Below the pieces are notes generated by a model. The model was not told the DNA's origin and made no database searches. It was given only the letters and a program-made list of their open reading frames with translations. A program made the translations under genes and the position numbers. A stretch of 64,000 bases of DNA from assembly GCA_015956445.1 (NCBI GenBank), contig WIUZ02000027.1:110363-174362 (forward strand), read 5' to 3'. This DNA is from Thelephora terrestris (Eukaryota > Basidiomycota > Agaricomycetes > Thelephorales > Thelephoraceae). Positions 1-64,000 of the stretch are shown here, one piece after another. Position 1 is the first letter of the stretch; each line of letters opens with the position of its first letter.

Positions 1-326
1 CAAAAGGTAGGTGCCCTTGCAAGTTGTCAATTGGGTGACTATCCGTAGGAGTACATTAGACAAGGAATATAGATATCCGTCGTAGAAGGGTGCCAGTTGC
101 CGAGTTTTGCGGTGTTCCTGAGCCTATGGAACGGTCGGGGTCCTGACACTTATTGACAGTTCCCTTAAACGACCTTAGATATCCATCTGGACTCGAGTGT
201 ACACCGTGTAAATCCTATGGACAGTCACCCAGTCACTCATTCAATGAGTGTTTTTGCAACCCTGTACAGACAACAGACTGATTTACGACTGCCTCAAGAG
301 GCAACAGCCGAGTAAAACCGTCGCAT
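1..326. other. No gene recognised at the left edge
   Basis: I see no convincing coding frame, RNA gene or tandem repeat here. It lies downstream of the Tet/JBP-like gene, which is read on the other strand. Confidence 0.4.
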
Positions 327-1681
327 TCACAAATGTAAACAACAGTCAAAACTATCCCACACGGTCTGGTGAGTGAAGTATGCAGCCGAGATCCTCTGAC
401 CGCCCTCCCACCCTTCTACACTATGTGAAAAGGCCCAACCTCTGAAAAAGATAAGGTCCCCAGGCAGATATCTGAGGCGAAGGTTCAGCTCATCAATGCG
501 GAAATCTCCACCTTGGGTGAAGGTTCCAGCTGCATGGAGGGGGGTCCATTCCAGAGGCGGGCTCCTCTTGTCCCTATGTCTTGGTGTCTGAGAGTTAAAC
601 AGGAGTGCCCTGCCCTGCCAATAAGAAGGGTCTACCGCATTGAAGGCACGAAGGTAGGGCAGCTTGTCCATTGAAGTTTCTCTGAGTTTTGAGTACTGGG
701 ATGCAGCTCCGGGATCGAGATGTTCCAGTACATTGTTGAGTCTCTTTGCGACAAACTGAAACTCCGAGAGGGCTTCCGTGGTGGCAGAAAACTTCTGCCC
801 ACTCCCAAGGATGGTTGACGATGGGACAGGGGGCTCTTTCTGCTCGGATTTGAGTTTTGCACACACAAAGGGGAGAGACCACCCACCGAGTGACCTATTG
901 CATGCCAACAAGTTACTAGTTTTATCCGGCCGCAAAGTTCGCCTTCAACCTGCCGGTAAGTGGCCTTGGAGTTCCTCCACTTTCCATCGGCATCTTCTCC
1001 TACAGTAGGCTTCGTCGTTTCACAAAGTTTAGCACAATCATCGTTGAACTTGTCCTGTTTCAAAGTCAGCATGTGAAAATTAGCAAGGCAGAAGGGCGCC
1101 AACCAGTGATTTAGTTCGTTGCCAGCAAGGTATGTGGAGGACTATGGGAATGCCGTTCTTGTCCACAGCAAGACGGGGTTGGTCGTCAAGCCATGCAGTC
1201 TCCAGCTCCGGTACCAAATTACAGGGCGGAGGTCCCTTTCCACCGGCGGCTTCGACAGTCTGACGGAGGTCGAAACCGTCAAAGACAACTTGAGAAGATG
1301 ATTCAGATCGGTGTTCAATGCAAAACTGAAAGTGACATAGAGCCCCTACCCGGCGCCTCTCTGGCTTTTAGGAAGGATCCGACATCATGTCTGAGAAGCC
1401 CACGGAGGCGTTCGGCATTGCTTGTCTTGGTCGAAGCGCGGCTGGAAGGAAGCCTAATTGAGAGCTTCAAGTGGGAAAGACAAACCGGCTTACCTTTTTT
1501 TCTTTGAGGTAGATGCATTCCCCTCTTTGTTTGATTTGCGCTCCATTGGAGGAGATGAGATTCTGGGAGCCTGCCCGGAAGGCTCGTCCTCCTCTAAATC
1601 AGTCAACACTGGGTCATCGAAATATGCCTTGTTTATCTCTTCCCGACTCCAATCGTCGTACTCGTGGCCTTGGGAGTCCAT
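327..1681 (-). CDS. Tet/JBP-like 2OG-Fe(II) dioxygenase, multi-exon
   Basis: The last exon (about 935 to 327) shows the features of the fungal Tet/JBP dioxygenase family: a TPRHRDKR stretch containing an H-x-D iron-binding motif, a GDFRIDELNLRLRYLPGD core, then FFRGWAFSHSVEGWEGGQR with a second histidine and the arginine expected to bind 2-oxoglutarate. This family oxidises 5-methylcytosine or thymine in DNA, and in mushrooms it is expanded and often linked to transposons. The gene is split. An exon from 1681 ends at 1494 and a 52-base GT..AG intron (1493-1442) rejoins the frame exactly. Further introns lie near 1349-1289 and between about 1090 and 900. A middle segment reads LDDQPRLAVDKNGIPIVLH, a pattern I associate with these proteins. 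The true start is uncertain; the ATG at 1681 is the first plausible one. No frame break is obvious in the catalytic exon. No KDZ transposase, the usual partner, is visible in this window. Confidence 0.7.
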
Positions 1682-2762
1682 GGGGCTGAAATTCCACTGG
1701 ATTAGAAAGGGAGGGCTGACGATTCAACTAGGGGCAAGACAGGACCAACCGGAAAAGGGGGGGGTGCTGCTGGGGCAAAGATTCGACGGAGACCAAGGCC
1801 AAGGTATATCCCGATAATCAAGCAGTGGGTGTCTCCCAAGGGGCGTTGAAGGGAGGAGAGCCAGAGGGTGTCAAAGAGAAGAGGAAGATGCTGACGATTG
1901 TCTTTACGGAACGGCAATTGAATTAGGACCCGGCTATCAGAGACGTCATGGAAGGCTAAAACACTTGAGACAGATTCGGCAGAAGAGAGCCGACTCGGAG
2001 GTTTTTGCAAAGTTTCCATTGGGAGGTAGAACGTCCCCCGCAGAGGACATGTCCGACGTCTACAGGACTGTTTGCCGAACAAGAACGACGCAGGCAGCAT
2101 TTGCCAGGGAGAAAGGGAAGGACCAAAAGCTCTAGGCACTTTGTAATAGTGCCCTTTGCAGCCGAAACTAAGGCCGAGTTGGCAAGTTGGACTAAAAAAG
2201 GAAGTGGAAGGGAAGTCGCGCTTGGGTTCAAACTTAGGCTGGTAAAAAGGGACGTAATGTGCGGCATAAGCCTATCTAGGATCCGGCACGAAAAGAGCCT
2301 GTGATGATTTCGCCGTTTACCCTCTTTCATTTCCTTTATTTAACGCCTCATCACCACTAAGTCAGTTGGTGCCCTGCCCTAAACACGGCGGTAAACTGTT
2401 TATTATGCAGTATGCCCTATGCTTAACGACTCAAAGTCCAATACGTGGAACGTGCTACTAGTCAAGATACCCCAGAAGACCCGAGGTATAATACGTGAAC
2501 ATGTACCGGCGGACCTTCATAAGAAGATCCCCCCTACCTGGCCCTCCGTTGCCCCTGGACGACTAGTAGATATTCAGGCTACCGACAACAAGGGATGTAT
2601 TAATAAAGCATCGCGCGCTGACCTCTCGCAGAAGTCAACCGGCTTATTAATCTGACCCTTGGATTGGACTTATGAAAACCATTATGCTTTACGACTCATG
2701 GATCACGCGCAATAGAAAATAGAAAGAAGATTCATTGGAAGCCAACAGTACAAAAGAGTTAT
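1682..2762. other. Intergenic, no supported gene
   Basis: Short frames exist on both strands but none shows domain motifs or clean splice joins. Upstream exons of the dioxygenase gene could lie here; I cannot support any. Confidence 0.35.
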
Positions 2763-4027
2763 CTAATCAATATCTCTTCGGATCCTTTGTACTACTTCCA
2801 ATGCCGATCTCACCAACCCCTCATTCAACCAGTTCTGCTCCCGGATCTCGTTCGGGTCTACGTCCGACAGGTCGTCATAATCTGGAAGCTCTGTGTCAGA
2901 GTTCGGTTCGCTATCAGGAACGAACTCGGCATACGGATCGTACTCCAGAGCAGGCCATTGACGGCGACTACCCCAAGGAGTAGATACGAATTCAGGACGA
3001 GGGGTGTCCCTACGAACAACTCCCAAGTTCTGATAGAACTCGTCGCTCCCGATCTCGATAACCTCATCATCAACAGGAACCAACCTGTTCTCGTGACGAA
3101 CTAACAGACGAGCAGGTGGCAACTCAGCCCGATTGGGAATTATCGGCGACCCGGCCCGATGCAGAACTTCCTCTTCATCCTCTTCTTCGACTCGGACCTC
3201 CGGCTCGTTGCACCTCCTCTGGAGATCCCGGACTTCTCCGGTCAACTCGGAGACACGACGAGTAAGGCGAACCTAAAGGAATAGGGTTAGAAGATATCAA
3301 AAACCTTCAACCCCTACCCCTTACCTTATCGTCCTCCAATTCTCCGGTTTTGGTAACCAGAGCCCGAACCAAGTCCTTGAGGGTAGTCACCTCTCCCTAA
3401 AAGAAAGTTTGAGTTAGAAAGGTCAATTACTCCTGACCCAAACTTTCTTACCTTCAACAAATCGATGTCGGCGCCCTGCCGAACAATACTATCTTCCTGT
3501 CCGTGAATGACACCCTGCATATCCTCCTTCCAATTCTCCAAGGCCTCTATCTCCTCACGACGACCATCGATACGCTCATTGACATGAGCCACTTCGTCCA
3601 TTAACATGGACCCAATGTTCCCCGTATGGAGAACGCTGGCCTCCAACACGGAGTTGAAGGTCTTGTTAGCCTCGGTCACGAACTCAACACCCCTATTGAG
3701 GAGTTCGTTCGCATAAGGATTAGTCTCGATACGCGCCAACTTGCGCCAAGACACCCTTCGAGCAGCTTGGAGGAAGTCCCTGAAACCTAAAAGGAGTTAG
3801 CTTGGTTTCCTAAACCGGAATTCGCAAGCAGGGCCCCCACCTAAATCAGAGAACCCCTCATTAGGGTCGGCGGTGGCGGTCCGGTCCATAACAGCTCCCA
3901 AAGTAGGATAAGGGCGGGATGGATCACGACGGGCATGGGAGAAACGGTCGATGTTGTAGTTGTTCTCCTGAACAGGAGAGTAAGAGGAAGAGCGACGAGT
4001 GGGATTGCGAGTAGAGGCTCGAGGCAT
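2763..4027 (-). CDS. Acidic coiled-coil protein, four exons
   Basis: Unrecognised family. Four exons join in frame. Exon 1 starts at the ATG at 4027 (MPRASTRNPTRR, basic and serine-rich). Exon 2 (about 3785-3452) begins with FRDFLQAARRVSWRKL and holds a helical, heptad-like stretch ending in GADIDLLK. A short third exon (GEVTTLKDLVRAL) lies near 3397-3325. The last exon runs on to 2763. The introns start GTAAGA and GTAAGG and end in TTTTAG and CTTTAG. The C-terminal part has a run of Asp/Glu (VEEEDEEEV) and a long acidic tail with DSEPNSDTELPDYDD. A TATA-like box sits about 60 bases upstream of the ATG. A structural or retroelement-associated protein is possible but not shown. The relic at 19537-19791 has a similar coiled-coil character, though I cannot prove homology. 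Confidence 0.6.
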
Positions 4028-5040
4028 GTTGGCTGTGTGTAACAAAGGTGGGTTTGTTGGAAGACCAGTCATCCAACCCCCTTTGGTTATATACCAAATG
4101 CCATGCCCCTTCCACGACTCAGGAGTTGAGTCATCATTTCTATTGTTTACTGCACATGACCCACATGACATCATATGCCCCTATTTCTTAGTCATATGCT
4201 CCCCTTTTGCCATTGGCTGTTAGTCAGTCATACCCACATTCCTTCCGAACATTCCCAGGCTACGTCATGCTTTGTAATTGCTCTGTAATGCTCTCAAATT
4301 GCTATTGGCCGCCACACTTTCGTTTATCAGCTGATAATTTGTAGCATTAGTCACCACGTAACGCACAGACCATGCAGTGCTGCGCACGGACCATGTTTGT
4401 CTGTGTTTGTATCTTTAGGGTAGTTACATGTCACTGTCACATCACAAATCTAAGTAGTATATATACTCAGAGTAGTTTAGCCTGTACTCCTTAGATTTGT
4501 TATCATCAGATTCTCCGTGACTCTAGGAACCCTCTAGGACAGCTGAGTACGTAGTCCCATTGGCAGTGGCCGGTGCAACATGGTACAAGAGTGCGAGACG
4601 GAGGTCTTGTACAAAAGCAGGCCCCTTAGGACCTGTGGCGCTGGAGGATGGGTAGAGCATGGTAGCTGAGGTAACTATCTCCGCATGCGATAGCGTTATC
4701 ATGCAAAAAGACCAAAAACATCAGATAATGTTTTTAAAACCACTAGCAGTAACGACACCAGGACATTAGTAGAAAATAGTTCTCGCGAAGTTTGTTGCTA
4801 GTGACATTATATCAATAACATCAGACTCTCTGTGACCTCTACTGCTGTGTGCTTAGAGCAAGAGTGCCTGAAGACCCTTGTCTCCTTCTTTCTCCTCTTC
4901 TCCAATCTAGTCTGTGAAGAGACTTCCAATATCCCTGGGTTTGCAACAGGGCTATAACTGTGTGTTTGATCCCTGAGTGTGATAGGTTTGGATAGCAAGA
5001 GTGCTATTGAACTGTAGAGATCGCGTCGGCCTGACAGAGC
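4028..5040. other. Intergenic with a second TATA-like element
   Basis: No gene is supported. AGTATATATACTCAG near 4457-4471 is a palindromic TATA-like element, and the stretch around it has the look of a promoter or a solo-LTR remnant, but I found no second copy to confirm an LTR. Confidence 0.3.
4087..4094 (-). promoter_or_regulatory. TATA-like box of the coiled-coil gene
   Basis: On the minus strand the sequence reads GGTATATAACC, about 60 bases ahead of the ATG at 4027. The position suits a core promoter with a short leader. Inference from position only. Confidence 0.4.
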
Positions 5041-5215
5041 CACCGAACAGGTAAAAAGAGAGAACGCAGAGTATGGCAAGAAACAACCTGTTTGGGATCC
5101 GGCAAACACAGAGTCACCGAACAGGTTGAGAGGGAAACAAAGAGTGCAGCAAGAAACAACCAGTCCGGGATCCGGCAAACACAGAGTCACCGAACAGGTT
5201 GGGAGAGGAAACGAG
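5041..5215. repeat. Tandem repeat, about 74-bp unit, about 2.4 copies
   Basis: Units start at 5041, 5115 and 5188, each with CACCGAACAGGT. The unit also holds GCAAGAAACAACC and GGGATCCGGCAAACACAGAGT. Confidence 0.8.
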
Positions 5216-5290
5216 GTACGGTGGGATTGGGGGGTTAATACTGTAGATACAAAAATACCACGAAGACCGAAGATACAAAATCTTCAACAA

Positions 5291-5600
5291 CCCAGAACCC
5301 ACAGCAGCCAGAGCCGCGTAAACCGACAGGCGGTGAACGCAGACAGAAGCAAACCTCCGACGAGATAGCAATGTCGTTGACGAGGTGAAAACCCCCAGAA
5401 CCCACAACAGCTAGAGCCGCGTAAACCGAGAGGCGGTGAACGCAGACAGAAGCAAACCTCCGACGAGATAGCAACGTCGTTGATGAGGTGAAAACCCCCA
5501 GAACCCACAACAGCCAGAGCCACGCAAACCGACAGGCGGTGAACGCAGACAGAAGCAAACCTCCGACGCAACAGCGTCTCTTTGACGAGGTACAAAGTTC
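5291..5600. repeat. Tandem repeat, 103-bp unit, three copies
   Basis: Units start at 5291, 5394 and 5497. Each contains CAGAACCCACA, GGCGGTGAACGCAGACAG and AAACCTCCGACG. The reverse complement of the same unit recurs at about 10840-10950. A period of 103 is not a multiple of three, so the open frames across it (rich in FASVCVHRLSVYAALA-type peptides) are not taken as genes. Confidence 0.85.
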
Positions 5601-5606
5601 CAGCAC

Positions 5607-6190
5607 AGTTCACACCCGATATATCAGGTGAGAACGAGTGCGACGGGGAGGTGTGAGACCCAGTTCACACCCGATAATTCAGGTGAGAACGAGCACGAGG
5701 GGTGAGCGGATGACGCACAAGGTGTCCAAGAAAAGAGGGGCAGGGAAGAGAAGGTGGGAGTTGAAGTTGAAGAGGGAATAACCGAGCGAAGTTCCATCGC
5801 GATCAGTGATTGGTACCACGAGGCTCTGAGCTACGCGCCGGTGCGTGTGACGCTTCGCTTGATTCGGTAATCGAAATTCGAATTCCACCGATTGTTGATG
5901 TCAACTCCGCCTCCTGCCTTCTCCTCCCCTTTGGTGTTGCCTCTGATTTATCGGATGGCAACAATTTCTACCCTTCCTAGGAGGGTTCCTTGCCTGTTGT
6001 CTGTGCCCCTTTTTTTTAGACGCCTTGCTCGTCATCCGTTCCCCTTGTGCTGGTTCTCACCTGATCTATCGGGTATGAACCGGTCTTACGCCACCTGTCT
6101 TGCTTGTTCTCATCTGATTTATCGGGTGTGAACTTTACTGGAACTTAGTACCTACTCAACGATGTTGCCATCTTGTCAGAGTTTTGTTCA
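5607..6190. repeat. Family S repeats in inverted orientation
   Basis: The motif GATTTATCGGGTGTGAAC and close variants occur twice in reverse orientation (around 5610-5636 and 5663-5690) and twice forward (around 6053-6080 and 6107-6134). The two halves form a loose inverted repeat around 5710-5890. The broken septin piece starts about 90 bases to the right. Confidence 0.65.
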
Positions 6191-6279
6191 CTTTGGTGCG
6201 TGCTCCTCCTAAATGGCGCTGGAACCAGCTGCCATAGGTGTCGGGTGGTTTCTGACGCTCTCGTTGTTTGGTTGCGCAG

Positions 6280-6566
6280 GTCAGACTGGTTTGGGAAAGT
6301 CGACATCGATTAACACGCTCTTCGCGTCGCACTTGATTGATTCGAAAGGCCGCTTCGCTTCAGATGAGGAGGTCCGGCAGACGACGGAAATTCATCCAGT
6401 CTCGCATAGTAAGTCGTTCATTCAAGCACGCTTTGCCGTTGGAGCTTAAACAAGCCGGGGCAAATGAATGCTGGTTACTGATGGGGTACTTCGTGTCCGC
6501 TTGATTCGTTGCTGTAGTTATCGTGGAAATGGTGTGAGGCTGAGGTTGAACATCGTCGATACGCCC
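6280..6566 (+). pseudogene. Septin GTPase fragment (P-loop exon plus part of the next)
   Basis: The first exon (6280-6408) encodes the septin P-loop GQTGLGKST followed by INTLFASHLIDSKGR and EVRQTTEIHPVSH, which is the start of the septin GTPase domain. It opens after a good acceptor (TTGCGCAG) and ends at a GTAAGT donor at 6409. The intron closes at CTGTAG (6517). The next exon then encodes VRLRLNIVDTP, the G3 region, but one A is missing in the GTGGAAATGGTG stretch, so the frame is lost. Nothing matching the rest of a septin follows. Septins are filament-forming GTPases of cell division. This is a two-exon DNA-level fragment with its intron kept, not a processed copy, and it lies beside S-family repeats. 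Confidence 0.8.
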
Positions 6567-6834
6567 GCTTGTATTAGATAGGGAGAATCCAGGACCCTTT
6601 ACGACAGTTCTTGCTTTCGCGTGTTTGCTTCAACCTCCCTTGCTCTCACCCGGTTATAGGAGTCCTCTGAACAGGAACCAGTTCGTACTGAGGTTGAAGC
6701 TTCACACTCTTGCGGCAATTCAGGATCACATGGAGGAAACGAAACAAGGAGCTGGATATTGTTTTGGTTTGCAAAAACCAAAACCATGATAGTAACTACA
6801 AATGTACGCGAAGCTCAGTGTAAAAATGATTATA

Positions 6835-8585
6835 TCAAGGCGGCGATATCAAGGCGGCGAAAATTTTGTCGAGGCGGTCAGGCAGTGGGCGGTACCCCTT
6901 CAAACGTCGAACCACAAGGAACCCTGAACACTTCTTGGTCCCACACTTGAAGACCTGCTTGATGTTGTACCTCTTCTTTGTGGCTTTAGGTACAACCCAA
7001 GGACGGTAGGCGTGGCAGATCTTGCACTGCAAAGGGAATCTTCCTCCGTTAGGTTGGGCGGTGGGGTGGACTCGTTCGAAACGCTCCATCTCCACACCTG
7101 TTTCGGTCCACTGAAGGTGGACAACCCCGGTGTAATGGAGGGTGGACGATAGAGAGAGGGCGGCAGGGACAGTGTCTTTGGACGGGCGACCGGTGACCAG
7201 GACGTTCATCACAAACTCGGCGATGAATGGAGTGATCCTATAAGGATCAAGGTCGGCCTCCGAAAAAGCGAAGGTGTCGGCAAATTTGAACCTGCCATAG
7301 AAAAGGCAGGGCGGTCAACATTGACATCATAACGATGGGCCTTACTTACGAGTTTGCGACCTCACGGAGCTCTTCGCGGGCAGCGGGAATGCGGACAACG
7401 GAGCCGCAGGCAGCCAACACCATCATCGAGTACTTTCTGGACTGAAAGTACTCGCGCAGATCTGGACCAATGACTTTCTCGAAAAACTAGAGGCAGTCAG
7501 TCAAAAGTAAAGTTGAAAAAATGGCTGACGCTCACGTCAGATATCCCAGTGCTCTGAGAGGTTGTATTGCCGTCCCCGCAATACATGAGGTCGCCCCTTT
7601 CTTTGTCCGAATGGGTGTGGACGATCAGGATAGCTTGGTCAAAGTTTTCACTAGTTGTATCAGGGTTAGCTACTGTATTGAAAACGGGGATAGCCGACTT
7701 AGTTGCTCACCGGTTCAACAGATTCACCACTCTGGCAACCTTCTCACGGTGCGGTTCGAGGTTGCTGGGGTCAACGTCGAAAGGGACACAACGGTACTTC
7801 AGGTCTTGGGGATTTTGCGAGAAGAAACCCTGGAGCTGCACGTGGAGAGCCAGTGCAGGGGTGCCCTTGCCGGCAACGGAGGCCATGATGAATTCAAGCA
7901 CTATGACGGATGAGCTCTTGTAACGGACGCCGTGATCTCCTTTTGCGGTGTCAGCGATGGTCATACCCTGTGGGAAAACCGGCGCATCTCCTTTCCACAG
8001 ACCCTGCGCAACAGTCAGGGTGGATGAGAGAGAGAGGACTGGCAGACGAGAAACTTACGTAGAAGATGTTTCTCCTTCCACAGCAAGTGGGACACTCGTA
8101 TGTGCAGGAGTCCAGTTCTTCTTTCTCCATCCCTGCTAACTCGGGAATGCATCCGGGACAGTTGGACCGCCCGCACTTGCTGCATGTGACCGAGGACGCA
8201 TGGCCATTCCCGCACAGCGAACACCACTGTCAAATCATTAGGACAAGCACTTACAAGATAAAGAGAGGGGTCGTACCAGGTCACCAGGCTGGACGCTGGA
8301 TGGGCGTCCAGTCCTTACTTTCTTTGGTAGGACAACCGCCGGGAGTACCGAATCCTGAGAGGATTGGGGAAGAGCCAGTGCCCCGGCTGGGGAGAGTTCC
8401 ACAGACGTGGAAACCGGTCCAGGGATTCCAAGTGGGCAATGTGTTGCCGTCCCGCCGGTGGTCTTGAGCTTGCCGCCGTTCGTCTTCCTTGCGGTGTTCT
8501 TCTTACCCTTCGTCTTCTCCACAAGGAGATCGAGCGGGTTGCTCGGGCTCATCCTGGCCGCAGAATGCTTGTTGACCCTTGCCAT
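6835..8585 (-). CDS. Zinc-finger protein with a caspase/CHAT-like His-Cys pair
   Basis: A clean multi-exon gene. It starts at the ATG at 8585 (MARVNKHSAARMSPSNP). After a basic linker and an intron comes a Cys-rich finger, CSLCGNGHASSVTCSKCG then CPGCIPEL and CPTCCG, about residues 100-155. After further introns comes an alpha/beta-looking stretch with ILIVHTHSD and, about 54 residues later, MMVLAACGSVV. A His in H-x-H and a Cys in an Ala-Cys-Gly turn are spaced as in caspase-fold/CHAT peptidases (usual motifs ATHG and LSAC). The C-terminal exon has a zinc ribbon, CKIC with CGTKKC. All introns are 45-60 bases with GT..AG, and the frame stays open to a stop at 6835. I recall similar proteins as expanded families in Agaricomycetes, of unknown role. 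Protease activity is an inference from two motifs. Confidence 0.65.
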
Positions 8586-9626
8586 TTTAATGCCCGATGC
8601 AATCAGGTAAAAAAACAGTTTCTTGTGAGGTGGCGAACGATGGTGGTGAAGACGACAGGAGGAAGAGCAACGGCGGAAGGAGGAGCGAGGGCGGAAGGAG
8701 GAGTGAAGGAGGAGCGAGGGCGGAAGAAAGGCAACCCAATTTGGAATTTAAATGCTGGCATCGCCGATCGCCGGAACTAATTGACAGGACTTCCAAAGAC
8801 TTCCGATTGCCTCCAAGCGCTCAGACGGTTAACGTTCCGAACAAAGGGACTTCTCTCGGTTGTTTCCTTCAACTCCACCAGACTCCACCTCGCGTCCAAG
8901 AAGTTTGAGCACTGGCTCCTAACATTGCCCCTCGATTTATCGGGCGGTAATAATTTATAATCATCAGCGCCGACAAGCAGCATGGCCCATGACCGGCTTC
9001 TGGAATCCTCACACCCTGGGAATAGATTGTTCCAACAGCCCTCCTTTGACTGGAGTGCGCCAGAGGCATAGTTCCCTCAGTTTCTCAATAAGCCAAGTGA
9101 GTAATTGTTTGGTCCATGCAGTCGCAAGAATGGCATGAGTGAAAGCGAGTGTGGTAGATGGTTGTGTTGGAAGACTGTACAATCCCCAAGCAATGCGGCG
9201 TCATCGTAAACGATCGGTCAAGGCAATCAAGATACCGTGCCATCGAGGCACGAGAATAGAATAATGACCAAGACGGTCTGGTGAAGGGGGGCGAGCGACG
9301 AGTATATGTAACAAGCGTTGAGCAACGCGACCGGTCTTACCACACACAAGGTCGGGCGAAAGCGTAGACAGCATTGGATTTGACAGGGGCGGCATGCTGG
9401 TAGGCACCCTATGACCTCTTGGGCAATGGATGCTTTGCCTCTATGGGAGCACGAGTCTTGGTTGAGTGCGCTGGTATCGGTGAAGACAATTTCCGGGTAT
9501 GTGCGTGGTGGTAAGGACCGCCCTCTTTTACTTATGTTTGTACTGTTGCCCAGTGGTTATGATACCGACCACCAAAAAATAATTCCATTCAAGTAAGCAT
9601 GCGCGCTGGATAAACGCTTAGTACTG
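8586..9626. other. Intergenic, purine-rich tract and S-motif remnant
   Basis: About 8655-8735 is an imperfect GGAGGAGCGAGGGCGGAA-type purine tract just upstream of the zinc-finger gene. TCGATTTATCGGGCGGTAA near 8930 resembles the S-family motif. I see no supported gene. Confidence 0.4.
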
Positions 9627-10301
9627 CCTGCCACAGTGGGAGAGCTCTGGTCTCAGTTGAGGGGGACCCAGACCTCCCTCACCAGCCACGATGTCAAGTT
9701 CCACCATCTGGATACACTCGTCAACGAGGACAACGGCTTCAAGCACGATATTGAATTGATCAAGGAATTCATGGAAGAACGCAAGCAAAAAGCTGAAGCT
9801 AGAGATCAATGCCATGACAAGGAGTTCTCAACCGACGACGACAACACCCGAAGCATCGCCACTGTTGTTCCACATGAATTGTAGAGAGTGGGCAAAGATG
9901 AAAAAGCTACTGCCAAACACGAGGACCACCGCCGATCCAGCCTCGAGGTTGGGTGACCTTCCTTGGCGGAGTTCGACGAAGAGGATCACCACTGGTCCAA
10001 ACTGAGGTCCCATGTTCCAGAAGGCATCATCCGTCGCATCGAAACCCTATCCAGTCAACTCGAGTCGGCACTTGAACTCTCTCTTTCTCTGCAGGCTTGA
10101 CAGGTCGCCGCTCGGGACACGATCCACCTTCTCAAACTCGGGGTCACTGAACTTTGACAACTTGCCCAGGCAACACAGACGAAGGTCGACAATCGACACG
10201 ATGTTCACCAAGTTGCCATTGAGGAGGCAATTGAGTCGGTGCGTATTCCCGAGTAGGAACGAGAGAATGAGAGAGAGTCACTGACAGAGACGATAAATTA
10301 G
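9627..10301 (+). pseudogene. Coiled-coil protein relic, one frame with five stops
   Basis: A single reading frame of about 220 codons stays in phase from 9636 to 10299. It is broken only by TAG (9882), TGA (9954), TGA (10098), TGA (10155) and TAG (10254). Each of these could be a CAG or CGA codon after one C-to-T change. The reading between stops is strongly helical and heptad-like (GELWSQLRGTQTSL, IRRIETLSSQLESALEL, HDVHQVAIEEAIESV). I recall long coiled-coil proteins of this style in Agaricomycetes but cannot name the family. Absence of frameshifts suggests decay by point transition only. Confidence 0.6.
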
Positions 10302-10499
10302 TGGAAGAAAGGAGTTGAAGGGAATTGTCGTCGGTCCAAGGACACTGGAATGTGGAGAAGGATCGTCTGTGTCACGCTAGGTTTAGAGAGAGAAATGAAC
10401 GAGGGCCGTCAGAAAAACCCAAGTAGTCTTTGGGGCTCGTGAGGTCGGAAAATTGATTTTATAGATCATAATCTCATCTCTCATGTCAACTTTCCCAGC

Positions 10500-11150
10500 T
10501 TGCCCAAAAATAGAAAGGCGCAATGTGTGTGCTTCTCGGGATTGCTCGCAACGGAACTTCTTTCGGCTAGTCCACCTTGGCAACAGCCTAACTTCCCTCG
10601 CCTGCTTTGTCTTCAACTCCCTCCTCCTCCTCCCCAACATCGGGTGGCAATAATTGTTATCTGCCTTATGAGAGTTCTGCAGGTCTCGTGTCGCCCTTGT
10701 TCTCATCTGATTTATCGGGTGTGAACTGGTCTCGTGCCAGAACTTTGCGCCTCCCCGTCGCGCTCGTTCTCATCTGATATATCGGGTGCAAACTGCACCG
10801 GAACTCTGTGCCTCGTCAACAACACTGCTATCGCATCGGAGGTTTGCTTCTGTCCGCGTTCACCGCCTGTCGGTTTACGCGGCTCAGGCTACTGTGGGTT
10901 CTGGGGCTTTCACCTCATCAACGATGTTGCTATCTCGTCGGAGGTTTGCTATAATCCGCGTTCACCGCTTTCGGTTATGCAGCTCCACCTCCCGCTTTTC
11001 GCTCGTTTTCACCCTAATCATTAGGTGCGTGCAAACCTGTCTTGTGCAAGAACGTCAGCACTACGGGCTCTTGCCCTGTCAATAACGCAATGTTTCTCTC
11101 CCTCGCGGAGGAGTGCATCCATCTGCGTCGACCGCTTTAGGTCCTAGTGA
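10500..11150 (+). repeat. Family S repeat, second locus
   Basis: Carries GATTTATCGGGTGTGAAC near 10708 and a variant near 10774, followed by the reverse complement of the 103-bp unit (GGAGGTTTGCTTCTGTCCG, then CGTTCACCGCCTGTCGG). It is collinear, inverted, with about 5455-5690, so it is a dispersed element and not just a local duplication. A more diverged tail runs to about 11150. Confidence 0.65.
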
Positions 11151-11272
11151 ATTGTGACTTACCAATTGTTTTGTAAAATAACTCGCGGCGTCACTAGCAC
11201 TTGTTCCCAAAAGCAGTCATATGGTATTGGAATCTAAGGGCCTCGAAATGATACATCATACATTACTACCGG

Positions 11273-14200
11273 TCAGACCATATTGTAATCGCATGTGTAA
11301 ATCTGTCCGTGGAGCCATCGATCAAAGTCAGTGTCTCTTCCAGGATTCTCAAGGCCCTCCCTAATTGTGAGGTGATCTCTCATCAACTTTAGCAGTGCAC
11401 CGTTGACCTGAATGCCTAGCCTGTCGAAGCATGTATTAACCCTCAGAGGGGGGGGGAACTCCGCCTGTTCTTGGTCCGGCTGCTCGATCATTCCGATATC
11501 GACATGGACCTAGGGAGCGAGGGGACCGTGAGTTTTCTTTTGAAATGGGGGAGCTGTTTGAGAATGTGCTTACAGCCCTGGTGTTCTGTGTGTCTAGTTG
11601 TTGGGTTCCATGCCAGTACACCCACAGCATTCTCACCCTCAAGAGGCCGTTCTCTCTCTCCTTTTCCATCTCTTCATCGGCTATGAAACCGTCTGGAAGC
11701 AAAACGTGTCCAGGGCAATTCAAGTACTCTCCGAAGGACCTTATGACAATTTCCCCCAACATCGAGGGATCTGTCACCACCGGCGCGGGATCGAAGACAA
11801 GGCGGATCTTCTCCCGGGTCCACAAATCTTCAACGCAGCGGATGGACGACACGGATAACTCTAGGGCTATCGCTGCGGTTCTACCAAGACTTCTACAGGC
11901 CTTTGTTGCGTGTCGCACCCGATACGTCAGCATCGCTCATTAACAATGGTGCTGGACCTACCTGGAGCCAAGGAGCAGCGCCTTGGAAGCACCTTCGGAA
12001 GCCCTTCAACATCTCCACAAATTGTATTGTGGAGAGGAAGTTGGCATTTCCAAACATTGCGGAGGTGACGATGGCTGTTGTCCACTGAACGTGGTTGGTT
12101 TTCCGTCCGGTCTGAGTCACTTTCTGCAGCTGAAGAATAGCTATCACTATCTGCAATCAAACACCAACAGGTAGCAATCACTCACTTCGATGCCAAGGTC
12201 AACAATAAGGTCCTGGACCAAAGTTCGATGGCCCGTTGGAAGGTCCCTCCAGTCTTGACCTGGAAGGACGATCATCCAAGGAAGCAAGATCCTAGCCTTG
12301 GACTTCTGGAGTTGATTGATGAAGCTGAGGCTCAGATCCATTGGAGCCCTTGGGTCGGACCGTTCTTCAACATTGGAAAGGAGTGCGTATATGACTGCTG
12401 GGGATACAGGGTGGACACCGTCCCCACTGAGCAATGCCAACGCAATCAATGCGCCCGAAACTTTCCAGTAAGCACGGTCGGTGACAGGCGAGTCATCGGG
12501 GACCATGGTGCTGTCGATAACCTTCCAACAGCCTTCGCGCTCAGCCATGAGGTGTAGTGCTTCTCGAAACGCACTTCTCCGGGGTCCCACTCCTTGAGCA
12601 TTGCCACTGGTGGGTATACGTCTGAGCACCCTCACTTAAAGATTCACCAGACTGGACTCACCATATATACTCCACGTTGTAATGGATGACAACGGTGGGG
12701 TCCAGGGGTATTTGATCGGCGCTTGGCTCAAGGGTTGTGCCCGCTGGAGGAGCAAAGGTTCCATCAGAATCTCCAAGTGTGAGGTCAATCTCGGGCGAAA
12801 TCCTCCATTCGACAAATTTGAACAAAAGTTCCCCCAGCTCCCTACTGGTACCTGCCTGGAACCGAACCTCGACAGGGGAATAGGTACTGTAGCGACGAGG
12901 GTTGGGCTGGTCACTTGGTGATATCCGATCAGGCCATTGTACAGCAGAATCCCGACACGAAATGTCAAAGGGTGAGAGGGCGAAGGGGGGTTCGAGTGGT
13001 TGGGTTTGGGTAAACCCAACAATCCCAGATTCTCGTGCTTTGCCTTTGCCAACCGGCTCCAGGCCGACAGGCTGAGGAAGATCATTTTAACGAGAGGATG
13101 ACATGCGCTCTGAAACAATCCGAGTGCTTACCGGTGGGTTCTACAAACGGAGTTCAATAATCAGCGCGCGTTCGATAATTGTATCGCACAGTTTCTAAAT
13201 TACCTTGCGAGTTTTCTTCAAATGCCTTGCACCCTCTATGGCAGTTTCGATGGGCACTGCCCCTGCCTGTCCGATGTCCTGGTGAGCCAACAAATGGCAA
13301 GAGAGATGGACTAAAACTTACAACTTCTCTGCCAGTGTTATGAGATGCTGCCCTGCTCCGCTTGTTCGCCTTTGGCTGGGTCTGGGGTTTTGTGATCAGC
13401 AGGTGGATTGCGGGGGATTGGTTGTAAATCCCTACTGGATTGGTTTGTTCAAGAAGCGCAGCAAGCACTGCTTCTAGGTCGTCATCCGCGACATAGTCCC
13501 CCATGCTAATCATCTTGTCGGTTTGTAGACTCCCGGATGGCAAGGGGGTAAAGACCGGGTCGGGACTGAGAGAGGGGCTCGAGCTGCTTGGGTCGGGACC
13601 AAGAGAGGGGCTTAAGCTGCTGGGACATCGTAGGTCCTTGGTTCCACAAAGATCTGTGACGGAATCGAAGACCTCAACTAGGTCTCTAAATTCCTTGGCC
13701 AGGACACGATATGCAAAGCATTCGTGAGAACCAAACCGACAGATATTGGTGGGGATCTCCACCATTCTGCTGAGGCTTGTGAGAGAGCCTTCGACGAACC
13801 CGGTGAATCGAGGAGCTTCTCCGGATTAGATACAGGTATCCGCCAAATACGCTTGAAATCGAAATTACTCACCGATAACAATTAACCGATCAGGAATGGG
13901 GTCTTCGTCTGGCCCAGAAATAGGGTTTGTCACCGCAAGGCTCCCCCTCAAATAATCCAGGGTCCACTGCGATGAAGAGATATGTTCTGGGTGAACCAGA
14001 ATGTACCTTTTATCGCTCCGACCCCTGGCTGGTTTTATCCCACATTTCACGAATGTCCAGCAGGTGCTATTTGCAGAGGGGGGCTGGTTGGCGGGCCTTG
14101 GGGGAAGCTGAATCCTGGCTGGTAAGGAAGAAATGCCATCCGTGATCTTCCTATCAAACAGACTCCAATTGGATTGCAGCAGTTCATCGTCGGTGAATCT

Positions 14201-14846
14201 GAGGTGGAAGACCAGACCAATGTCGAACATCCGCTGGGCGAATGGTCCAAATGTTCCGTTTGAAATCTCAAACCTGGGAATGCCGGGTTGCAGCTCTTCG
14301 ATGCTGTCGGGGAACTGGGAAATCTGGCAGGAGGGTTAGGTGAGCGCATGTGAGAGTGGAGTTGATTGGAAAAACAAAACAGCAATACATTGAGAGGGAA
14401 AAACAGGACGGAAACATTTCTGTCAACAGGGTTCGATGCTGACGGTTCTTCGTAGGCTCTGGCGACCTGGGTTTTCCTCTTGGTCTTGTTGCTGTTCCTG
14501 GCTATGCTCCTCTTTCGGTTCTCCTCGCTTGTCGACGAAGCTTGGTTTTCACGCGGACGGAACTGCCGAAGTATTGGTGCTGATTGATTCAAGGGGATTC
14601 CAAAAGGAAGGCCTGGGCGTGAATCAATGGAGGCGGGAGGGATAGGTCCAGCGAACGGTTGGTAGAGGTGAATAGGCCTGTGAGGGCCAGGTGCTTGGTG
14701 AGTAGTAGGCATGGGAGGAGCGTGGGCTGGAGAGAAACGATCATTTTGGTTGGCTGCGTCCAGCAAAGGGGGGGGGGAGATCGATGAAGGGTTTCGCCGT
14801 GAAAGCAAACGCAGAGGTTGCCGTTGGGGATCTGGATATGTGTCAA
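11273..14846 (-). CDS. Large HECT-like-domain protein, multi-exon
   Basis: Reading right to left: a proline/serine-rich, basic N-terminal part (about 14800-14400, with NSNKTKRKTQVARAYEEPSA), a conserved-looking middle (14230-13865, FVKCGIKPARGRSDKRYILV), a Ser/Pro linker (13765-13300), then the C-terminal domain. The latter includes RYSTYSPVEVRFQAGTS, ISPEIDLTLGDSDGTFAPP, an exon with WKVIDSTMVPDDSPVTDRA and GALIALALLSGDGVHPVSPA, and a final exon with TDFDRWLHGQIYTCDYN. This resembles the C-terminal HECT-like region of an expanded Agaricomycete family I recall. HECT domains transfer ubiquitin through a catalytic cysteine, which I could not locate with confidence, so activity is open. Introns near 12640 and 12190-12140 are short. 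The start is uncertain, and exon limits between 12060 and 11930 are not resolved. Confidence 0.5.
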
Positions 14847-15220
14847 TCAGTTAGCAGGTATGACAAGTAACCTATGGGGGAAAGGAAGCAACGGCGGTTT
14901 GTTGTTCATTCCAGTAAACCGGCAATGAAGAGTGAGAGACAGGGAAAGAGAACATAGCATTCATGGCCGGTAAACCAGCCATGAATACGAGTACGGGAAT
15001 TGCTCACATATTCCAAGCAGGTGCAAGTCTGAACCCCGCATGGCCTCCGATTTAGAGCTTGATTAGGTGGGGGGGGGGGTGGTGCCATCCAGACATCATT
15101 TCGAGGCTCAGGAGGGTTGCAGGGGGGAATACAGGGCAGGGAAAAGTGGGCAAAGAAGAACGAGGGTGGCTTAGACTTCTTTGTATCAGCTATTATCCCC
15201 AAGCCGAGCGTGGGTTTACT
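14847..15220. other. Intergenic upstream of the HECT-like gene
   Basis: Contains a run of ten or more G near 15068. No gene supported. Confidence 0.35.
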
Positions 15221-15390
15221 TGCCGGCACCAGAGACGGAGGGTCCGCTGGCGCCAGAGACGGAGGTTTTTCCGACCCCAGGAGACGGAGGTTTTACTGAC
15301 ACCAGAGACAGAGGGTTTTGCCGATGCCAGACGCAGATGTTTCGCTGACGCTGGAGACGGAGGTTTCACTGATGCTCAAGTGGAAGCTAA
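15221..15390. repeat. Minisatellite, about 24-25-bp unit, six to seven copies
   Basis: Units follow the pattern GACACCAGAGACGGAGGTTTT with point changes. The frame across it is arginine-rich and not taken as a gene. Confidence 0.8.
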
Positions 15391-15868
15391 GCGGAGCGAA
15401 CAAGCTTTTTTTGACATGGCTCAGAAGCTGTTCCACCCCGTCGCCATGACATGACATATGTCATAGAAAAAAGATGGAACTATAATATCTTTTCAGGTAC
15501 GGATAATTTATACTATCGTTATTTTAATTATAATGACATAAATAAATACATTATTCATTTGTGATCAGGAGATTTAAGCATAACCGTTGACAATGGAGAA
15601 TGTTGTTTGATGGGATGGAGTGATGACAAGTGGGATTTGATGGCGCATTGTCAGAAGCCAATCCCAGGGGTATCGACCGGGTGTTGAGAATGGGTTAGCC
15701 ACTATCTGACTCCTTCCCACTCTCGCTCACTCTCACTCACTCTGGATAATCGCTATCCACCTTCTATCACTTTAGGTAACTGCTCTTCACTCCAACTCAT
15801 CCTTCTCCATTGCAGAACCGGTGTGCCAAAAGAATGAGGTGGATTTTTGTCCAGAGAATCCCTTCATA
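15391..15868. other. AT-rich intergenic leading to the retroelement
   Basis: The first 150 bases are markedly AT-rich. The stretch should hold the 5' LTR of the gag element if one survives, but it does not match the region before the second 30-bp repeat at 19570. Confidence 0.35.
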
Positions 15869-15901
15869 CCATCGGACTCTAGCCCACATAGCCCCTGTTC
15901 A
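15869..15901 (+). repeat. Putative LTR 3' end, 30-bp direct repeat copy 1
   Basis: Thirty bases (15869-15898), holding TCGGACTCTAGCCCACATAG, recur exactly at 19570-19599. Both copies are followed within three bases by CA, the usual LTR end. Here the tRNA-complementary sequence starts two bases later. Only these 30 bases match, so a full LTR pair is not established. Confidence 0.5.
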
Positions 15902-15903
15902 CC

Positions 15904-15979
15904 TGGAACCCACGCCGGGACTCGAACCCGGAACCTTCAGATTAGAAGTCTGATATCATAACCATTAGACAACCTCCCT
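15904..15979 (-). tRNA. tRNA-Arg(TCT)-like sequence, probably an extended primer-binding site
   Basis: On the minus strand the sequence folds as most of a tRNA. It has a D-arm, an anticodon stem TCAGA/TCTGA around loop CTTCTAA (anticodon TCT, Arg), variable AGGTT, and a T-arm CCGGG-TTCGAGT-CCCGG. The 3' acceptor strand is CGTGGGT, then T and CCA. The CCA is present in the DNA, which nuclear tRNA genes do not encode. The 5' acceptor strand (AGGGAGG) pairs at only three of seven positions, so it is not a working tRNA gene. On the plus strand it begins TGG two bases after a TG..CA-type LTR end and precedes the gag frame by about 115 bases, which is exactly the layout of a retroelement primer-binding site. 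Complementarity spans about 69 bases instead of the usual 8-18. Confidence 0.65.
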
Positions 15980-16021
15980 AACCCTCGCGACTTTCCCCCC
16001 TTCCCTCTAAAGCCATCTACC

Positions 16022-18247
16022 ATGCCAACTGGATATTCCCTCTATGATCTCAACCGCCTTATCGAGCACACTGCGGACTATCGGGATATGAATCGCGAAC
16101 AGCTCCACACCTATTACGAGCGATTCCTCTCCATGAGCGACTATCTTGTTGACAATGACGACCTCTGTGACTCCCGATGTGGCACTTTCTATCTTCAAGG
16201 TTTCCCTCACCCAATCCGTGTAGAGATTCGTCAGAGGCTCTCGAAAACAAGGCCCTATGATAAAGTATATCATCTTGATGATGTTCATGAAGCTGCACTC
16301 TTTATCTTCGCCGCCAGGCCTCGCGACGGTCGCGATCCTCCCGATCATCAGCGCCGTGATAGACAATTCGAGGAATTTCTTGCTATGTTTGCTGAACTCC
16401 TTGCTACCAATGCGCTAAATCCGGTCGCTCATCCCTACTCTCAGCGTCTTCCTTCTCCTACTCCAGGAGGAGTAGTTCAAAACCCCCCCCGGTGGAGCCT
16501 AGCCTGTGTCTTCTGCGATTCGCGCGAACATCTTGTTCGCAGTTGTCCAACAGCTGCTCACTACCTTGAGCAGGGATGGATAATCCGAAACAGCTCTGGG
16601 AAACTCGCTTTTCCCACTGGACACTCGATTCCTCAGAGGGTTCCTGGAACAACCTTGCAGGACCTCGTCATCAAGTATTGGGACTCTCGACGTCTTCGCG
16701 ACGAAGAACAGAACCATCGCGACGCTTTTGGGACAGACTCCCCTGCAGGTTCTAACCACAACAGCGGAGTCGACCCTGAGCAGGAGCAGATGGAGTTTTG
16801 GCAAGCTCGTATTGAGGTTCTCACGAAGAGAAGAGAAGAACTGCGCAGGAAAGCTGAGACTAGTCCTCAGATTAGTCCTCCTCGTCACCAGACCCCGCCA
16901 GCATCCCCTCAGCCTCGCGATCCATCCCCTCAGCGTTCTTATCCACCTCCCGAACCTCCCTACCCATCTCCTCAGCATCCCTACCTATCTCCTCAGCCTC
17001 ACGATCTATTCCCTCAGTCTCCCGACCGATCTCCCCAGCATCCCTACTCACCCTCTCAGTCTCCCTGCCCATCTACTCAGTCTCCCTCTCCGTTTCAGCT
17101 GGTGCCGATGCAACTCAACGCTGTCTATGCTGATATCCAACGGAGAAGACAAGAACGAGCCTGGGAAGCTGAGCCTGATTCCCAGACCAGTCCTATCCGT
17201 TGCCAAAACCCCCTAGTACCTCCCCAGCCTTCCCACACCTTCGCTCAGCTTCGCGACGTGTCTCCCGAGCTCTCCTATGTTTCCTCTCAGTTCTACACAT
17301 CCCCTCAGCCTGTCTACGCACCTGAGCCTCCCTACACATCGTCCCAGCCTCCCCATGCATCGCTACAGCCTCCCTATCATCGCGATCATTCTTTTGATAG
17401 CGAGGAGCCCATCGTGAATGTTGAGGAAGAAGACGATCTTCTCGATTCCTACCTTTCCACCTTCTTCGGGCCGGAAGACGCTTCTCCCGACATCCCTACA
17501 GTCGCGAGTCGCGACCCTCCCATCCCTACAACTTCGCTTGAGGTTGTCTCCATCCCTCCTCCCTTCTCCTCTCCCTGTTCCGAATCTTCGTCCAACAGCT
17601 TCCCTACTACCTCTTTCGCCTCTCCCTACACTTCCTCTATCTCTTCCCCACTATCATACATGCCTTCTCCTTCGCTATTCAAGTCTCCCTCATTACTTCA
17701 GTCTCCCTTTACACTCGTAGCCTCCCCTTCCCTATCTTCCTCACTCCACAAGCCAACTTCACATTTCCATCACAATTCCCCTTCCCTATTCACTTCCCTT
17801 CATAGTTCTCCTTCCCTATTTCATTCCCTTCAGGATTCGAGTTCGCTACCTCCTTCTGTTTGCGGTTCTCCGCCTCTAGCCCATCCCTGTGACGATTACC
17901 TTTCCCTATCTACTTCCCCCACTTCCCTACACCACGAATCTTCTCCCTACTCTTGTTCTGGTTCTACTCCCCGTTGTTTCCCACGCGATTTATCTAGTCC
18001 TCTTCACGATTTATGTTATCCCCCTCCCGATCTATCTCTTTCACTTCCCGACTTTTCTCCCTTTTCTGCTTCTCTTCCTCCGTTATTGTTTTTGAGCAGC
18101 TCTTCATCTATTGCATCTGTTCGTAGTCCTACTCCCCAGTTCCCTATTCCCCCAGCAGACCATCGCGATGTTCCACTCCTCCGATCTCCCTTCTCAGTGG
18201 CAAGTCATCTGGACGGCTCCCTTCCTCTCCTGACCACACCCCTTTGA
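16022..18247 (+). CDS. Gag-like protein of a retroelement, 741 aa
   Basis: One uninterrupted frame from an ATG in good context (TACCATGCC). Residues 1-100 form a helical capsid-like region (MPTGYSLYDLNRLIEH, FYLQGFPHPIRVEIRQRL). A zinc knuckle C-x2-C-x4-H-x4-C (CVFCDSREHLVRSC) follows at about residues 161-174. Residues 280-470 are Pro/Ser/Gln repeats (variants of SPQHPYLSPQ), and from about 500 on a Ser/Pro/Leu-rich low-complexity tail. No protease, reverse transcriptase, RNase H or integrase follows, so it is a gag-only or gutted element. It would package element RNA. The coding strand becomes extremely pyrimidine-rich after 16860. The frame is long and open, which argues for recent activity or selection. 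The knuckle makes the gag call fairly safe; superfamily is unknown. Confidence 0.7.
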   Translation: MPTGYSLYDLNRLIEHTADYRDMNREQLHTYYERFLSMSDYLVDNDDLCDSRCGTFYLQGFPHPIRVEIRQRLSKTRPYDKVYHLDDVHEAALFIFAARPRDGRDPPDHQRRDRQFEEFLAMFAELLATNALNPVAHPYSQRLPSPTPGGVVQNPPRWSLACVFCDSREHLVRSCPTAAHYLEQGWIIRNSSGKLAFPTGHSIPQRVPGTTLQDLVIKYWDSRRLRDEEQNHRDAFGTDSPAGSNHNSGVDPEQEQMEFWQARIEVLTKRREELRRKAETSPQISPPRHQTPPASPQPRDPSPQRSYPPPEPPYPSPQHPYLSPQPHDLFPQSPDRSPQHPYSPSQSPCPSTQSPSPFQLVPMQLNAVYADIQRRRQERAWEAEPDSQTSPIRCQNPLVPPQPSHTFAQLRDVSPELSYVSSQFYTSPQPVYAPEPPYTSSQPPHASLQPPYHRDHSFDSEEPIVNVEEEDDLLDSYLSTFFGPEDASPDIPTVASRDPPIPTTSLEVVSIPPPFSSPCSESSSNSFPTTSFASPYTSSISSPLSYMPSPSLFKSPSLLQSPFTLVASPSLSSSLHKPTSHFHHNSPSLFTSLHSSPSLFHSLQDSSSLPPSVCGSPPLAHPCDDYLSLSTSPTSLHHESSPYSCSGSTPRCFPRDLSSPLHDLCYPPPDLSLSLPDFSPFSASLPPLLFLSSSSSIASVRSPTPQFPIPPADHRDVPLLRSPFSVASHLDGSLPLLTTPL

Positions 18248-19536
18248 TTCCCGAAGCTTCCCTATGGTTTCCCTCCCATTCACGAGGCTTCCCTACAGCT
18301 GCCCCCTTCATTTATTCACCGCATCTTCACTCATCCCGAAGTTTCCCTACACCCTTCCTCCAATTTTCGACATCTCCCTACCGCTTGCTTTTGGCTCCCG
18401 AGGTCTCCCTTTGCCCATCCTCTCACCCTATATTGCTCCCCTCCATTCCCTTACTCCCATTTTCTTCGGGATCACATTGGGACGAGCCAGTTGGTATCAG
18501 AAGTCCCAAGGAGTCCTCCCTATTCTTTGGACAACCGAGGACGGTTGTATTCTGAAGTCCCAAGGAGATGACATGCCTCCATTCTCTGGAGTACTCGTCG
18601 GCGACATTCCCTACGTCCCTTTCCCTCGGGATGCTTCGCGATGTTTCGCGACGTTCCTATGCTCTCTATACCTCCCTACCCCTCCCTATGCATCCCTATA
18701 CTTCCCTACATACCCGTATATCTCCCTTTACCTCACTACTCCCTTCCCTATACTAACATACTCGTCCCGATGCTTCGCGACCTTCCCGATGTTTTAGTAT
18801 TCTCCCTATCTCTCACTACCCCCCCCCCCCCGACCTCCCTATATCCCTCTCAACACTACACCATTCGCGACCCCTCCATATATCTTCTCCCGACTTCCCT
18901 ATACCTTCGCGATATCTCCCTACACCATTCCCCTCGATCTCTCGATCCCTATGCTCGATCATTCCCTTTTGGTTCATTTCTCAACCACATCTCTTTCCTT
19001 GGTCGTTCCCTTCGATCCCTCGCCCTCCCTATGTCATAGACTCGTCATTAGGTCTTTTGACATCATTTGGTTCATTCCCTCTTGCTTCCTACGTTCTCAG
19101 AGCCTCCTAGATTAGTATATAAGCCTCTGTATTCGATAGACTCACCAGGGACCAATCCAGGGGACTGATTCCCATGTTTTCCTCTCCCTATCCTTCTCCT
19201 CTCGTCGTCATCGTCTCCCTATAGTCTCCTGCGTCTTCCCTATCGTTCTCGTCGTCATACCTGTGTCCCTGCGTTCTCGTCGTCGTCTCTAGTGTCCTGT
19301 CGTCATCCCGAAGATCCCGACCTCCCGAAGTTCTCATCGTCGTCCCGAAGTTTTCCCTCGTCGTTCCTTTGTCTGTTTCATTGATTCCCTTCTGTTATCT
19401 TTAGTTATCTTTAGTTCCCTCTTGATATCTACTTCTCCCTACACGTCCCGACGTTCCCGACGTTTCACTACATTTCCCTACAGTTCCCTACGTGTCCCTA
19501 CGGAGCTAGGAGGCATCGTACGACCAAGGACCACCT
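18248..19536. other. Pyrimidine-rich low-complexity tract downstream of gag
   Basis: Dominated by C and T on the plus strand, with many TCCCTA and TTCCCTA words and a run of 12 or so C near 18822. Scattered CATCGTCGTC words appear near 19200-19360. TAGTATATAAGCC near 19112 is a TATA-like element that could belong to a 3' LTR. No polymerase domains and no supported gene. Confidence 0.6.
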
Positions 19537-19791
19537 TCATCGACGTTGACAGGGCACCCCATCTTCTCCCCATCGGACTCTAGCCCACATAGCCCCTGTC
19601 CAACGGTTGAGCCATCGGTCGACCTCGATCAGGTCTCGCTGAATGGTGTCGTCCCGTTCCTTCAAGGACTCGACCAACCGGTTGTGTTCTTCGCGCATCG
19701 CTAGCATCTCGCTCTCAAACATAACGCGGAGCGTATCGTTCATCAGGAGCAGCGTCTTCTTCGTGTCCAACGCTTCTGACACTGGGGACAA
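19537..19791 (-). pseudogene. Coiled-coil protein exon fragment
   Basis: An 84-residue frame rich in Glu, Leu and Arg (EREEHNRLVES-like heptads; MREEHNRLVESLKERDD) ending in RWLNRW. The 30-bp repeat shared with 15869 lies inside this frame, at 19570-19599. In style it resembles the coiled-coil exon of the 2763-4027 gene, but the alignment is too weak to call homology. Probably an isolated exon or relic. Confidence 0.35.
19570..19602 (+). repeat. Putative LTR 3' end, 30-bp direct repeat copy 2
   Basis: Exact copy of 15869-15898, followed by CCA. With the first copy it brackets the gag element (3.7 kb apart). Upstream sequence does not match, so the left and right ends are not ordinary identical LTRs. 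Confidence 0.45.
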
Positions 19792-19797
19792 AGTCTA

Positions 19798-20510
19798 GTG
19801 TTCCGGCCCGGTACACTGCAAATACACTGCAAGGAAATGGATAATTTACTTGCACTAATCCTGCTGGGGTCATGTCAATTCCATTCAAAATGTTCCTTAC
19901 CTGTGTGCCTGCAGTTTACTGACTCAGTTATTTTCAAGGACACCCACAGTGTCCCTGAGGTTTCCATCATGTATTTCACCTTAAGTACATCCCAAGTTTC
20001 CATGTTGTGTACCTGCGCAGGACACCGCAATCACTTTTTCCCAGTACATTTAGAGTGTTCCTGTTGTGGTTTCCCTTACCAGTTTCCCTGCCCAGTAAAC
20101 TAACAGTTCATTTCAAGTGTTCCTATATATTTTCCATATGATGTCCCCTGGCTGTTCCACCTAAAATACACCACAAAATTCCCTCGCTGTTTCTTTGTGA
20201 TTTCCCGAACCAGGACATTCACGGTGTTCCGCGAGTGTGACGGAAGTGTGACGGGCACGCCGATCGCGGTTTACCGAGCTTGGACACCGCGGTGGCACCG
20301 CGGTGTCCCGATCGCGTGAACCCGCGGTGTTCCGCGCCGGTTCACCAAAGGCTCATTCGGGGTGTTCCGCGTTGGAAACCGGACATCGGTAAGCCCTCGT
20401 TTCATTAAGAGTGTTCCGACCCGTCTCATCCCCAGTACACCGGTCAGTTCTTTTGGGATGTCCCAAAGGTTTCCCCACCCGGTACACCTCGGGAACACCG
20501 CAACACGAAA
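19798..20510. repeat. Degenerate repeat field with GTGTTCC and GTACAC words
   Basis: GTGTTCC, GTTTCC and TGTCCC recur every 25-60 bases, alternating with GTACAC/GGAACACC. The left half is AT-richer and the right half contains CACCGCGG palindromes (20286-20305). No coding frame is convincing. It looks like an eroded satellite. Confidence 0.5.
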
Positions 20511-20639
20511 ACGACATCAGACGTCGGGTTTGGGTTGGTGTTGGGTGTGTTGGTGGGTGTCGTCGTCGTCGTTACTCTCGTGGTCTGTAGGGAGGTTGGG
20601 AGACATCGTGGTTCATTATTTAATGTGTATGTTAGGTCT

Positions 20640-20830
20640 ATGTTAGAAACATGTAGATATGTCGGAGATAAAGAAAGATATGTTATAAAGATGTAGATAT
20701 GTTATAGAGATGTAGATATGTCGAAGATTAAGAAAGATGTGTTAGGAAGAAGTAGATATGTCGAAGATAAAGAAAGATATGTTAGAAAGATGTAGATATG
20801 TCGATGATAAAGAAAGATAAAGAAAATAAC
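20640..20830. repeat. AT-rich minisatellite, about 40-bp unit, four to five copies
   Basis: Units contain GATGTAGATATGTCGAAGAT then AAGAAAGATATGTTAGAAA. The array directly abuts the broken glucan synthase piece. Confidence 0.8.
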
Positions 20831-20867
20831 GGTCGTTGGGGTTCCCGCGACATTCCGATGTCCGTGA

Positions 20868-21290
20868 AACCGGGTACCTTCTAACGGTCGCCGCGATAGC
20901 CTGGTCCCAAGTCGAATAGAAAATGGCGGAGGACAACTCGTCCATGCGAGCAGGGTACGGGTCGGCCTTCGTTTGAGCACGGAACACAGGGGAATCTAGA
21001 ATGATGTAGGTGAAATTGTCCAGAGTGTGAGCCCCGACCAAGCCAGGGTGGCGTCGTCGACTGCCGACATCCAGGCGATAAATGGCTCGGGAGGAGCAGT
21101 CATGTTGACGTAGCTGGGAGCAGCGGAGTTGGGAGGAAGGCGGTCAAGGACACCATCACCATCGACATCGCCGTAGAAATAGTCGTCGTCCGTCGGCGAG
21201 ATGTGTCGTCCGGAACTCGACGGACCTGGGCCAGGGTTCCCTTGGGCGCCAGCCTCCGACAACTCATCGATAGGCGTGATTGGTGGGGGT
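20868..21290 (-). pseudogene. ags1: Alpha-1,3-glucan synthase fragment with internal deletion
   Basis: Two blocks typical of fungal alpha-1,3-glucan synthase lie side by side. The first (21262 to about 21045) has [32 protein letters not shown] and [14 protein letters not shown]. The second (about 21041 to 20870) has [20 protein letters not shown] and [18 protein letters not shown], the start of the glycosyltransferase domain. In intact enzymes a membrane segment and the first glycosyltransferase residues separate these blocks. Here that stretch is missing and the second block is in another frame. After RRYP the match ends at the minisatellite. The enzyme makes cell-wall alpha-glucan at the plasma membrane; this copy cannot. 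No normal start or rest of the gene (normally over 2000 aa) is present. Confidence 0.85.
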
Positions 21291-21479
21291 GAGGTCGAGG
21301 GTGGTAGAGTTGCTCAGCGGGGACGGGGGAAGATTTCCTGTGGCAAAAGTCGAGCGCTTCGGTCTAGAGATAAGCCAGCAAGACTTGAATGGCGGTGGAG
21401 CGTCCGGAGCGAGCTAACGAAGGGGAGTCAGTCTAAGAAAATCAAGTCGATGAGTTTCAAACGCGCCGTCTCCTAAGTC

Positions 21480-22640
21480 GATGGCAGGTAAACACGTACC
21501 CCCGCTGACGCCCACAATCCCATCCAAACCCCTAAACCCCTTCGAATCCTACATGTGTACGGGCCTGGAGAGGGGCCGGCATCGTCAGTTGGCTGTGGGT
21601 AGCCATGCGGGTCGGAGGCACGTTGACGAACCGTGGTGCTCTAGGTAACAAATTCCACTTGAGGGTGAGGGTGTGGGTGATGCGTGGGGCGAGAGCGGGC
21701 GAAGAAGAGAGAAATGGGACGACAGGCAAGAGGAATGAGACGATGAACGCGATGTGTTGAAACCTGTCGGTAGTGGCCTCGGCTCGATTCTTGAGCTGTT
21801 CGAGGCATCACGACGTCAAAAGGGACGAAAATGTGATGACGGTGGGGTGGAAAACCGATGTGGGGGGTACGTACAAGCCAAGGGGACGAGATTTGGAAAC
21901 CCAGGAGTCGAAAGGGGGCTGTTTCTGAATCGCCCCGGTTGAGCGTAGGGCGGCGAATCGACTACCACAAAGCACCGTCGGAGGGTGAGAGAAAGCGAGA
22001 CGTCCATGTTTTACGACGCAGTTCTGCGCCGATGGGGGAGGATAAGGGGAACAACGAAGTTTGTCGTTCAAATTTTCATCGAATCGAAGGTCCAGCGATA
22101 TTCCCACGCACATGATGGCTGCCGAAAACCGAGAATAACATCAGAATAACATGTATTAAATGGTATCGACTGGTCAGAGAGATGAGGAAAGAAGTCTTGG
22201 GAGAGGAAGGTGTACAGGAAGATTTAAACGACACCAAATCAGAGAGAATACAAACAGGGAAGAGGGTTACTGACGCGGGGAGGCATATAGACTAAAAAAA
22301 AACAGGAAGAAATTGAGTCCACGGGATATAAAAACCTCGTTCGAGAGTCCGAGAACAGGGAAGGAACAACGAGGATTCTGGAAGAGACGAATCCAAAGCG
22401 GTCCAGCCCTTACACGCATTGAATCGCAAACTCTGGAGGGATGCAAATTCCGCTGTTCGAAATCGCCTCGGACGCCAACGCCCTCTGCTTCCAGCGTCGC
22501 TTTCGGCACGTTCTCTATCGTGGGCTCTAAGTTGTGCTGATGTTCGAGCTTGCGCTTCCTGCTGCGCCGCGCCGTTAGGGTTTTCTGTCGTCGTTTGGCT
22601 TCGAGGGCGGACAGCTCGTTCGTGGTTGAAGGAGCGAGGA
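21480..22640. repeat. Family R repeat, copy R1
   Basis: Shares, with differences, the whole order of R2: a region with GCGTGGGGCGA near 21680, a region with GAGAAAGCGAGACGTCCATG near 21987, TTCCCACGCACATGATGGC near 22101, then a nearly identical block (22137-22600 against 23437-23890). R1 is the older copy in its first half. Confidence 0.75.
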
Positions 22641-22745
22641 TGACTTCCTCGTGGTCAGATTACGACGAAGCACGCTTCCTCTTGCTCGCGAAGACGGCAG
22701 GGAGTTCCTTGCGAGACGTAGCCGACTCGGAAGGAAGGAGCGCTG
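22444..22745 (-). pseudogene. Gcn4-like bZIP transcription factor fragment, copy 1
   Basis: The frame reads SESATSRKELPAVFASKRKR, then an in-frame TAA (22660-22662), then NELSALEAKRRQ and TARRSRKRKLEHQ, a textbook bZIP basic region (N-x7-R replaced here by T-x3-ARRSR-type core) running into a leucine zipper start. In mushroom Gcn4/Cpc1-type activators of amino-acid starvation genes the core is normally NTLAARRSRKRKLEHQ. Here N and one A are changed (KTLTARRSR). No activation domain is seen upstream. It is one of three partial copies, all on the minus strand of R repeats. The stop and the altered basic region point to a non-functional copy. Confidence 0.7.
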
Positions 22746-23905
22746 GAGTTGGGTAAATTGAGGCGATGAGCAGGTAGAAGGGGAGTCTAAGCGCGGTGAG
22801 ACTGGCGACAATCCTGTGAGGCCAGACGGACGGTACTGACCACGGACTATGAGACGTGGGGCGAAAGCGGATGGATGAGGAAGTGCAAAACAGTGGACGA
22901 TAGGTGAGGGAATGAGACGAGAACGCAGACGATTGTTTAGAACTCGTCGTCGATATCCCTATCATTCAATAGGCACACATTAGATAAAGCTGGAAGGGAG
23001 TGCCAGGATACTTACTGTCTAGAGGAAGACCGTCTGCTCCTCCAGCTTTCCTGACTTCTTTCCGATCGTAGATTCTCAGGGTCGGAGTTGTTCGGGGCTG
23101 CACCAGTGGCCGTGAATGGCAAAAGGGACGAAAGGCATGTAATTGAGAGGTTGGAAAATACGACGCAAGGGAATACGAGCCAAGGAAACGAGCTTTGGAA
23201 ACCGAGGAGTCGAAGGGAGAGGGGGGTTGCAGAGTTGCCCCAGTCGAGAGTGACAGCAAATCGGCCATCACGAAACACTGTTGAAGAGTGAGAGAAAGCG
23301 AGACGTCCATGTTTTACGACGCCGTTCTGCGCCGATGGAGGAGGATGAGGGGAACGACGAAGTTCGTCGTTCAAATTTTCATCGAATCGAAGGTCCAGCG
23401 ATATTCCCACGCACATGATGGCTGCCGAAAACCGAGAATAACATCAAAATAACATGTATTAAATGGTATCGACTGGTCAGAGAGATGAGGAAAGAAGTCT
23501 TGGGAGAAGAAGGTGTACAGGAAGATTTAAACGACACCAGAGCAGAGAGAATACAAACGGGGAAGAGGGTTACTGACGCGGGGAGGCATATAGACTAAAA
23601 AAAAACAGGAAGAAATTGAGTCCACGGGTTATGAAAACCTCGTTCGAGAGTCCGAGAACAGGGAAGAAACAACAAGGATTCGGGAAGAGACGGATCCAAG
23701 TTAAATCGCAAAATCTGGAGAGATGCAAATTCCGCTGCTCGAAATCGCCTCGAACGCCAACGCCATCTGCTTCCAGCGTCACTTTCGGCACGTTCGTTCT
23801 CTAGTGGTCTCTGAGTCGTGTTGATGTTCGAGCTTGCGCTTCCTGCTGCGCCGCGCCGTTAGGGTATTCTGTCGTCGTTTGGCTTCGATGGCGGACAGCT
23901 CGTTT
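22641..23905. repeat. Family R repeat, copy R2
   Basis: Tandem to R1. Its first 350 bases (GCGAGACGTAGCCGACTCG, near 22705) match 26880-27240; its middle (23030-23440) matches 27230-27640; its end (23437-23905) matches R1. The right edge falls inside the bZIP region, where cullin sequence begins. Confidence 0.8.
23700..23905 (-). pseudogene. bZIP fragment, copy 2 (basic region only)
   Basis: Encodes NELSAIEAKRRQNTLTARRS and the following RKRKLEHQ. The basic region is closer to the expected consensus than copy 1 (it keeps N). A four-base insertion just after breaks the zipper frame. On its 5' side the sequence switches to cullin at about 23905. The missing N-terminal half matches copy 3 at 26825-26960. 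Confidence 0.7.
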
Positions 23906-24530
23906 GTCTTTGCTCAGGCTCATATCTAGAGTGAAGAATGGAAAGCGTCAATGACAATCCATCGGCCATACTCTGACCACGCACCCGTGAACATGCGTTG
24001 GAGCTTGTTCTTGTATTCGAAACCGCACGCCTCCTTCAGTTTCGAGATCATGCTCGCTTCAGCCTCGTCCGATGCCGACACTCCGTGGATAAGGCGCTTG
24101 GAGGGTTTAGTGGTGTAAAATGTCTGGAAGACGTCCTTGTCCTCGAGGTACTTGAATGATACCATCATACCATCTGAAAAGCGGATCGGGTCGTGTTCCG
24201 CAAAGGTAGCCAGAGAAGGTACGCACCACTCGGTTCAAGGCGCTCTCGAGATCCTCTTCCTCAGCCATCTTGTTGTTCTTCCTCAACAAAGCATCCGCGT
24301 GCTTAGCCAACAATTCAGGAGATTTGGTACTCGAAGTGCCAGTAGCGGCGTTCTTGTTGACAAAATCTCTGCAGGCCTTGTCCAGACTAGCGACAAAACC
24401 GGCCTCGCCTTTGAAGCTCCTCTTGACCGTCTCTGAGCTCTTGCGATGGACCTCAAGCAATGCGTCCACGTAAGCCTTGGGATCAACTTCCGTAGCGGTG
24501 CCGCCCTCGCCAACGAGCCTCAAGACTGCA
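23905..24530 (-). pseudogene. Cullin-1 fragment, three exons
   Basis: Exon A (about 24520-24250) encodes VDPKAYVDALLEVHRKSSET, EAGFVASLDKACRDFVN and [18 protein letters not shown]. After an intron starting GTGCGTACC comes [34 protein letters not shown] and [18 protein letters not shown] second intron (GTGCGTGG...CTCTAG) rejoins DMSLSKD in frame. These are hallmark segments of the cullin scaffold of SCF ubiquitin ligases. An eight-base duplication (ATGGTATG then ATGGTATC) at the start of the middle exon breaks the frame. Both ends are cut: at the left by the bZIP repeat, at the right against the DUF2415 gene. Introns are kept, so this is a DNA-level fragment. Confidence 0.85.
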
Positions 24531-26431
24531 GCCAAACTCGCCCGGCTTGCATTCGCAAGGGCACGCAGGGTCGTCATAGAGCTGGTCGTGACTGGGTTTA
24601 TCGTCCGCATTCCTCGTGGTCGGCCCAACGTATGGTGGTCCGGGGGATAGGGTCGGGGTGGTAAGTGAGGGGGATGAGAAGGTGTGTGATGGAGGAGTGT
24701 AAGTCGGCGATGCAGCCCTCGATCCAGCAGCAGAGCTCAGGCACTCCGTGTCCAACTCATCAACTTCCATGCCATCTCCCCGATCTCCTTGTTCGTCCAC
24801 ATCGGTCATTTCCATGTCCCCATCTCCGTCTTGGTGGGACTCCGACCGTCTACGCGCGGGCCTGAGTCTCGTTCGGGTTGTGCGCAAACCGTGCCTGCGT
24901 AGGAGCCTACTAATGTCCTCTTCTTCCCTGGTAGACCCCAGCCTAGGAACGACAACCACACCACCATCGTCCAACTCTTCGTCAGAAGTAAAGGGCCCGT
25001 CCATAAGATGCAAGCCCATAGAGTTGGTCGTAGGAAGGGCTGGGATGGCAGACTCGGATCTGGTGGACCGATGGCCAGGTCTACCGGAATTCCGGAGTCA
25101 ACTTATGGTCGGATCGGGTACCCGGACTATCTGTTCAGTTTCAAACGTCCGGGCGTCGATAAAATGCAGCAGAGATGTGTGCTGCAAGGTTCCATTGTCA
25201 GCGGATCAGGTAGAGAACGAGAGAGTGGAAGAAACTCACCTCAGTGAAAACAAGTACTTCCTTGCCATCAGCACCTTCAGGAGAGAACTTGATGCTTCGA
25301 ATACCCCATCCCGGTGCCCGTGATCCGCCTCGACTCCAATCCCAGAGGTCTTCCTCATACATGTATCCACTAGCCTCCCCTGTAGCCCTTCTTTCCTTCC
25401 CCCGCGTGCAATCAGTTTCGAGGACCTTGAGTGGCTTTGAACTGCGAACATCCCAAATAACCGCTACGCCTTCTTGACTTGCCACGGCAAACTTCATTCC
25501 ATCCGAATACGATGTCGAAAACGAGGCAGGTAGGGAGGGCTGAGGGTACTGGGGAGAGTAGTATTGATGGGTGAAAACCGATGGCGTATATGGTACAAGC
25601 GAGTACTTCGCAATTGATTCGAAAGAGAGACGGGAGAAGCCGGGTATGTGGTGGAGGTACACTTGCGGTGAATCGCCAACTGACAAAAGGGTTCGGCCAT
25701 CAGGAGATACAGACGCTGATGGATCGTTATGAGATGCAGCCGGTCGCATATTTGGAAAGTGACTCACAGTGGTTCACGGGAACGTCTATCCGCAGAACTC
25801 CAAGGTCCTTTAACCTGGAAGCCGCAGGGGAGCTGTCCGACGATCGGATGTTTACCTCGAAGAATTTGACTGAACAATCGTTGTTGCTGACTGCAACTCT
25901 CGGTTCGACGCTGCTGGCGTGTTAACCTTGGTCAGGCTCAGCGAAGTCAACATAACGGAATTGTTAATGGAGCCTTGAAGTTGAGTTTGGTGCTGCCAAT
26001 GAGGGCGAGAGGACCGGTGATGGGGAGGCGACGAAGAAGTGGATGAGGATGGGGACAAAGAGTGTAGAGATAAGTGGAGTTCTGCATCTTGTCCACCCGC
26101 TGCAAGGAGTGTCGTTGTGGAGTCGGGGAGGCGCAACGATGAGAGGGTGTTTGGGGTGAACGGGAGGTTCGCGATCGCTCGCTTCGAGCCCGAACGGAAA
26201 AGATTCTGCTCTAATATTGAACGGCCTTGCACATAATTCACTACGCCACGTTCGTGAGGGCAAATAAGTAAATCTCGGAGTTGACTTGATGGACGCGGAG
26301 AACATCGACGTGAGCGGAAGGCGATTGCAGAGGAAGGTGAGGGCAACGTACACATGACCAGTCGTGATTTCTGTAGAAACCGAAGATGTGGGGGTGGGAG
26401 GTGAGAGTAGAGATGGCCTTTGGACAGTCAT
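24530..26431 (-). pseudogene. DUF2415-type WD40 protein, 3'-truncated
   Basis: From the ATG at 26431 (MTVQRPSLLSPPTPTSS) the exons encode DLLICPHERGVVNYVQGRS, LPDSTTTLLAAGGQDAELHL, NNSVMLTSLSL, SVSPDGRTLLSVGDSPQVYL, KFAVASQEGVAVIWDVRSSK, WGIRSIKFSPEG and HTSLLHFIDARTFETEQIV. These match the fungal WD40/DUF2415 family as I know it, including the linker VPRLGSTREEEDISRLLRR. An in-frame TGA lies at 25098-25100 between these parts (possibly a CGA after C-to-T change; a 41-base intron is the alternative). The usual last WD motifs are missing and the sequence passes into cullin near 24530. The exact junction is uncertain. Function of the family is poorly known. Confidence 0.65.
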
Positions 26432-26819
26432 GGTTGGTCGGAGAGCATATAGGTGTAGGATCGATCCGTTAATACTGGTCGCTCTCGAAAGTTTCGTAGA
26501 TCTGTAGCTGGCTGTGAGTTCACTGGTTGCCGGGAACGAGGAAGACGGGGAAGCGACAGGGCGACGCTAGTTGTACCCAAGGATATCTGTCGGACAGAAG
26601 AGCGCAACTGACCTTGGAGAGGTTCAACGGGGGCCTGGAGGAGGCGATGGAGCTCTTGAAATGGGAGATATGGAAGTCGAGGGTGGGTTGGCTTGCCAAG
26701 GCTGCAGAAATAGTCGGAGGGGGGAGGTGGGTTTACGGTGGTTGGGAGACGACGCAAGGTGGATTGATCGAGACTGACTTGAGCACGACCAGCCTTTTTT
26801 ACATGTTCCTCGAACTTAT

Positions 26820-28326
26820 TCCAGAGCAGCGAGGGTGTCTTCCTCGTTATCGGATTCCAACGAAGCGCGCTTCCTCTTGCTCGCGAAGACGGCAGTGAGT
26901 TCCTTACGAGACGTAGCCGACTCGGAAGGAAGAAGCGTTGGAGTTGGATGAGGTGAAGCGATGAGCAGGTCGAAGGGGAGTCTAAGCGCGGTGTCTAAGC
27001 ACGGTGAGACTGGCGACAATCCTATGGGGCCAGATGGACGGTACTGAACACGGACTATGAGACGTGGGGCGAAAGCGGATGGATGAGGAAGTGCAAACAG
27101 TGGACGATAGGAAAGGGGATGATTGTTTTGAACTCGTTGTCGGTGTCCCTATCATCCAATAGGCACGCATTAGATAAGGCTGGAAGAGAAGAGAGTGCCA
27201 GAGATACATACTTACTGTCTAGAGGAAGACCGTCTGCTCCTCCATCCTTGCCTGACTTCTTTCCAATCGTGGATTCTCAGGGCCGGGGTTGTTCGGGGCG
27301 GCACCAGTGGCCGTGAATGGCAAAAGGGACGAAAGGCATGTGATTGAGAGGTTGGAAAATACGACGCAAGGGGATACGAGCCAAGGAGACGAGATTTGGA
27401 AACCGAGGAGTCGAAGGGAGAGGGGGTTGCAGAGTTGCCCCAGTCGAGGATGGCAGCAAATCGGCCATCACGAAACACTGTTGAAGAGTGAGAGAAAGCG
27501 AGGCGTCCATGTTTTACGACGCCGTTCTGCGCCGATGGGGGAGGATGAGGGGAACAACGAAGTTCGTCGTCCAAATTTCCATCGAATCGAAGGTCCAGCG
27601 ATATTCCCACGCACATGATGGCCGCCGAAAACCGTGAATAACATGTATTGAGTGAAAGCACTACAAACACAGGTTATTTCTGAGGTTCTAAAGAAGAATC
27701 GCGTCGATAGCGATGTGTCGGAAGCGTTGACGACGCATACATCGAGACCTTGAACGTTGAACGCCCGGATCCCTCTTCGGAACCAGGGGGTCCCATCAAG
27801 TTCCCACAATCGCTCCTCCGGCTGACGCGATGGCCGGCAAACCCTTGATCACACGTATTTCAGAATGATATTTGACCCAGATGGCGCGATGAGAAAGAAA
27901 CTGATGCAATTGCGTGGGTCCAGCGGCGTATAAAGAAGAACAGGTTGTGTACATAGAATCGGCATTGAGCTACGTGCCTTCACAAGTATGAAACCAAAGG
28001 GTGCGAGGGAGACACAGACTCTCAAACCCTCGCGTCAGATCGCTACAGACCGCCGGCCAAACCCGACACGACATCTTCAGCGGCATAGAGAACAACAGAT
28101 CCGAATCGGATGCATAGTTGCACGAACGCCAGCGTGATTCGAGAGGAAAAGGTCAAGATCTGGGACGTAGGTTAGCACGTCGCGTCAATATCAGTGCGTC
28201 GGGATTACCTCGCCTACATCGGGGATTCTTCCAATTTGCCTCTGCAATATGATAACCGATGCTACAAGCAGGGTGACAATTACCCAACACTTTCGTGTCA
28301 GGAATCCATGGCGCGGCTGGCCAATT
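26820..28326. repeat. Family R repeat, copy R3
   Basis: 26820-27640 matches R2 (22660-23440). 27644-28326 is a further block (B) that matches 62213-63047, with a 152-base difference (present at 62444-62595, absent here at 27874). R1 and R2 carry a different block in the position of B. Confidence 0.8.
26825..26960 (-). pseudogene. bZIP fragment, copy 3 (N-terminal half)
   Basis: Encodes SESATSRKELTAVFASKRKR then ASLESDNEEDTLAALE and a stop. The first part matches copy 1 upstream of its basic region and lacks the stop seen there. The match ends at about 26830, where other sequence, leading to the DUF2415 gene, begins. With copy 2 it forms two halves of one original unit. Confidence 0.65.
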
Positions 28327-28372
28327 GATCAGTATTTGAGTCCCCTGCCGAAAAAACTGCCACTCACCTCAC

Positions 28373-29605
28373 CCTGGGGATGGGGTGCTCGTCGTGCGGT
28401 CCAAACCTTGATCGCGACACGATCCGCTGTTACAATGCTGTACTGGTCGTTTGAAGCATGGTGGGCCTTCGCATGCAAGTGAATGGTGAGTATATTGAAT
28501 CTTCAAGCAAAACCGGCACATACCATCACGGGGACACAGTTGCCGGAAATTACTGGTGGACGCATTAAATTTGCCACACAAGATTTAAACCAAAATAAGT
28601 ACCTGTGTGCTTCAACTCCTGGATCTTGCGCTGAGTGACGAGGTCCTTGATTATTGCCACACCGGGCGCAACGCAGGATAGTGTCGCTGCACCCCCATTG
28701 ATGAGGAGGAATTGGGATTCTTCGCCGTCCGGTTGAGGCTCACTGCCGTAGATCCTGCAACGGTTGAGTTTATGGATCTCTTGTTCACTTGCAGATGCGA
28801 TAGCCTTCAATAGAGGTAGTCCGGAGTAATCGCTACGTGATTTACCATGTTAGTGTTAGTCAAAGATCGGCGAGCAGAAAGGTGCACCGACACTGTCGCT
28901 GTTTGGAACGAAGTACGTAGACGTGAATCGTCATCAAACTCGAGCGCGATTGACCTATCGGCAAAGGAAGTGAGGTCGGGTCTTGGGTATGGGATCGTGT
29001 GGCTCACGCAATCTTCTGACGGCAAAACGTGACAACGAGAGTGTTGTCGGGGGTGAAAGAAATGGTCCTCGGAAATGGAGGAACCGGCCTCCCTGGGTCA
29101 CTTGCGAAATTGAACCGGCTTGATACATTGGCAATGAAGCGAAAACCACCTTGAGAAATATGAGTTCACTGCTCCAATCTATCAACGAACGAAGCGCACT
29201 TGTGTCCCAGATCCTCCGAAACGCAAAGACATTCGGACCCACAGATAACGCAAGTGTCTTGGACTCTGCGTCCAAGGCCATCGCAGTTATAGGGAATGAC
29301 CCGCGGAACAGATTGTTCTTGACGCCTTCCACCAGTTTCTTACCCTCGAGATCGATCTGGTAATGGATGAAGCATCCATCACTCAACCCGACGTAGAACG
29401 CCCCAGAAGTTTCCCAAACAAGAGCTGTGGGTCCGGTAGGCGTAAAAGCTGAAAGAACGGAGTGAAATCCGGTGCATCTGTCAAGGATGTGTAGCCAGGA
29501 TTGATGTTCTCCGACCGCAAGGAATCTACCACATGGGGAGAACTCGATGAATGCTATGCGACTCCTGGTGGAGGGGACAGTGAAGTTTAGTTCGTAGTGG
29601 GCCAT
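28373..29605 (-). CDS. WD40-repeat protein A
   Basis: Starts at the ATG at 29605 (MAHYELNFTVPSTRSRIAF). The first exon encodes two WD-like blades (IEFSPCGRFLAVGEHQSWLH; TALVWETSGAFYVGLSDG). Later exons give FRFIANVSSRFNF, ISFTPDNTLVVTF, then QFLLINGGAATLS, and end with YSIVTADRVAIKVWTARR before a stop at about 28373. It is a paralogue of WD40 B and C, which share the order N-terminal blades, middle domain, last blade. Unlike those it ends right after the last blade and has no hydrophobic C-terminal tail; the R3 repeat lies just beyond, so the 3' end may have been lost. Exon limits between 29150 and 28800 are not settled. Partners are unknown. Confidence 0.55.
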
Positions 29606-30277
29606 CTTTCGTTGGGATGAGGAAAGAGAGAGAGAGAGGTGTTTAGCCACTCACGCATCGTGGCTCTCTTTTATGCTCTCTTCAAAGCGTCAAGGGTCGT
29701 GCAGTCGTCACGACCTCGCGTGACAGGGCCTGGGGTTAGACGGAGCGTTGGACGTCTTGAGCACCTTCTCGAAACAAGGGCCTGCTGGATTTGTTGCCCA
29801 TGGAGAAAGAACAGATCACATGACTATTGCGCGAGCTGAACAGGTGGGGAAGCGGGCGTGCGCAACACTTTGACAAAGATGAAAAAAAAAACTAAGAGAC
29901 AGATAGGAAGGAAGAAGGACATCGTCGGATAGCGGAGTTAAACCCAGTGTCCCTCTGATAAACTCGCATGTCCCCATTGATGATGATAACAACATTGTTA
30001 CCTCGAGAACCCACGCGAGTACGCATGCTCCACTGTGTAGCAAAATCTAAAGCCCCGTTGCGATGCATGGAATGTTGGTGGTAGGCATGTGAGAAGGGCG
30101 ATAAGATCTTCGCATCTTCAGCGTTGTTGGAGCGGGATACAGGGGCGGCTGGCATGCAGTTCAAGGTTGTGGAAAGCCGCATTGTGCGGAAACAGATCTC
30201 ACTATTGTTCCTATGGACGTAAGCTACCCCACGAGGTTGGCCCTCAGTGCGAAACGATCGTCGCAAACCAGATAAAG

Positions 30278-31724
30278 CTAGAGTCGCGCAGTAGGCGCGT
30301 GAGCTCGTACGATCCGAGTGTAGATGCAATCTACGCACCAGAGGAACACGACGGAGAAAGTAAACAAGAAGGCCAACGACGGCAATGTGGGACCCTGTGG
30401 CTTCTCAGCGATATGAGCTTCCGCCAAGGAAGGATCACAAGCCTTGGAGTCAGAGGCGACACTCTGGCTGCAACCTTGACCAGACTCTCTCCATACTGCA
30501 ATTACGGTCTGCGAACCAAGTTCCGATGTCCCTGCTGCCAAAAGCGGTCTCCCGTTAGATTTTGAGGTATAAGCCTAGACGATTGGTGAGGGCGATGGAG
30601 ATAACCATCCGAGTTCGTGCTCACAAGTGCTTGTACGATCTTTCCATCTTTAACAAGTTACAGGTGTTATTATCACAGCACCTCCAATGCTACTCACCTT
30701 CCAGCTCCAGTGTTTCAATGCCAATAGCAGGGAAGGGACGTATGACTCGCACAGCACCGCAGCTTCCGCCACTAATCCAAGAACCTGTGCCATCAAAGAT
30801 GATTGGTGCGACGATGTTGTCTTCAATCAACATCCTGAATGAGTCAACCAAGCGCTGGCTTTTGATGCTGTACCAATCAACCCCGTCGAATAGGTTAGTT
30901 ACTGCAATTGTCCCGTTATCTGTTGATAAACAAGACCGGCCACTTGGAGAAAGTCAGGGTGCGTGAAGATCGACAGGCGATTGAAGTTGCAACAAACATT
31001 TGACATGACCGTGGTGTGATCTGCCAAACAAGAGATAGAGAATTCCTGTCCCAACACCTGTAAAGGGGTTAGTTGGTTGCCGCAGAGCGAGAGGTGGTAG
31101 AACTTAACGTAATACCGTGATGGAGGTACGAAACGACGACCGAGTTTGGCTCTTGGAGGAAATGAACTGATTGAGCTGCTTGGTCGGGGTGTTTGCTGGT
31201 GTGAAGGTGGATGAAGCTGGGAGGAGGGGGTAAACGACGAGTGTTATACCACGATAAAGAATCCTCGTCCCGGGTGCTATAATTGGTCAGAACGACATCT
31301 TTCCCAGATCCTAAGGCAAGGACGTTTTGTCCAGAATCGTGAGTCAAACAATGAATTGGCCCGGGACTCTTGTCCGTCCAGATCTTGAGGTCACGCTGTA
31401 GAGAGATTTATTCTTTAGTTTAATTACGATAGCAGTTCCATGGCTCTTACCTGAGGACGATTGGTTTGGAGGGTATGAACGTCGCCACTCCTGAAGCCAC
31501 AAAAGAGAAGGCCTTCGACCTGAGGGTGCCAAACCAACGACGTTGAGGGCGAAGCATCGATGAACGTCCGGAGGGGCTTCCAATCCAAGGTCGAGAATAT
31601 CGTTACGGAACCATCTTCGCATCCGCTAGCAAGAACCTTTCCGTCCGGGGAAAATTCTAAAGCTGAGATCGTCTCCTTTAGTCCGGCGATGGTTGTTTCG
31701 CGCTCGTATCGGCGCGCCGACATG
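30278..31724 (-). CDS. WD40-repeat protein B with C-terminal membrane segment
   Basis: Starts near 31724 (MSARRYERETTIAGLKETI). The first exon has ALEFSPDGKVLASGCEDGSV and SLVWHPQVEGLLFCGFRSGD. An intron (GTAAGAGCC...CTACAG) leads to DLKIWTDKSPGPIHCLTHDS. Later exons include NGTIAVTNLFDGVDWYSIK and AVRVIRPFPAIG. The last exon ends with a hydrophobic stretch LAFLFTFSVVFLWCVDCI and a short basic tail, stop at 30278. So it is a beta-propeller anchored in a membrane by its C-terminus. Domain order and the tail match WD40 C at 45559-47042, and its neighbour upstream (coiled-coil D1) also has a paralogue next to WD40 C. I cannot assign a pathway. Confidence 0.6.
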
Positions 31725-31949
31725 GGAGCTTTGGATGACGATAAGCCACGCGACACGACACGCGCGATTGCAGAGTAAGACGTTGATCAATCGATCAAAC
31801 CCCGACAAATCGAGAAAATGAGTTCAAAAGTTAAAGGTATTTAAGGTATAAACGAAGAAAGACTGGTTGACTAGAGACGTGATTTATGAAGTGACGGAGT
31901 TATAGAATAGGTGGGGTAAGCTGGATATTTGACTACTAGCCATTGGACT

Positions 31950-33227
31950 TTAGGCGGCGTCCCCCAACCTCCTTCGCTTCAACGGGGCGGGCGGGATCCG
32001 AGTGTTATGAAGTCCCAAGTGATTGACGCTATTTGTCTGCTCAAGAGGCCTCTTCTTTGAGTGACTGGAGGAACGATTCACGGGTATGGCCATAGGGGTT
32101 GTTTGCGAGGGTCCACCGCCAGTAGTAGGTTGTTGCGCCTGCAAAAATTGTGTAGAACCCCGCTGACGAGCGCTGAGGGCCTTCAAAATCTAAAGAAAGT
32201 TTACCATAAAAATTGCAATGCTGATATCGAAGGATACGCACAACCTCCGGTCCAATGATTGGAAAGTCGCCGTCCTGTAGAGAAAATGAGTATAGGGAAG
32301 GGACGGGACCAATGTGGAAAACACCTCTAGGCAGATAAAAAAGGGCTCAGCGGTGGGCTGCGATTGTTATTAGATCAGGCATAGATACAGATGGGAGATG
32401 GGGAAAATAGACGCACACCGAGAGGGGTCATGAGTTGTCTCGTCAGGCGTTGAAGGTCGTCCGCTAGTACTGCATGACTCCTGAGCATCGTTTTGTAACG
32501 CTTCCACAAAGCCACATGTTTTTGGAACATCTGCAAAGAGATACCCGCCGTGATCTCACAGGTGGACTTCACGTGGCGATCCCATAGTTCATCGTAGGAG
32601 GACCGGAGTAACCGAGCTTCGACATTAGAACCGAGAGTCCAGCGCCAGTCGGGGCTGGGACTCCCCTTCCCGACAAAAGAAGTGGTGTCGGTGATCTGTT
32701 GAATGATTCCAGACATCTCTGCCTCTATCTGTTGATTTTCCGATCGAAGTTGAGCTGCGACTGCGTGAAGTTGAGCCGTAACGGCCGAGATGCGGTCTGA
32801 AACTTGATTCGTCGACAGGCTGCATATCTTTCAGAAAGGGGAGAAACTTCGGAGCAAAGAGCCTACCGGTCACCAGGAGATGGGTGGACGCGGCTCGGAA
32901 ATGGTAAGCCTGGGTCCAGCGTCGACTCCTTAATCGGACTGTGAAAGAAAGTCACCGCCCGACGTCAAGTATTAGAATCAGAGATCGTTTACGGTGTGGT
33001 ATCAGCGCTACTAGGGCGACATAGTAAGCTCCCACCGTCACCAGTGGGAAAACAGCTACCCACATGTCACTGTCAACGTCGATGACGATACTAGATGCGT
33101 CTGAAGCGCTGCTGCTCTTAGACATCAGATGGCCAACATCGTTGTTAGGTCTGGAAGGAGTTGTTGAAGAGAATCCCGTGGGTGAAGGTGATGTTGGGAC
33201 CCACGTCTTGTTATGGCCTGCGTTCAT
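31950..33227 (-). CDS. Coiled-coil protein D1 with basic C-terminus
   Basis: Exon 1 starts at 33227 (MNAGHNKTWVPTSPSPTGFS) and carries NDVGHLMSKSSSASDASSIV followed by IDVDSDM. A central exon (about 32825-32390) is helical: QVSDRISAVTAQLHAVAAQL, then VEARLLRSSYDELWDRHVKS. The last exon is Gln/Ser-rich and ends with a basic cluster (PPAPLKRRRLGDAA) that could be a nuclear localisation signal, stop at 31950. The first exon is clearly paralogous to that of D2 (49159-47732), where the matching piece reads NDVDHLMSESSSAMDTSRIA. It is co-oriented with WD40 B, about 225 bases upstream of it. No known domain recognised. Confidence 0.5.
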
Positions 33228-33287
33228 TTCCGGTGTTGACTAGGAGGAAACGAAGTGATGAAAAGTGGAAGAGGAAGTTGGGGGGAG

Positions 33288-33345
33288 CGAGAGGCGAAAC
33301 GAGAGGCGTAGGCTATTTATCTTGATGACCACGTGGGTTGACACG
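33288..33345 (-). promoter_or_regulatory. Promoter block of D1, shared with D2
   Basis: On the plus strand: GAGAGGCGAAACGAGAGGCG, then GGCTATTTATC and GACCACGTGGGTTG. The same words in the same order lie upstream of D2 (49217-49316). CACGTG is an E-box/G-box palindrome and GATAAATAG (minus) is TATA-like, about 90 bases before the ATG. Confidence 0.5.
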
Positions 33346-33536
33346 CAATGAAAGAGCGAAGATCCCGTTAACGTTGATATTGAGTACTTGAGTGCTTGTT
33401 GATGCTCTGACACCGTTTTTTGATAATAAAAAAGTTGCGCACAATCAATCACATTACTTCAATCATGGGCCCACAACCCTTATCTAGGAAAGGAAAGAAG
33501 ACGGAAACTAACAAGTACCACACAGTCAGCGAAAGA

Positions 33537-36500
33537 CTACAAGATGACAGAAGGGAGATCATAGGAGTCCATCATCTTGAGCGTAGTTAGCGTGCGGGTA
33601 CGCTCGGGTAGCAAGCTTCTCACCTTGTTCAGGGGAAGAACGTGCATAAAACCGCCCTGCAGCGTGAACTTTGCGAAATGGCAGATGATGCCGGTCAATT
33701 CGACTACGTGAGACCTGTTCCATCTTTCACGATGACAGAGGAAGCCGCCTGCGAAGCCGAATTGGGTGTACTGTGATTGTTTCGCTTCGTCCAAGAACGG
33801 TAGGTATTCGCGCACAATGGCGTAAGTTGCCTGCATCATGAGGCCATCCGGAGTTGGGTGCCGAAGACAGAATATCGACTGGATTCTGCCGACCCTTGAG
33901 GTCAAACCGCCCAAACGCCGAAACAGGACGTTGCTGTCACGGGGCAGCGACCTCTCGTGAGCATACACCACACCACGAATAGAAACCTTTTCGAGCTTGT
34001 CGACGTCTCGGGTCACCCGGATCGGGTCACTCTCAGAAGTGTACCTCACGGTTTCAAACTTCTCGTTAAATGCCTGCAGCAAAAGTCGGTAAGACTCGTC
34101 ATCCAGGGTCTCATAACGGGGGGGTTTTGTTGGGGGGTGGTGGTCTTCATTGGCAAGTCGAGTGCCTCGGTGGTCTTCGTTGACGATGGTGTTGTACGCG
34201 GATAACAGAGGCTTGGCTGGGTTCAGGAGGCCGCACGAGTCTACCAACGCTTGGAGGTTTGAACTTCGACAAACAGAAGTCATGAAGGTGGCCTCTAAAT
34301 CCCCTGGAATATCGTAAGTTTTGCAGGTGTATCTTTGTGTAAATCACAAACCCGACTTGTTGTTGACGTTTTGCAGTCCCAATACTTCGAGGTACCTTTC
34401 TCCGCCGAAAGCTCGGACTGAGTGATTTGGCCCAAAAAGCCTGAGAAAATCTCCAGCATGCAGAGCCGCGTGGTGAATCGGTTGAATTTTAGCGTCTTTG
34501 AATAGCGTCTTCATTGTCTTGAGATAGCGAGACATGAGTGCCTCGGAGTCGCGGATCATTCGCTCGTTGAGGACTCGTTGATCCGCAAGCTGAACAGATG
34601 ACGTGAGATCCATAAAATTGCAGAGGAGGTGGAAACGACGGTCCCGGAGGTTGCCCCAAATGCGTATTAGAGTGATGGGGAGATGCACGGTGCATACAAC
34701 CATCCACTGATCAGCAGTCAGCTTCCCTCGAGCAGCAGTTCCCCAGTTTGGTGGTGCGGGGCTCATCCACGAGGGAAGCTCGGTTAGCCTCATATCGTCC
34801 CACACTTGCTGCAGAACATCCTTCCCGAGAACGCCTCTGGATATCCGGATCGGTTGCCCACCACTGCTGCGAGGTTGATGAATGTCGCGCTGTAGGTATT
34901 CAAGATTTATTCTTGCATGACTGAAGAAACAGGACCTACCCAGTCGATAAGTCGTGACGCCAGTTCAATCTTCTCTCCTTTGTCGTCAAGGCGGCGGTCC
35001 TGACACAATGCTTGAAGGACGTCCTTTTTCGTTCGCCGAGCCAAATTTCGATTGTTGTCGGATTCAAGCAGTGCCTTCTCTGCAATCGCTACCTTCTGAT
35101 GGAAGTCTTGGGCATTGTCGGCAGACCCCGATGCGATGACTTGGTCCATTTCCACATCTTCGATCTCCTCCGGCAAAAAGATCTCATCTGGAGAAACCTG
35201 GGATCTCTGTGGGGAGGTAAGTGTGATGGAATGCAAAGTAAAGTGTTCAGAGTACCCAATCAATGATCCCTTTTGCGAGTGCCCGCTTTCCACCTGCATG
35301 GCGCAGCCCGTTGTCAACACATATATGCCAGAGAATGTTCTTTGGGACATCCCCTGCAGTGAGTTGCTCCAGGAGGTCGCTGGGGTTTTCCTTGATAAGC
35401 TGCAGCCATTCGAGAAGGACTGAATCCGATGGACGTTGGACTGATTTTTCGGGACGAAGAAGAGACCCATCACCTCCCTCAACGGAAACATCAATCCTCC
35501 AAACCTTCCGACAATGGGTTTGGAAGAGTCCCAAGAACGCTGCATGCATTGAATCCAAGACGGTATACAGGATGGGATTCCAGTACGGAAGTTCGAGTAA
35601 AGCCGACCAGCGTATCCCGTGTAACCTAAAGAGCCGCTCACGATCGCGTGCGCTTTGGGCGTTCTTCCACTCCAGGGCACATTCAAGATGGCTGTGGAAT
35701 GTGCGTGCCGGCCACGTGTGCTTCTCCAAATTTTCTATGTCTTGGATAGTGAGCAAGCAGAAGGTGCAGAAGAATGTGGAAGTGACGCTTCCAAACCCTG
35801 CGACCTGTCGTGCGGCTAGCATGTCGCAAACGAGCGGGATAAGGGCACCTTTCAAAAGTCGACCACTCGGGAACTTGTAGGTCCGTGTGTAGAAGACGCC
35901 CTTCCAGAACTCCAGGAGTTCAAGAACCAGGAGGGAGAGAGCATGATTGATTTGCTCCAATGACGGCTTTGAGGGACCGGGTATCACCCCCACGAGGTAC
36001 ATGTTCTTGTACTTGAAACGCTCCTCTTTGGGAAGGTTTAGGAGCACCATATATATCGCCGTCGCAGACATGGATTGCTTCGCCTCGAGGGAGCCCAGGG
36101 GGTGGAAGCTGTCGGCACCGAGGCTGAAGGCGAAGCGTGCCTCGTGACCGTGTTCAGCGAAGAACGGTGTTTTATCCGTATCGCGAAATTTTTTGAAGAC
36201 CGGTGAGTCCCATATGTCGGTCATGCGATCTTTGGCAGGTTTATTGTAGGCAGCGTCCAGCACGTCTTCGACACCTGGTCTAGCGAGGAGCCGTCCTACC
36301 CATTCTTTGAGACTTTGATGTATGTATTTTCGAGTGGGGACTTTGAGGCTGGTGGCACCAACTCGGCGGTCCTTCCATAACGGGGCGCCACAGGGAGTGC
36401 TCTTGGGGGTCGGGCGATGCGCGCAGAATTCGACGGTATCCGGAGGGAGGTGATGAAATCCAGTCCCCGGAAAGGGGTATAGGGCATAACATGCAGGGCA

Positions 36501-37459
36501 CTGGAGATACGATGTTGTGCGCGGGTCCAAGTCCATTCTGTTGACCACCGTACGAGGGTCCTTCGGGAGTAGATCGATAGTTTTGGTGGGGACTCGTGCT
36601 GCCACCAAGATACTCTGGATGCCAGCGATCATCACCGTAGTTGCACGCCTGGGTGTCCGAAAAAATAGATGGAGGATAAGGATGGTTAGGAAGGACGTGG
36701 AAACTACGGGATCCTCAGGGAGCGAATTGTTGAAATAGGAACCTGATTTTAAGTTCTTTGAGAATACTTCAAGAAACTTGTACGGTACTTACCCGTATCG
36801 ACAACGCGATAGCCATGTCGGCGAGCGATTGACCCATCCCTTTGACGATTCCACTCCAATTCTTTATGACGCTCCATCATCGTCAATGCCTCGTGTACCC
36901 TGGCGAGCAGACAGTCCCGGGTATGGGACACAGTATGTTGTTTAAGGACCCTAAGGATCTCGCACAGCCGACCCTCGTTTTCGAGATACGCCGCGTTTTC
37001 TCTTTTCTCCGGATCCAAGGCATACGGCTGGCGGTTCGGCATGCCCGCCTCGGAGGTCGATGGATATCGGTATTGGAGCGTAGGTGAGGGACTCAGAGCA
37101 AACACCAGTGAGTGATTAATTGGTGCCCACGTACACCGATGAGAGGTCTCTGCTTCCAACATAAAATACAAGTCATCTAAGTGGGCTTGAGCGTGAAAGT
37201 CGAAAGGGTGAGAGCTTTGGTCGTTGGACACTGGAGGAGGAAGGTGTTGAGCTTGGGGTTCGGCAGGGGGTGTGTGATTCAACACATGTGTCGCAACGTT
37301 TTTCGTGAAGGTGTCGAGGGTCTGAAGCCGAAGATCGTCCCTCCGGTGGTTGGCAGTGGTAGACTTTGAAACCAATCCGCCCTCCCCTTCATAGGATTGG
37401 GATTCCGAATCAAAAGTGAGGCAGTGCGACCTGCACATACACCGCACCAGGCTGCTCAT
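33537..37459 (-). mobile_element. CACTA-type (Tnp2) transposase gene
   Basis: The N-terminal exon (from 37459) opens with CMCRSHCLTFD and STTANHRRDDLR, the usual start of mushroom Tnp2 proteins. The main exon (36635-35247) has VVNRMDLDPRTTSYLQCPAC, FSLGADSFHPLGSLEAKQS, FWKGVFYTRTYKFPSGR, then LIPLVCDMLAARQVAGFGS and DSMHAAFLGLFQTHCRKVW, all typical of the Transposase_21/Tnp2 catalytic region. Next come a SAP-like piece (TKKDVLQALCQDRRLDDKGE), LPSWMSPAPPNWGTAARGKL (34805-34344) and a C-terminal exon to 33537. The gene has at least four introns, and I see no stop inside the catalytic exon, so it may encode a working transposase that cuts and pastes the element. I looked for CACTA..TAGTG ends around 33.2-33.5 and 37.5-37.7 kb and found none I trust. 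Confidence 0.8.
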
Positions 37460-37782
37460 GGGTTCGGGAGGAATAGGGTAGGGGAACCAGAATCGTTATC
37501 GATCAGATCAAGGATGAGTGCGTCGAGCAACTCCCCGTCTTTTTAAATACGCGCATATAGTCATATTTTTCAATGACTTGTGGATGTAGCGATTGCAGTT
37601 TCCGCCTCCGAAATTTTCAAAATTAAACGATACTCATGCCTTTAGAACGTGCGACCTCGAACAGAATATCAGCAAGCTCGAGCCTCCAGTCAGCCGTTCC
37701 AAATAGTTCAATTCAACAAGATCTTTATTAGCGGCTGAAAGACCCCCTCCCTTACGTTTGTTGGGATTAAATAATTGGGGAA

Positions 37783-38045
37783 GATAGAGACAACAGATAG
37801 TGAGAAACTCGGAAAAAAGAGACAACGGAGAGTGAGAAATTCGGGGAAAAGGATCGGACAACATGGTTTTTATAAAAAAAAAAAAAAAAAAAAAAAAGGA
37901 TCGGACAACGGAGAATGAGAAATTCAGGGAAAAGGAGACAACGGAGAGTGAGAAATTCTGGAAAAAGGTGACAACGAAGAATGAGAAATTCGGGGAAAAG
38001 GAGACAACGGAGAGAGAAATTCGAGAAAAAGGAGACAATGGACCC
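37783..38045. repeat. Minisatellite, about 33-bp unit, about seven copies
   Basis: Units follow GAGACAACGGAGAGTGAGAA then ATTCGGGGAAAAG. One copy is interrupted by the poly(A) insert at 37863-37897. Confidence 0.85.
37863..37897 (+). mobile_element. Tiny poly(A) insertion with 12-bp target duplication
   Basis: ATGGTTTTTAT plus 24 A is flanked on both sides by GGATCGGACAAC (37851-37862 and 37898-37909). The left copy is preceded by AAAA. A poly(A) tail flanked by a target duplication is the mark of LINE-type target-primed reverse transcription; here almost nothing but the tail was inserted. Confidence 0.65.
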
Positions 38046-38153
38046 TCTAGCATCCTGGCCGAAGGTACACATCGCGCCAATTAACGCCTACGCCTTGCAG
38101 GCCAACCTGTAAACCGTTAAGTAAACACGATGGAACGATGGCATCTGTCTCGC

Positions 38154-40150
38154 TCACTCAAGAGTTCTCCTGTCGTGGAAGTACTGCGCCGGTGGACCTG
38201 GTTGGACCGTGTTTTCGGCATGGGACTGACTGTTAAGCCACATCTCGTTGTATGCGTTCCTCGGTAACCTAGAGACGAACCTCCCACTATTACTTATCTT
38301 GTCACTACTTTCTCGCATGCGAGGGGTAGAACCGCGCTGGTCGCCATACCCCCCACCTCTCCTTGCGTGCCAGTGGAGGGCGTCGAAAATCCGAAGCCAT
38401 GACGTGACAAGTTCAGACCTCCAGGCAGGTTCGATGACGCCGTATTTTCTGGAGAGCCCGACTGATTCCTCCTCGTCGCTAGACATTCCAGCGGGGCCGA
38501 GTTCCTCCAGAAGGGGGCGGTGACGTTCTAGAGACGGATACAAGAAGGTGGTTTCCCAGCGGCGATTGAAGAGCTGTCCAAGCTAGTCAATATCGATATG
38601 GAAGTGGAGTGGGCATGGCAAGACTCACCTTTCTTTTACGCTCTTGGCGGTTCTTGTGGTCCCGCTGCCCCTTCAACTCATCCAAGGTTTGAGGGATTCT
38701 AAGCTTCCGGTATTGCCTGATCATCGATTCGAGGGCAGCCTGGGATTTCATGCGTACCATGTCCCGCCCCGATCCATCGGCCACATTGTAGGTAGGGTAG
38801 GCTTGGAGAAAACCACCGACAAAAACCTCAGTCGCCGACTTATTCCATGCATCGCAGGCTGTCCCTTCTAGGTGCACCCGGAAGCCCGCGACACTGCAAC
38901 ATTGTCCACACTCAGGATTGTACGCGCCTGCTTCTTCTTTGGCGACCGTATTCTTCATCCAGTTCTTCCCGATAAGGTCGCGCATATACTTGCGAATCTT
39001 CTGCTGGGTACGAATAAGCTTCTGGCCGGGTTCAAAAGGAAAAAAAAACGGAACCCACAGAAAGAGCGTTTTCCCACTTGTTGCGACGCCTCGGACCCCC
39101 CCTTCTTCGACTCCTCAATCTTGGGTGGTCTTCGACGTCCCCATCATCACCGGGGCCTTGTTGATGTGATCCATGAGTGTGACCAAATTGTGGTCGAAGG
39201 CCATCAACGATCATTTGGGCCATTTCCCGCTGGCCCGCTCGAATCGAATCCCCTAGACGGAGTATGTCATTGACGGTTGCGGGACTATCCTGGGATCCAA
39301 TGACACGTCAGAAATAGGCCTCCCATCAATCAGAGAAGGAAATTACCTCCGTCGCGACACGATGTGTCGGTGTCACGCTTCCTGCAAACCTTTCCCTTTC
39401 GACAGGAACGTATTCATCTTCCGTCATCGGGGCGTACGAGTCGGTCATCGGGACGTACGAGTCGGCCGTTTGCTTGCCCTTTTCGGCTGCCGAAAGTCGA
39501 GGTACCGATTCCGTGTCACTCACTGCAGGTTGGTGGGACCCGGCCTGCGGGATATCGGCCTGAGCAAGATGGGAAGTTTGTTGGCTATGGAAGGCGGCAG
39601 GGATGTCCGTGGTAGGGTCTGGTCCGAGGATCGACTGCCGATTCGTAAGCTGGGCTGGAGGGGACGTTGCCAGATTCTTTTCGGGCGATCCGTCGTCATC
39701 AAGCTAACACAACCGATCATCAATGACATTCCAAGCACAAGAGTACGACAGAGCTCACCATGCTCAGAAGACGAGCAGCTGCAGCGATGTCGTCGTCCTC
39801 AGAGTCTGCTGCCGCTGAGCATTCGTCCATGGGGGAGTCAAGTCCGCTGCCGGGGCTCTCACCCCAGATTTGCTTGGTGACAGGGTCAAAATAGAGCACC
39901 ATACGCCCATCACCAGAAAGAAATTTAATCCACTATGGCCGGGGTCAGTGGTGTGCGAATCGAGAAGATTTAAGGTGAGGCCATTTTACCCGATCCGAGT
40001 CCGCGAAATCGGGCTGATCCTCCGGCGCGCTACAGTGCCCCTGGAATGATGGTTAGTTAAACCTGGAAAACCAGAAAACGAGTCGTGATCTACATCTTGC
40101 TCATGCAGGCGACTAGATTGTCCGACACCAGGTTCCGCGTGGACTAGAGG
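38154..40150 (-). CDS. Agaricomycete accessory protein, multi-exon, unknown function
   Basis: Exons run from about 40150 to the stop at 38154. Recognisable pieces are WIKFLSGDGRMVLYFDPVTK (about 39935), an acidic Ser/Asp stretch, a short direct peptide repeat (SYVPMTDSYAPMTEDEYVPV), NDILRLGDSIRAGQREMAQM, then IRKYMRDLIGKNWMKNTVAK followed by a Cys-containing stretch (NPECGQCCSVAGF). The C-terminal exon holds YPSLERHRPLLEELGPAGMS, SELVTSWLRIFDALHW and FVSRLPRNAYNEMWL. I recall the C-terminal pattern from many-copy genes in mushroom genomes, commonly near transposons. No enzymatic motif is evident. The introns have GT..AG ends. The start is not resolved. Confidence 0.55.
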
Positions 40151-41351
40151 AGAGATTGGGGCGTCAACGATTTGGTGTCATCATAGGTGGGGATGCGAGG
40201 GTACCGATGTGTGAAATACTTTGGACTAAGTTCTCTGGAAGGTAGAGTTGAGCGGGAGTGCTGGGAAGGTCCATCGTTGGTGAAGGGAGGTTGGTGAGGG
40301 AGCAGGATTGGGGATTACGCACAGCTTATATCCGAGACGGCAAGTGTGGACGAGTTCCGGATAAGTTCCCAAACGATTGGATGAGTTCACCTGCTTTGAA
40401 AGTAGAACAAAAAGACTGCGTTGAGCGATTTGCCGATGTGAAGAGGTGAAATCAGAAAGCGAAACGGCTGGATGCAAAAGGGTGAGAATAGGGATAGGGG
40501 GATGTGAACTGGACAAAGGATCCTGGCGATATGGAAGCTTTTGCGAAGATGTAGACGTCAGTGTGGCGTGCAAAGGGAGTCGTGCAATCGACAAAGGACT
40601 TCGATTGTGTCGTGCGGAAGGGCGCGCGAAGATATTGATGATATTAACGCCAGGCTTGCGTCGTGCGGAGGGGCGTGCGAAGATGTCGATGATATTAATG
40701 CCAGGCAAGTGCAGAAGGACAAAGGTCCCAATCTGCCGGAACTTGGAGACATAGGTGAGGAGGTGTCGTGTCGCCTTGAGCCTCCGGCTGCCTGCAAAGC
40801 GAGATCCTTTCCGCAAAAGAAACAAGAAACAGATTGATCGGCGAAGCCGATGAGGCGGAGATTGGAGACGACACTCAACAAAAAAATCGCGAGGCGAAAG
40901 ATTGAACAAATTACCGATGGTCGGGCTTTCGATAAGTTCGATAAGCACTTGCGAGGAAGTAGTAGTCCCGCCTTCAATACAGCACCAGCTAGATAGTCGA
41001 GGACCGTACTCGAACTTAAGATCCCGCATGTCTGGACTTGGGCGGGAGTTCGCGCATGGACTTGCCAGGCGGGAGTTGAGTTCGGGAGAGTGTCACACCC
41101 AGACCCATCAACAGCGCCACGAGGCTTGGGAGAGTGTCACACCCGTCACCAGCGCCACATCCGTCACCCGAGACCAACACCATCCAATCGGCCGCGACTC
41201 GCAAATCGCGTGCCGGTTCTTTCAGGCTTTTGAGAGGTACGTACATAACCCGACAAACAGGATGGCTGCCCAGCCACTCCTGTACTATCCTCCTCTGGAT
41301 ATCTCTTCTGCACACCCGTTTGCTTCACCTCTCCGTTTGTCTCACCTCACC

Positions 41352-41922
41352 ATGCCTCGCCTCCAACGAAAGCCAAAGGGCCCAGCGGTATGTCTCATGG
41401 TTCTCATTATCGCCCACAGCTAACTTGCGCGTTAGACACCGGGTGTTGTCGGTGGTTTCGTCTTCGGATCTGTTTACGCTCGCCCGAGACGAGTGTCTTT
41501 CACATCGGTGGTTCCTCAGGGTGAGGGTTTCGACAACCCCCAATACATCAAGGTCGAGGAGAAGTTCTCGAAGAAGGTCAGACAAAGTCGTATCCACGAC
41601 TGTATCGTGTTCGCCGGTCGCGACGTCTTCCTCGTAAGCGCCTATTGGGAAGGGGAAGGCGCCCTCAACAGAGCCGTGGAGGCCGCATGCCCCGGCCTCG
41701 AGTGGCGGGGAGAGATCGCTGTCGTTCAGGCTGGGCGGTTCGTCACCTTCTACAAACGGTTTCAAAATTCATCGGCCGTGAGTAAGGTGGTTTCCAAGTG
41801 AGTTAACCGACCCAGTCATCTACGGGCGCTGCTGACCGTCTTCATCTAGGTTCATCTCCGAGTACAAATACTGTGTCGCTGTGGGGGATCCGCTCCCCAC
41901 AAATATCGTGGCCTCTGTCTGA
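41352..41922 (+). CDS. Small conserved protein F, left copy, three exons
   Basis: ATG at 41352 in CACCATGCC context. Exon 1 (41352-41387) encodes MPRLQRKPKGPA. The intron is 41388-41435 (GTATGT...GTTAG). Exon 2 starts TPGVVGGFVFGSVYARPRR and carries NPQYIKVEEKFSKKVRQSR, HDCIVFAGRDVFLVSAYWEG and VVQAGRFVTFYKRFQNSS. An intron from 41798 to 41849 joins exon 3 in frame (FISEYKYCVAVGDPLPTNIV), stop at 41922. The protein is about 145 aa, basic at the N-terminus, no signal peptide. The splice joins are exact and codons are consistent, so the gene is well supported. I recall similar short proteins in mushrooms but no function. The mirror copy at 51746-52316 differs by one residue (A to T). Confidence 0.7.
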
Positions 41923-42185
41923 TCTCTCATGTGGTACGTCCCGGATACAGTTCCATTCGGCGGGATGAGGCTCACATCGCTTTTGCTATGTTCAGATATG
42001 CTGTTGCCTCCCCGTTTTGACGATCACCATCCATTTCTGCCGCTTTCTTGTGCTCCCTACCTACTTTCTTCGTACCTACTTTCATCGTATCTAATCTCCT
42101 CTGCAATCATAATTTTGGATTCTTCCGTTGCCGTACCGTCCGCCATCTGCAAGAATCTTAATTCTAAATTGATGCCAAAGCGCCG

Positions 42186-42910
42186 ATGCACGATCGCGCG
42201 CCCGTCTTCGTGACTTCTGAGTCTTCTATCACGTATCACGGAACCGTGACCCTCAAAGCGGGGCCACCATGGGTGCGCATAAAATCCTCCCTCTCGATAT
42301 GTTCTCCCCCATCCACCCATCCAGTCTTAGGCGTTGCCTGCATGCACAACGCTCAACCGCCCACAGTTATCTACCTTCCCTCCTCGGGTGGACAAGGCGG
42401 CTCGAGGTTCGCCCCCGAAGTGAGTGTCTCTTTCCAGGGGATCCGGCAAGTCGCTGACTTGATTTTACCAGCTCGTTACTCGCAAGAGGTTCCCGTTCCG
42501 TCGCTATAGTTTCCAGGAGGACGGGAGTCTGGTCGTGAGGGTTAAACACCTGAATCGAGATGGGTGAGTTTCCCGCCTTACATCGGTCTCCTGTTCTGAG
42601 AACCCCATCGCACAGGCGTCCCCGTCCGTACACGAAGCCTGCGGTGAGATTCGACACCCCTCCAACTGGATCTCGTGCCACCCCGTTACCCGACTTCGAA
42701 CCCAGGTCCATCCCCCCAACCTCGACATCAACTTCAGCTTCCACCGTTGAACTCTTGAAGAATTTGGTTCCTGCACTCGTCGAAGACCCCTCCTCCTTCG
42801 AGGAATCTATTTCTTCCATTTGCGCTGCGCACAACGTCGACAGGACCGTCATATCTACCTTGATGCAAGCAGCAAAGCGTAGATCCTCGAGTCGTCCACC
42901 CGAACAGTGA
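42186..42910 (+). CDS. Small protein G, left copy, three exons
   Basis: Exon 1 from the ATG at 42186 (MHDRAPVFVTSESSITYHG) runs to SSGGQGGSRFAPE, where a GTGAGTG donor begins. Exon 2 (after TTTTACCAG) encodes LVTRKRFPFRRYSFQEDGSL. After an intron ending CGCACAG, exon 3 encodes RPRPYTKPAVRFDTPPTGSR, then a Ser/Thr/Pro stretch and VDRTVISTLMQAAKRRSS, with the stop at 42910. About 190 aa. No recognised domain. The stop lies 63 bases ahead of gene E on the same strand. An identical copy is at 50758-51482. Confidence 0.5.
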
Positions 42911-42973
42911 GCGATATGTTTTATTATTTCCTTTTTCACAGTACGCTGAGACATCCGCTCAAGCACTCGAACC

Positions 42974-43381
42974 ATGGACCGGTCAACCCCTTTCGTCGTT
43001 TCATCATCCACATCCACCCCCGCGGCCGCCACCGTTTCTTTGGTTCCCTTCAAGCACGAGCGGCCATTCCCATCTGGACACCGTGGGGCGACCATCTGGT
43101 ATTCCACGCAGTCTTATTCTGATGTCTTAGGACCTCCGAGTGGTATACCAGGGATTGCCGGCAACCTATACATCCACAAGAATCTTTCTACATCAACCCA
43201 ACAGATCTGGCTTTTTGACAGGGATGCCCGATGGATTACCGTCTCTGGTGTCGCGAAGGCCATTCACCCTACCATCGTTGATCGGGTGCTGAGCATCAGA
43301 TCTGACGGGTCGCCGAATTGGGTCACTACCGCAGGCTTCACGAATGTGCAAAGCCGTCTCAAAACTAGAACAGACGTCTGA
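42974..43381 (+). CDS. Protein E1, 135 aa, crosses the inverted-repeat edge
   Basis: ATG at 42974 in ACCATGG context. Residues 1-22 (MDRSTPFVVSSSTSTPAAAT) lie within the inverted repeat. From about residue 23 the sequence diverges from E2 but stays alignable: WYSTQSYSDVL against WYSSHSLKDLR, GNLYIHKNLS against GDLYVHNNRA, IWLFDRDARWITV against VWLYGLDETWAFV, and IVDRVLSIRSDGSPNWVTTA against ITDRVLSMRANGTPSWITAA. Conservation at protein level with DNA divergence says this is a real, selected gene. The pattern of a short domain ending in GxPxWVT is one I recall in mushroom accessory proteins. Function unknown. Confidence 0.65.
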   Translation: MDRSTPFVVSSSTSTPAAATVSLVPFKHERPFPSGHRGATIWYSTQSYSDVLGPPSGIPGIAGNLYIHKNLSTSTQQIWLFDRDARWITVSGVAKAIHPTIVDRVLSIRSDGSPNWVTTAGFTNVQSRLKTRTDV

Positions 43382-44030
43382 TGATTCTCCCCTGGACAAA
43401 GGGACAACACTACTTTCGTTGCCGGCGTAGAACGTTTTCGTACTCGTGTTTGTATCGTCGCATCGTGTCGTTGTAAGAGCTGTAATTCCAGTGGGATTTA
43501 TGTAATATTTTCTTCAACCCTGCAATCACAAAAAGCCTACCGACCGTTGGTCGGTGGGAGGATTTTCAAATTTACCTATTCTACTTGCGCAAAGCTTACA
43601 GCGGGAGTCCATTTTTCGAAATGGCCCCAAATTGTCGGATCCAGTCACGCCCAAAGGTCACCGGTCACCGGTCACAGGCGGTAGATTTTCGGGTCGAATA
43701 GATATTCTTTAGAAAGTTGCCGCATCATCGATATCGCTGCCGCAGATATCTTGCGTCCAGATGTTGTGCGTTCGAACCTGAACCCCCCCCCTCATCGACG
43801 CAGCACGATGAATACCCTAATTTCCAGCTGCACGCTGAACTATCGACTGCCGCTGTAACCACACGCTTCTACCGATCATCTAGTGGCACAGCCGTGCGCC
43901 CCTGGACCTTTGCAACAAAGTCCCTTTGACGAAGCCACCTCGATAGGTTTAAAAGAGATGCGGCTTGCCCCTCCCTCCCCAAGAACTCCTCACACCCTCA
44001 CACCCTCATTCTCATCCAACCCTGCCTACT
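43382..44030. other. Intergenic, no gene seen
   Basis: Holds a short direct repeat (GGTCACCGGTCACCGGTCAC near 43656) and a run of C near 43783. No coding frame with support. Confidence 0.4.
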
Positions 44031-45196
44031 ATGACATCTCGCAAGGATCGCGTTCGCCAACACTTCGCAGCATCTATGAGCAAGCAAGAAGGTAGCTCAC
44101 CAACCGAGCACCACCCCATCCTTGGACCCACTCGCCCCGTTCTCGATCGGGCCCAGGAAATAAAGGCGAAACAGCTGGAGGAGGTGAGTGCCCACCCTGA
44201 ATCCAAGATTCGGGATACGAATCGATAGTCGTTCAGGACTTCAACACTGTCAGGCGGGGTTTCATCAAACTCCGTGATAAGTACACCCAATCAACCACGA
44301 CAATCTCCACCTTGGAAACTGAGCTTAGCGCCTCTCGGGGCGAATCTGAGCAATTGAGAGCTCAGATTGCCGCATTGCGAGAGGAGTTAAGGGCACAACA
44401 CGAGGCGACGACGGCGGCCGGGATCGCCGCTGCGACTTCTACCCGTACAGTGCGTTTGTTTGAGTTTGATTGATCTCCACCTTCGCTTTGTTTACTGATG
44501 GACTTCTAGGAGGTGCGCTCAAGCAGATCGCTGTTTGCCCGCCGACCAACTCATTTTTTCTTTTAGATACTTACCGAGCTTACCGAGAAGGTTAAGTGCA
44601 CGGTGTGCCTTGAGGTCTGTGGAAATCCGTATAGGTACGCCTTCTCTTGTAGCCTTTTTATCAGATAACGACTGAACTACTGTAGCATGGACTGCAGACA
44701 TGCCTTCTGCGGACCGTGCATCGCAAGTTGGTTCGCTACAGTACACAACAGCACCTGTCCCGAATGCCGTACCGCGTGTGTAGGATATCCACAACGCGAT
44801 TTCGCCCTCCGGGGTGTCATTCAGATGGTTCACTCTGGCCTGGAACAAGGCGTGTCGACCTACGAGAACTTTGATCCTGCAATCTTCGTCCAGATCTATT
44901 CCATGATAGAAGTATGTAGGGCCAGTAGCTTCTCAGCTGCAGAGAAGCGGGCTTTCTGGGCGCCGATGATAGCGGAGATACAACGGATGCGTGGTGTCGT
45001 GATTTCGGACGACGTCAACGGCGGGGCCGGTAGCAATGTCAATGATCCCATCAACGTCGATAACATGCCTGGCGACGGCGCGGATAATCCCATCGACGTT
45101 GACGTCGAGATGGGGGGAGATGTTGAAGGCTCGGTTTGGGAAGGGGGTTCAGGGGTTGATTCCGGGGAAAGCGAGAGCGAAACGGATGGTGTATAG
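44031..45196 (+). CDS. RING-finger protein with coiled coil, probable E3 ubiquitin ligase
   Basis: ATG at 44031 (MTSRKDRVRQHFAASMSKQE). Exon 2 is a coiled coil (FIKLRDKYTQSTTTISTLET, ESEQLRAQIAALREELRAQH). Exons 3 and 4 make a C3HC4 RING across an intron (GTACGCC...CTGTAG): CTVCLEVC, then MDCRHAFCGPCIASWF and STCPECRT, with all eight zinc ligands present. After the RING come a helical region (FVQIYSMIEVCRASSFSAAE) and an acidic tail with DPINVD and NPIDVDVEM, which look like SUMO-interaction motifs followed by acidic residues. That would fit a SUMO-targeted ubiquitin ligase, but this is inference. Introns are 50-60 bases with clean ends. It sits in the spacer of the inverted repeat, opposite in strand to the WD40 gene that follows. 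Confidence 0.8.
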
Positions 45197-45558
45197 ATGA
45201 CCTCCTTCTACTAATTTTTCTTGTAATGACGGGCTGCTAGACAGCTCACTGTTTTAATTATGAATCGCCTGTGTATTTTCTTCGATACTGTCACAAAGGA
45301 TTTTTTCTTATCCTCGGCGGGAGTGTGACCCTGTGTAACACATACGATAAGGGGGACAACCACGGCAAGGCAGAATCAATACGGGTAAAAGCGACTCTAA
45401 GTATATAGGGGATTTGGGTCGTTGCGCCAGTCTGGACAGAGAAAAACGAGCCCCACGACTGTATCGTAGGGATTACGATTTAAACATCTTGCCTCACATT
45501 CGTTTCAACGTATCTCGCGAGCCCCAACAAGAAATCCCTCCACCTCTGGATCCAGAAA
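45197..45558. other. Convergent intergenic, no gene seen
   Basis: Lies between the 3' ends of the RING gene and WD40 C. Nothing notable. Confidence 0.4.
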
Positions 45559-47042
45559 CTACTGTGTGTGGCAATAAAAAAACAGCATAATGACAAAAAT
45601 CCAGCGCAGATGCTTAACACAAGCGAGAGCCTGGGGCCGGACTGCAACAAGATGAGCTTCGGTAAGGCAATTACAGATCAGGATAGGTGTTACGTGGGCT
45701 GGCCGGGGCTCCCGGCTTGGGGGGACCGGGGGCCGGGGAGGTGATGACCGTTGCACCGGAAGAGATGCCCACACCTTGATGGTGGTGTCGGAACCTCGCT
45801 CCGACACACCAGCTGCTATGATTTGACTCCCATCTGCAGTTGTGCACGAGTCCTGCCGGAGGTCAGAAAGAAAACCCGGCCAGTCAGATGCACGCACAAC
45901 TGCCTGTATAAGATCCCCTGCACAGGTGGTATACAATCAACCGCACAAAACAAACAGGAAAGAGCCTGAAAGCTGACCATCGTGAGACAACACCTGGAGA
46001 GTCTCGCAGGAACGGGAATCCAGGACTCGCACGCTTCCAGAGGTCCCACCAACGATCACAGCGCTGCCATCACTACTGTATAGCACAGGGACCAGGGCGT
46101 TGCTCTGCTGGTTGATAGGGCAAGGTACCGAGTGGCTGAGTGTGCAGTTTGCAATGGAATAGAAATCGAGTCCGTCAAACAAGTTGGAGACGACGATGTG
46201 TTTCTCTCCTGGCGAAATTGCAGACCACCCGCTGCAAGTAAAGATTGCGCTTGAGCGTTGCACAATGTGATTGCACATTGAAACACGTACAGGCTGCAGG
46301 ATCGTGGTACGATATTCCACAAAACACTCATCGAAGCTACGTCCCAGCAACTGTCGTTTGGTTAGGATGGCCTTGTCTAGACACAACAAACAACCTACAC
46401 GATTCCATGGTCCATGTACGCAACAACGAGTCGGCCATCTTTCATGAAGTGGAGCACGCGCGGGCAGGGGGCCGGAAGACCCTCGGTGAATTCTGGAGGG
46501 CTAGGCATCGTTCGATTATTTTCCCAATATGCTGCACCCGTTTCCTTCATCAAAACATAACGGCAAAAACACAAGAAAACATACAAAGTGTCCTCTGGTC
46601 AAGAAGGGTGACTTCGCGGCCGTGACCAATCGCCAATATATGACCAAGGTCATTGATAGAGATACAGTGGATGGGACCATCAAACGTGTCCGCCCAAACA
46701 CCGTGTTCCGAACGATCCTGTTTGGAGGGTAAATTACTGAGCGTCGCAACTACGAGCCGGCCTCACCAGATCGCTTTCACCAATATGAACCGTGAGCGTT
46801 GCCCCGCTGGCAAATCCACAAACCAGCGTCACCGGGAAGGTGGGATCCCATAGAAGTGCAGTCACAGGCGATACGTTTACAAGTGTTTTCACAGTCTCCC
46901 AGGATTCCGTGGCAGTGACCAGAACCACACCGCTTTCACTCCCGCTAGCGAGATATTCACCATCGGGGGAGAAAAGAACGACCGTAATCGAGCTTGTGTG
47001 TCCGGTGAGCGTCTCCGCGATCTCATACTTGGGAGAGAACAT
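45559..47042 (-). CDS. WD40-repeat protein C with C-terminal membrane segment
   Basis: Starts at 47042 (MFSPKYEIAETLTGHTSSIT). Blades include VLFSPDGEYLASGSESGVVL, ALLWDPTFPVTLVCGFASG and, after an intron, GPIHCISINDLGHILAIGHG. The middle exons contain WSAISPGEKHIVVSNLFDGL and AVIVGGTSGSVRVLDSRSCE, and the last blade is DTTIKVWASLPV after a linker with IIAAGVSERGS. A proline-rich stretch (PPRPPVPPSREPRP) follows, then hydrophobic residues (WIFVIMLFFYCHTQ) to the stop at 45559. Introns such as GTATGT...GTGCAG remove apparent stops, so the gene may be intact. Paralogue of WD40 B (30278-31724), sharing order and the terminal hydrophobic tail. Confidence 0.6.
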
Positions 47043-47220
47043 CGGAAAAGAGAAAGGGGGATCGATAAAGTTGTCACGGAATGGGTAAACGAGTTTGGCG
47101 AGAGACGTTTCAACCGATTATCGTGTCGTGGAAGAATCATTTGAAATTTGAAGAGGTGTGATGAAGCGCCGAAGCGCCTGAGTTGTACATGAGGCACAAC
47201 ACATGTTGGCCATGAGAAAT

Positions 47221-47671
47221 CTACGGTAGTTTTACAGGCTGTTTACCCCAGCAGCGAGGATGGACTTGTTCCAAATGGTCCAACATCACTCGCAAATTGT
47301 CCAACCCGATGATTTTGGGTACTCCCATGATCTTACTAAAGACCCGAACCTTCAGCCTTGTCTCAGGGGAGAGTGAGTGGAAGGTATACGTACCCACACA
47401 TGGTGCAGACACGGCTGCCTTCTTTCTCCGGAATAAACCGATCAACGAGGACAAGGAAAGGCGCGTGTTCCCCATTCAAGTCGCCGTCTCCTGGGAGTTT
47501 TGTCCTTTCATAACTCGTTTCCCACGTGAGGACCGGCCGATCAGAATCAGGTTCAGTGGACGGATAACGAAGGTCGGGCGGAGGAAGGACATCGAGGATA
47601 TGGGACACCTGTATCTTTATGTTAGCGTGGAGATGGGCATGTGAAGGTAATAGACGTGCGAAATCCGACAA
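47221..47671 (-). CDS. Small protein with a C2H2-like zinc finger
   Basis: Exon 1 (or 2) encodes VSHILDVLPPPDLRYPSTEP, ERTKLPGDGDLNGEHAPFLV and RVCTMC. An intron starting GTACGT and ending CTTTAG joins GKIMGVPKIIGLDNL and then MLDHLEQVHPRC, stop at 47221. The joined frame gives C-x2-C followed by H-x4-H, a C2H2-like zinc site that exists only if the intron is removed, which supports the model. It may be a separate short gene or the 3' part of D2; the two frames are not continuous in my reading. Function unknown. Confidence 0.45.
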
Positions 47672-47731
47672 GTCAGAACGAGAAGTAATGGCGGTCTGTG
47701 AAATTCAATCAACTGCAAGCATGGTGCAAGT

Positions 47732-49159
47732 CTAGGCGTTCGGACGTACAGGACTTCCTGGAACTGGAGAAGAGTTGACGTGGCTAACAAGTTCGGTCAC
47801 CGGAGCCTTAGTATGATCGAGTGCACTGTCAGCGGCCTGCAAGTGTGGTGTGAGATAGTTGGAGGGGCAGCGGCACAAAGGGAAGGAGGGGAGTGGGCTC
47901 ACCGAATTGATCGAGTCAAGCGGGAGAAATTTAGAAGTTTGGTTCGAGCAACCGTGAGCCTGTAACTGCAGGCTCAGTGTAAGAAATACGCCGGGAGGAT
48001 GGGGGTACCCACGGGATTGGCCAAGACAGAGGAAGGAGGTTTGGAATGCTTTGGCATAACCTGTAAACGTTGAGAATGTAGGTAACGAATGACGAGGGGA
48101 ACCTACTGATGGAGGTTTATTTGTGGGCGGAACCTGGAAATAGACAATCTGTGTAGGGTAGGACAAGATTAATTCAAGCACACATACCACATGGGGTGAT
48201 ACTTCAATGCGTGTATGCACAGCATCAATAACAAGCTTTTGAAGATTATAACGCGTCGCAGCGTGAGAGGCGACAAGTTGGCGATACCGGTTCTCGAGTC
48301 GGATGTGCTCTGGCATGACCTTCAGGTATTGCCCAGCGTGTGAACCACGGATCGAGGTAAGATGGGAGTCAATCAAGACCCTACGGCGATCTTCCAGAAG
48401 GCGAAGGTTTGCGCCAAAGGCGACTTTTCGGCTTTGCGCATCCTTCTCTGTATCCGTCGCCGACTTGACGTGTAGCTTGTGGAGGTATTGGTGGTGTTGT
48501 AAAGACCGGAGTTGTAGTTTTAACTTCTGCTGCTCGGTCTGCAACCTTTTCACCGTGTTCCTGGCGGTCTGATACTGAGATCTCAAAGACGGAGAAACTT
48601 GAGGCAGTCTGACGATGAAGTCGGAACTAAAACCGTTGTGTATTAATAAGTGGCAGCTAGAGCCGGTGACGAACCTACCCGTGAGTTAGAGCATGAACAT
48701 AGGACTGCGCTATCCCTTCTCCATGGGGGACGCCTTGGTTAAATGGTGCCTGACTGCAACAAATTCAGAGAGAGGAGAAAAGCAGAACCAACTTACGTAC
48801 CGATTAATGGCATGGACATTGGTTGGCTGCGACAAGCCAGGGCTAAGTATCGACTCTCGAATCGGACTGTGAAAGAAAGTTGTCCGATAGTAAGTATCAG
48901 GGTGGGAACCAACTCACGGTGTGGCAACAGTGCTGGGTAATAACACAAGTAAGGCTCTGGACATGACCATTGTGGGAGGAAAAACCACTCACATGTCACC
49001 GTCAACGTCGAAGGCGATCCTAGATGTATCCATAGCGCTGCTGCTCTCCGACATCAGATGGTCAACGTCGTTGTTGAGTCTGGAAGGAAATGTTAAAGAG
49101 AATGCTGTGGCTGAAGGTGGTGTTGTCGAGACTCACGTATCGCGATGGGTTGAGTCCAT
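47732..49159 (-). CDS. Coiled-coil protein D2, paralogue of D1
   Basis: Exon 1 starts near 49159 (MDSTHRD). After an intron with acceptor TTCCAG the sequence reads RLNNDVDHLMSESSSAMDTS then RIAFDVDGDM, closely matching D1. The large exon (48586 down) is a long coiled coil: YQTARNTVKRLQTEQQKLKL, VAFGANLRLLEDRRRVLID, IRLENRYRQLVASHAATRYN. The 3' part beyond about 48190 is Pro/Ser-rich and has no counterpart in D1. Upstream words match the D1 promoter. D2 sits upstream of a small zinc-finger gene and WD40 C on the same strand, as D1 sits upstream of WD40 B. Confidence 0.5.
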
Positions 49160-49216
49160 TTCTGGGGTTGCACTAGGAGGAAACTGAGCGAGAGAAGCGA
49201 TAGAGGATGTTGGTAG

Positions 49217-49316
49217 ATGGGAGGACGAGAGGCGAAACGAGAGGCGTGGGCTATTTATCCTCGCGACCGAGAGGCGAAACGAGAGGCGTGGGCTGGTTAT
49301 CCTCGCGACCACGTGG
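49217..49316 (-). promoter_or_regulatory. Promoter block of D2, partly duplicated in tandem
   Basis: CGAGAGGCGAAACGAGAGGC with GTGGGCTATTTATCCTCGCG, repeated at once as a second unit of about 47 bases, then GACCACGTGGGTG. The unduplicated form lies upstream of D1 at 33288-33345. The duplication would double any factor sites in it. Confidence 0.5.
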
Positions 49317-49733
49317 GTGTCAAAAGGTCAAAGGTTTCGGAAAAGCACGACGAGGAATAGGGTACGCAGCACGACGAGCAATAGGGTACGCAAGGGTGCC
49401 GCTCGAAAAATGAGCGTCCTTCATGAGGAACCGTGGTGCGGCCGGGCGTCCCACGGAGTGCAAGATGTTAAGAGTCAGATCGAGAGTTGGAGAGAAAAAA
49501 CATGCCAGGACACTATCCCTCCTCGTTTCGTGTTGAAATGAAAGGTCTTGATTCGTAGACGCCGAATTCGTAGACGCCGAGTGCATAGGTCACCAGCCGC
49601 GCGACCGAGGACCTTGATTCTTGATTCTTCACCCTCTTCCCCTTACGTCCCTAAACCTCTCTTTAGTCAGCTTACAAGCCGCTGACCTCAAGGGAAGGCA
49701 CCACCTTTGAAAGATATCCACGTCGGAGAGCGA

Positions 49734-50115
49734 TTTTGGGTGCATTGTATCGAGGTCGCGATAGATGTGCCAACCACGAACTCAAACTGTCGCGGGGCTG
49801 TAATCGCGAGATGGGATTAGCTCGCGGACTAAGAAGGTCATTTTTGGAGAGCACTCACACTTGGCAAAGCTGGCGGTTGGATTTGAGACGATGAGCACCG
49901 ACGGGAAAAAAAAACGAGTCAGAATTTTGGGTGCATTGTATCGAGGTCGCGATAGATGTGCCAGCCACGAACTCAAAATTTCGCGGGGCTGTAATCGCGA
50001 GATGGGATTAGCTCGCGGACTAAGAGGGTCATTTTTTGAGAGCACTCACGCGTTGGCAAAGCCGGCGATTGGATTCTGGATGAGACGATGAGCACCGACA
50101 GGGAAAAAAACGTGT
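49734..50115. repeat. Tandem duplication, 191-bp unit, two copies
   Basis: Copies begin at 49734 and 49925 with TTTTGGGTGCATTGTATCGA, differ at scattered positions, and end near GATGAGCACCGAC. Smaller 25-base repeats (ATAGGGTACGCA words) occur at 49350-49400. The 900-base stretch to 50289 has no supported gene. Confidence 0.8.
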
Positions 50116-50289
50116 CAGACGCTGCCGAAGAAGCCGGCTGCTTACCTAACCTGACTTTGTTCAGGATTGGGCGAACTTGTTGCATTTTTACGAAATAGGA
50201 TTGATAGTTACAGTGGAAAACCCGCCCACTTTTTAAGACATATAGAAAACATAAGACGTGAAAAACAGACAGTTCACATAATACTCCAG

Positions 50290-50694
50290 CTACTCAGCAA
50301 CCTTCGCTTTCTCTTTGCGTCCCTTGATTGTAGTGTAGCTCGCTGCAGTGATCCAACTCGGCGTTCCATTTGCTCGCATGCTTAGAACCCTATCAGTAAT
50401 GACGGGGTGATGGACTTTATCCCCAACGTCCACGAAAGCCCAAGTTTCGTCGAGCCCATATAGCCATACATTGTATGAGGCTTCAGCTCGATTGTTGTGT
50501 ACATACAGGTCGCCAACGTTGGGATCGAGGTCAGGAGGCGGGCTGCGGAGGTCTTTGAGGGAGTGGGAGCTATACCAAGCAGTGATGCCGGGGGAACCGG
50601 AAGGAAAGGGACGTTCCTGTTTGATGGGAGAAACGGTGGCGGCCGCGGGGGTGGATGTGGATGATGAAGCGACGAAAGGGGTTGACCGGTCCAT
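50290..50694 (-). CDS. Protein E2, 134 aa, paralogue of E1
   Basis: Same first 22 residues as E1 but for one substitution (MDRSTPFVASSSTSTPAAAT). It then diverges to a clearly related protein: PFPSGSPGITAWYSSHSLKD, DLYVHNNRAEASYNVWLYG, HPVITDRVLSMRANGTPSW, and a basic tail KGRKEKAKVAE. The stop is at 50290. The break between identical and diverged sequence is at 50629, inside this frame. Intact and probably expressed; function unknown. Confidence 0.65.
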   Translation of the reverse strand: MDRSTPFVASSSTSTPAAATVSPIKQERPFPSGSPGITAWYSSHSLKDLRSPPPDLDPNVGDLYVHNNRAEASYNVWLYGLDETWAFVDVGDKVHHPVITDRVLSMRANGTPSWITAASYTTIKGRKEKAKVAE

Positions 50695-50757
50695 GGTTCG
50701 AGTGCTTGAGCGGATGTCTCAGCGTACTGTGAAAAAGGAAATAATAAAACATATCGC

Positions 50758-51482
50758 TCACTGTTCGGGTGGACGACTCGAGGATCTACGCTTTGCTGCT
50801 TGCATCAAGGTAGATATGACGGTCCTGTCGACGTTGTGCGCAGCGCAAATGGAAGAAATAGATTCCTCGAAGGAGGAGGGGTCTTCGACGAGTGCAGGAA
50901 CCAAATTCTTCAAGAGTTCAACGGTGGAAGCTGAAGTTGATGTCGAGGTTGGGGGGATGGACCTGGGTTCGAAGTCGGGTAACGGGGTGGCACGAGATCC
51001 AGTTGGAGGGGTGTCGAATCTCACCGCAGGCTTCGTGTACGGACGGGGACGCCTGTGCGATGGGGTTCTCAGAACAGGAGACCGATGTAAGGCGGGAAAC
51101 TCACCCATCTCGATTCAGGTGTTTAACCCTCACGACCAGACTCCCGTCCTCCTGGAAACTATAGCGACGGAACGGGAACCTCTTGCGAGTAACGAGCTGG
51201 TAAAATCAAGTCAGCGACTTGCCGGATCCCCTGGAAAGAGACACTCACTTCGGGGGCGAACCTCGAGCCGCCTTGTCCACCCGAGGAGGGAAGGTAGATA
51301 ACTGTGGGCGGTTGAGCGTTGTGCATGCAGGCAACGCCTAAGACTGGATGGGTGGATGGGGGAGAACATATCGAGAGGGAGGATTTTATGCGCACCCATG
51401 GTGGCCCCGCTTTGAGGGTCACGGTTCCGTGATACGTGATAGAAGACTCAGAAGTCACGAAGACGGGCGCGCGATCGTGCAT
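50758..51482 (-). CDS. Small protein G, right copy
   Basis: Identical in reading to the copy at 42186-42910, with the same three-exon structure on the opposite strand. It lies 63 bases upstream of E2, preserving the G-E order. Confidence 0.5.
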
Positions 51483-51745
51483 CGGCGCTTTGGCATCAAT
51501 TTAGAATTAAGATTCTTGCAGATGGCGGACGGTACGGCAACGGAAGAATCCAAAATTATGATTGCAGAGGAGATTAGATACGATGAAAGTAGGTACGAAG
51601 AAAGTAGGTAGGGAGCACAAGAAAGCGGCAGAAATGGATGGTGATCGTCAAAACGGGGAGGCAACAGCATATCTGAACATAGCAAAAGCGATGTGAGCCT
51701 CATCCCGCCGAATGGAACTGTATCCGGGACGTACCACATGAGAGA

Positions 51746-52316
51746 TCAGACAGAGGCCACGATATTTGTGGGGAGCGGATCCCCCACAGCGACACAGTAT
51801 TTGTACTCGGAGATGAACCTAGATGAAGACGGTCAGCAGCGCCCGTAGATGACTGGGTCGGTTAACTCACTTGGAAACCACCTTACTCACGGCCGATGAA
51901 TTTTGAAACCGTTTGTAGAAGGTGACGAACCGCCCAGCCTGAACGACAGTGATCTCTCCCCGCCACTCGAGGCCGGGGCATGCGGCCTCCACGGCTCTGT
52001 TGAGGGCGCCTTCCCCTTCCCAATAGGCGCTTACGAGGAAGACGTCGCGACCGGCGAACACGATACAGTCGTGGATACGACTTTGTCTGACCTTCTTCGA
52101 GAACTTCTCCTCGACCTTGATGTATTGGGGGTTGTCGAAACCCTCACCCTGAGGAACCACCGATGTGAAAGACACTCGTCTCGGGCGAGCGTAAACAGAT
52201 CCGAAGACGAAACCACCGACAACACCCGGTGTCTAACGCGCAAGTTAGCTGTGGGCGATAATGAGAACCATGAGACATACCGCTGGGCCCTTTGGCTTTC
52301 GTTGGAGGCGAGGCAT
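51746..52316 (-). CDS. Small conserved protein F, right copy
   Basis: Mirror of 41352-41922 with the same introns. One residue differs in the stretch GEITVVQAGR (GEIAVVQAGR on the left). Both copies appear intact. Confidence 0.7.
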
Positions 52317-53094
52317 GGTGAGGTGAGACAAACGGAGAGGTGAAGCAAACGGGTGTGCAGAAGAGATATCCAGAGGAGGATAGTACAGGAGTGGCTGGGC
52401 AGCCATCCTGTTTGTCGGGTTATGTACGTACCTCTCAAAAGCCTGAAAGAACCGGCACGCGATTTGCGAGTCGCGGCCGATTGGATGGTGTTGGTCTCGG
52501 GTGACGGATGTGGCGCTGGTGACGGGTGTGACACTCTCCCAAGCCTCGTGGCGCTGTTGATGGGTCTGGGTGTGACACTCTCCCGAACTCAACTCCCGCC
52601 TGGCAAGTCCATGCGCGAACTCCCGCCCAAGTCCAGACATGCGGGATCTTAAGTTCGAGTACGGTCCTCGACTATCTAGCTGGTGCTGTATTGAAGGCGG
52701 GACTACTACTTCCTCGCAAGTGCTTATCGAACTTATCGAAAGCCCGACCATCGGTAATTTGTTCAATCTTTCGCCTCGCGATTTTTTTGTTGAGTGTCGT
52801 CTCCAATCTCCGCCTCATCGGCTTCGCCGATCAATCTGTTTCTTGTTTCTTTTGCGGAAAGGATCTCGCTTTGCAGGCAGCCGGAGGCTCAAGGCGACAC
52901 GACACCTCCTCACCTATGTCTCCAAGTTCCGGCAGATTGGGACCTTTGTCCTTCTGCACTTGCCTGGCATTAATATCATCGACATCTTCGCACGCCCCTC
53001 CGCACGACGCAAGCCTGGCGTTAATATCATCAATATCTTCGCGCGCCCTTCCGCACGACACAATCGAAGTCCTTTGTCGATTGCACGACTCCCT

Positions 53095-53510
53095 TTGCAC
53101 GCCACACTGACGTCTACATCTTCGCAAAAGCTTCCATATCGCCAGGATCCTTTGTCCAGTTCACATCCCCCTATCCCTATTCTCACCCTTTTGCATCCAG
53201 CCGTTTCGCTTTCTGATTTCACCTCTTCACATCGGCAAATCGCTCAACGCAGTCTTTTTGTTCTACTTTCAAAGCAGGTGAACTCATCCAATCGTTTGGG
53301 AACTTATCCGGAACTTATCCACAATTGCCGTCCCACGCTGACATCCACATCTTCGCACAAGCTTCCATATCGCACGATCAGGATCCTTTGTCTAGTCCAA
53401 TCATTCCCCTGTTTTCATCCCTTAGTTGCCTCCAGCTTTCGCTTTCTGGTTTCACCTCTTCACATCGTCACACCAACAATCGCTCAACGCAGGCGAACCC
53501 ATCCCCCATG
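53095..53510. repeat. Imperfect tandem duplication at the outer edge of the right arm
   Basis: 53095-53290 and about 53330-53510 share CATCTTCGCA, AAGCTTCCATATCGC, AGGATCCTTTGTC, TTTCACCTCTTCACATCG and AATCGCTCAACGCAG. The repeat-arm boundary at 53315 falls between the two units. The following bases to 53756 hold no supported gene. Confidence 0.7.
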
Positions 53511-53756
53511 GGTTTTGATATCCGGACCGCCGTGGTGGAAGTTGTTCCCGGAAAAAAACTTGAAAGAGTCACCACTCCGCACGGTTGCTGAGCCGGATAT
53601 AAAGCAATCTCTCTGCGACCTGAAAACCTTCAACATCCCAAACCCTCTGCTGAATACCTCCTCGTGTATCCCCCTACTTCCCGTCGTTTGCCTTTGCTCG
53701 TCGTTCGCCATGCAGTCGTCGGGCCTTGTGGAATGTACCGTCTTTAGTTTCATCCT

Positions 53757-54974
53757 GTGATTATAACTGACGATTCCCTCATTCCTTCTACAGCCATCTT
53801 CTCCAGGGTCAAAATTTCGCCAGAATTTATCCCGCTTCTCGTTTATCTGCACCCTCCGCCAACCTATTCCCTAACAGCCTCCCAAGCCGACTACTGGACC
53901 CAGTCGCTTGTCGACTACTACCCAGAAGCATCCAAGCATGGTACGTTCCATCTCTCTTGCCCCTCTTGTTTGTACCCAATATTCAAAGTGTCAATCGTGG
54001 GTTATAGATGTCCTCAAGGCTCTTGCGGTGGATCCCGCTCGCACCGTGTCATTAATTCCGTACATTCTTTCGAAGATTTCTGGTCCGCGCATCGTTTCGG
54101 AATCCCAGGTGCGAACCTTCTCCGACAGCCCGTTATTTCAATCTCAAACTGAACAACCTTCTCACAGATCAACGCCCGCCCCGCTCGCCCCGCCGCTGAT
54201 CTTTCAGTGCACGAGGAAATCTCAGATGGTGGCGACCCCTCTGTTGAGAATAGTGAGCAGCGGTTGAGTGTTTCGGCGTAGAGGTTACTCATGCATGATT
54301 GCAGGGCAGCCACCCCGTTTCACCCGTTTTTGTGAACCCCGCTTCATATCTGACGGACCTTCTACGGTCGAAGGTAATCCAGACCCTATCCCGTCTTCAT
54401 TAGAAGGTGAGTGTCTCTTCTTTGATGCCGTTTCTCACTGCTAATGAGTTATAGGCGAGCGTTTCCACTTCCTACCACAACCGGAGGGATGGAACATTCT
54501 TTTGAGGGAGATTTCGGTACACGAGCAGAGTTTGGTATGTCTACCTAAATTCTTACAGCGCTCTGCTGATTGTTTGATGAAACTAGGAAAACTCAGACTT
54601 GTCGTCTGACGCGTCCGATGCTGGAAGCCTCGATGTCCCACTCGATGCCTTTACGCCCCCCCAGCTCGTCCAAATCTATTTGCAGGGCTTGAGGGCAGAG
54701 ATGGAGGAGATCCAGAACCTTGTCGTTGTGAGTGCAGCCAGAGGTCCATCCATTCCGCATTCTTACCCGCCACAAGTTTCGCGTTGATCACAACACGTAT
54801 CACTTGTCAGTCGCAAAGGTGCTATTCTTCCACGCCGCGTATGGGTTCGTTCTGGGTGCATTTTCGTTCCTGTGGTTACGTACGCTCTCCTACAGTCCGC
54901 TCGCTGCCCTCATCGGTGGCCTCCCCTTGGGACTGGCGTTGGCTTTGGTTGTCGGAGTTCCCATAAGCAATTGA
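53757..54974 (+). CDS. Small membrane protein H, multi-exon
   Basis: Exon with SRVKISPEFIPLLVYLHPPP and TASQADYWTQSLVDYYPEAS ends in a GTACGT donor. The intron closes at TTATAG and joins DVLKALAVDPARTVSLIPYI in frame. More exons follow: INARPARPAADLSVHEEISD, then GERFHFLPQPEGWNILLREI, then DAFTPPQLVQIYLQGLRAEM. The last exon (FRVDHNTYHLSVAKVLFF) carries two membrane spans, roughly HAAYGFVLGAFSFLWL and LAALIGGLPLGLALALVVGV, stop at 54974. The upstream start is uncertain; an ATG at 53710 may belong to a first exon but I could not make a clean join. No family recognised. Confidence 0.5.
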
Positions 54975-56092
54975 TTTTCTATCACGAGATTTTTAAATGT
55001 CTACTTTCCCTTTGCCTATGTACCGATAGTTTGCGTAAAATATATAGAAGAAATTATATCGAACCAACGTGTTCCGGCAAACGGCGTACGGATGATGAAG
55101 ATCAGAAACTGGCTAAAAACCACTTCCGCCACCACCACCCTCACATTTGCGCTGGCGATTCGCACGTTGTACGTTTATCGTTGCGGCTCCTACGAACAAC
55201 TTTCCAACTTGCCCTCTAACACGATTCTACAGCAGTACCTTCTCGGTCGGGACGGTTAGGGCAATGTTCCAACCTCAAGTCTTCCAGTCGTGATTCCATA
55301 TTTCGTCACCCTCCATCTTGCGTTTTCATATTTTCCACGAATCCGGTTTCGCTTTCTTCAAACGTGGCTCTATTCAACGGAAAAGTTTAACACGTATTCC
55401 TTGCGGAAATCCAAACGCCCTGAGATACTCGGCCCCGGTCCGAAATTTTGGTGGCGTTGTGATCGCTTCGCTATCGCTTGTTATGCCTTGCGGCATCCGA
55501 AAGTTTGGGTAACAGAGGCACTGGAGAGAGAAAATCAGCCTCCCTGGTATCGTCTTCTCCCTCACGGCTAGAGTTATTTCCCTAGCATTCGGTTTCTGCT
55601 ATCATCCGGCGTGGCTTTGTGGAACCGATCGCGCTCCTGACGGATTCCTTCGTTCACAGTGTTAAGGCTATTTATCGTAGGCTTTGAACGCGACGGATGT
55701 CCTCGGATACCCTGGCCTCTTGGATAAGGTAAGTCAGTGTTTTTCGAAATATCCGAGGGTTTAAACCGCTCCCAGGCACCGAACTGGGACCTAACGACGG
55801 AGATGACTTGAATGTACGCGCTCCGGCAGATATCGATGTGGTGTACCTGACCGCGTTTGATTTTTGCGGGGTCTGGTGAGTGTTGATAGATAGCACTTGT
55901 TTCGAGTCTGTCGGAATCGGGTGGGCTATCAAGCTCAAGTGTTGCGAAAGGGAGGTAACCGACATGAGATGCAATCCTCCTCTGGACGGAAGAATTCCCA
56001 GCGCCGAGGATTTGCCCAGAACGGAATGAGGCCACGACGCCATTCATCTCTTACCAGCCCATCATCGACACCGAACTCACGGCAACACGGGA
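54975..56092. other. Intergenic with weak frames
   Basis: A 93-codon plus frame at 55290-55571 and a 157-codon minus frame at 55574-56047 are open but show no domain, no splice support and no context. I leave them uncalled. Confidence 0.35.
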
Positions 56093-56977
56093 TTGCGAAA
56101 GTTTTTCCGCAGAACAAGAAACAATCTTCGAGAACGAAGCAGAGCAAGGAGCGAGACAGGTTCCATTGGGGAGCTGGCAGGGGAAGCTGGACTCGTCGTG
56201 CCACACCTCACAGGGTCGGCACCAAATCTTTCCATCAGTGACCCGGACCCACCGACCCCTAAGCCCTCGACCTCTTGCATTCCGTATTCCAAGGGTACGC
56301 AGCCATGCACTTACAAGAAGCTCCTTCTAATCGTGCTCGTTTCACGCGATGCAGATTTCCCCTCCACTTTTTCTCAACTTAAGCGCGGTCGCACCACGTC
56401 TCGCCGATACAACACCAGATCCGTGTATTGGTGGCCCGACTCTGCAGACAGTCAAGCCCTCGGCCTCTCACGATCAGAACCCCAACGGTATGCAGCCATC
56501 TTCTTCCCTGAACATCCCTCAGGCTAACCATACTATTTCGCGCGACCCAGATTTCCCCTCCACTTCCACTCCATTCCAGCCTGATCCCAGCGAAAAACAA
56601 GGCGCACACACGTGAACCCCGAATCCCACAATAGAATCGCCTGCGGTAGATTCTGACAAGAGCACCCGGAACTTCAAGTCCCTCGCGTATTCTGGGGCCA
56701 AGACAATCCTCCTTGCGGTCAGAGAGTCCGCAGATGCATTCTGTCCGCTCAAGTCTGTCGCCGGCGGTCTCTGTTTTATATTGGAAAATTATGGGTACAG
56801 TCCTTCTGCCGCACTCGCGATCCATAACGCTTACAGTTGCACCAGCGAACTAAGGCAAACAAACAATCGATAGAATCATTGGCACCCCGGATCTAGGAAC
56901 TTGCTAGGTTGCTCTACGCGCCGATTTCTCAGGGTGATATTGACGAACAATGGAGGAGAGGCGTTCTGGAAGGGTAA
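56093..56977 (+). pseudogene. NLR-type protein, N-terminal relic
   Basis: Starts MRKFFRRTRNNLRERSRARS with a Ser/Pro/Thr-rich region, as many mushroom NLR (NACHT-type) receptors do. After a TGA (56613-56615) the same frame goes on with TPNPTIESPAVDSDKS and then AKTILLAVRESADAFCPLKS and VAGGLCFILENYG, the helical N-terminal domain I associate with these proteins. Beyond an intron come QSIESLAPRI, a TAG (56894-56896), and ELARLLYAPISQGDIDEQWR. There is no NACHT P-loop; the sequence ends at a stop near 56977. So only the signalling-side part is left, broken by two stops, each a possible C-to-T change. An internal repeat of about 190 bases (ATTTCCCCTCCACTT words) lies in the Ser/Pro region. Confidence 0.5.
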
Positions 56978-57420
56978 TTCCATACTCTCCGATATCAGGT
57001 GCTGCCTCTGACGTACGAATCACCGGCAAATCGCAAGTCGTCCAGCAAGACCTAGACCTACTGATGGAACAGGAAAGGTTGAAGGTTTCGTTGATCTATG
57101 TCGACCAGCAGTCTCAAGGTTGAACGTTGATGGAATACAAATGCTGACTTCAAACCCGGTCTGTATTGATCCCAGCCCCCGTACACTGTAAGCAAAACCA
57201 CCAAAGAACTGTCTGCTGAGACTTCCACAGTCGCGGATACTGCATGTTCTGGCTCTGGCACGAAAAGCTAGTACGACCCTGAGGGCACCGGAATAGGGGT
57301 GGAACTGAAGGCTAAATTTTTATTGTATTCGCAAACCGCAATGTAGAGATGAGGAATAAAATACGTTTCTAGTCCTTACCCTGGGGTCGAGTGCAAATCG
57401 CGGATGTAATAGTCTAATCA
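56978..57420. other. Intergenic, no gene seen
   Basis: No NACHT or repeat-domain sequence follows the relic. Nothing notable. Confidence 0.35.
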
Positions 57421-58340
57421 ATGAATCTTTCATCGTTTCCCACGATGTTCGCATCGGCGACCATGATTAGAACGTCGCGAACCAAGCAGCACAACAAGAA
57501 ACCCTACCACCGCGTTCAAGTCCCCCAAGAAATCCTGGAGCAGATGGATCGTATCGGTTGGTCGAACGTTTCTAATCCGTGAATATTTCATTGAATTATA
57601 TTTTCCACAGCCACAGAGAGCGCTTCACGAGAGAATCGCGGGACCCCGAGTACCACAGGCGTGAGTTCCGCATACTCAGAAGGCAGGAGCATTCAATGAA
57701 AGCCGACAACAGGATTTGCCAGGGCGGCGTATGTTCTCTGGTCGAGGAAACGCGGCCAACATCCCTGAAGACCGGCCAGGGGCATCGATGAATGATACTC
57801 TGACGACAGGTTCTGCTAGCTCCTCTTTGAATCGCACCGTTCCTTCTAGTCCAAAAACCTCGAACACCATACAGCTTGCCGACGATGTGACCGTGGAGGC
57901 GATAGATCGGACAACCAGAGAGGTGCGTAAAAGACCGACTTCATTCCGCTCTCGATCCTCACCTCGATTTAAGGCAGGGAGCGGGGCTTCTTGGACACTG
58001 GCAGGTCCTTCACACAGTCACACAGCCACGGCATCTAGGTCAGAAGCAGCCGAAATTCGGCCCATTCAACTCCCAGTAGAAAGCAGCGCATCCTCGTCTC
58101 GACGTCCTGGTGTTTGCCAGGTCCCATCTTCCTCTCATCAAGTCGTTACTTCGGCTCCCTCCAGTATTGTTCGTGCACCATTTACTCATGTGTACCTTGT
58201 GATGATGCTGATTTTCCCAGGACACAAGCAAAGCGATCGTAGACGTTGAGAAATTGAGGCTGGATTTGAAGGAGTTGCTTGAGGAATTTGTTGCACGTGC
58301 AAACGAGGTCGTAGACCGCCATAGCGAAGGGCTCCGATAG
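57421..58340 (+). CDS. Ser-rich protein J with C-terminal coiled coil
   Basis: From an ATG at 57421 or 57444 (MFASATMIRTSRTKQHNKKP) the first exon ends QVPQEILEQMDRI. Introns ending CCACAG and CAACAG join ATESASRENRGTPSTTG and then DLPGRRMFSGRGNAANIPED in frame. The long exon (to about 58190) is Ser/Arg-rich (RKRPTSFRSRSSPRFKAGSG). The last exon, after a GTGTAC...CCCAG intron, is a coiled coil: DVEKLRLDLKELLEEFVARA then NEVVDRHSEGLR, stop at 58340. All joins are exact. No known domain. Gene K follows within about 130 bases on the same strand. Confidence 0.55.
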
Positions 58341-58465
58341 TATTTATTCCGAAATTCTAGTGTACCTTATGGCCTGTGCCGTCAAAGACACCTCTTGGCT
58401 GGTTGTCCGACTTCGCCATCGATATCGATGGTTTGATCGGGAAAAAATTCAACTCACAACACACC

Positions 58466-61400
58466 ATGGCGGCCAACGACATAGACATCGAATCTATCCT
58501 ATCCACCAGTGATACCTTTCGCCTCGCGCCGCGGATCTCTTTTGCCACCCCGGTCGATGAAATTACGCGGATAGTAACTGAATACGAGCAATCTGGCGTC
58601 CCGTGTGTGATCACCGGGTTCCCTCTCGTTGAAGGCGACGAGCAGTCTCCGCTCCGCAAAGTAGAAGAATGGATGGACTCTATCTATGCTAATCGTAGTA
58701 CGCACATTATGCGATCTTTGCCTACGCTACGATCCTCGATTGAAGCCCCAACAGCTCGCGCCGATGTATCAACCGACGCCCACAACAGAGGGAACGCCCG
58801 CAGCGCCACAGGTATACTCAACCCATCAGGAGGATTTCCTGATCTTATCATATGTCTTCCAGGGATCACCCTGCCGTGCCCTCCGGAATGGCACGCCTGG
58901 CTACGAGACTCGTATCTTGTGCCCGGTTGTTTGCGTCCGTGGGGCGAGAATGACCTTCTCACGGAGTCGATGTGCAATGAATGGTTGAAGCTTTCCGGGC
59001 CGGATTCTGGTTCGTTCGATGTTCGTTCGACAGGATTCTTCACACTTTTTGCTCACACAATCTCAGCCGCGCTTTTCCAAGATGAATCGCGCTCGACGGT
59101 TAGGCACGATCTACTTTTTTCCGGAGGAACAGATGCGGCCAAACACTGGTTCATGACAGCCGAAGAAGATTGGCCACAAGTCACGGAAAACTTGCGCGAG
59201 CGCAACGGCTCAAATGTGATCCGCGTGCGGTCTATGTCCGTGCAAGAGCTAAAAGAAGCCCCCCACAACATCTATGTCTACACACAGAAAAAGGGAGATC
59301 TCGTGATTTTACCCCCCGAAGGTTGGAGCCATCCGGGTTGGGACTACCTGCAACTAACAATCCACCCAGTTTTTCCCAAAATATCCACCAAGGAATCACA
59401 GCAAGCTTATGTTGGGAGCGGATGACTTGGCAAGCACTTGAATTGTTCATCTACCATGATAGGTTTTTCAAGCAGCGGTAATCTTTTTGTAGATATTTTT
59501 TTCTTGCACTGATTTTCTTTAGCACTTGTTCCCAGGTTCCTTACCACCCTCAAAAGATCATTGTCTTCAAAATCCTTGACCTCTGCAACAAACTGGGTGA
59601 ACTCAAGGGGTCCCAACCAGATGACCCGTCTTTGTTGGCAATTTCAGAGACCCTCAAGAATAGGTTCATCCTGTTTGACGAGGTGATAAATTCTAGCCAC
59701 TGCTCACAAGACGAGCTCCTCCCCACCCTTGACCTTGGTTCATCACCCCCCCCTTGTGCATTTTGTGGGGGAGAAATTTTTCGAACTGTTTTCTGTTGTG
59801 AAGGATCTTGTGTTCGTGACAACACCACTGGTGACTTGGTGGATTGCAAGATTCTAATCTGCAGCTATTGTTTCATTGACGGGCGTGCCTGTCTTTGTGG
59901 GAATATGAAACCATGGAAGACCCAACCCTTGGCTGAGCTAATGGAAATCAGGACAAGAATTGCCAATCTACTTGGTGTTTCTGATGAGATTTTGTGAGTC
60001 CACTCTTGATTTGGAAGTGGTCCAGTGGTCACTGAGGCATCAACTACAATATCAGGGATCCACAGGAACATTGTGTGTTTGATGCTGCAAAAGCACTTTG
60101 TGATATCAAGGCAGAGGAACAGGTAGGCACTGCATCTGAATAACCCTTCCATGCTGATCATGTTGGCAGTCAGTGGACCGGGCATGTTCGATACCTCCAG
60201 CTCCCTCACATCGTGTCCCAAAGTCCTTGATAATTAACTGCCAGGGTTGTCATGCAAATCGCTGCTACAAACATGTCCTTTCAACCTATCATATCCACTC
60301 AGCCCAGGCCCTGAGGGCTGTTCGTGCAGATACCACCAGCACACTGTGGCACAACCTCCATAAAGAAATGAAGAGTACATATCCAAAGAACTACCTTCAG
60401 CTGAAGGCTGCAGTCAAAAATGGGTTGAAATACCCCCTTGTTAATCGACTTGCTTTTTATGCATCAAACTTCGCGCCAGCTGCACCCCTCAACCAGGCAG
60501 TGGCTCTGGGGTTCTATGACATGGCAGAAAATGTAGTGTTTATTCCTTTCTTCATCAATACGATGATATTTTTTGCTCACATATCATTTCCCTTAGGGAG
60601 TCCAGGAGGTCACCCACAGTATATCAAGGTCAACATCAGTTTTTTCACTCACTGGTGTGGAGGACGGCATACCCCGATCCCGACAACTGCGTCGCAGGAA
60701 TTCTAGTTTCCGGCAGGCCTCCACAGTTGCTGAGGGGTCAACCTTGCAAAAACGCACGCACAGTCCACCTGAGGAGGGTCCAAGCAAACGGTCCCGAATG
60801 TCCAAACCAAGTGATAAGCAGGTGATGGGGACAATTCAAGAGGAGATGTTGGGAAGAAACCAGAAAGACAATCATTTTGTAAGTCATGTGTGTTTTTAAA
60901 ACATGTGGATGTAACATGAGCATCTCCTTCCTCTAGCAAGGTGCAATGTCACATAATGATGCTGATTCCTCCAAGGAAGGTTCTGCTTCACACCCTCACC
61001 CTGAGCATCAAAGAGCCAACAGGAATTCACTCCAGGTAATATTCTATGTATCCTGTAAGGTAACTGTTAACAGTAAAGGCAGGATGATCAACCCTCCAGC
61101 CCTCTCCATCATCCATTGGAGTTCTTTGATCCTGACACTGACCTGGCGGCAAGGAAGGTGCGCATGTGTATCCAGCTATGAATAGTGCTTCTATTCTCAT
61201 CATGGTCCACCAGCCTGACTCATCAAAGTCTCAATATAATTCCGCTTTTGAAAAATTATTGCATGCTCAAGTCACAGATGTTCCTGGATCGGATTCCAAT
61301 TCAACACCTGCAGCAGAACAAGCAATACTGGGGGGACCTTCATCAATTGCTGCACCTCGACTGTTCCTTCCCTCCAGGTTGGAGCCACATGAAGTTCGTG

Positions 61401-62053
61401 CTCCTGTGCGACCAGCACCGAGTAACACCCAAGGTGCGTTGAGGCAGGGGACCCGTGTTCGTGCAACAGCGCCCGCACGATATCGAGGATCAAGCACCCT
61501 TCACTCCTCATCGCAACCCAGCACAGGGGTCCCGACGCTTTCAGCCTTCTCCTTCCAAATTTCCAATCGGTCGAGTCAACCATCTCACAGGGGGGTGTTT
61601 GAGGACGATCGCAGCCTTCGTCAAATTCCTGCAAGCCACAGGTCCGACGAGCGCGTCGTTGGGTTCACTCCGCCTCCGACTACCCAGGCGCCGGCTCAGC
61701 GCAATCCATTTCACCGGGGGGCGTTTGAGGACGATCGCAGCCTTCGTCAAATTCCCGCAAGCCAAAGGTCCGACGAGCGCGTCATTGGGTTCACTCCGCC
61801 TCCGACTACCCAGCCGCCGGCTCAACCTACCATCGCGCCGCTTGCACCGAGTGTTTCACTTCCCAACCTCAGTTCTCGCCGGCATTCAGGGAATCCAATT
61901 TCCGGCAATTATTTGTCTTCAGAAAACTTGCAAAGATATGCAGAAATTCAGCTGGAATCTGCGAAGGAATGGGAAGGTACCGTGTTCTGCCCCCTTGAAA
62001 TCAAAGACTTTATTGAGCGGTCAAACAGATGCTTCGCGTGGAGCCGGCAATGA
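58466..62053 (+). CDS. JmjC-like protein with zinc fingers, multi-exon
   Basis: Start chosen at 58466 (CACCATGGCG; MAANDIDIESILSTS). The first exon has GVPCVITGFPLV, CPPEWHAWLRDSYLVPGCLR, HWFMTAEEDWPQVTENL and YVYTQKKGDLVILPPEGW, which follow the order of the mushroom JmjC family (histone-demethylase fold). The HKD-type iron site expected before the HWFMT stretch is not there, so it may be inactive. Next exons give ALELFIYHDRFFKQR, then a Cys cluster CAFCGGEIF, CCEGSC, CSYC and CLCG (59755-59910), another with NCQGCHANRCYKH (60237-60274), and basic and Ser/Pro-rich tails. The final exon contains a 42-residue tandem repeat and ends at 62053. Exon limits after 60550 are uncertain. Confidence 0.55.
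61586..61832 (+). repeat. In-frame 126-bp tandem duplication within gene K
   Basis: Two copies (from 61586 and 61712) encode HRGVFEDDRSLRQIPAS and HRGAFEDDRSLRQIPAS, each followed by GFTPPPTTQ. The period is a multiple of three, so the frame is kept. Confidence 0.85.
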
Positions 62054-62212
62054 TCATTTTCGAAAGGACAGGCGCTTCGGAGAACGCTGAGGGGTGGCCG
62101 TCGGCTCGCGGTTCTGATCATTTGTGGTAATGGAACATCTGTCACTCTACGATAATCGGCATATATGTTATCTATGTTTGGGCAGCCGTAGTGTGAGGAG
62201 GAATATGTGAAT

Positions 62213-63427
62213 TGTATTGAGTGAAAGCACTACAAACACAGGTTATTTCTGAGGTTCTAAAGAAGAATCGCGTCGATAGCGATGTGTCGGAAGCGTTGAC
62301 GACGCATACATCGAGACCTTGAACGTTGAACGCCCGGATCCCTTTTCGGAACCAGGGGGTCCCATCAAGTTCCCACAATCGCTCCTCCGACTGACGCGAT
62401 GGCCGGCAAACCGTTGATCACATGTATTTCAGAATGATATTTGTTCCAATACCAACCAAAGGCGGACAATGGGGGATGGCTACCGCGCGGACGACGAACA
62501 AATCTAATCGTCGCTGAATATGAATGTTCAAGCACCGCCAATCTTGACGTGTCAACAACGATGCTGTCGGAAACGTTGATGACGCGTATCACTAGACCCA
62601 GATGGCGCGTTGAGAAAGAAACTGATGCAATTGCGTGGGTCCAGCGGCGTATAAAGAAGAACAGGTTGTGTACATAGAATCGGCATTGAGCTACGTGCCT
62701 TCACAAGTATGAAACCAAAGGGTGGGAGCGAGACGCAGATTTTCAAACCCTCGCGTCAGATCGCTACAGACCGCCGGCCAAACCCGACACGACATCTTCA
62801 GCGGCATAGAGAACAACAGATCCGAATCGGATGCATAGTTGCACGAACGCCAGCGTGATTCGAGAGGAAAAGGTCAAGATCTGGGACGTAGGTTAGCACG
62901 TCGCGTCGATATCAGTGCGTCGGGATTACCTCGCCCACATCGGGGATTCTTCCAATTTGCCTCTGCATTATGATAACCGACGCTACAAGCAGGGTGACAA
63001 TCACCCAACACTTTCGTGGCAGAAATCCATGGCGCGGCTGGCCTAATTGCGAGGTTGGAAGATACGACGCAAGGGGATACGAGCCAAGAAGACGAGATTT
63101 GGAAACCGAGGAGTCGAAGGGAGAGGGGGGTTGCAAAATTGCCCCAGTCGAGAATGGCAGCAAATCGGCCATCACAAAACACTGTTGAAGAATGAGAGAA
63201 AGCGAGAAGTCCATGTTTTATGACGCCGTTCTGCACCGATGGAGGAGGATGAGGGGAACAACGAAGTTCGTCGTTCAGCGTTTCGTTTAATCGCGAAGTC
63301 CAGAAATGTTCCCACGCTTCCTCCTCCAATGTCATTCACGGTTTTCGGCGGCCATCATGTGCGTGGGAATATCGCTGGACCTTCGATTCGATGAAAATTT
63401 GAACGACGAACTTCGTTGTTCCCACTA
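62213..63427. repeat. Family R repeat, copy R4, with inverted end
   Basis: 62213-63047 is block B (as at 27644-28326). It is followed by the block that in R3 comes before B (63047-63300 matches 27340-27600). At 63333-63427 the end of that block recurs in reverse (GTGCGTGGGAATATCGCTGG; AACGACGAACTTCGTTGTTC), making a hairpin-like terminus. Order B-then-A against A-then-B in R3 implies the unit was once in tandem or circular form. Confidence 0.75.
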
Positions 63428-63592
63428 GTTGGTCATCCAAACCACCATTCCTATCCCTCCTCCTCTCAAAACCTCCATTATCAGCATCGGCCTGCCCATA
63501 ACCAGGGTTACGTTGGGAATAACTAGCGCCTAGGCACCAATCCACGAAGGATCGAATACATGGATGGCGGCTACATCTTTTGTGGTGCCGGC

Positions 63593-63955
63593 ATGTTCAC
63601 CGGTCGCACCATACGAGCGGAAGTGGAAGAGGTCCAAAAGGCGAACGTAGGGAGGAAGTGCGTCTTCGTTCTCGAGCCACGAGGGCAGCCCGACTTTGGC
63701 CACTCCGGCTAATCATCACCCGATGTCTTCTTTGTAGATATGCTGCATCTAAAGATCGACGTGCCCTCCACCCACCCCCGGTGGTAGGGCGGCGGATATT
63801 CGATGTTAGAGACGCAGGAAACGGCACGACTCATGACACGGAGCTCGATTACAGGTGGGTAACACAAGTATCGATGTCTAGTTTACCTAAATGCCTCTTT
63901 CGTATCTAGGGGTGTACAGGCGATTGGCCTCATTTGCCACGTCGAGGCCTTCTGA
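63593..63955 (+). pseudogene. Velvet-domain protein fragment, three short exons
   Basis: Exon 1 (63593-63657) encodes MFTGRTIRAEVEEVQKANVG. An intron (63658-63737, GTGCGT...TTGTAG) rejoins YAASKDRRALHPPPVVGRR in frame, then FDVRDAGNGT and ELDY. A second intron (63855-63909) leads to GVQAIGLICHVEAF and a stop. These match the fungal velvet family (VosA/VelB type regulators of development and secondary metabolism), whose core is RTIRAEL, then DRRPLDPPPVV, then a QVLGLMC-type segment. Only the first part of the domain is present, and it follows directly after the R4 repeat. Introns are kept. It runs close to the right edge, so continuation outside the window is possible, but the stop at 63953 argues for a fragment. 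Confidence 0.75.
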
Positions 63956-64000
63956 GTCTCGGTGGCCGCCGACGAGGATCCGGCCCAGGTGACCGACGTT

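Follow-up and report, generated by a model that had tools for sequence, protein, structure and literature searches.

Pack-type capture of host sequences by transposons is already known from plants, animals and an ascomycete, as documented in the parts of the literature considered here. How a TIR transposon acquires host DNA is disputed, and gap filling, fork stalling with template switching, and tandem insertion followed by re-mobilisation have all been put forward. The plant Pack-TYPE elements described are non-autonomous and, like Pack-CACTA elements, hold their pieces between the TIRs, whereas the element reported here, at about 52 kb, has a tnp2 frame and carries its pieces nested within 7.9-kb arms. 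For the animal Pack-TIRs, gap-filling and FoSTeST models are discussed, and the likeness lies in template switching at short microhomologies, for which a median of 2 bp is reported (PMC8277862). In flies the multicopy Pack-TIR is FB4, with a TIR described as repetitive and subject to rearrangement; 59.8% of animal captures are intrachromosomal, whereas here the pieces come from other contigs, and nested serial capture is not mentioned in the sections considered (PMC8277862).

Among fungal DNA transposons, the transduplicating elements of Pyrenophora tritici-repentis similarly carry a host gene or gene fragment between TIRs. They differ in their ascomycete host, their histone H3 domains and their type, a Tc1/Mariner element of 46 members, and the available portion of the report mentions neither long arms nor nesting (PMC3538342). 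Long-TIR Mutator-like elements (MULEs) also have acquired sequence integrated in extended TIRs, but belong to a different superfamily and are smaller, 1-1.4 kb in the sections considered (PMC3310237). Fungal EnSpm elements of the CMCT clade share with the present element CAC..GTG termini, 3-bp TSDs and related transposases; together with Plavaka, whose termini differ (TGT..ACA with a 2-bp TSD, or CATCA..TGATG with a 2-3 bp TSD), they are discussed for a TET/JBP gene, and the sections considered do not mention host-gene fragments in TIRs (PMC12730594). In the consulted part of the open-licence literature we came across no case of host-gene fragments nested in an EnSpm element of a fungus. What sets this locus apart is the combination of giant size, nesting in long arms and EnSpm ends in a fungus.

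Termini, target sites and class of the element

The window is the whole stretch of 64,000 nucleotides that was analysed; its host is a fungus that we take to be probably a mushroom-former. At position 19780 it contains the terminus CACTGGGGACAAAG..., of which the 40.6-Mb genome yielded four occurrences (three forward and one reverse; the reversed-pattern control gave none). All four termini begin at the identical base and lie in unrelated flanks. The element ends read CACTGGGG..., with a 3-bp TSD: CACTG stands at all four ends in the inverted arrangement 5'-CAC..GTG-3', and the two copies on contig C56 (C56a and C56b) are mutually inverted. A 3-bp TSD is present at both of the two sites, TGA at site 1 and AGA at site 2, the two ends of each site coming from different contigs. 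At the TGA site the flanks joined with one TGA measure 864 bp, of which 662 bp match an uninterrupted copy of the LTR-type repeat at C56:1491208-1491869, at 94.1% and without gaps; a second copy of this repeat matches the joined flanks at 91.4%. At the AGA site the joined flanks align to a homologue at 73.7% over 977 columns, and the rebuilt frame, presumably a gypsy-like pol, runs through the junction without a stop and meets stops farther on. A plain segmental duplication was rejected on the evidence of the four copies that start at one base with different flanks pairing into two target sites, and a pericentromeric duplicon mosaic on that of the same common start base and paired flanks.

In the main aligned blocks, the arms of one site are 99.78% identical (window contig C20 with C56a) or 99.90% identical (C16 with C56b), and those of different sites 98.9-99.1%. 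If the part not seen matches that in C56, the length of the window copy would come to about 52.5 kb, with inverted arms of 7.9 kb. Of 11 small relatives with CACTGGGG at their ends, 10 carry identical 3-bp TSDs, counted from 24 rows after 13 cross-pairings or inner pairs had been dropped; such small elements also insert within an arm (C16).

By its ends the carrier is an EnSpm/CACTA-type DNA transposon and thus a member of a known superfamily, not the Helitron, Pack-MULE-type or undescribed element that the preliminary description had considered. CACTA elements make a 3-bp TSD, Helitrons lack TIRs, and Mutator and Pack-MULE elements have a TSD of about 9 bp; the inverted ends with 3-bp TSDs seen here fit neither of the latter two, and CACTG ends are not those of Plavaka. 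The same description saw no transposase in the repeat, called R, that holds the gene pieces, which proved incomplete, since a tnp2-type frame is present in the same element, some 8 kb away from the cluster. Its PF02992 match scores 36.8 bits against a Pfam cut-off of 28.6, and relatives listed outside this element are 67-75% identical. The frame lies within the segment in C20, in C16 and, with insertions, in C56, and may be the element's own or a nested gene. With host-gene fragments from five parent loci between its ends the element agrees with the Pack-TIR definition; given the tnp2 frame, the strict plant Pack-TYPE definition (non-autonomous, no transposase) may fail.

Contigs C20 and C16 terminate within the element, and nowhere does a single contig span an entire copy flanked by matching TSDs. 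In C56 the outer ends of sites 1 and 2 are joined to each other, and the two outer triplets differ; of the arms, C20, C16 and C56b border the interior at its 27.6-kb side and only C56a at its 64-kb side. These conflicting joins reflect recombination between elements, a mixture of two nuclei, or a misjoin. C56:1446788-1532877 was rejected as a single simple 86-kb element, its two flanks having no common TSD.

Table 1. Coordinates of features in the window, with their matches elsewhere in the genome
Feature	Position	Strand	Match or basis
Septin piece	6193-6567		C1:2593396-2593770; PF00735 in parent
TSD TGA, left copy	19777..19779	.	In dispersed LTR-type repeat; C56a flank begins TGA
Transposon terminus CACTGGGGACAAAGTCTAGTGTTC	19780..19803	+	Pattern search of genome, 4 occurrences
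Left long inverted arm, 7,865 bp	19780..27644	+	99.78% over 7,776 bp vs right arm of site 1, from C56:1446788 onward
Alpha-1,3-glucan synthase fragment, part 1	20870..21039	-	C8:294328-294497, 94.7%
Alpha-1,3-glucan synthase fragment, part 2	21038..21187	-	C8:295016-295165, 92.0%
R unit 1, uninterrupted, tandem period 1,302 bp	21872..23173	.	Self-match; borders approximate
bZIP fragment, copy 1 (3' coding end and downstream)	22164..22733	-	C56:175727-176303
bZIP fragment, copy 2, first part	23467..23907	-	Parent C56:175727-176303
Cullin fragment, first part, with intron	23906..24537	-	C15:144434-145057, 95.9%; PF00888
WD40-gene fragment, inserted in cullin fragment	24537..26789	-	C45:2227064-2229319, 97.5%
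Cullin fragment, second part (split by WD40-gene insertion)	26788..26830	-	C15:144393-144435
bZIP fragment, copy 2, second part, beyond the cullin insertion	26824..26928	-	Parent C56:175727-176303
Transposase region	33537..36788	-	tnp2 (PF02992) in 35250-36788; DUF4218-like in 34346-34964, below cut-off
Second, rearranged copy of the inner arm border	62213..63317	+	Corresponds to 27644-28327 and 27343-27612
Right arm, inner end (27644-27550, inverted)	63329..63423	-	Self-match
Velvet fragment interrupting right arm at 27550/27552	63421..64000	+	C34:922438-923020, 96%; contig ends here

Host-gene pieces nested within the arms

The cluster of gene pieces lies in the left arm (Table 1). The preliminary description had read it as fragments of host genes, all on the minus strand between 20868 and 26960 and captured as DNA within a mobile element, and this much is borne out: the pieces are real, each has a matching gene elsewhere in the genome, and introns are retained, the pieces aligning to their genomic parents without intron-sized gaps. 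The arms hold six fragments or copies of host genes in all, and the search for parent genes led to five loci on contigs C8, C56, C15, C45 and C34, which excludes the local deletion of a normal gene cluster that had been named as a refuting outcome. Identities to the parents are 92-95% for alpha-glucan synthase, 86-88% for bZIP, 96-97% for cullin and 97.5-98% for the WD40 gene, with E-values for these four from 3.9e-11 to 0, and 96% for velvet. One parent locus was observed for each piece, for glucan synthase among 40 scored of 335 candidates and for bZIP with the stretch at about 22280-22650 outside the queries. Parents were characterised by ORFs and Pfam, over 1.6 kb for velvet and over 1.3 kb for septin.

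Other details of that description needed revision. Its three bZIP pieces are two copies, one of them split by the cullin insertion. Its DUF2415 WD40 gene retains a weak WD40 match and gives no DUF2415 match in Pfam at E up to 5. Septin and velvet had been mentioned together but are not one phenomenon; velvet belongs to this element, and septin to another one, 25.1 kb long. As a check it had been proposed to ask whether other R copies carry other pieces; the four arms found share one set wherever sequence remains, the right arm of site 1 having the velvet piece in addition, while in arm C56b a foldback insertion has removed the alpha-glucan synthase piece and the first bZIP piece. R, taken for a dispersed repeat, is a bZIP-bearing tandem unit inside the long inverted arm and not the element. 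It matches itself at 88% (21872-22623 with 23174-23907, and 22630-23444 with 26825-27644), and the searches made found copies only in this element's arms, at the right-arm junction and in the bZIP parent, so that R was also rejected as a mobile element.

The parent of the first piece contains Glyco_transf_5 (Pfam), and we take alpha-1,3-glucan synthase to be its fuller name; about 518 bp of one open parental exon are absent between the two parts. The bZIP parent has an open ORF at C56:174322-176058, and for bZIP PF07716 falls just under the Pfam cut-off. On inspection by eye, the cullin piece contains a 49-nt intron with GT..AG borders. For velvet, PF11754 matches at E 5.5e-4, under the Pfam cut-off; in C56 the piece extends at least as far as 1454860, and the arm is taken up again at 1454562.

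The WD40 piece sits within the cullin piece, which itself sits within one of the two bZIP copies, and for each nested insert the empty site can be seen in the parent or in a sister unit or arm. Divergence from the parents follows the nesting, with 12-14% for bZIP, 3-4% for cullin and 2.2-2.6% for WD40, the difference in age between cullin and WD40 being small. Since nested captures, their parents and the pre-insertion sequence are all present in the genome, this single locus reveals in what order the captures came, how they were joined and how old they are relative to one another. Scoring by eye at five junctions gave overlaps of 2, 1, 2, 0 and 3 bp, a weak microhomology signal (P=0.044 against random breakpoints simulated on the real sequences). 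A negative binomial null (P 0.0036) was too generous and was replaced by this simulation. The score leaves aside the outer ends of glucan synthase and bZIP and the far end of velvet, where only one of the two sources is known, as well as internal rearrangements in the middle of glucan synthase (about 2 bp) and at 63044-63049 (6 bp). The direction of C/G-to-T/A changes, as a sign of RIP or methylation, had no clear bias.

Origin of the captured pieces

We consider it quite probable that the cluster is part of the roughly 7.9-kb TIRs of a giant EnSpm/CACTA transposon, which captured its pieces by templated repair and then transposed. A break or stalled fork inside an arm would have been repaired by copying a stretch of unrelated chromosome, with 0-3 bp of matching sequence as a guide, and such capture would have taken place several times. 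One arm with its captures would then have been copied to, or homogenised with, the other, and the loaded element would have moved, reaching at the least the LTR-type site and the site in the gypsy-like pol. We regard the fragments as passengers and claim no function for them.

The junctions, which resemble end joining or template switching, and the local rearrangements at 62213-63423 would also suit filler-DNA repair independent of the transposon, at a break-prone segmental duplication with the element as mere passenger. This is unlikely, given that the pieces are found within the arms between defined ends and that, among the matches listed for the 17.2 kb of interior searched (37.7-53.3 kb lay outside the search), none reaches at least 90% over 100 bp beyond the element copies. 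Moreover, both sites carry pieces with matching TSDs; the pieces therefore moved with the element, and for their dispersal this explanation is refuted. That C20, C16 and C56 are alleles or misjoined contigs of one locus is suggested by the two contigs that end inside the element and by C56 linking the outer ends of both sites. Two sites with different targets and different TSDs nevertheless make such an artefact distinctly improbable, and with one parent locus observed per piece (for glucan synthase among 40 scored of 335 candidates) the assembly does not look doubled overall.

Tandem insertion of two nearby elements, fused by an aberrant excision so that the DNA between them joins the hybrid, is the model by which the portions consulted (PMC8903248, PMC13317346) explain acquisition in Pack-CACTA and other Pack-TYPE elements, and small CACTGGGG elements do land inside an arm. 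The model expects DNA of the insertion locus bounded by element ends; the junctions printed, however, have no CACTG end, and pieces from different contigs are nested in one another, which leaves it very improbable here. Helitrons are described as capturing gene fragments, especially in plants (PMC6431247), but they have no TSD, a subterminal hairpin and a CT-type 3' end, and for those of Pleurotus the capture of host gene fragments is reported absent in the part consulted (PMC4289320). Against the inverted CACTG repeats and 3-bp TSDs a Helitron is refuted as the carrier, and we regard its involvement as scarcely conceivable.

With templated repair as the preferred reading, this locus adds a fungal EnSpm-type element to the cases of fragment capture from several sources, and the order, junctions and relative ages read from it are testable in sister isolates. 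Far more tentatively, and with some doubt on our part, the arms might be a dedicated capture zone, in which hairpin folding leads to repeated breaks or stalls, each repair adds a host fragment, and the inserts become fixed and spread as one arm is copied to the other. If so, the element would grow in a way that differs from the tandem-insertion model for Pack-CACTA; it would be a serial recorder of host DNA, and its nested inserts a dated log of captures.

Two insertions of a giant EnSpm-type element

The cluster of gene fragments at 20868-26960 lies in the left arm, a long inverted repeat, of a giant EnSpm/CACTA-type transposon. Within the assembly (40.6 Mb, 60 contigs, written C plus number; C20 carries the window at 110363-174362 and ends at its last base) three further copies of this segment are found, one on C16 and two on C56, here called C56a and C56b. 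All four begin at the same first base, CACTGGGGACAAAGTCTAGTG, and their flanks are mutually unrelated. With up to three mismatches permitted, the 24-base terminus occurs four times in the genome, and a reversed control not once.

The C20 flank ends CTTCTGA and that of C56a starts TGAGTACATCC; fused with a single TGA they form 864 bases (site 1), of which 662 match an unbroken dispersed repeat at C56:1491208-1491869 without gaps (94.1%), and a second repeat copy matches at 91.4%. We infer that this repeat is part of an LTR element. At site 2 the C16 flank ends TACAGA and the C56b flank starts AGATGTGTCC; the 1,009 bases obtained with a single AGA match a homologue at 73.7% over 977 columns, with a reading frame open through the junction, with stops farther along, which we take to be gypsy-like pol. 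Since the paired flanks rebuild two target sites, the giant element has been inserted twice, with 3-bp target-site duplications TGA and AGA.

Arm identities, taken from aligned blocks of 900 bp or more, agree with this pairing in being higher within sites (99.78% at site 1; 99.90% at site 2, over the 4.8 kb still present in C56b) than across them (98.9-99.1% in the main blocks, 95.6% in the first 1.2 kb including one 40-bp gap). In C56b a 3.6-kb palindromic foldback (C56:1528980-1532614) stands in place of 20047-22883, and its insertion removed 2.8 kb of arm including the alpha-glucan synthase piece. Adding 19780-64000 (44.2 kb) to C56:1455095-1446788 (8.3 kb) gives ~52.5 kb for the window copy, an estimate only because C20 stops at 64000.

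The assembly itself holds a conflict. In C56 a single interior links the outer flanks of both sites, and of the four arms three abut its 27.6-kb side; if there are just two simple elements, this join and these orientations cannot all be taken at face value. The elements may have recombined with each other, two nuclei may be mixed in the assembly, or contigs may be misjoined. Near 34.4 kb the interior in C56 has later insertions as well, missing from C20 and C16.

Coordinates of element copies, arms, captured pieces and their parents
Feature	Window	Elsewhere	Remarks
Left arm	19780-27644
Right arm, inner border	63329-63423		27644-27550 inverted
Copy on C16		from 619889	+
Copy C56a		from C56:1446788	+
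Copy C56b		from C56:1532877	-
Alpha-1,3-glucan synthase piece		parent on C8	two parts
bZIP piece		parent C56:175727-176303	end of open frame, 579 codons
Cullin piece		parent C15:144393-145057
WD40-gene piece	24537-26789	parent C45:2227064-2229319
Velvet piece		parent C34:922438-923020
25-kb element	to 15868	C20:101095-126230	25,136 bp; imperfect 29-bp TIR; 6-bp TSD CCATCG
Septin piece	6193-6567		93%
Coiled-coil-like gene piece	9617-10380		82%

Proposed serial capture of gene fragments in the arms

The gene pieces named in the preliminary description are all real, each with a matching gene elsewhere in the same genome, and they align to genomic DNA with introns included, which bears out the proposed intron retention. 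One parent locus was seen per piece (C8, C56, C15, C45, C34), for alpha-1,3-glucan synthase among 40 scored of 335 candidates and for bZIP with queries covering part of the piece. Between the two glucan synthase parts ~518 bp of a single open parental exon are absent.

The pieces are nested. The WD40 piece splits the cullin piece, whose halves are contiguous in C15 (0 bases lost, at most 2 bp of ambiguous overlap), and the cullin piece in turn splits unit 2 of a tandem pair of bZIP-bearing units, with a loss, read by eye, of ~6-9 bp; the unbroken order is preserved in unit 1 and in the bZIP parent. Nesting establishes the capture order bZIP, cullin, WD40. Divergence from the parents ranks in parallel (12-14%, 3-4% and 2.2-2.6%), although the small gap between cullin and WD40 alone would not prove an order.

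The velvet piece is seen in one arm only. It interrupts the right arm, which picks up again at C56:1454562 (window 27552) and continues to the terminus; the piece reaches at least C56:1454860, the end of the parent sequence compared. The uninterrupted left arms provide its empty site, and CCC is common to both sources at the near junction.

Captured pieces are inserted copied DNA. Five junctions for which both sources are identified, internal rearrangements being set aside, were scored by eye and share 2, 1, 2, 0 and 3 bp between sources; random breakpoints in the same sequences (20,000 draws) gave a mean total of 3.4 and reached 8 in 4.4%. Because overlaps are short or absent and no clear target-site duplication of their own is present, the junctions fit templated repair or fork-stalling template switching, by which captures may have entered the arms. 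For animal Pack-TIRs a median microhomology of 2 bp is given in one study (PMC8277862). Both site 1 arms share one nested set, which suggests that after capture one arm would have been copied to, or homogenised with, the other.

Interior and neighbouring elements

Host fragments sit in the arms; for the interior at 28330-37700 and 53330-61150 (17.2 kb) no listed match outside element copies reached 90% over 100 bp. A tnp2 transposase frame (PF02992) at 35250-36788 scores 36.8 bits against a cut-off of 28.6. Because its relatives elsewhere, among the matches listed, are just 67-75% identical, a recent nested arrival from a multicopy family seems unlikely; the frame may belong to the giant element. 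Small elements with CACTGGGG ends number 11 in the 330 kb examined (~10 kb of it N), from 24 rows minus 13 cross-pairings or inner pairs; 10 have identical 3-bp duplications and the remaining one differs by a single base.

The interior also holds a 2.7-kb inverted repeat (40336-43077 and 50597-53332, 99.3%), at least partly present in C16 and C56. JmjC-like, RING-like and WD40-like frames (58361-59425, 44669-45193, 28955-31786, 45940-47117) are possible cargo genes. The stretch at 55.9-57.1 kb has at least 15 relatives of at least 700 bp (77-84%) among the matches listed.

Septin and velvet pieces had been placed beside other repeats; the velvet piece (+) belongs to the right arm, and the septin piece to a separate element of 25,136 bp. 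The latter contains an integrase-like frame (PF24764) with a weak HTH_21, and a second piece that looks like part of a coiled-coil gene. The element recurs at least six more times (C1, C34, C12, C58, C59, C4), mostly at 97-99% identity, and insertions break up some of these copies. A 428-bp piece at 9090-9517, 94% identical to C34:602792-603219, looks inserted, since at three other loci just 2-32 bp separate its two flanking sequences. A frame of the 25-kb element at 327-944 (-) may be TET/JBP-type dioxygenase-like; Pfam gave no match at E 0.01. Between the 25-kb and giant elements lies an LTR-type element (15962-19779), interrupted by one on each side, whose frame we take to be gag-like. The 25-kb element may be IS3EU-like: the duplication length is alike, but TIR length and end bases differ from the published TIR >30 bp and TAYGG ends (PMC12730594).

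Relation to known capture systems

EnSpm elements are characterised by CAC..GTG termini with 3-bp duplications, and Plavaka ends are different (PMC12730594). Fragment capture has been published for plant CACTA elements (PMC8903248), animal TIR elements (PMC8277862) and DNA transposons of one ascomycete (PMC3538342), and for Mutator-like elements acquired sequence within extended TIRs is stated (PMC3310237). Within partially accessible open-licence literature, our search found no fungal EnSpm-type element of giant size whose multi-kilobase arms carry host fragments nested in series. Measured against these sources, fragment capture per se is already known; what appears new here is the giant size, the EnSpm-type ends in a fungus and the serial nesting in long arms.
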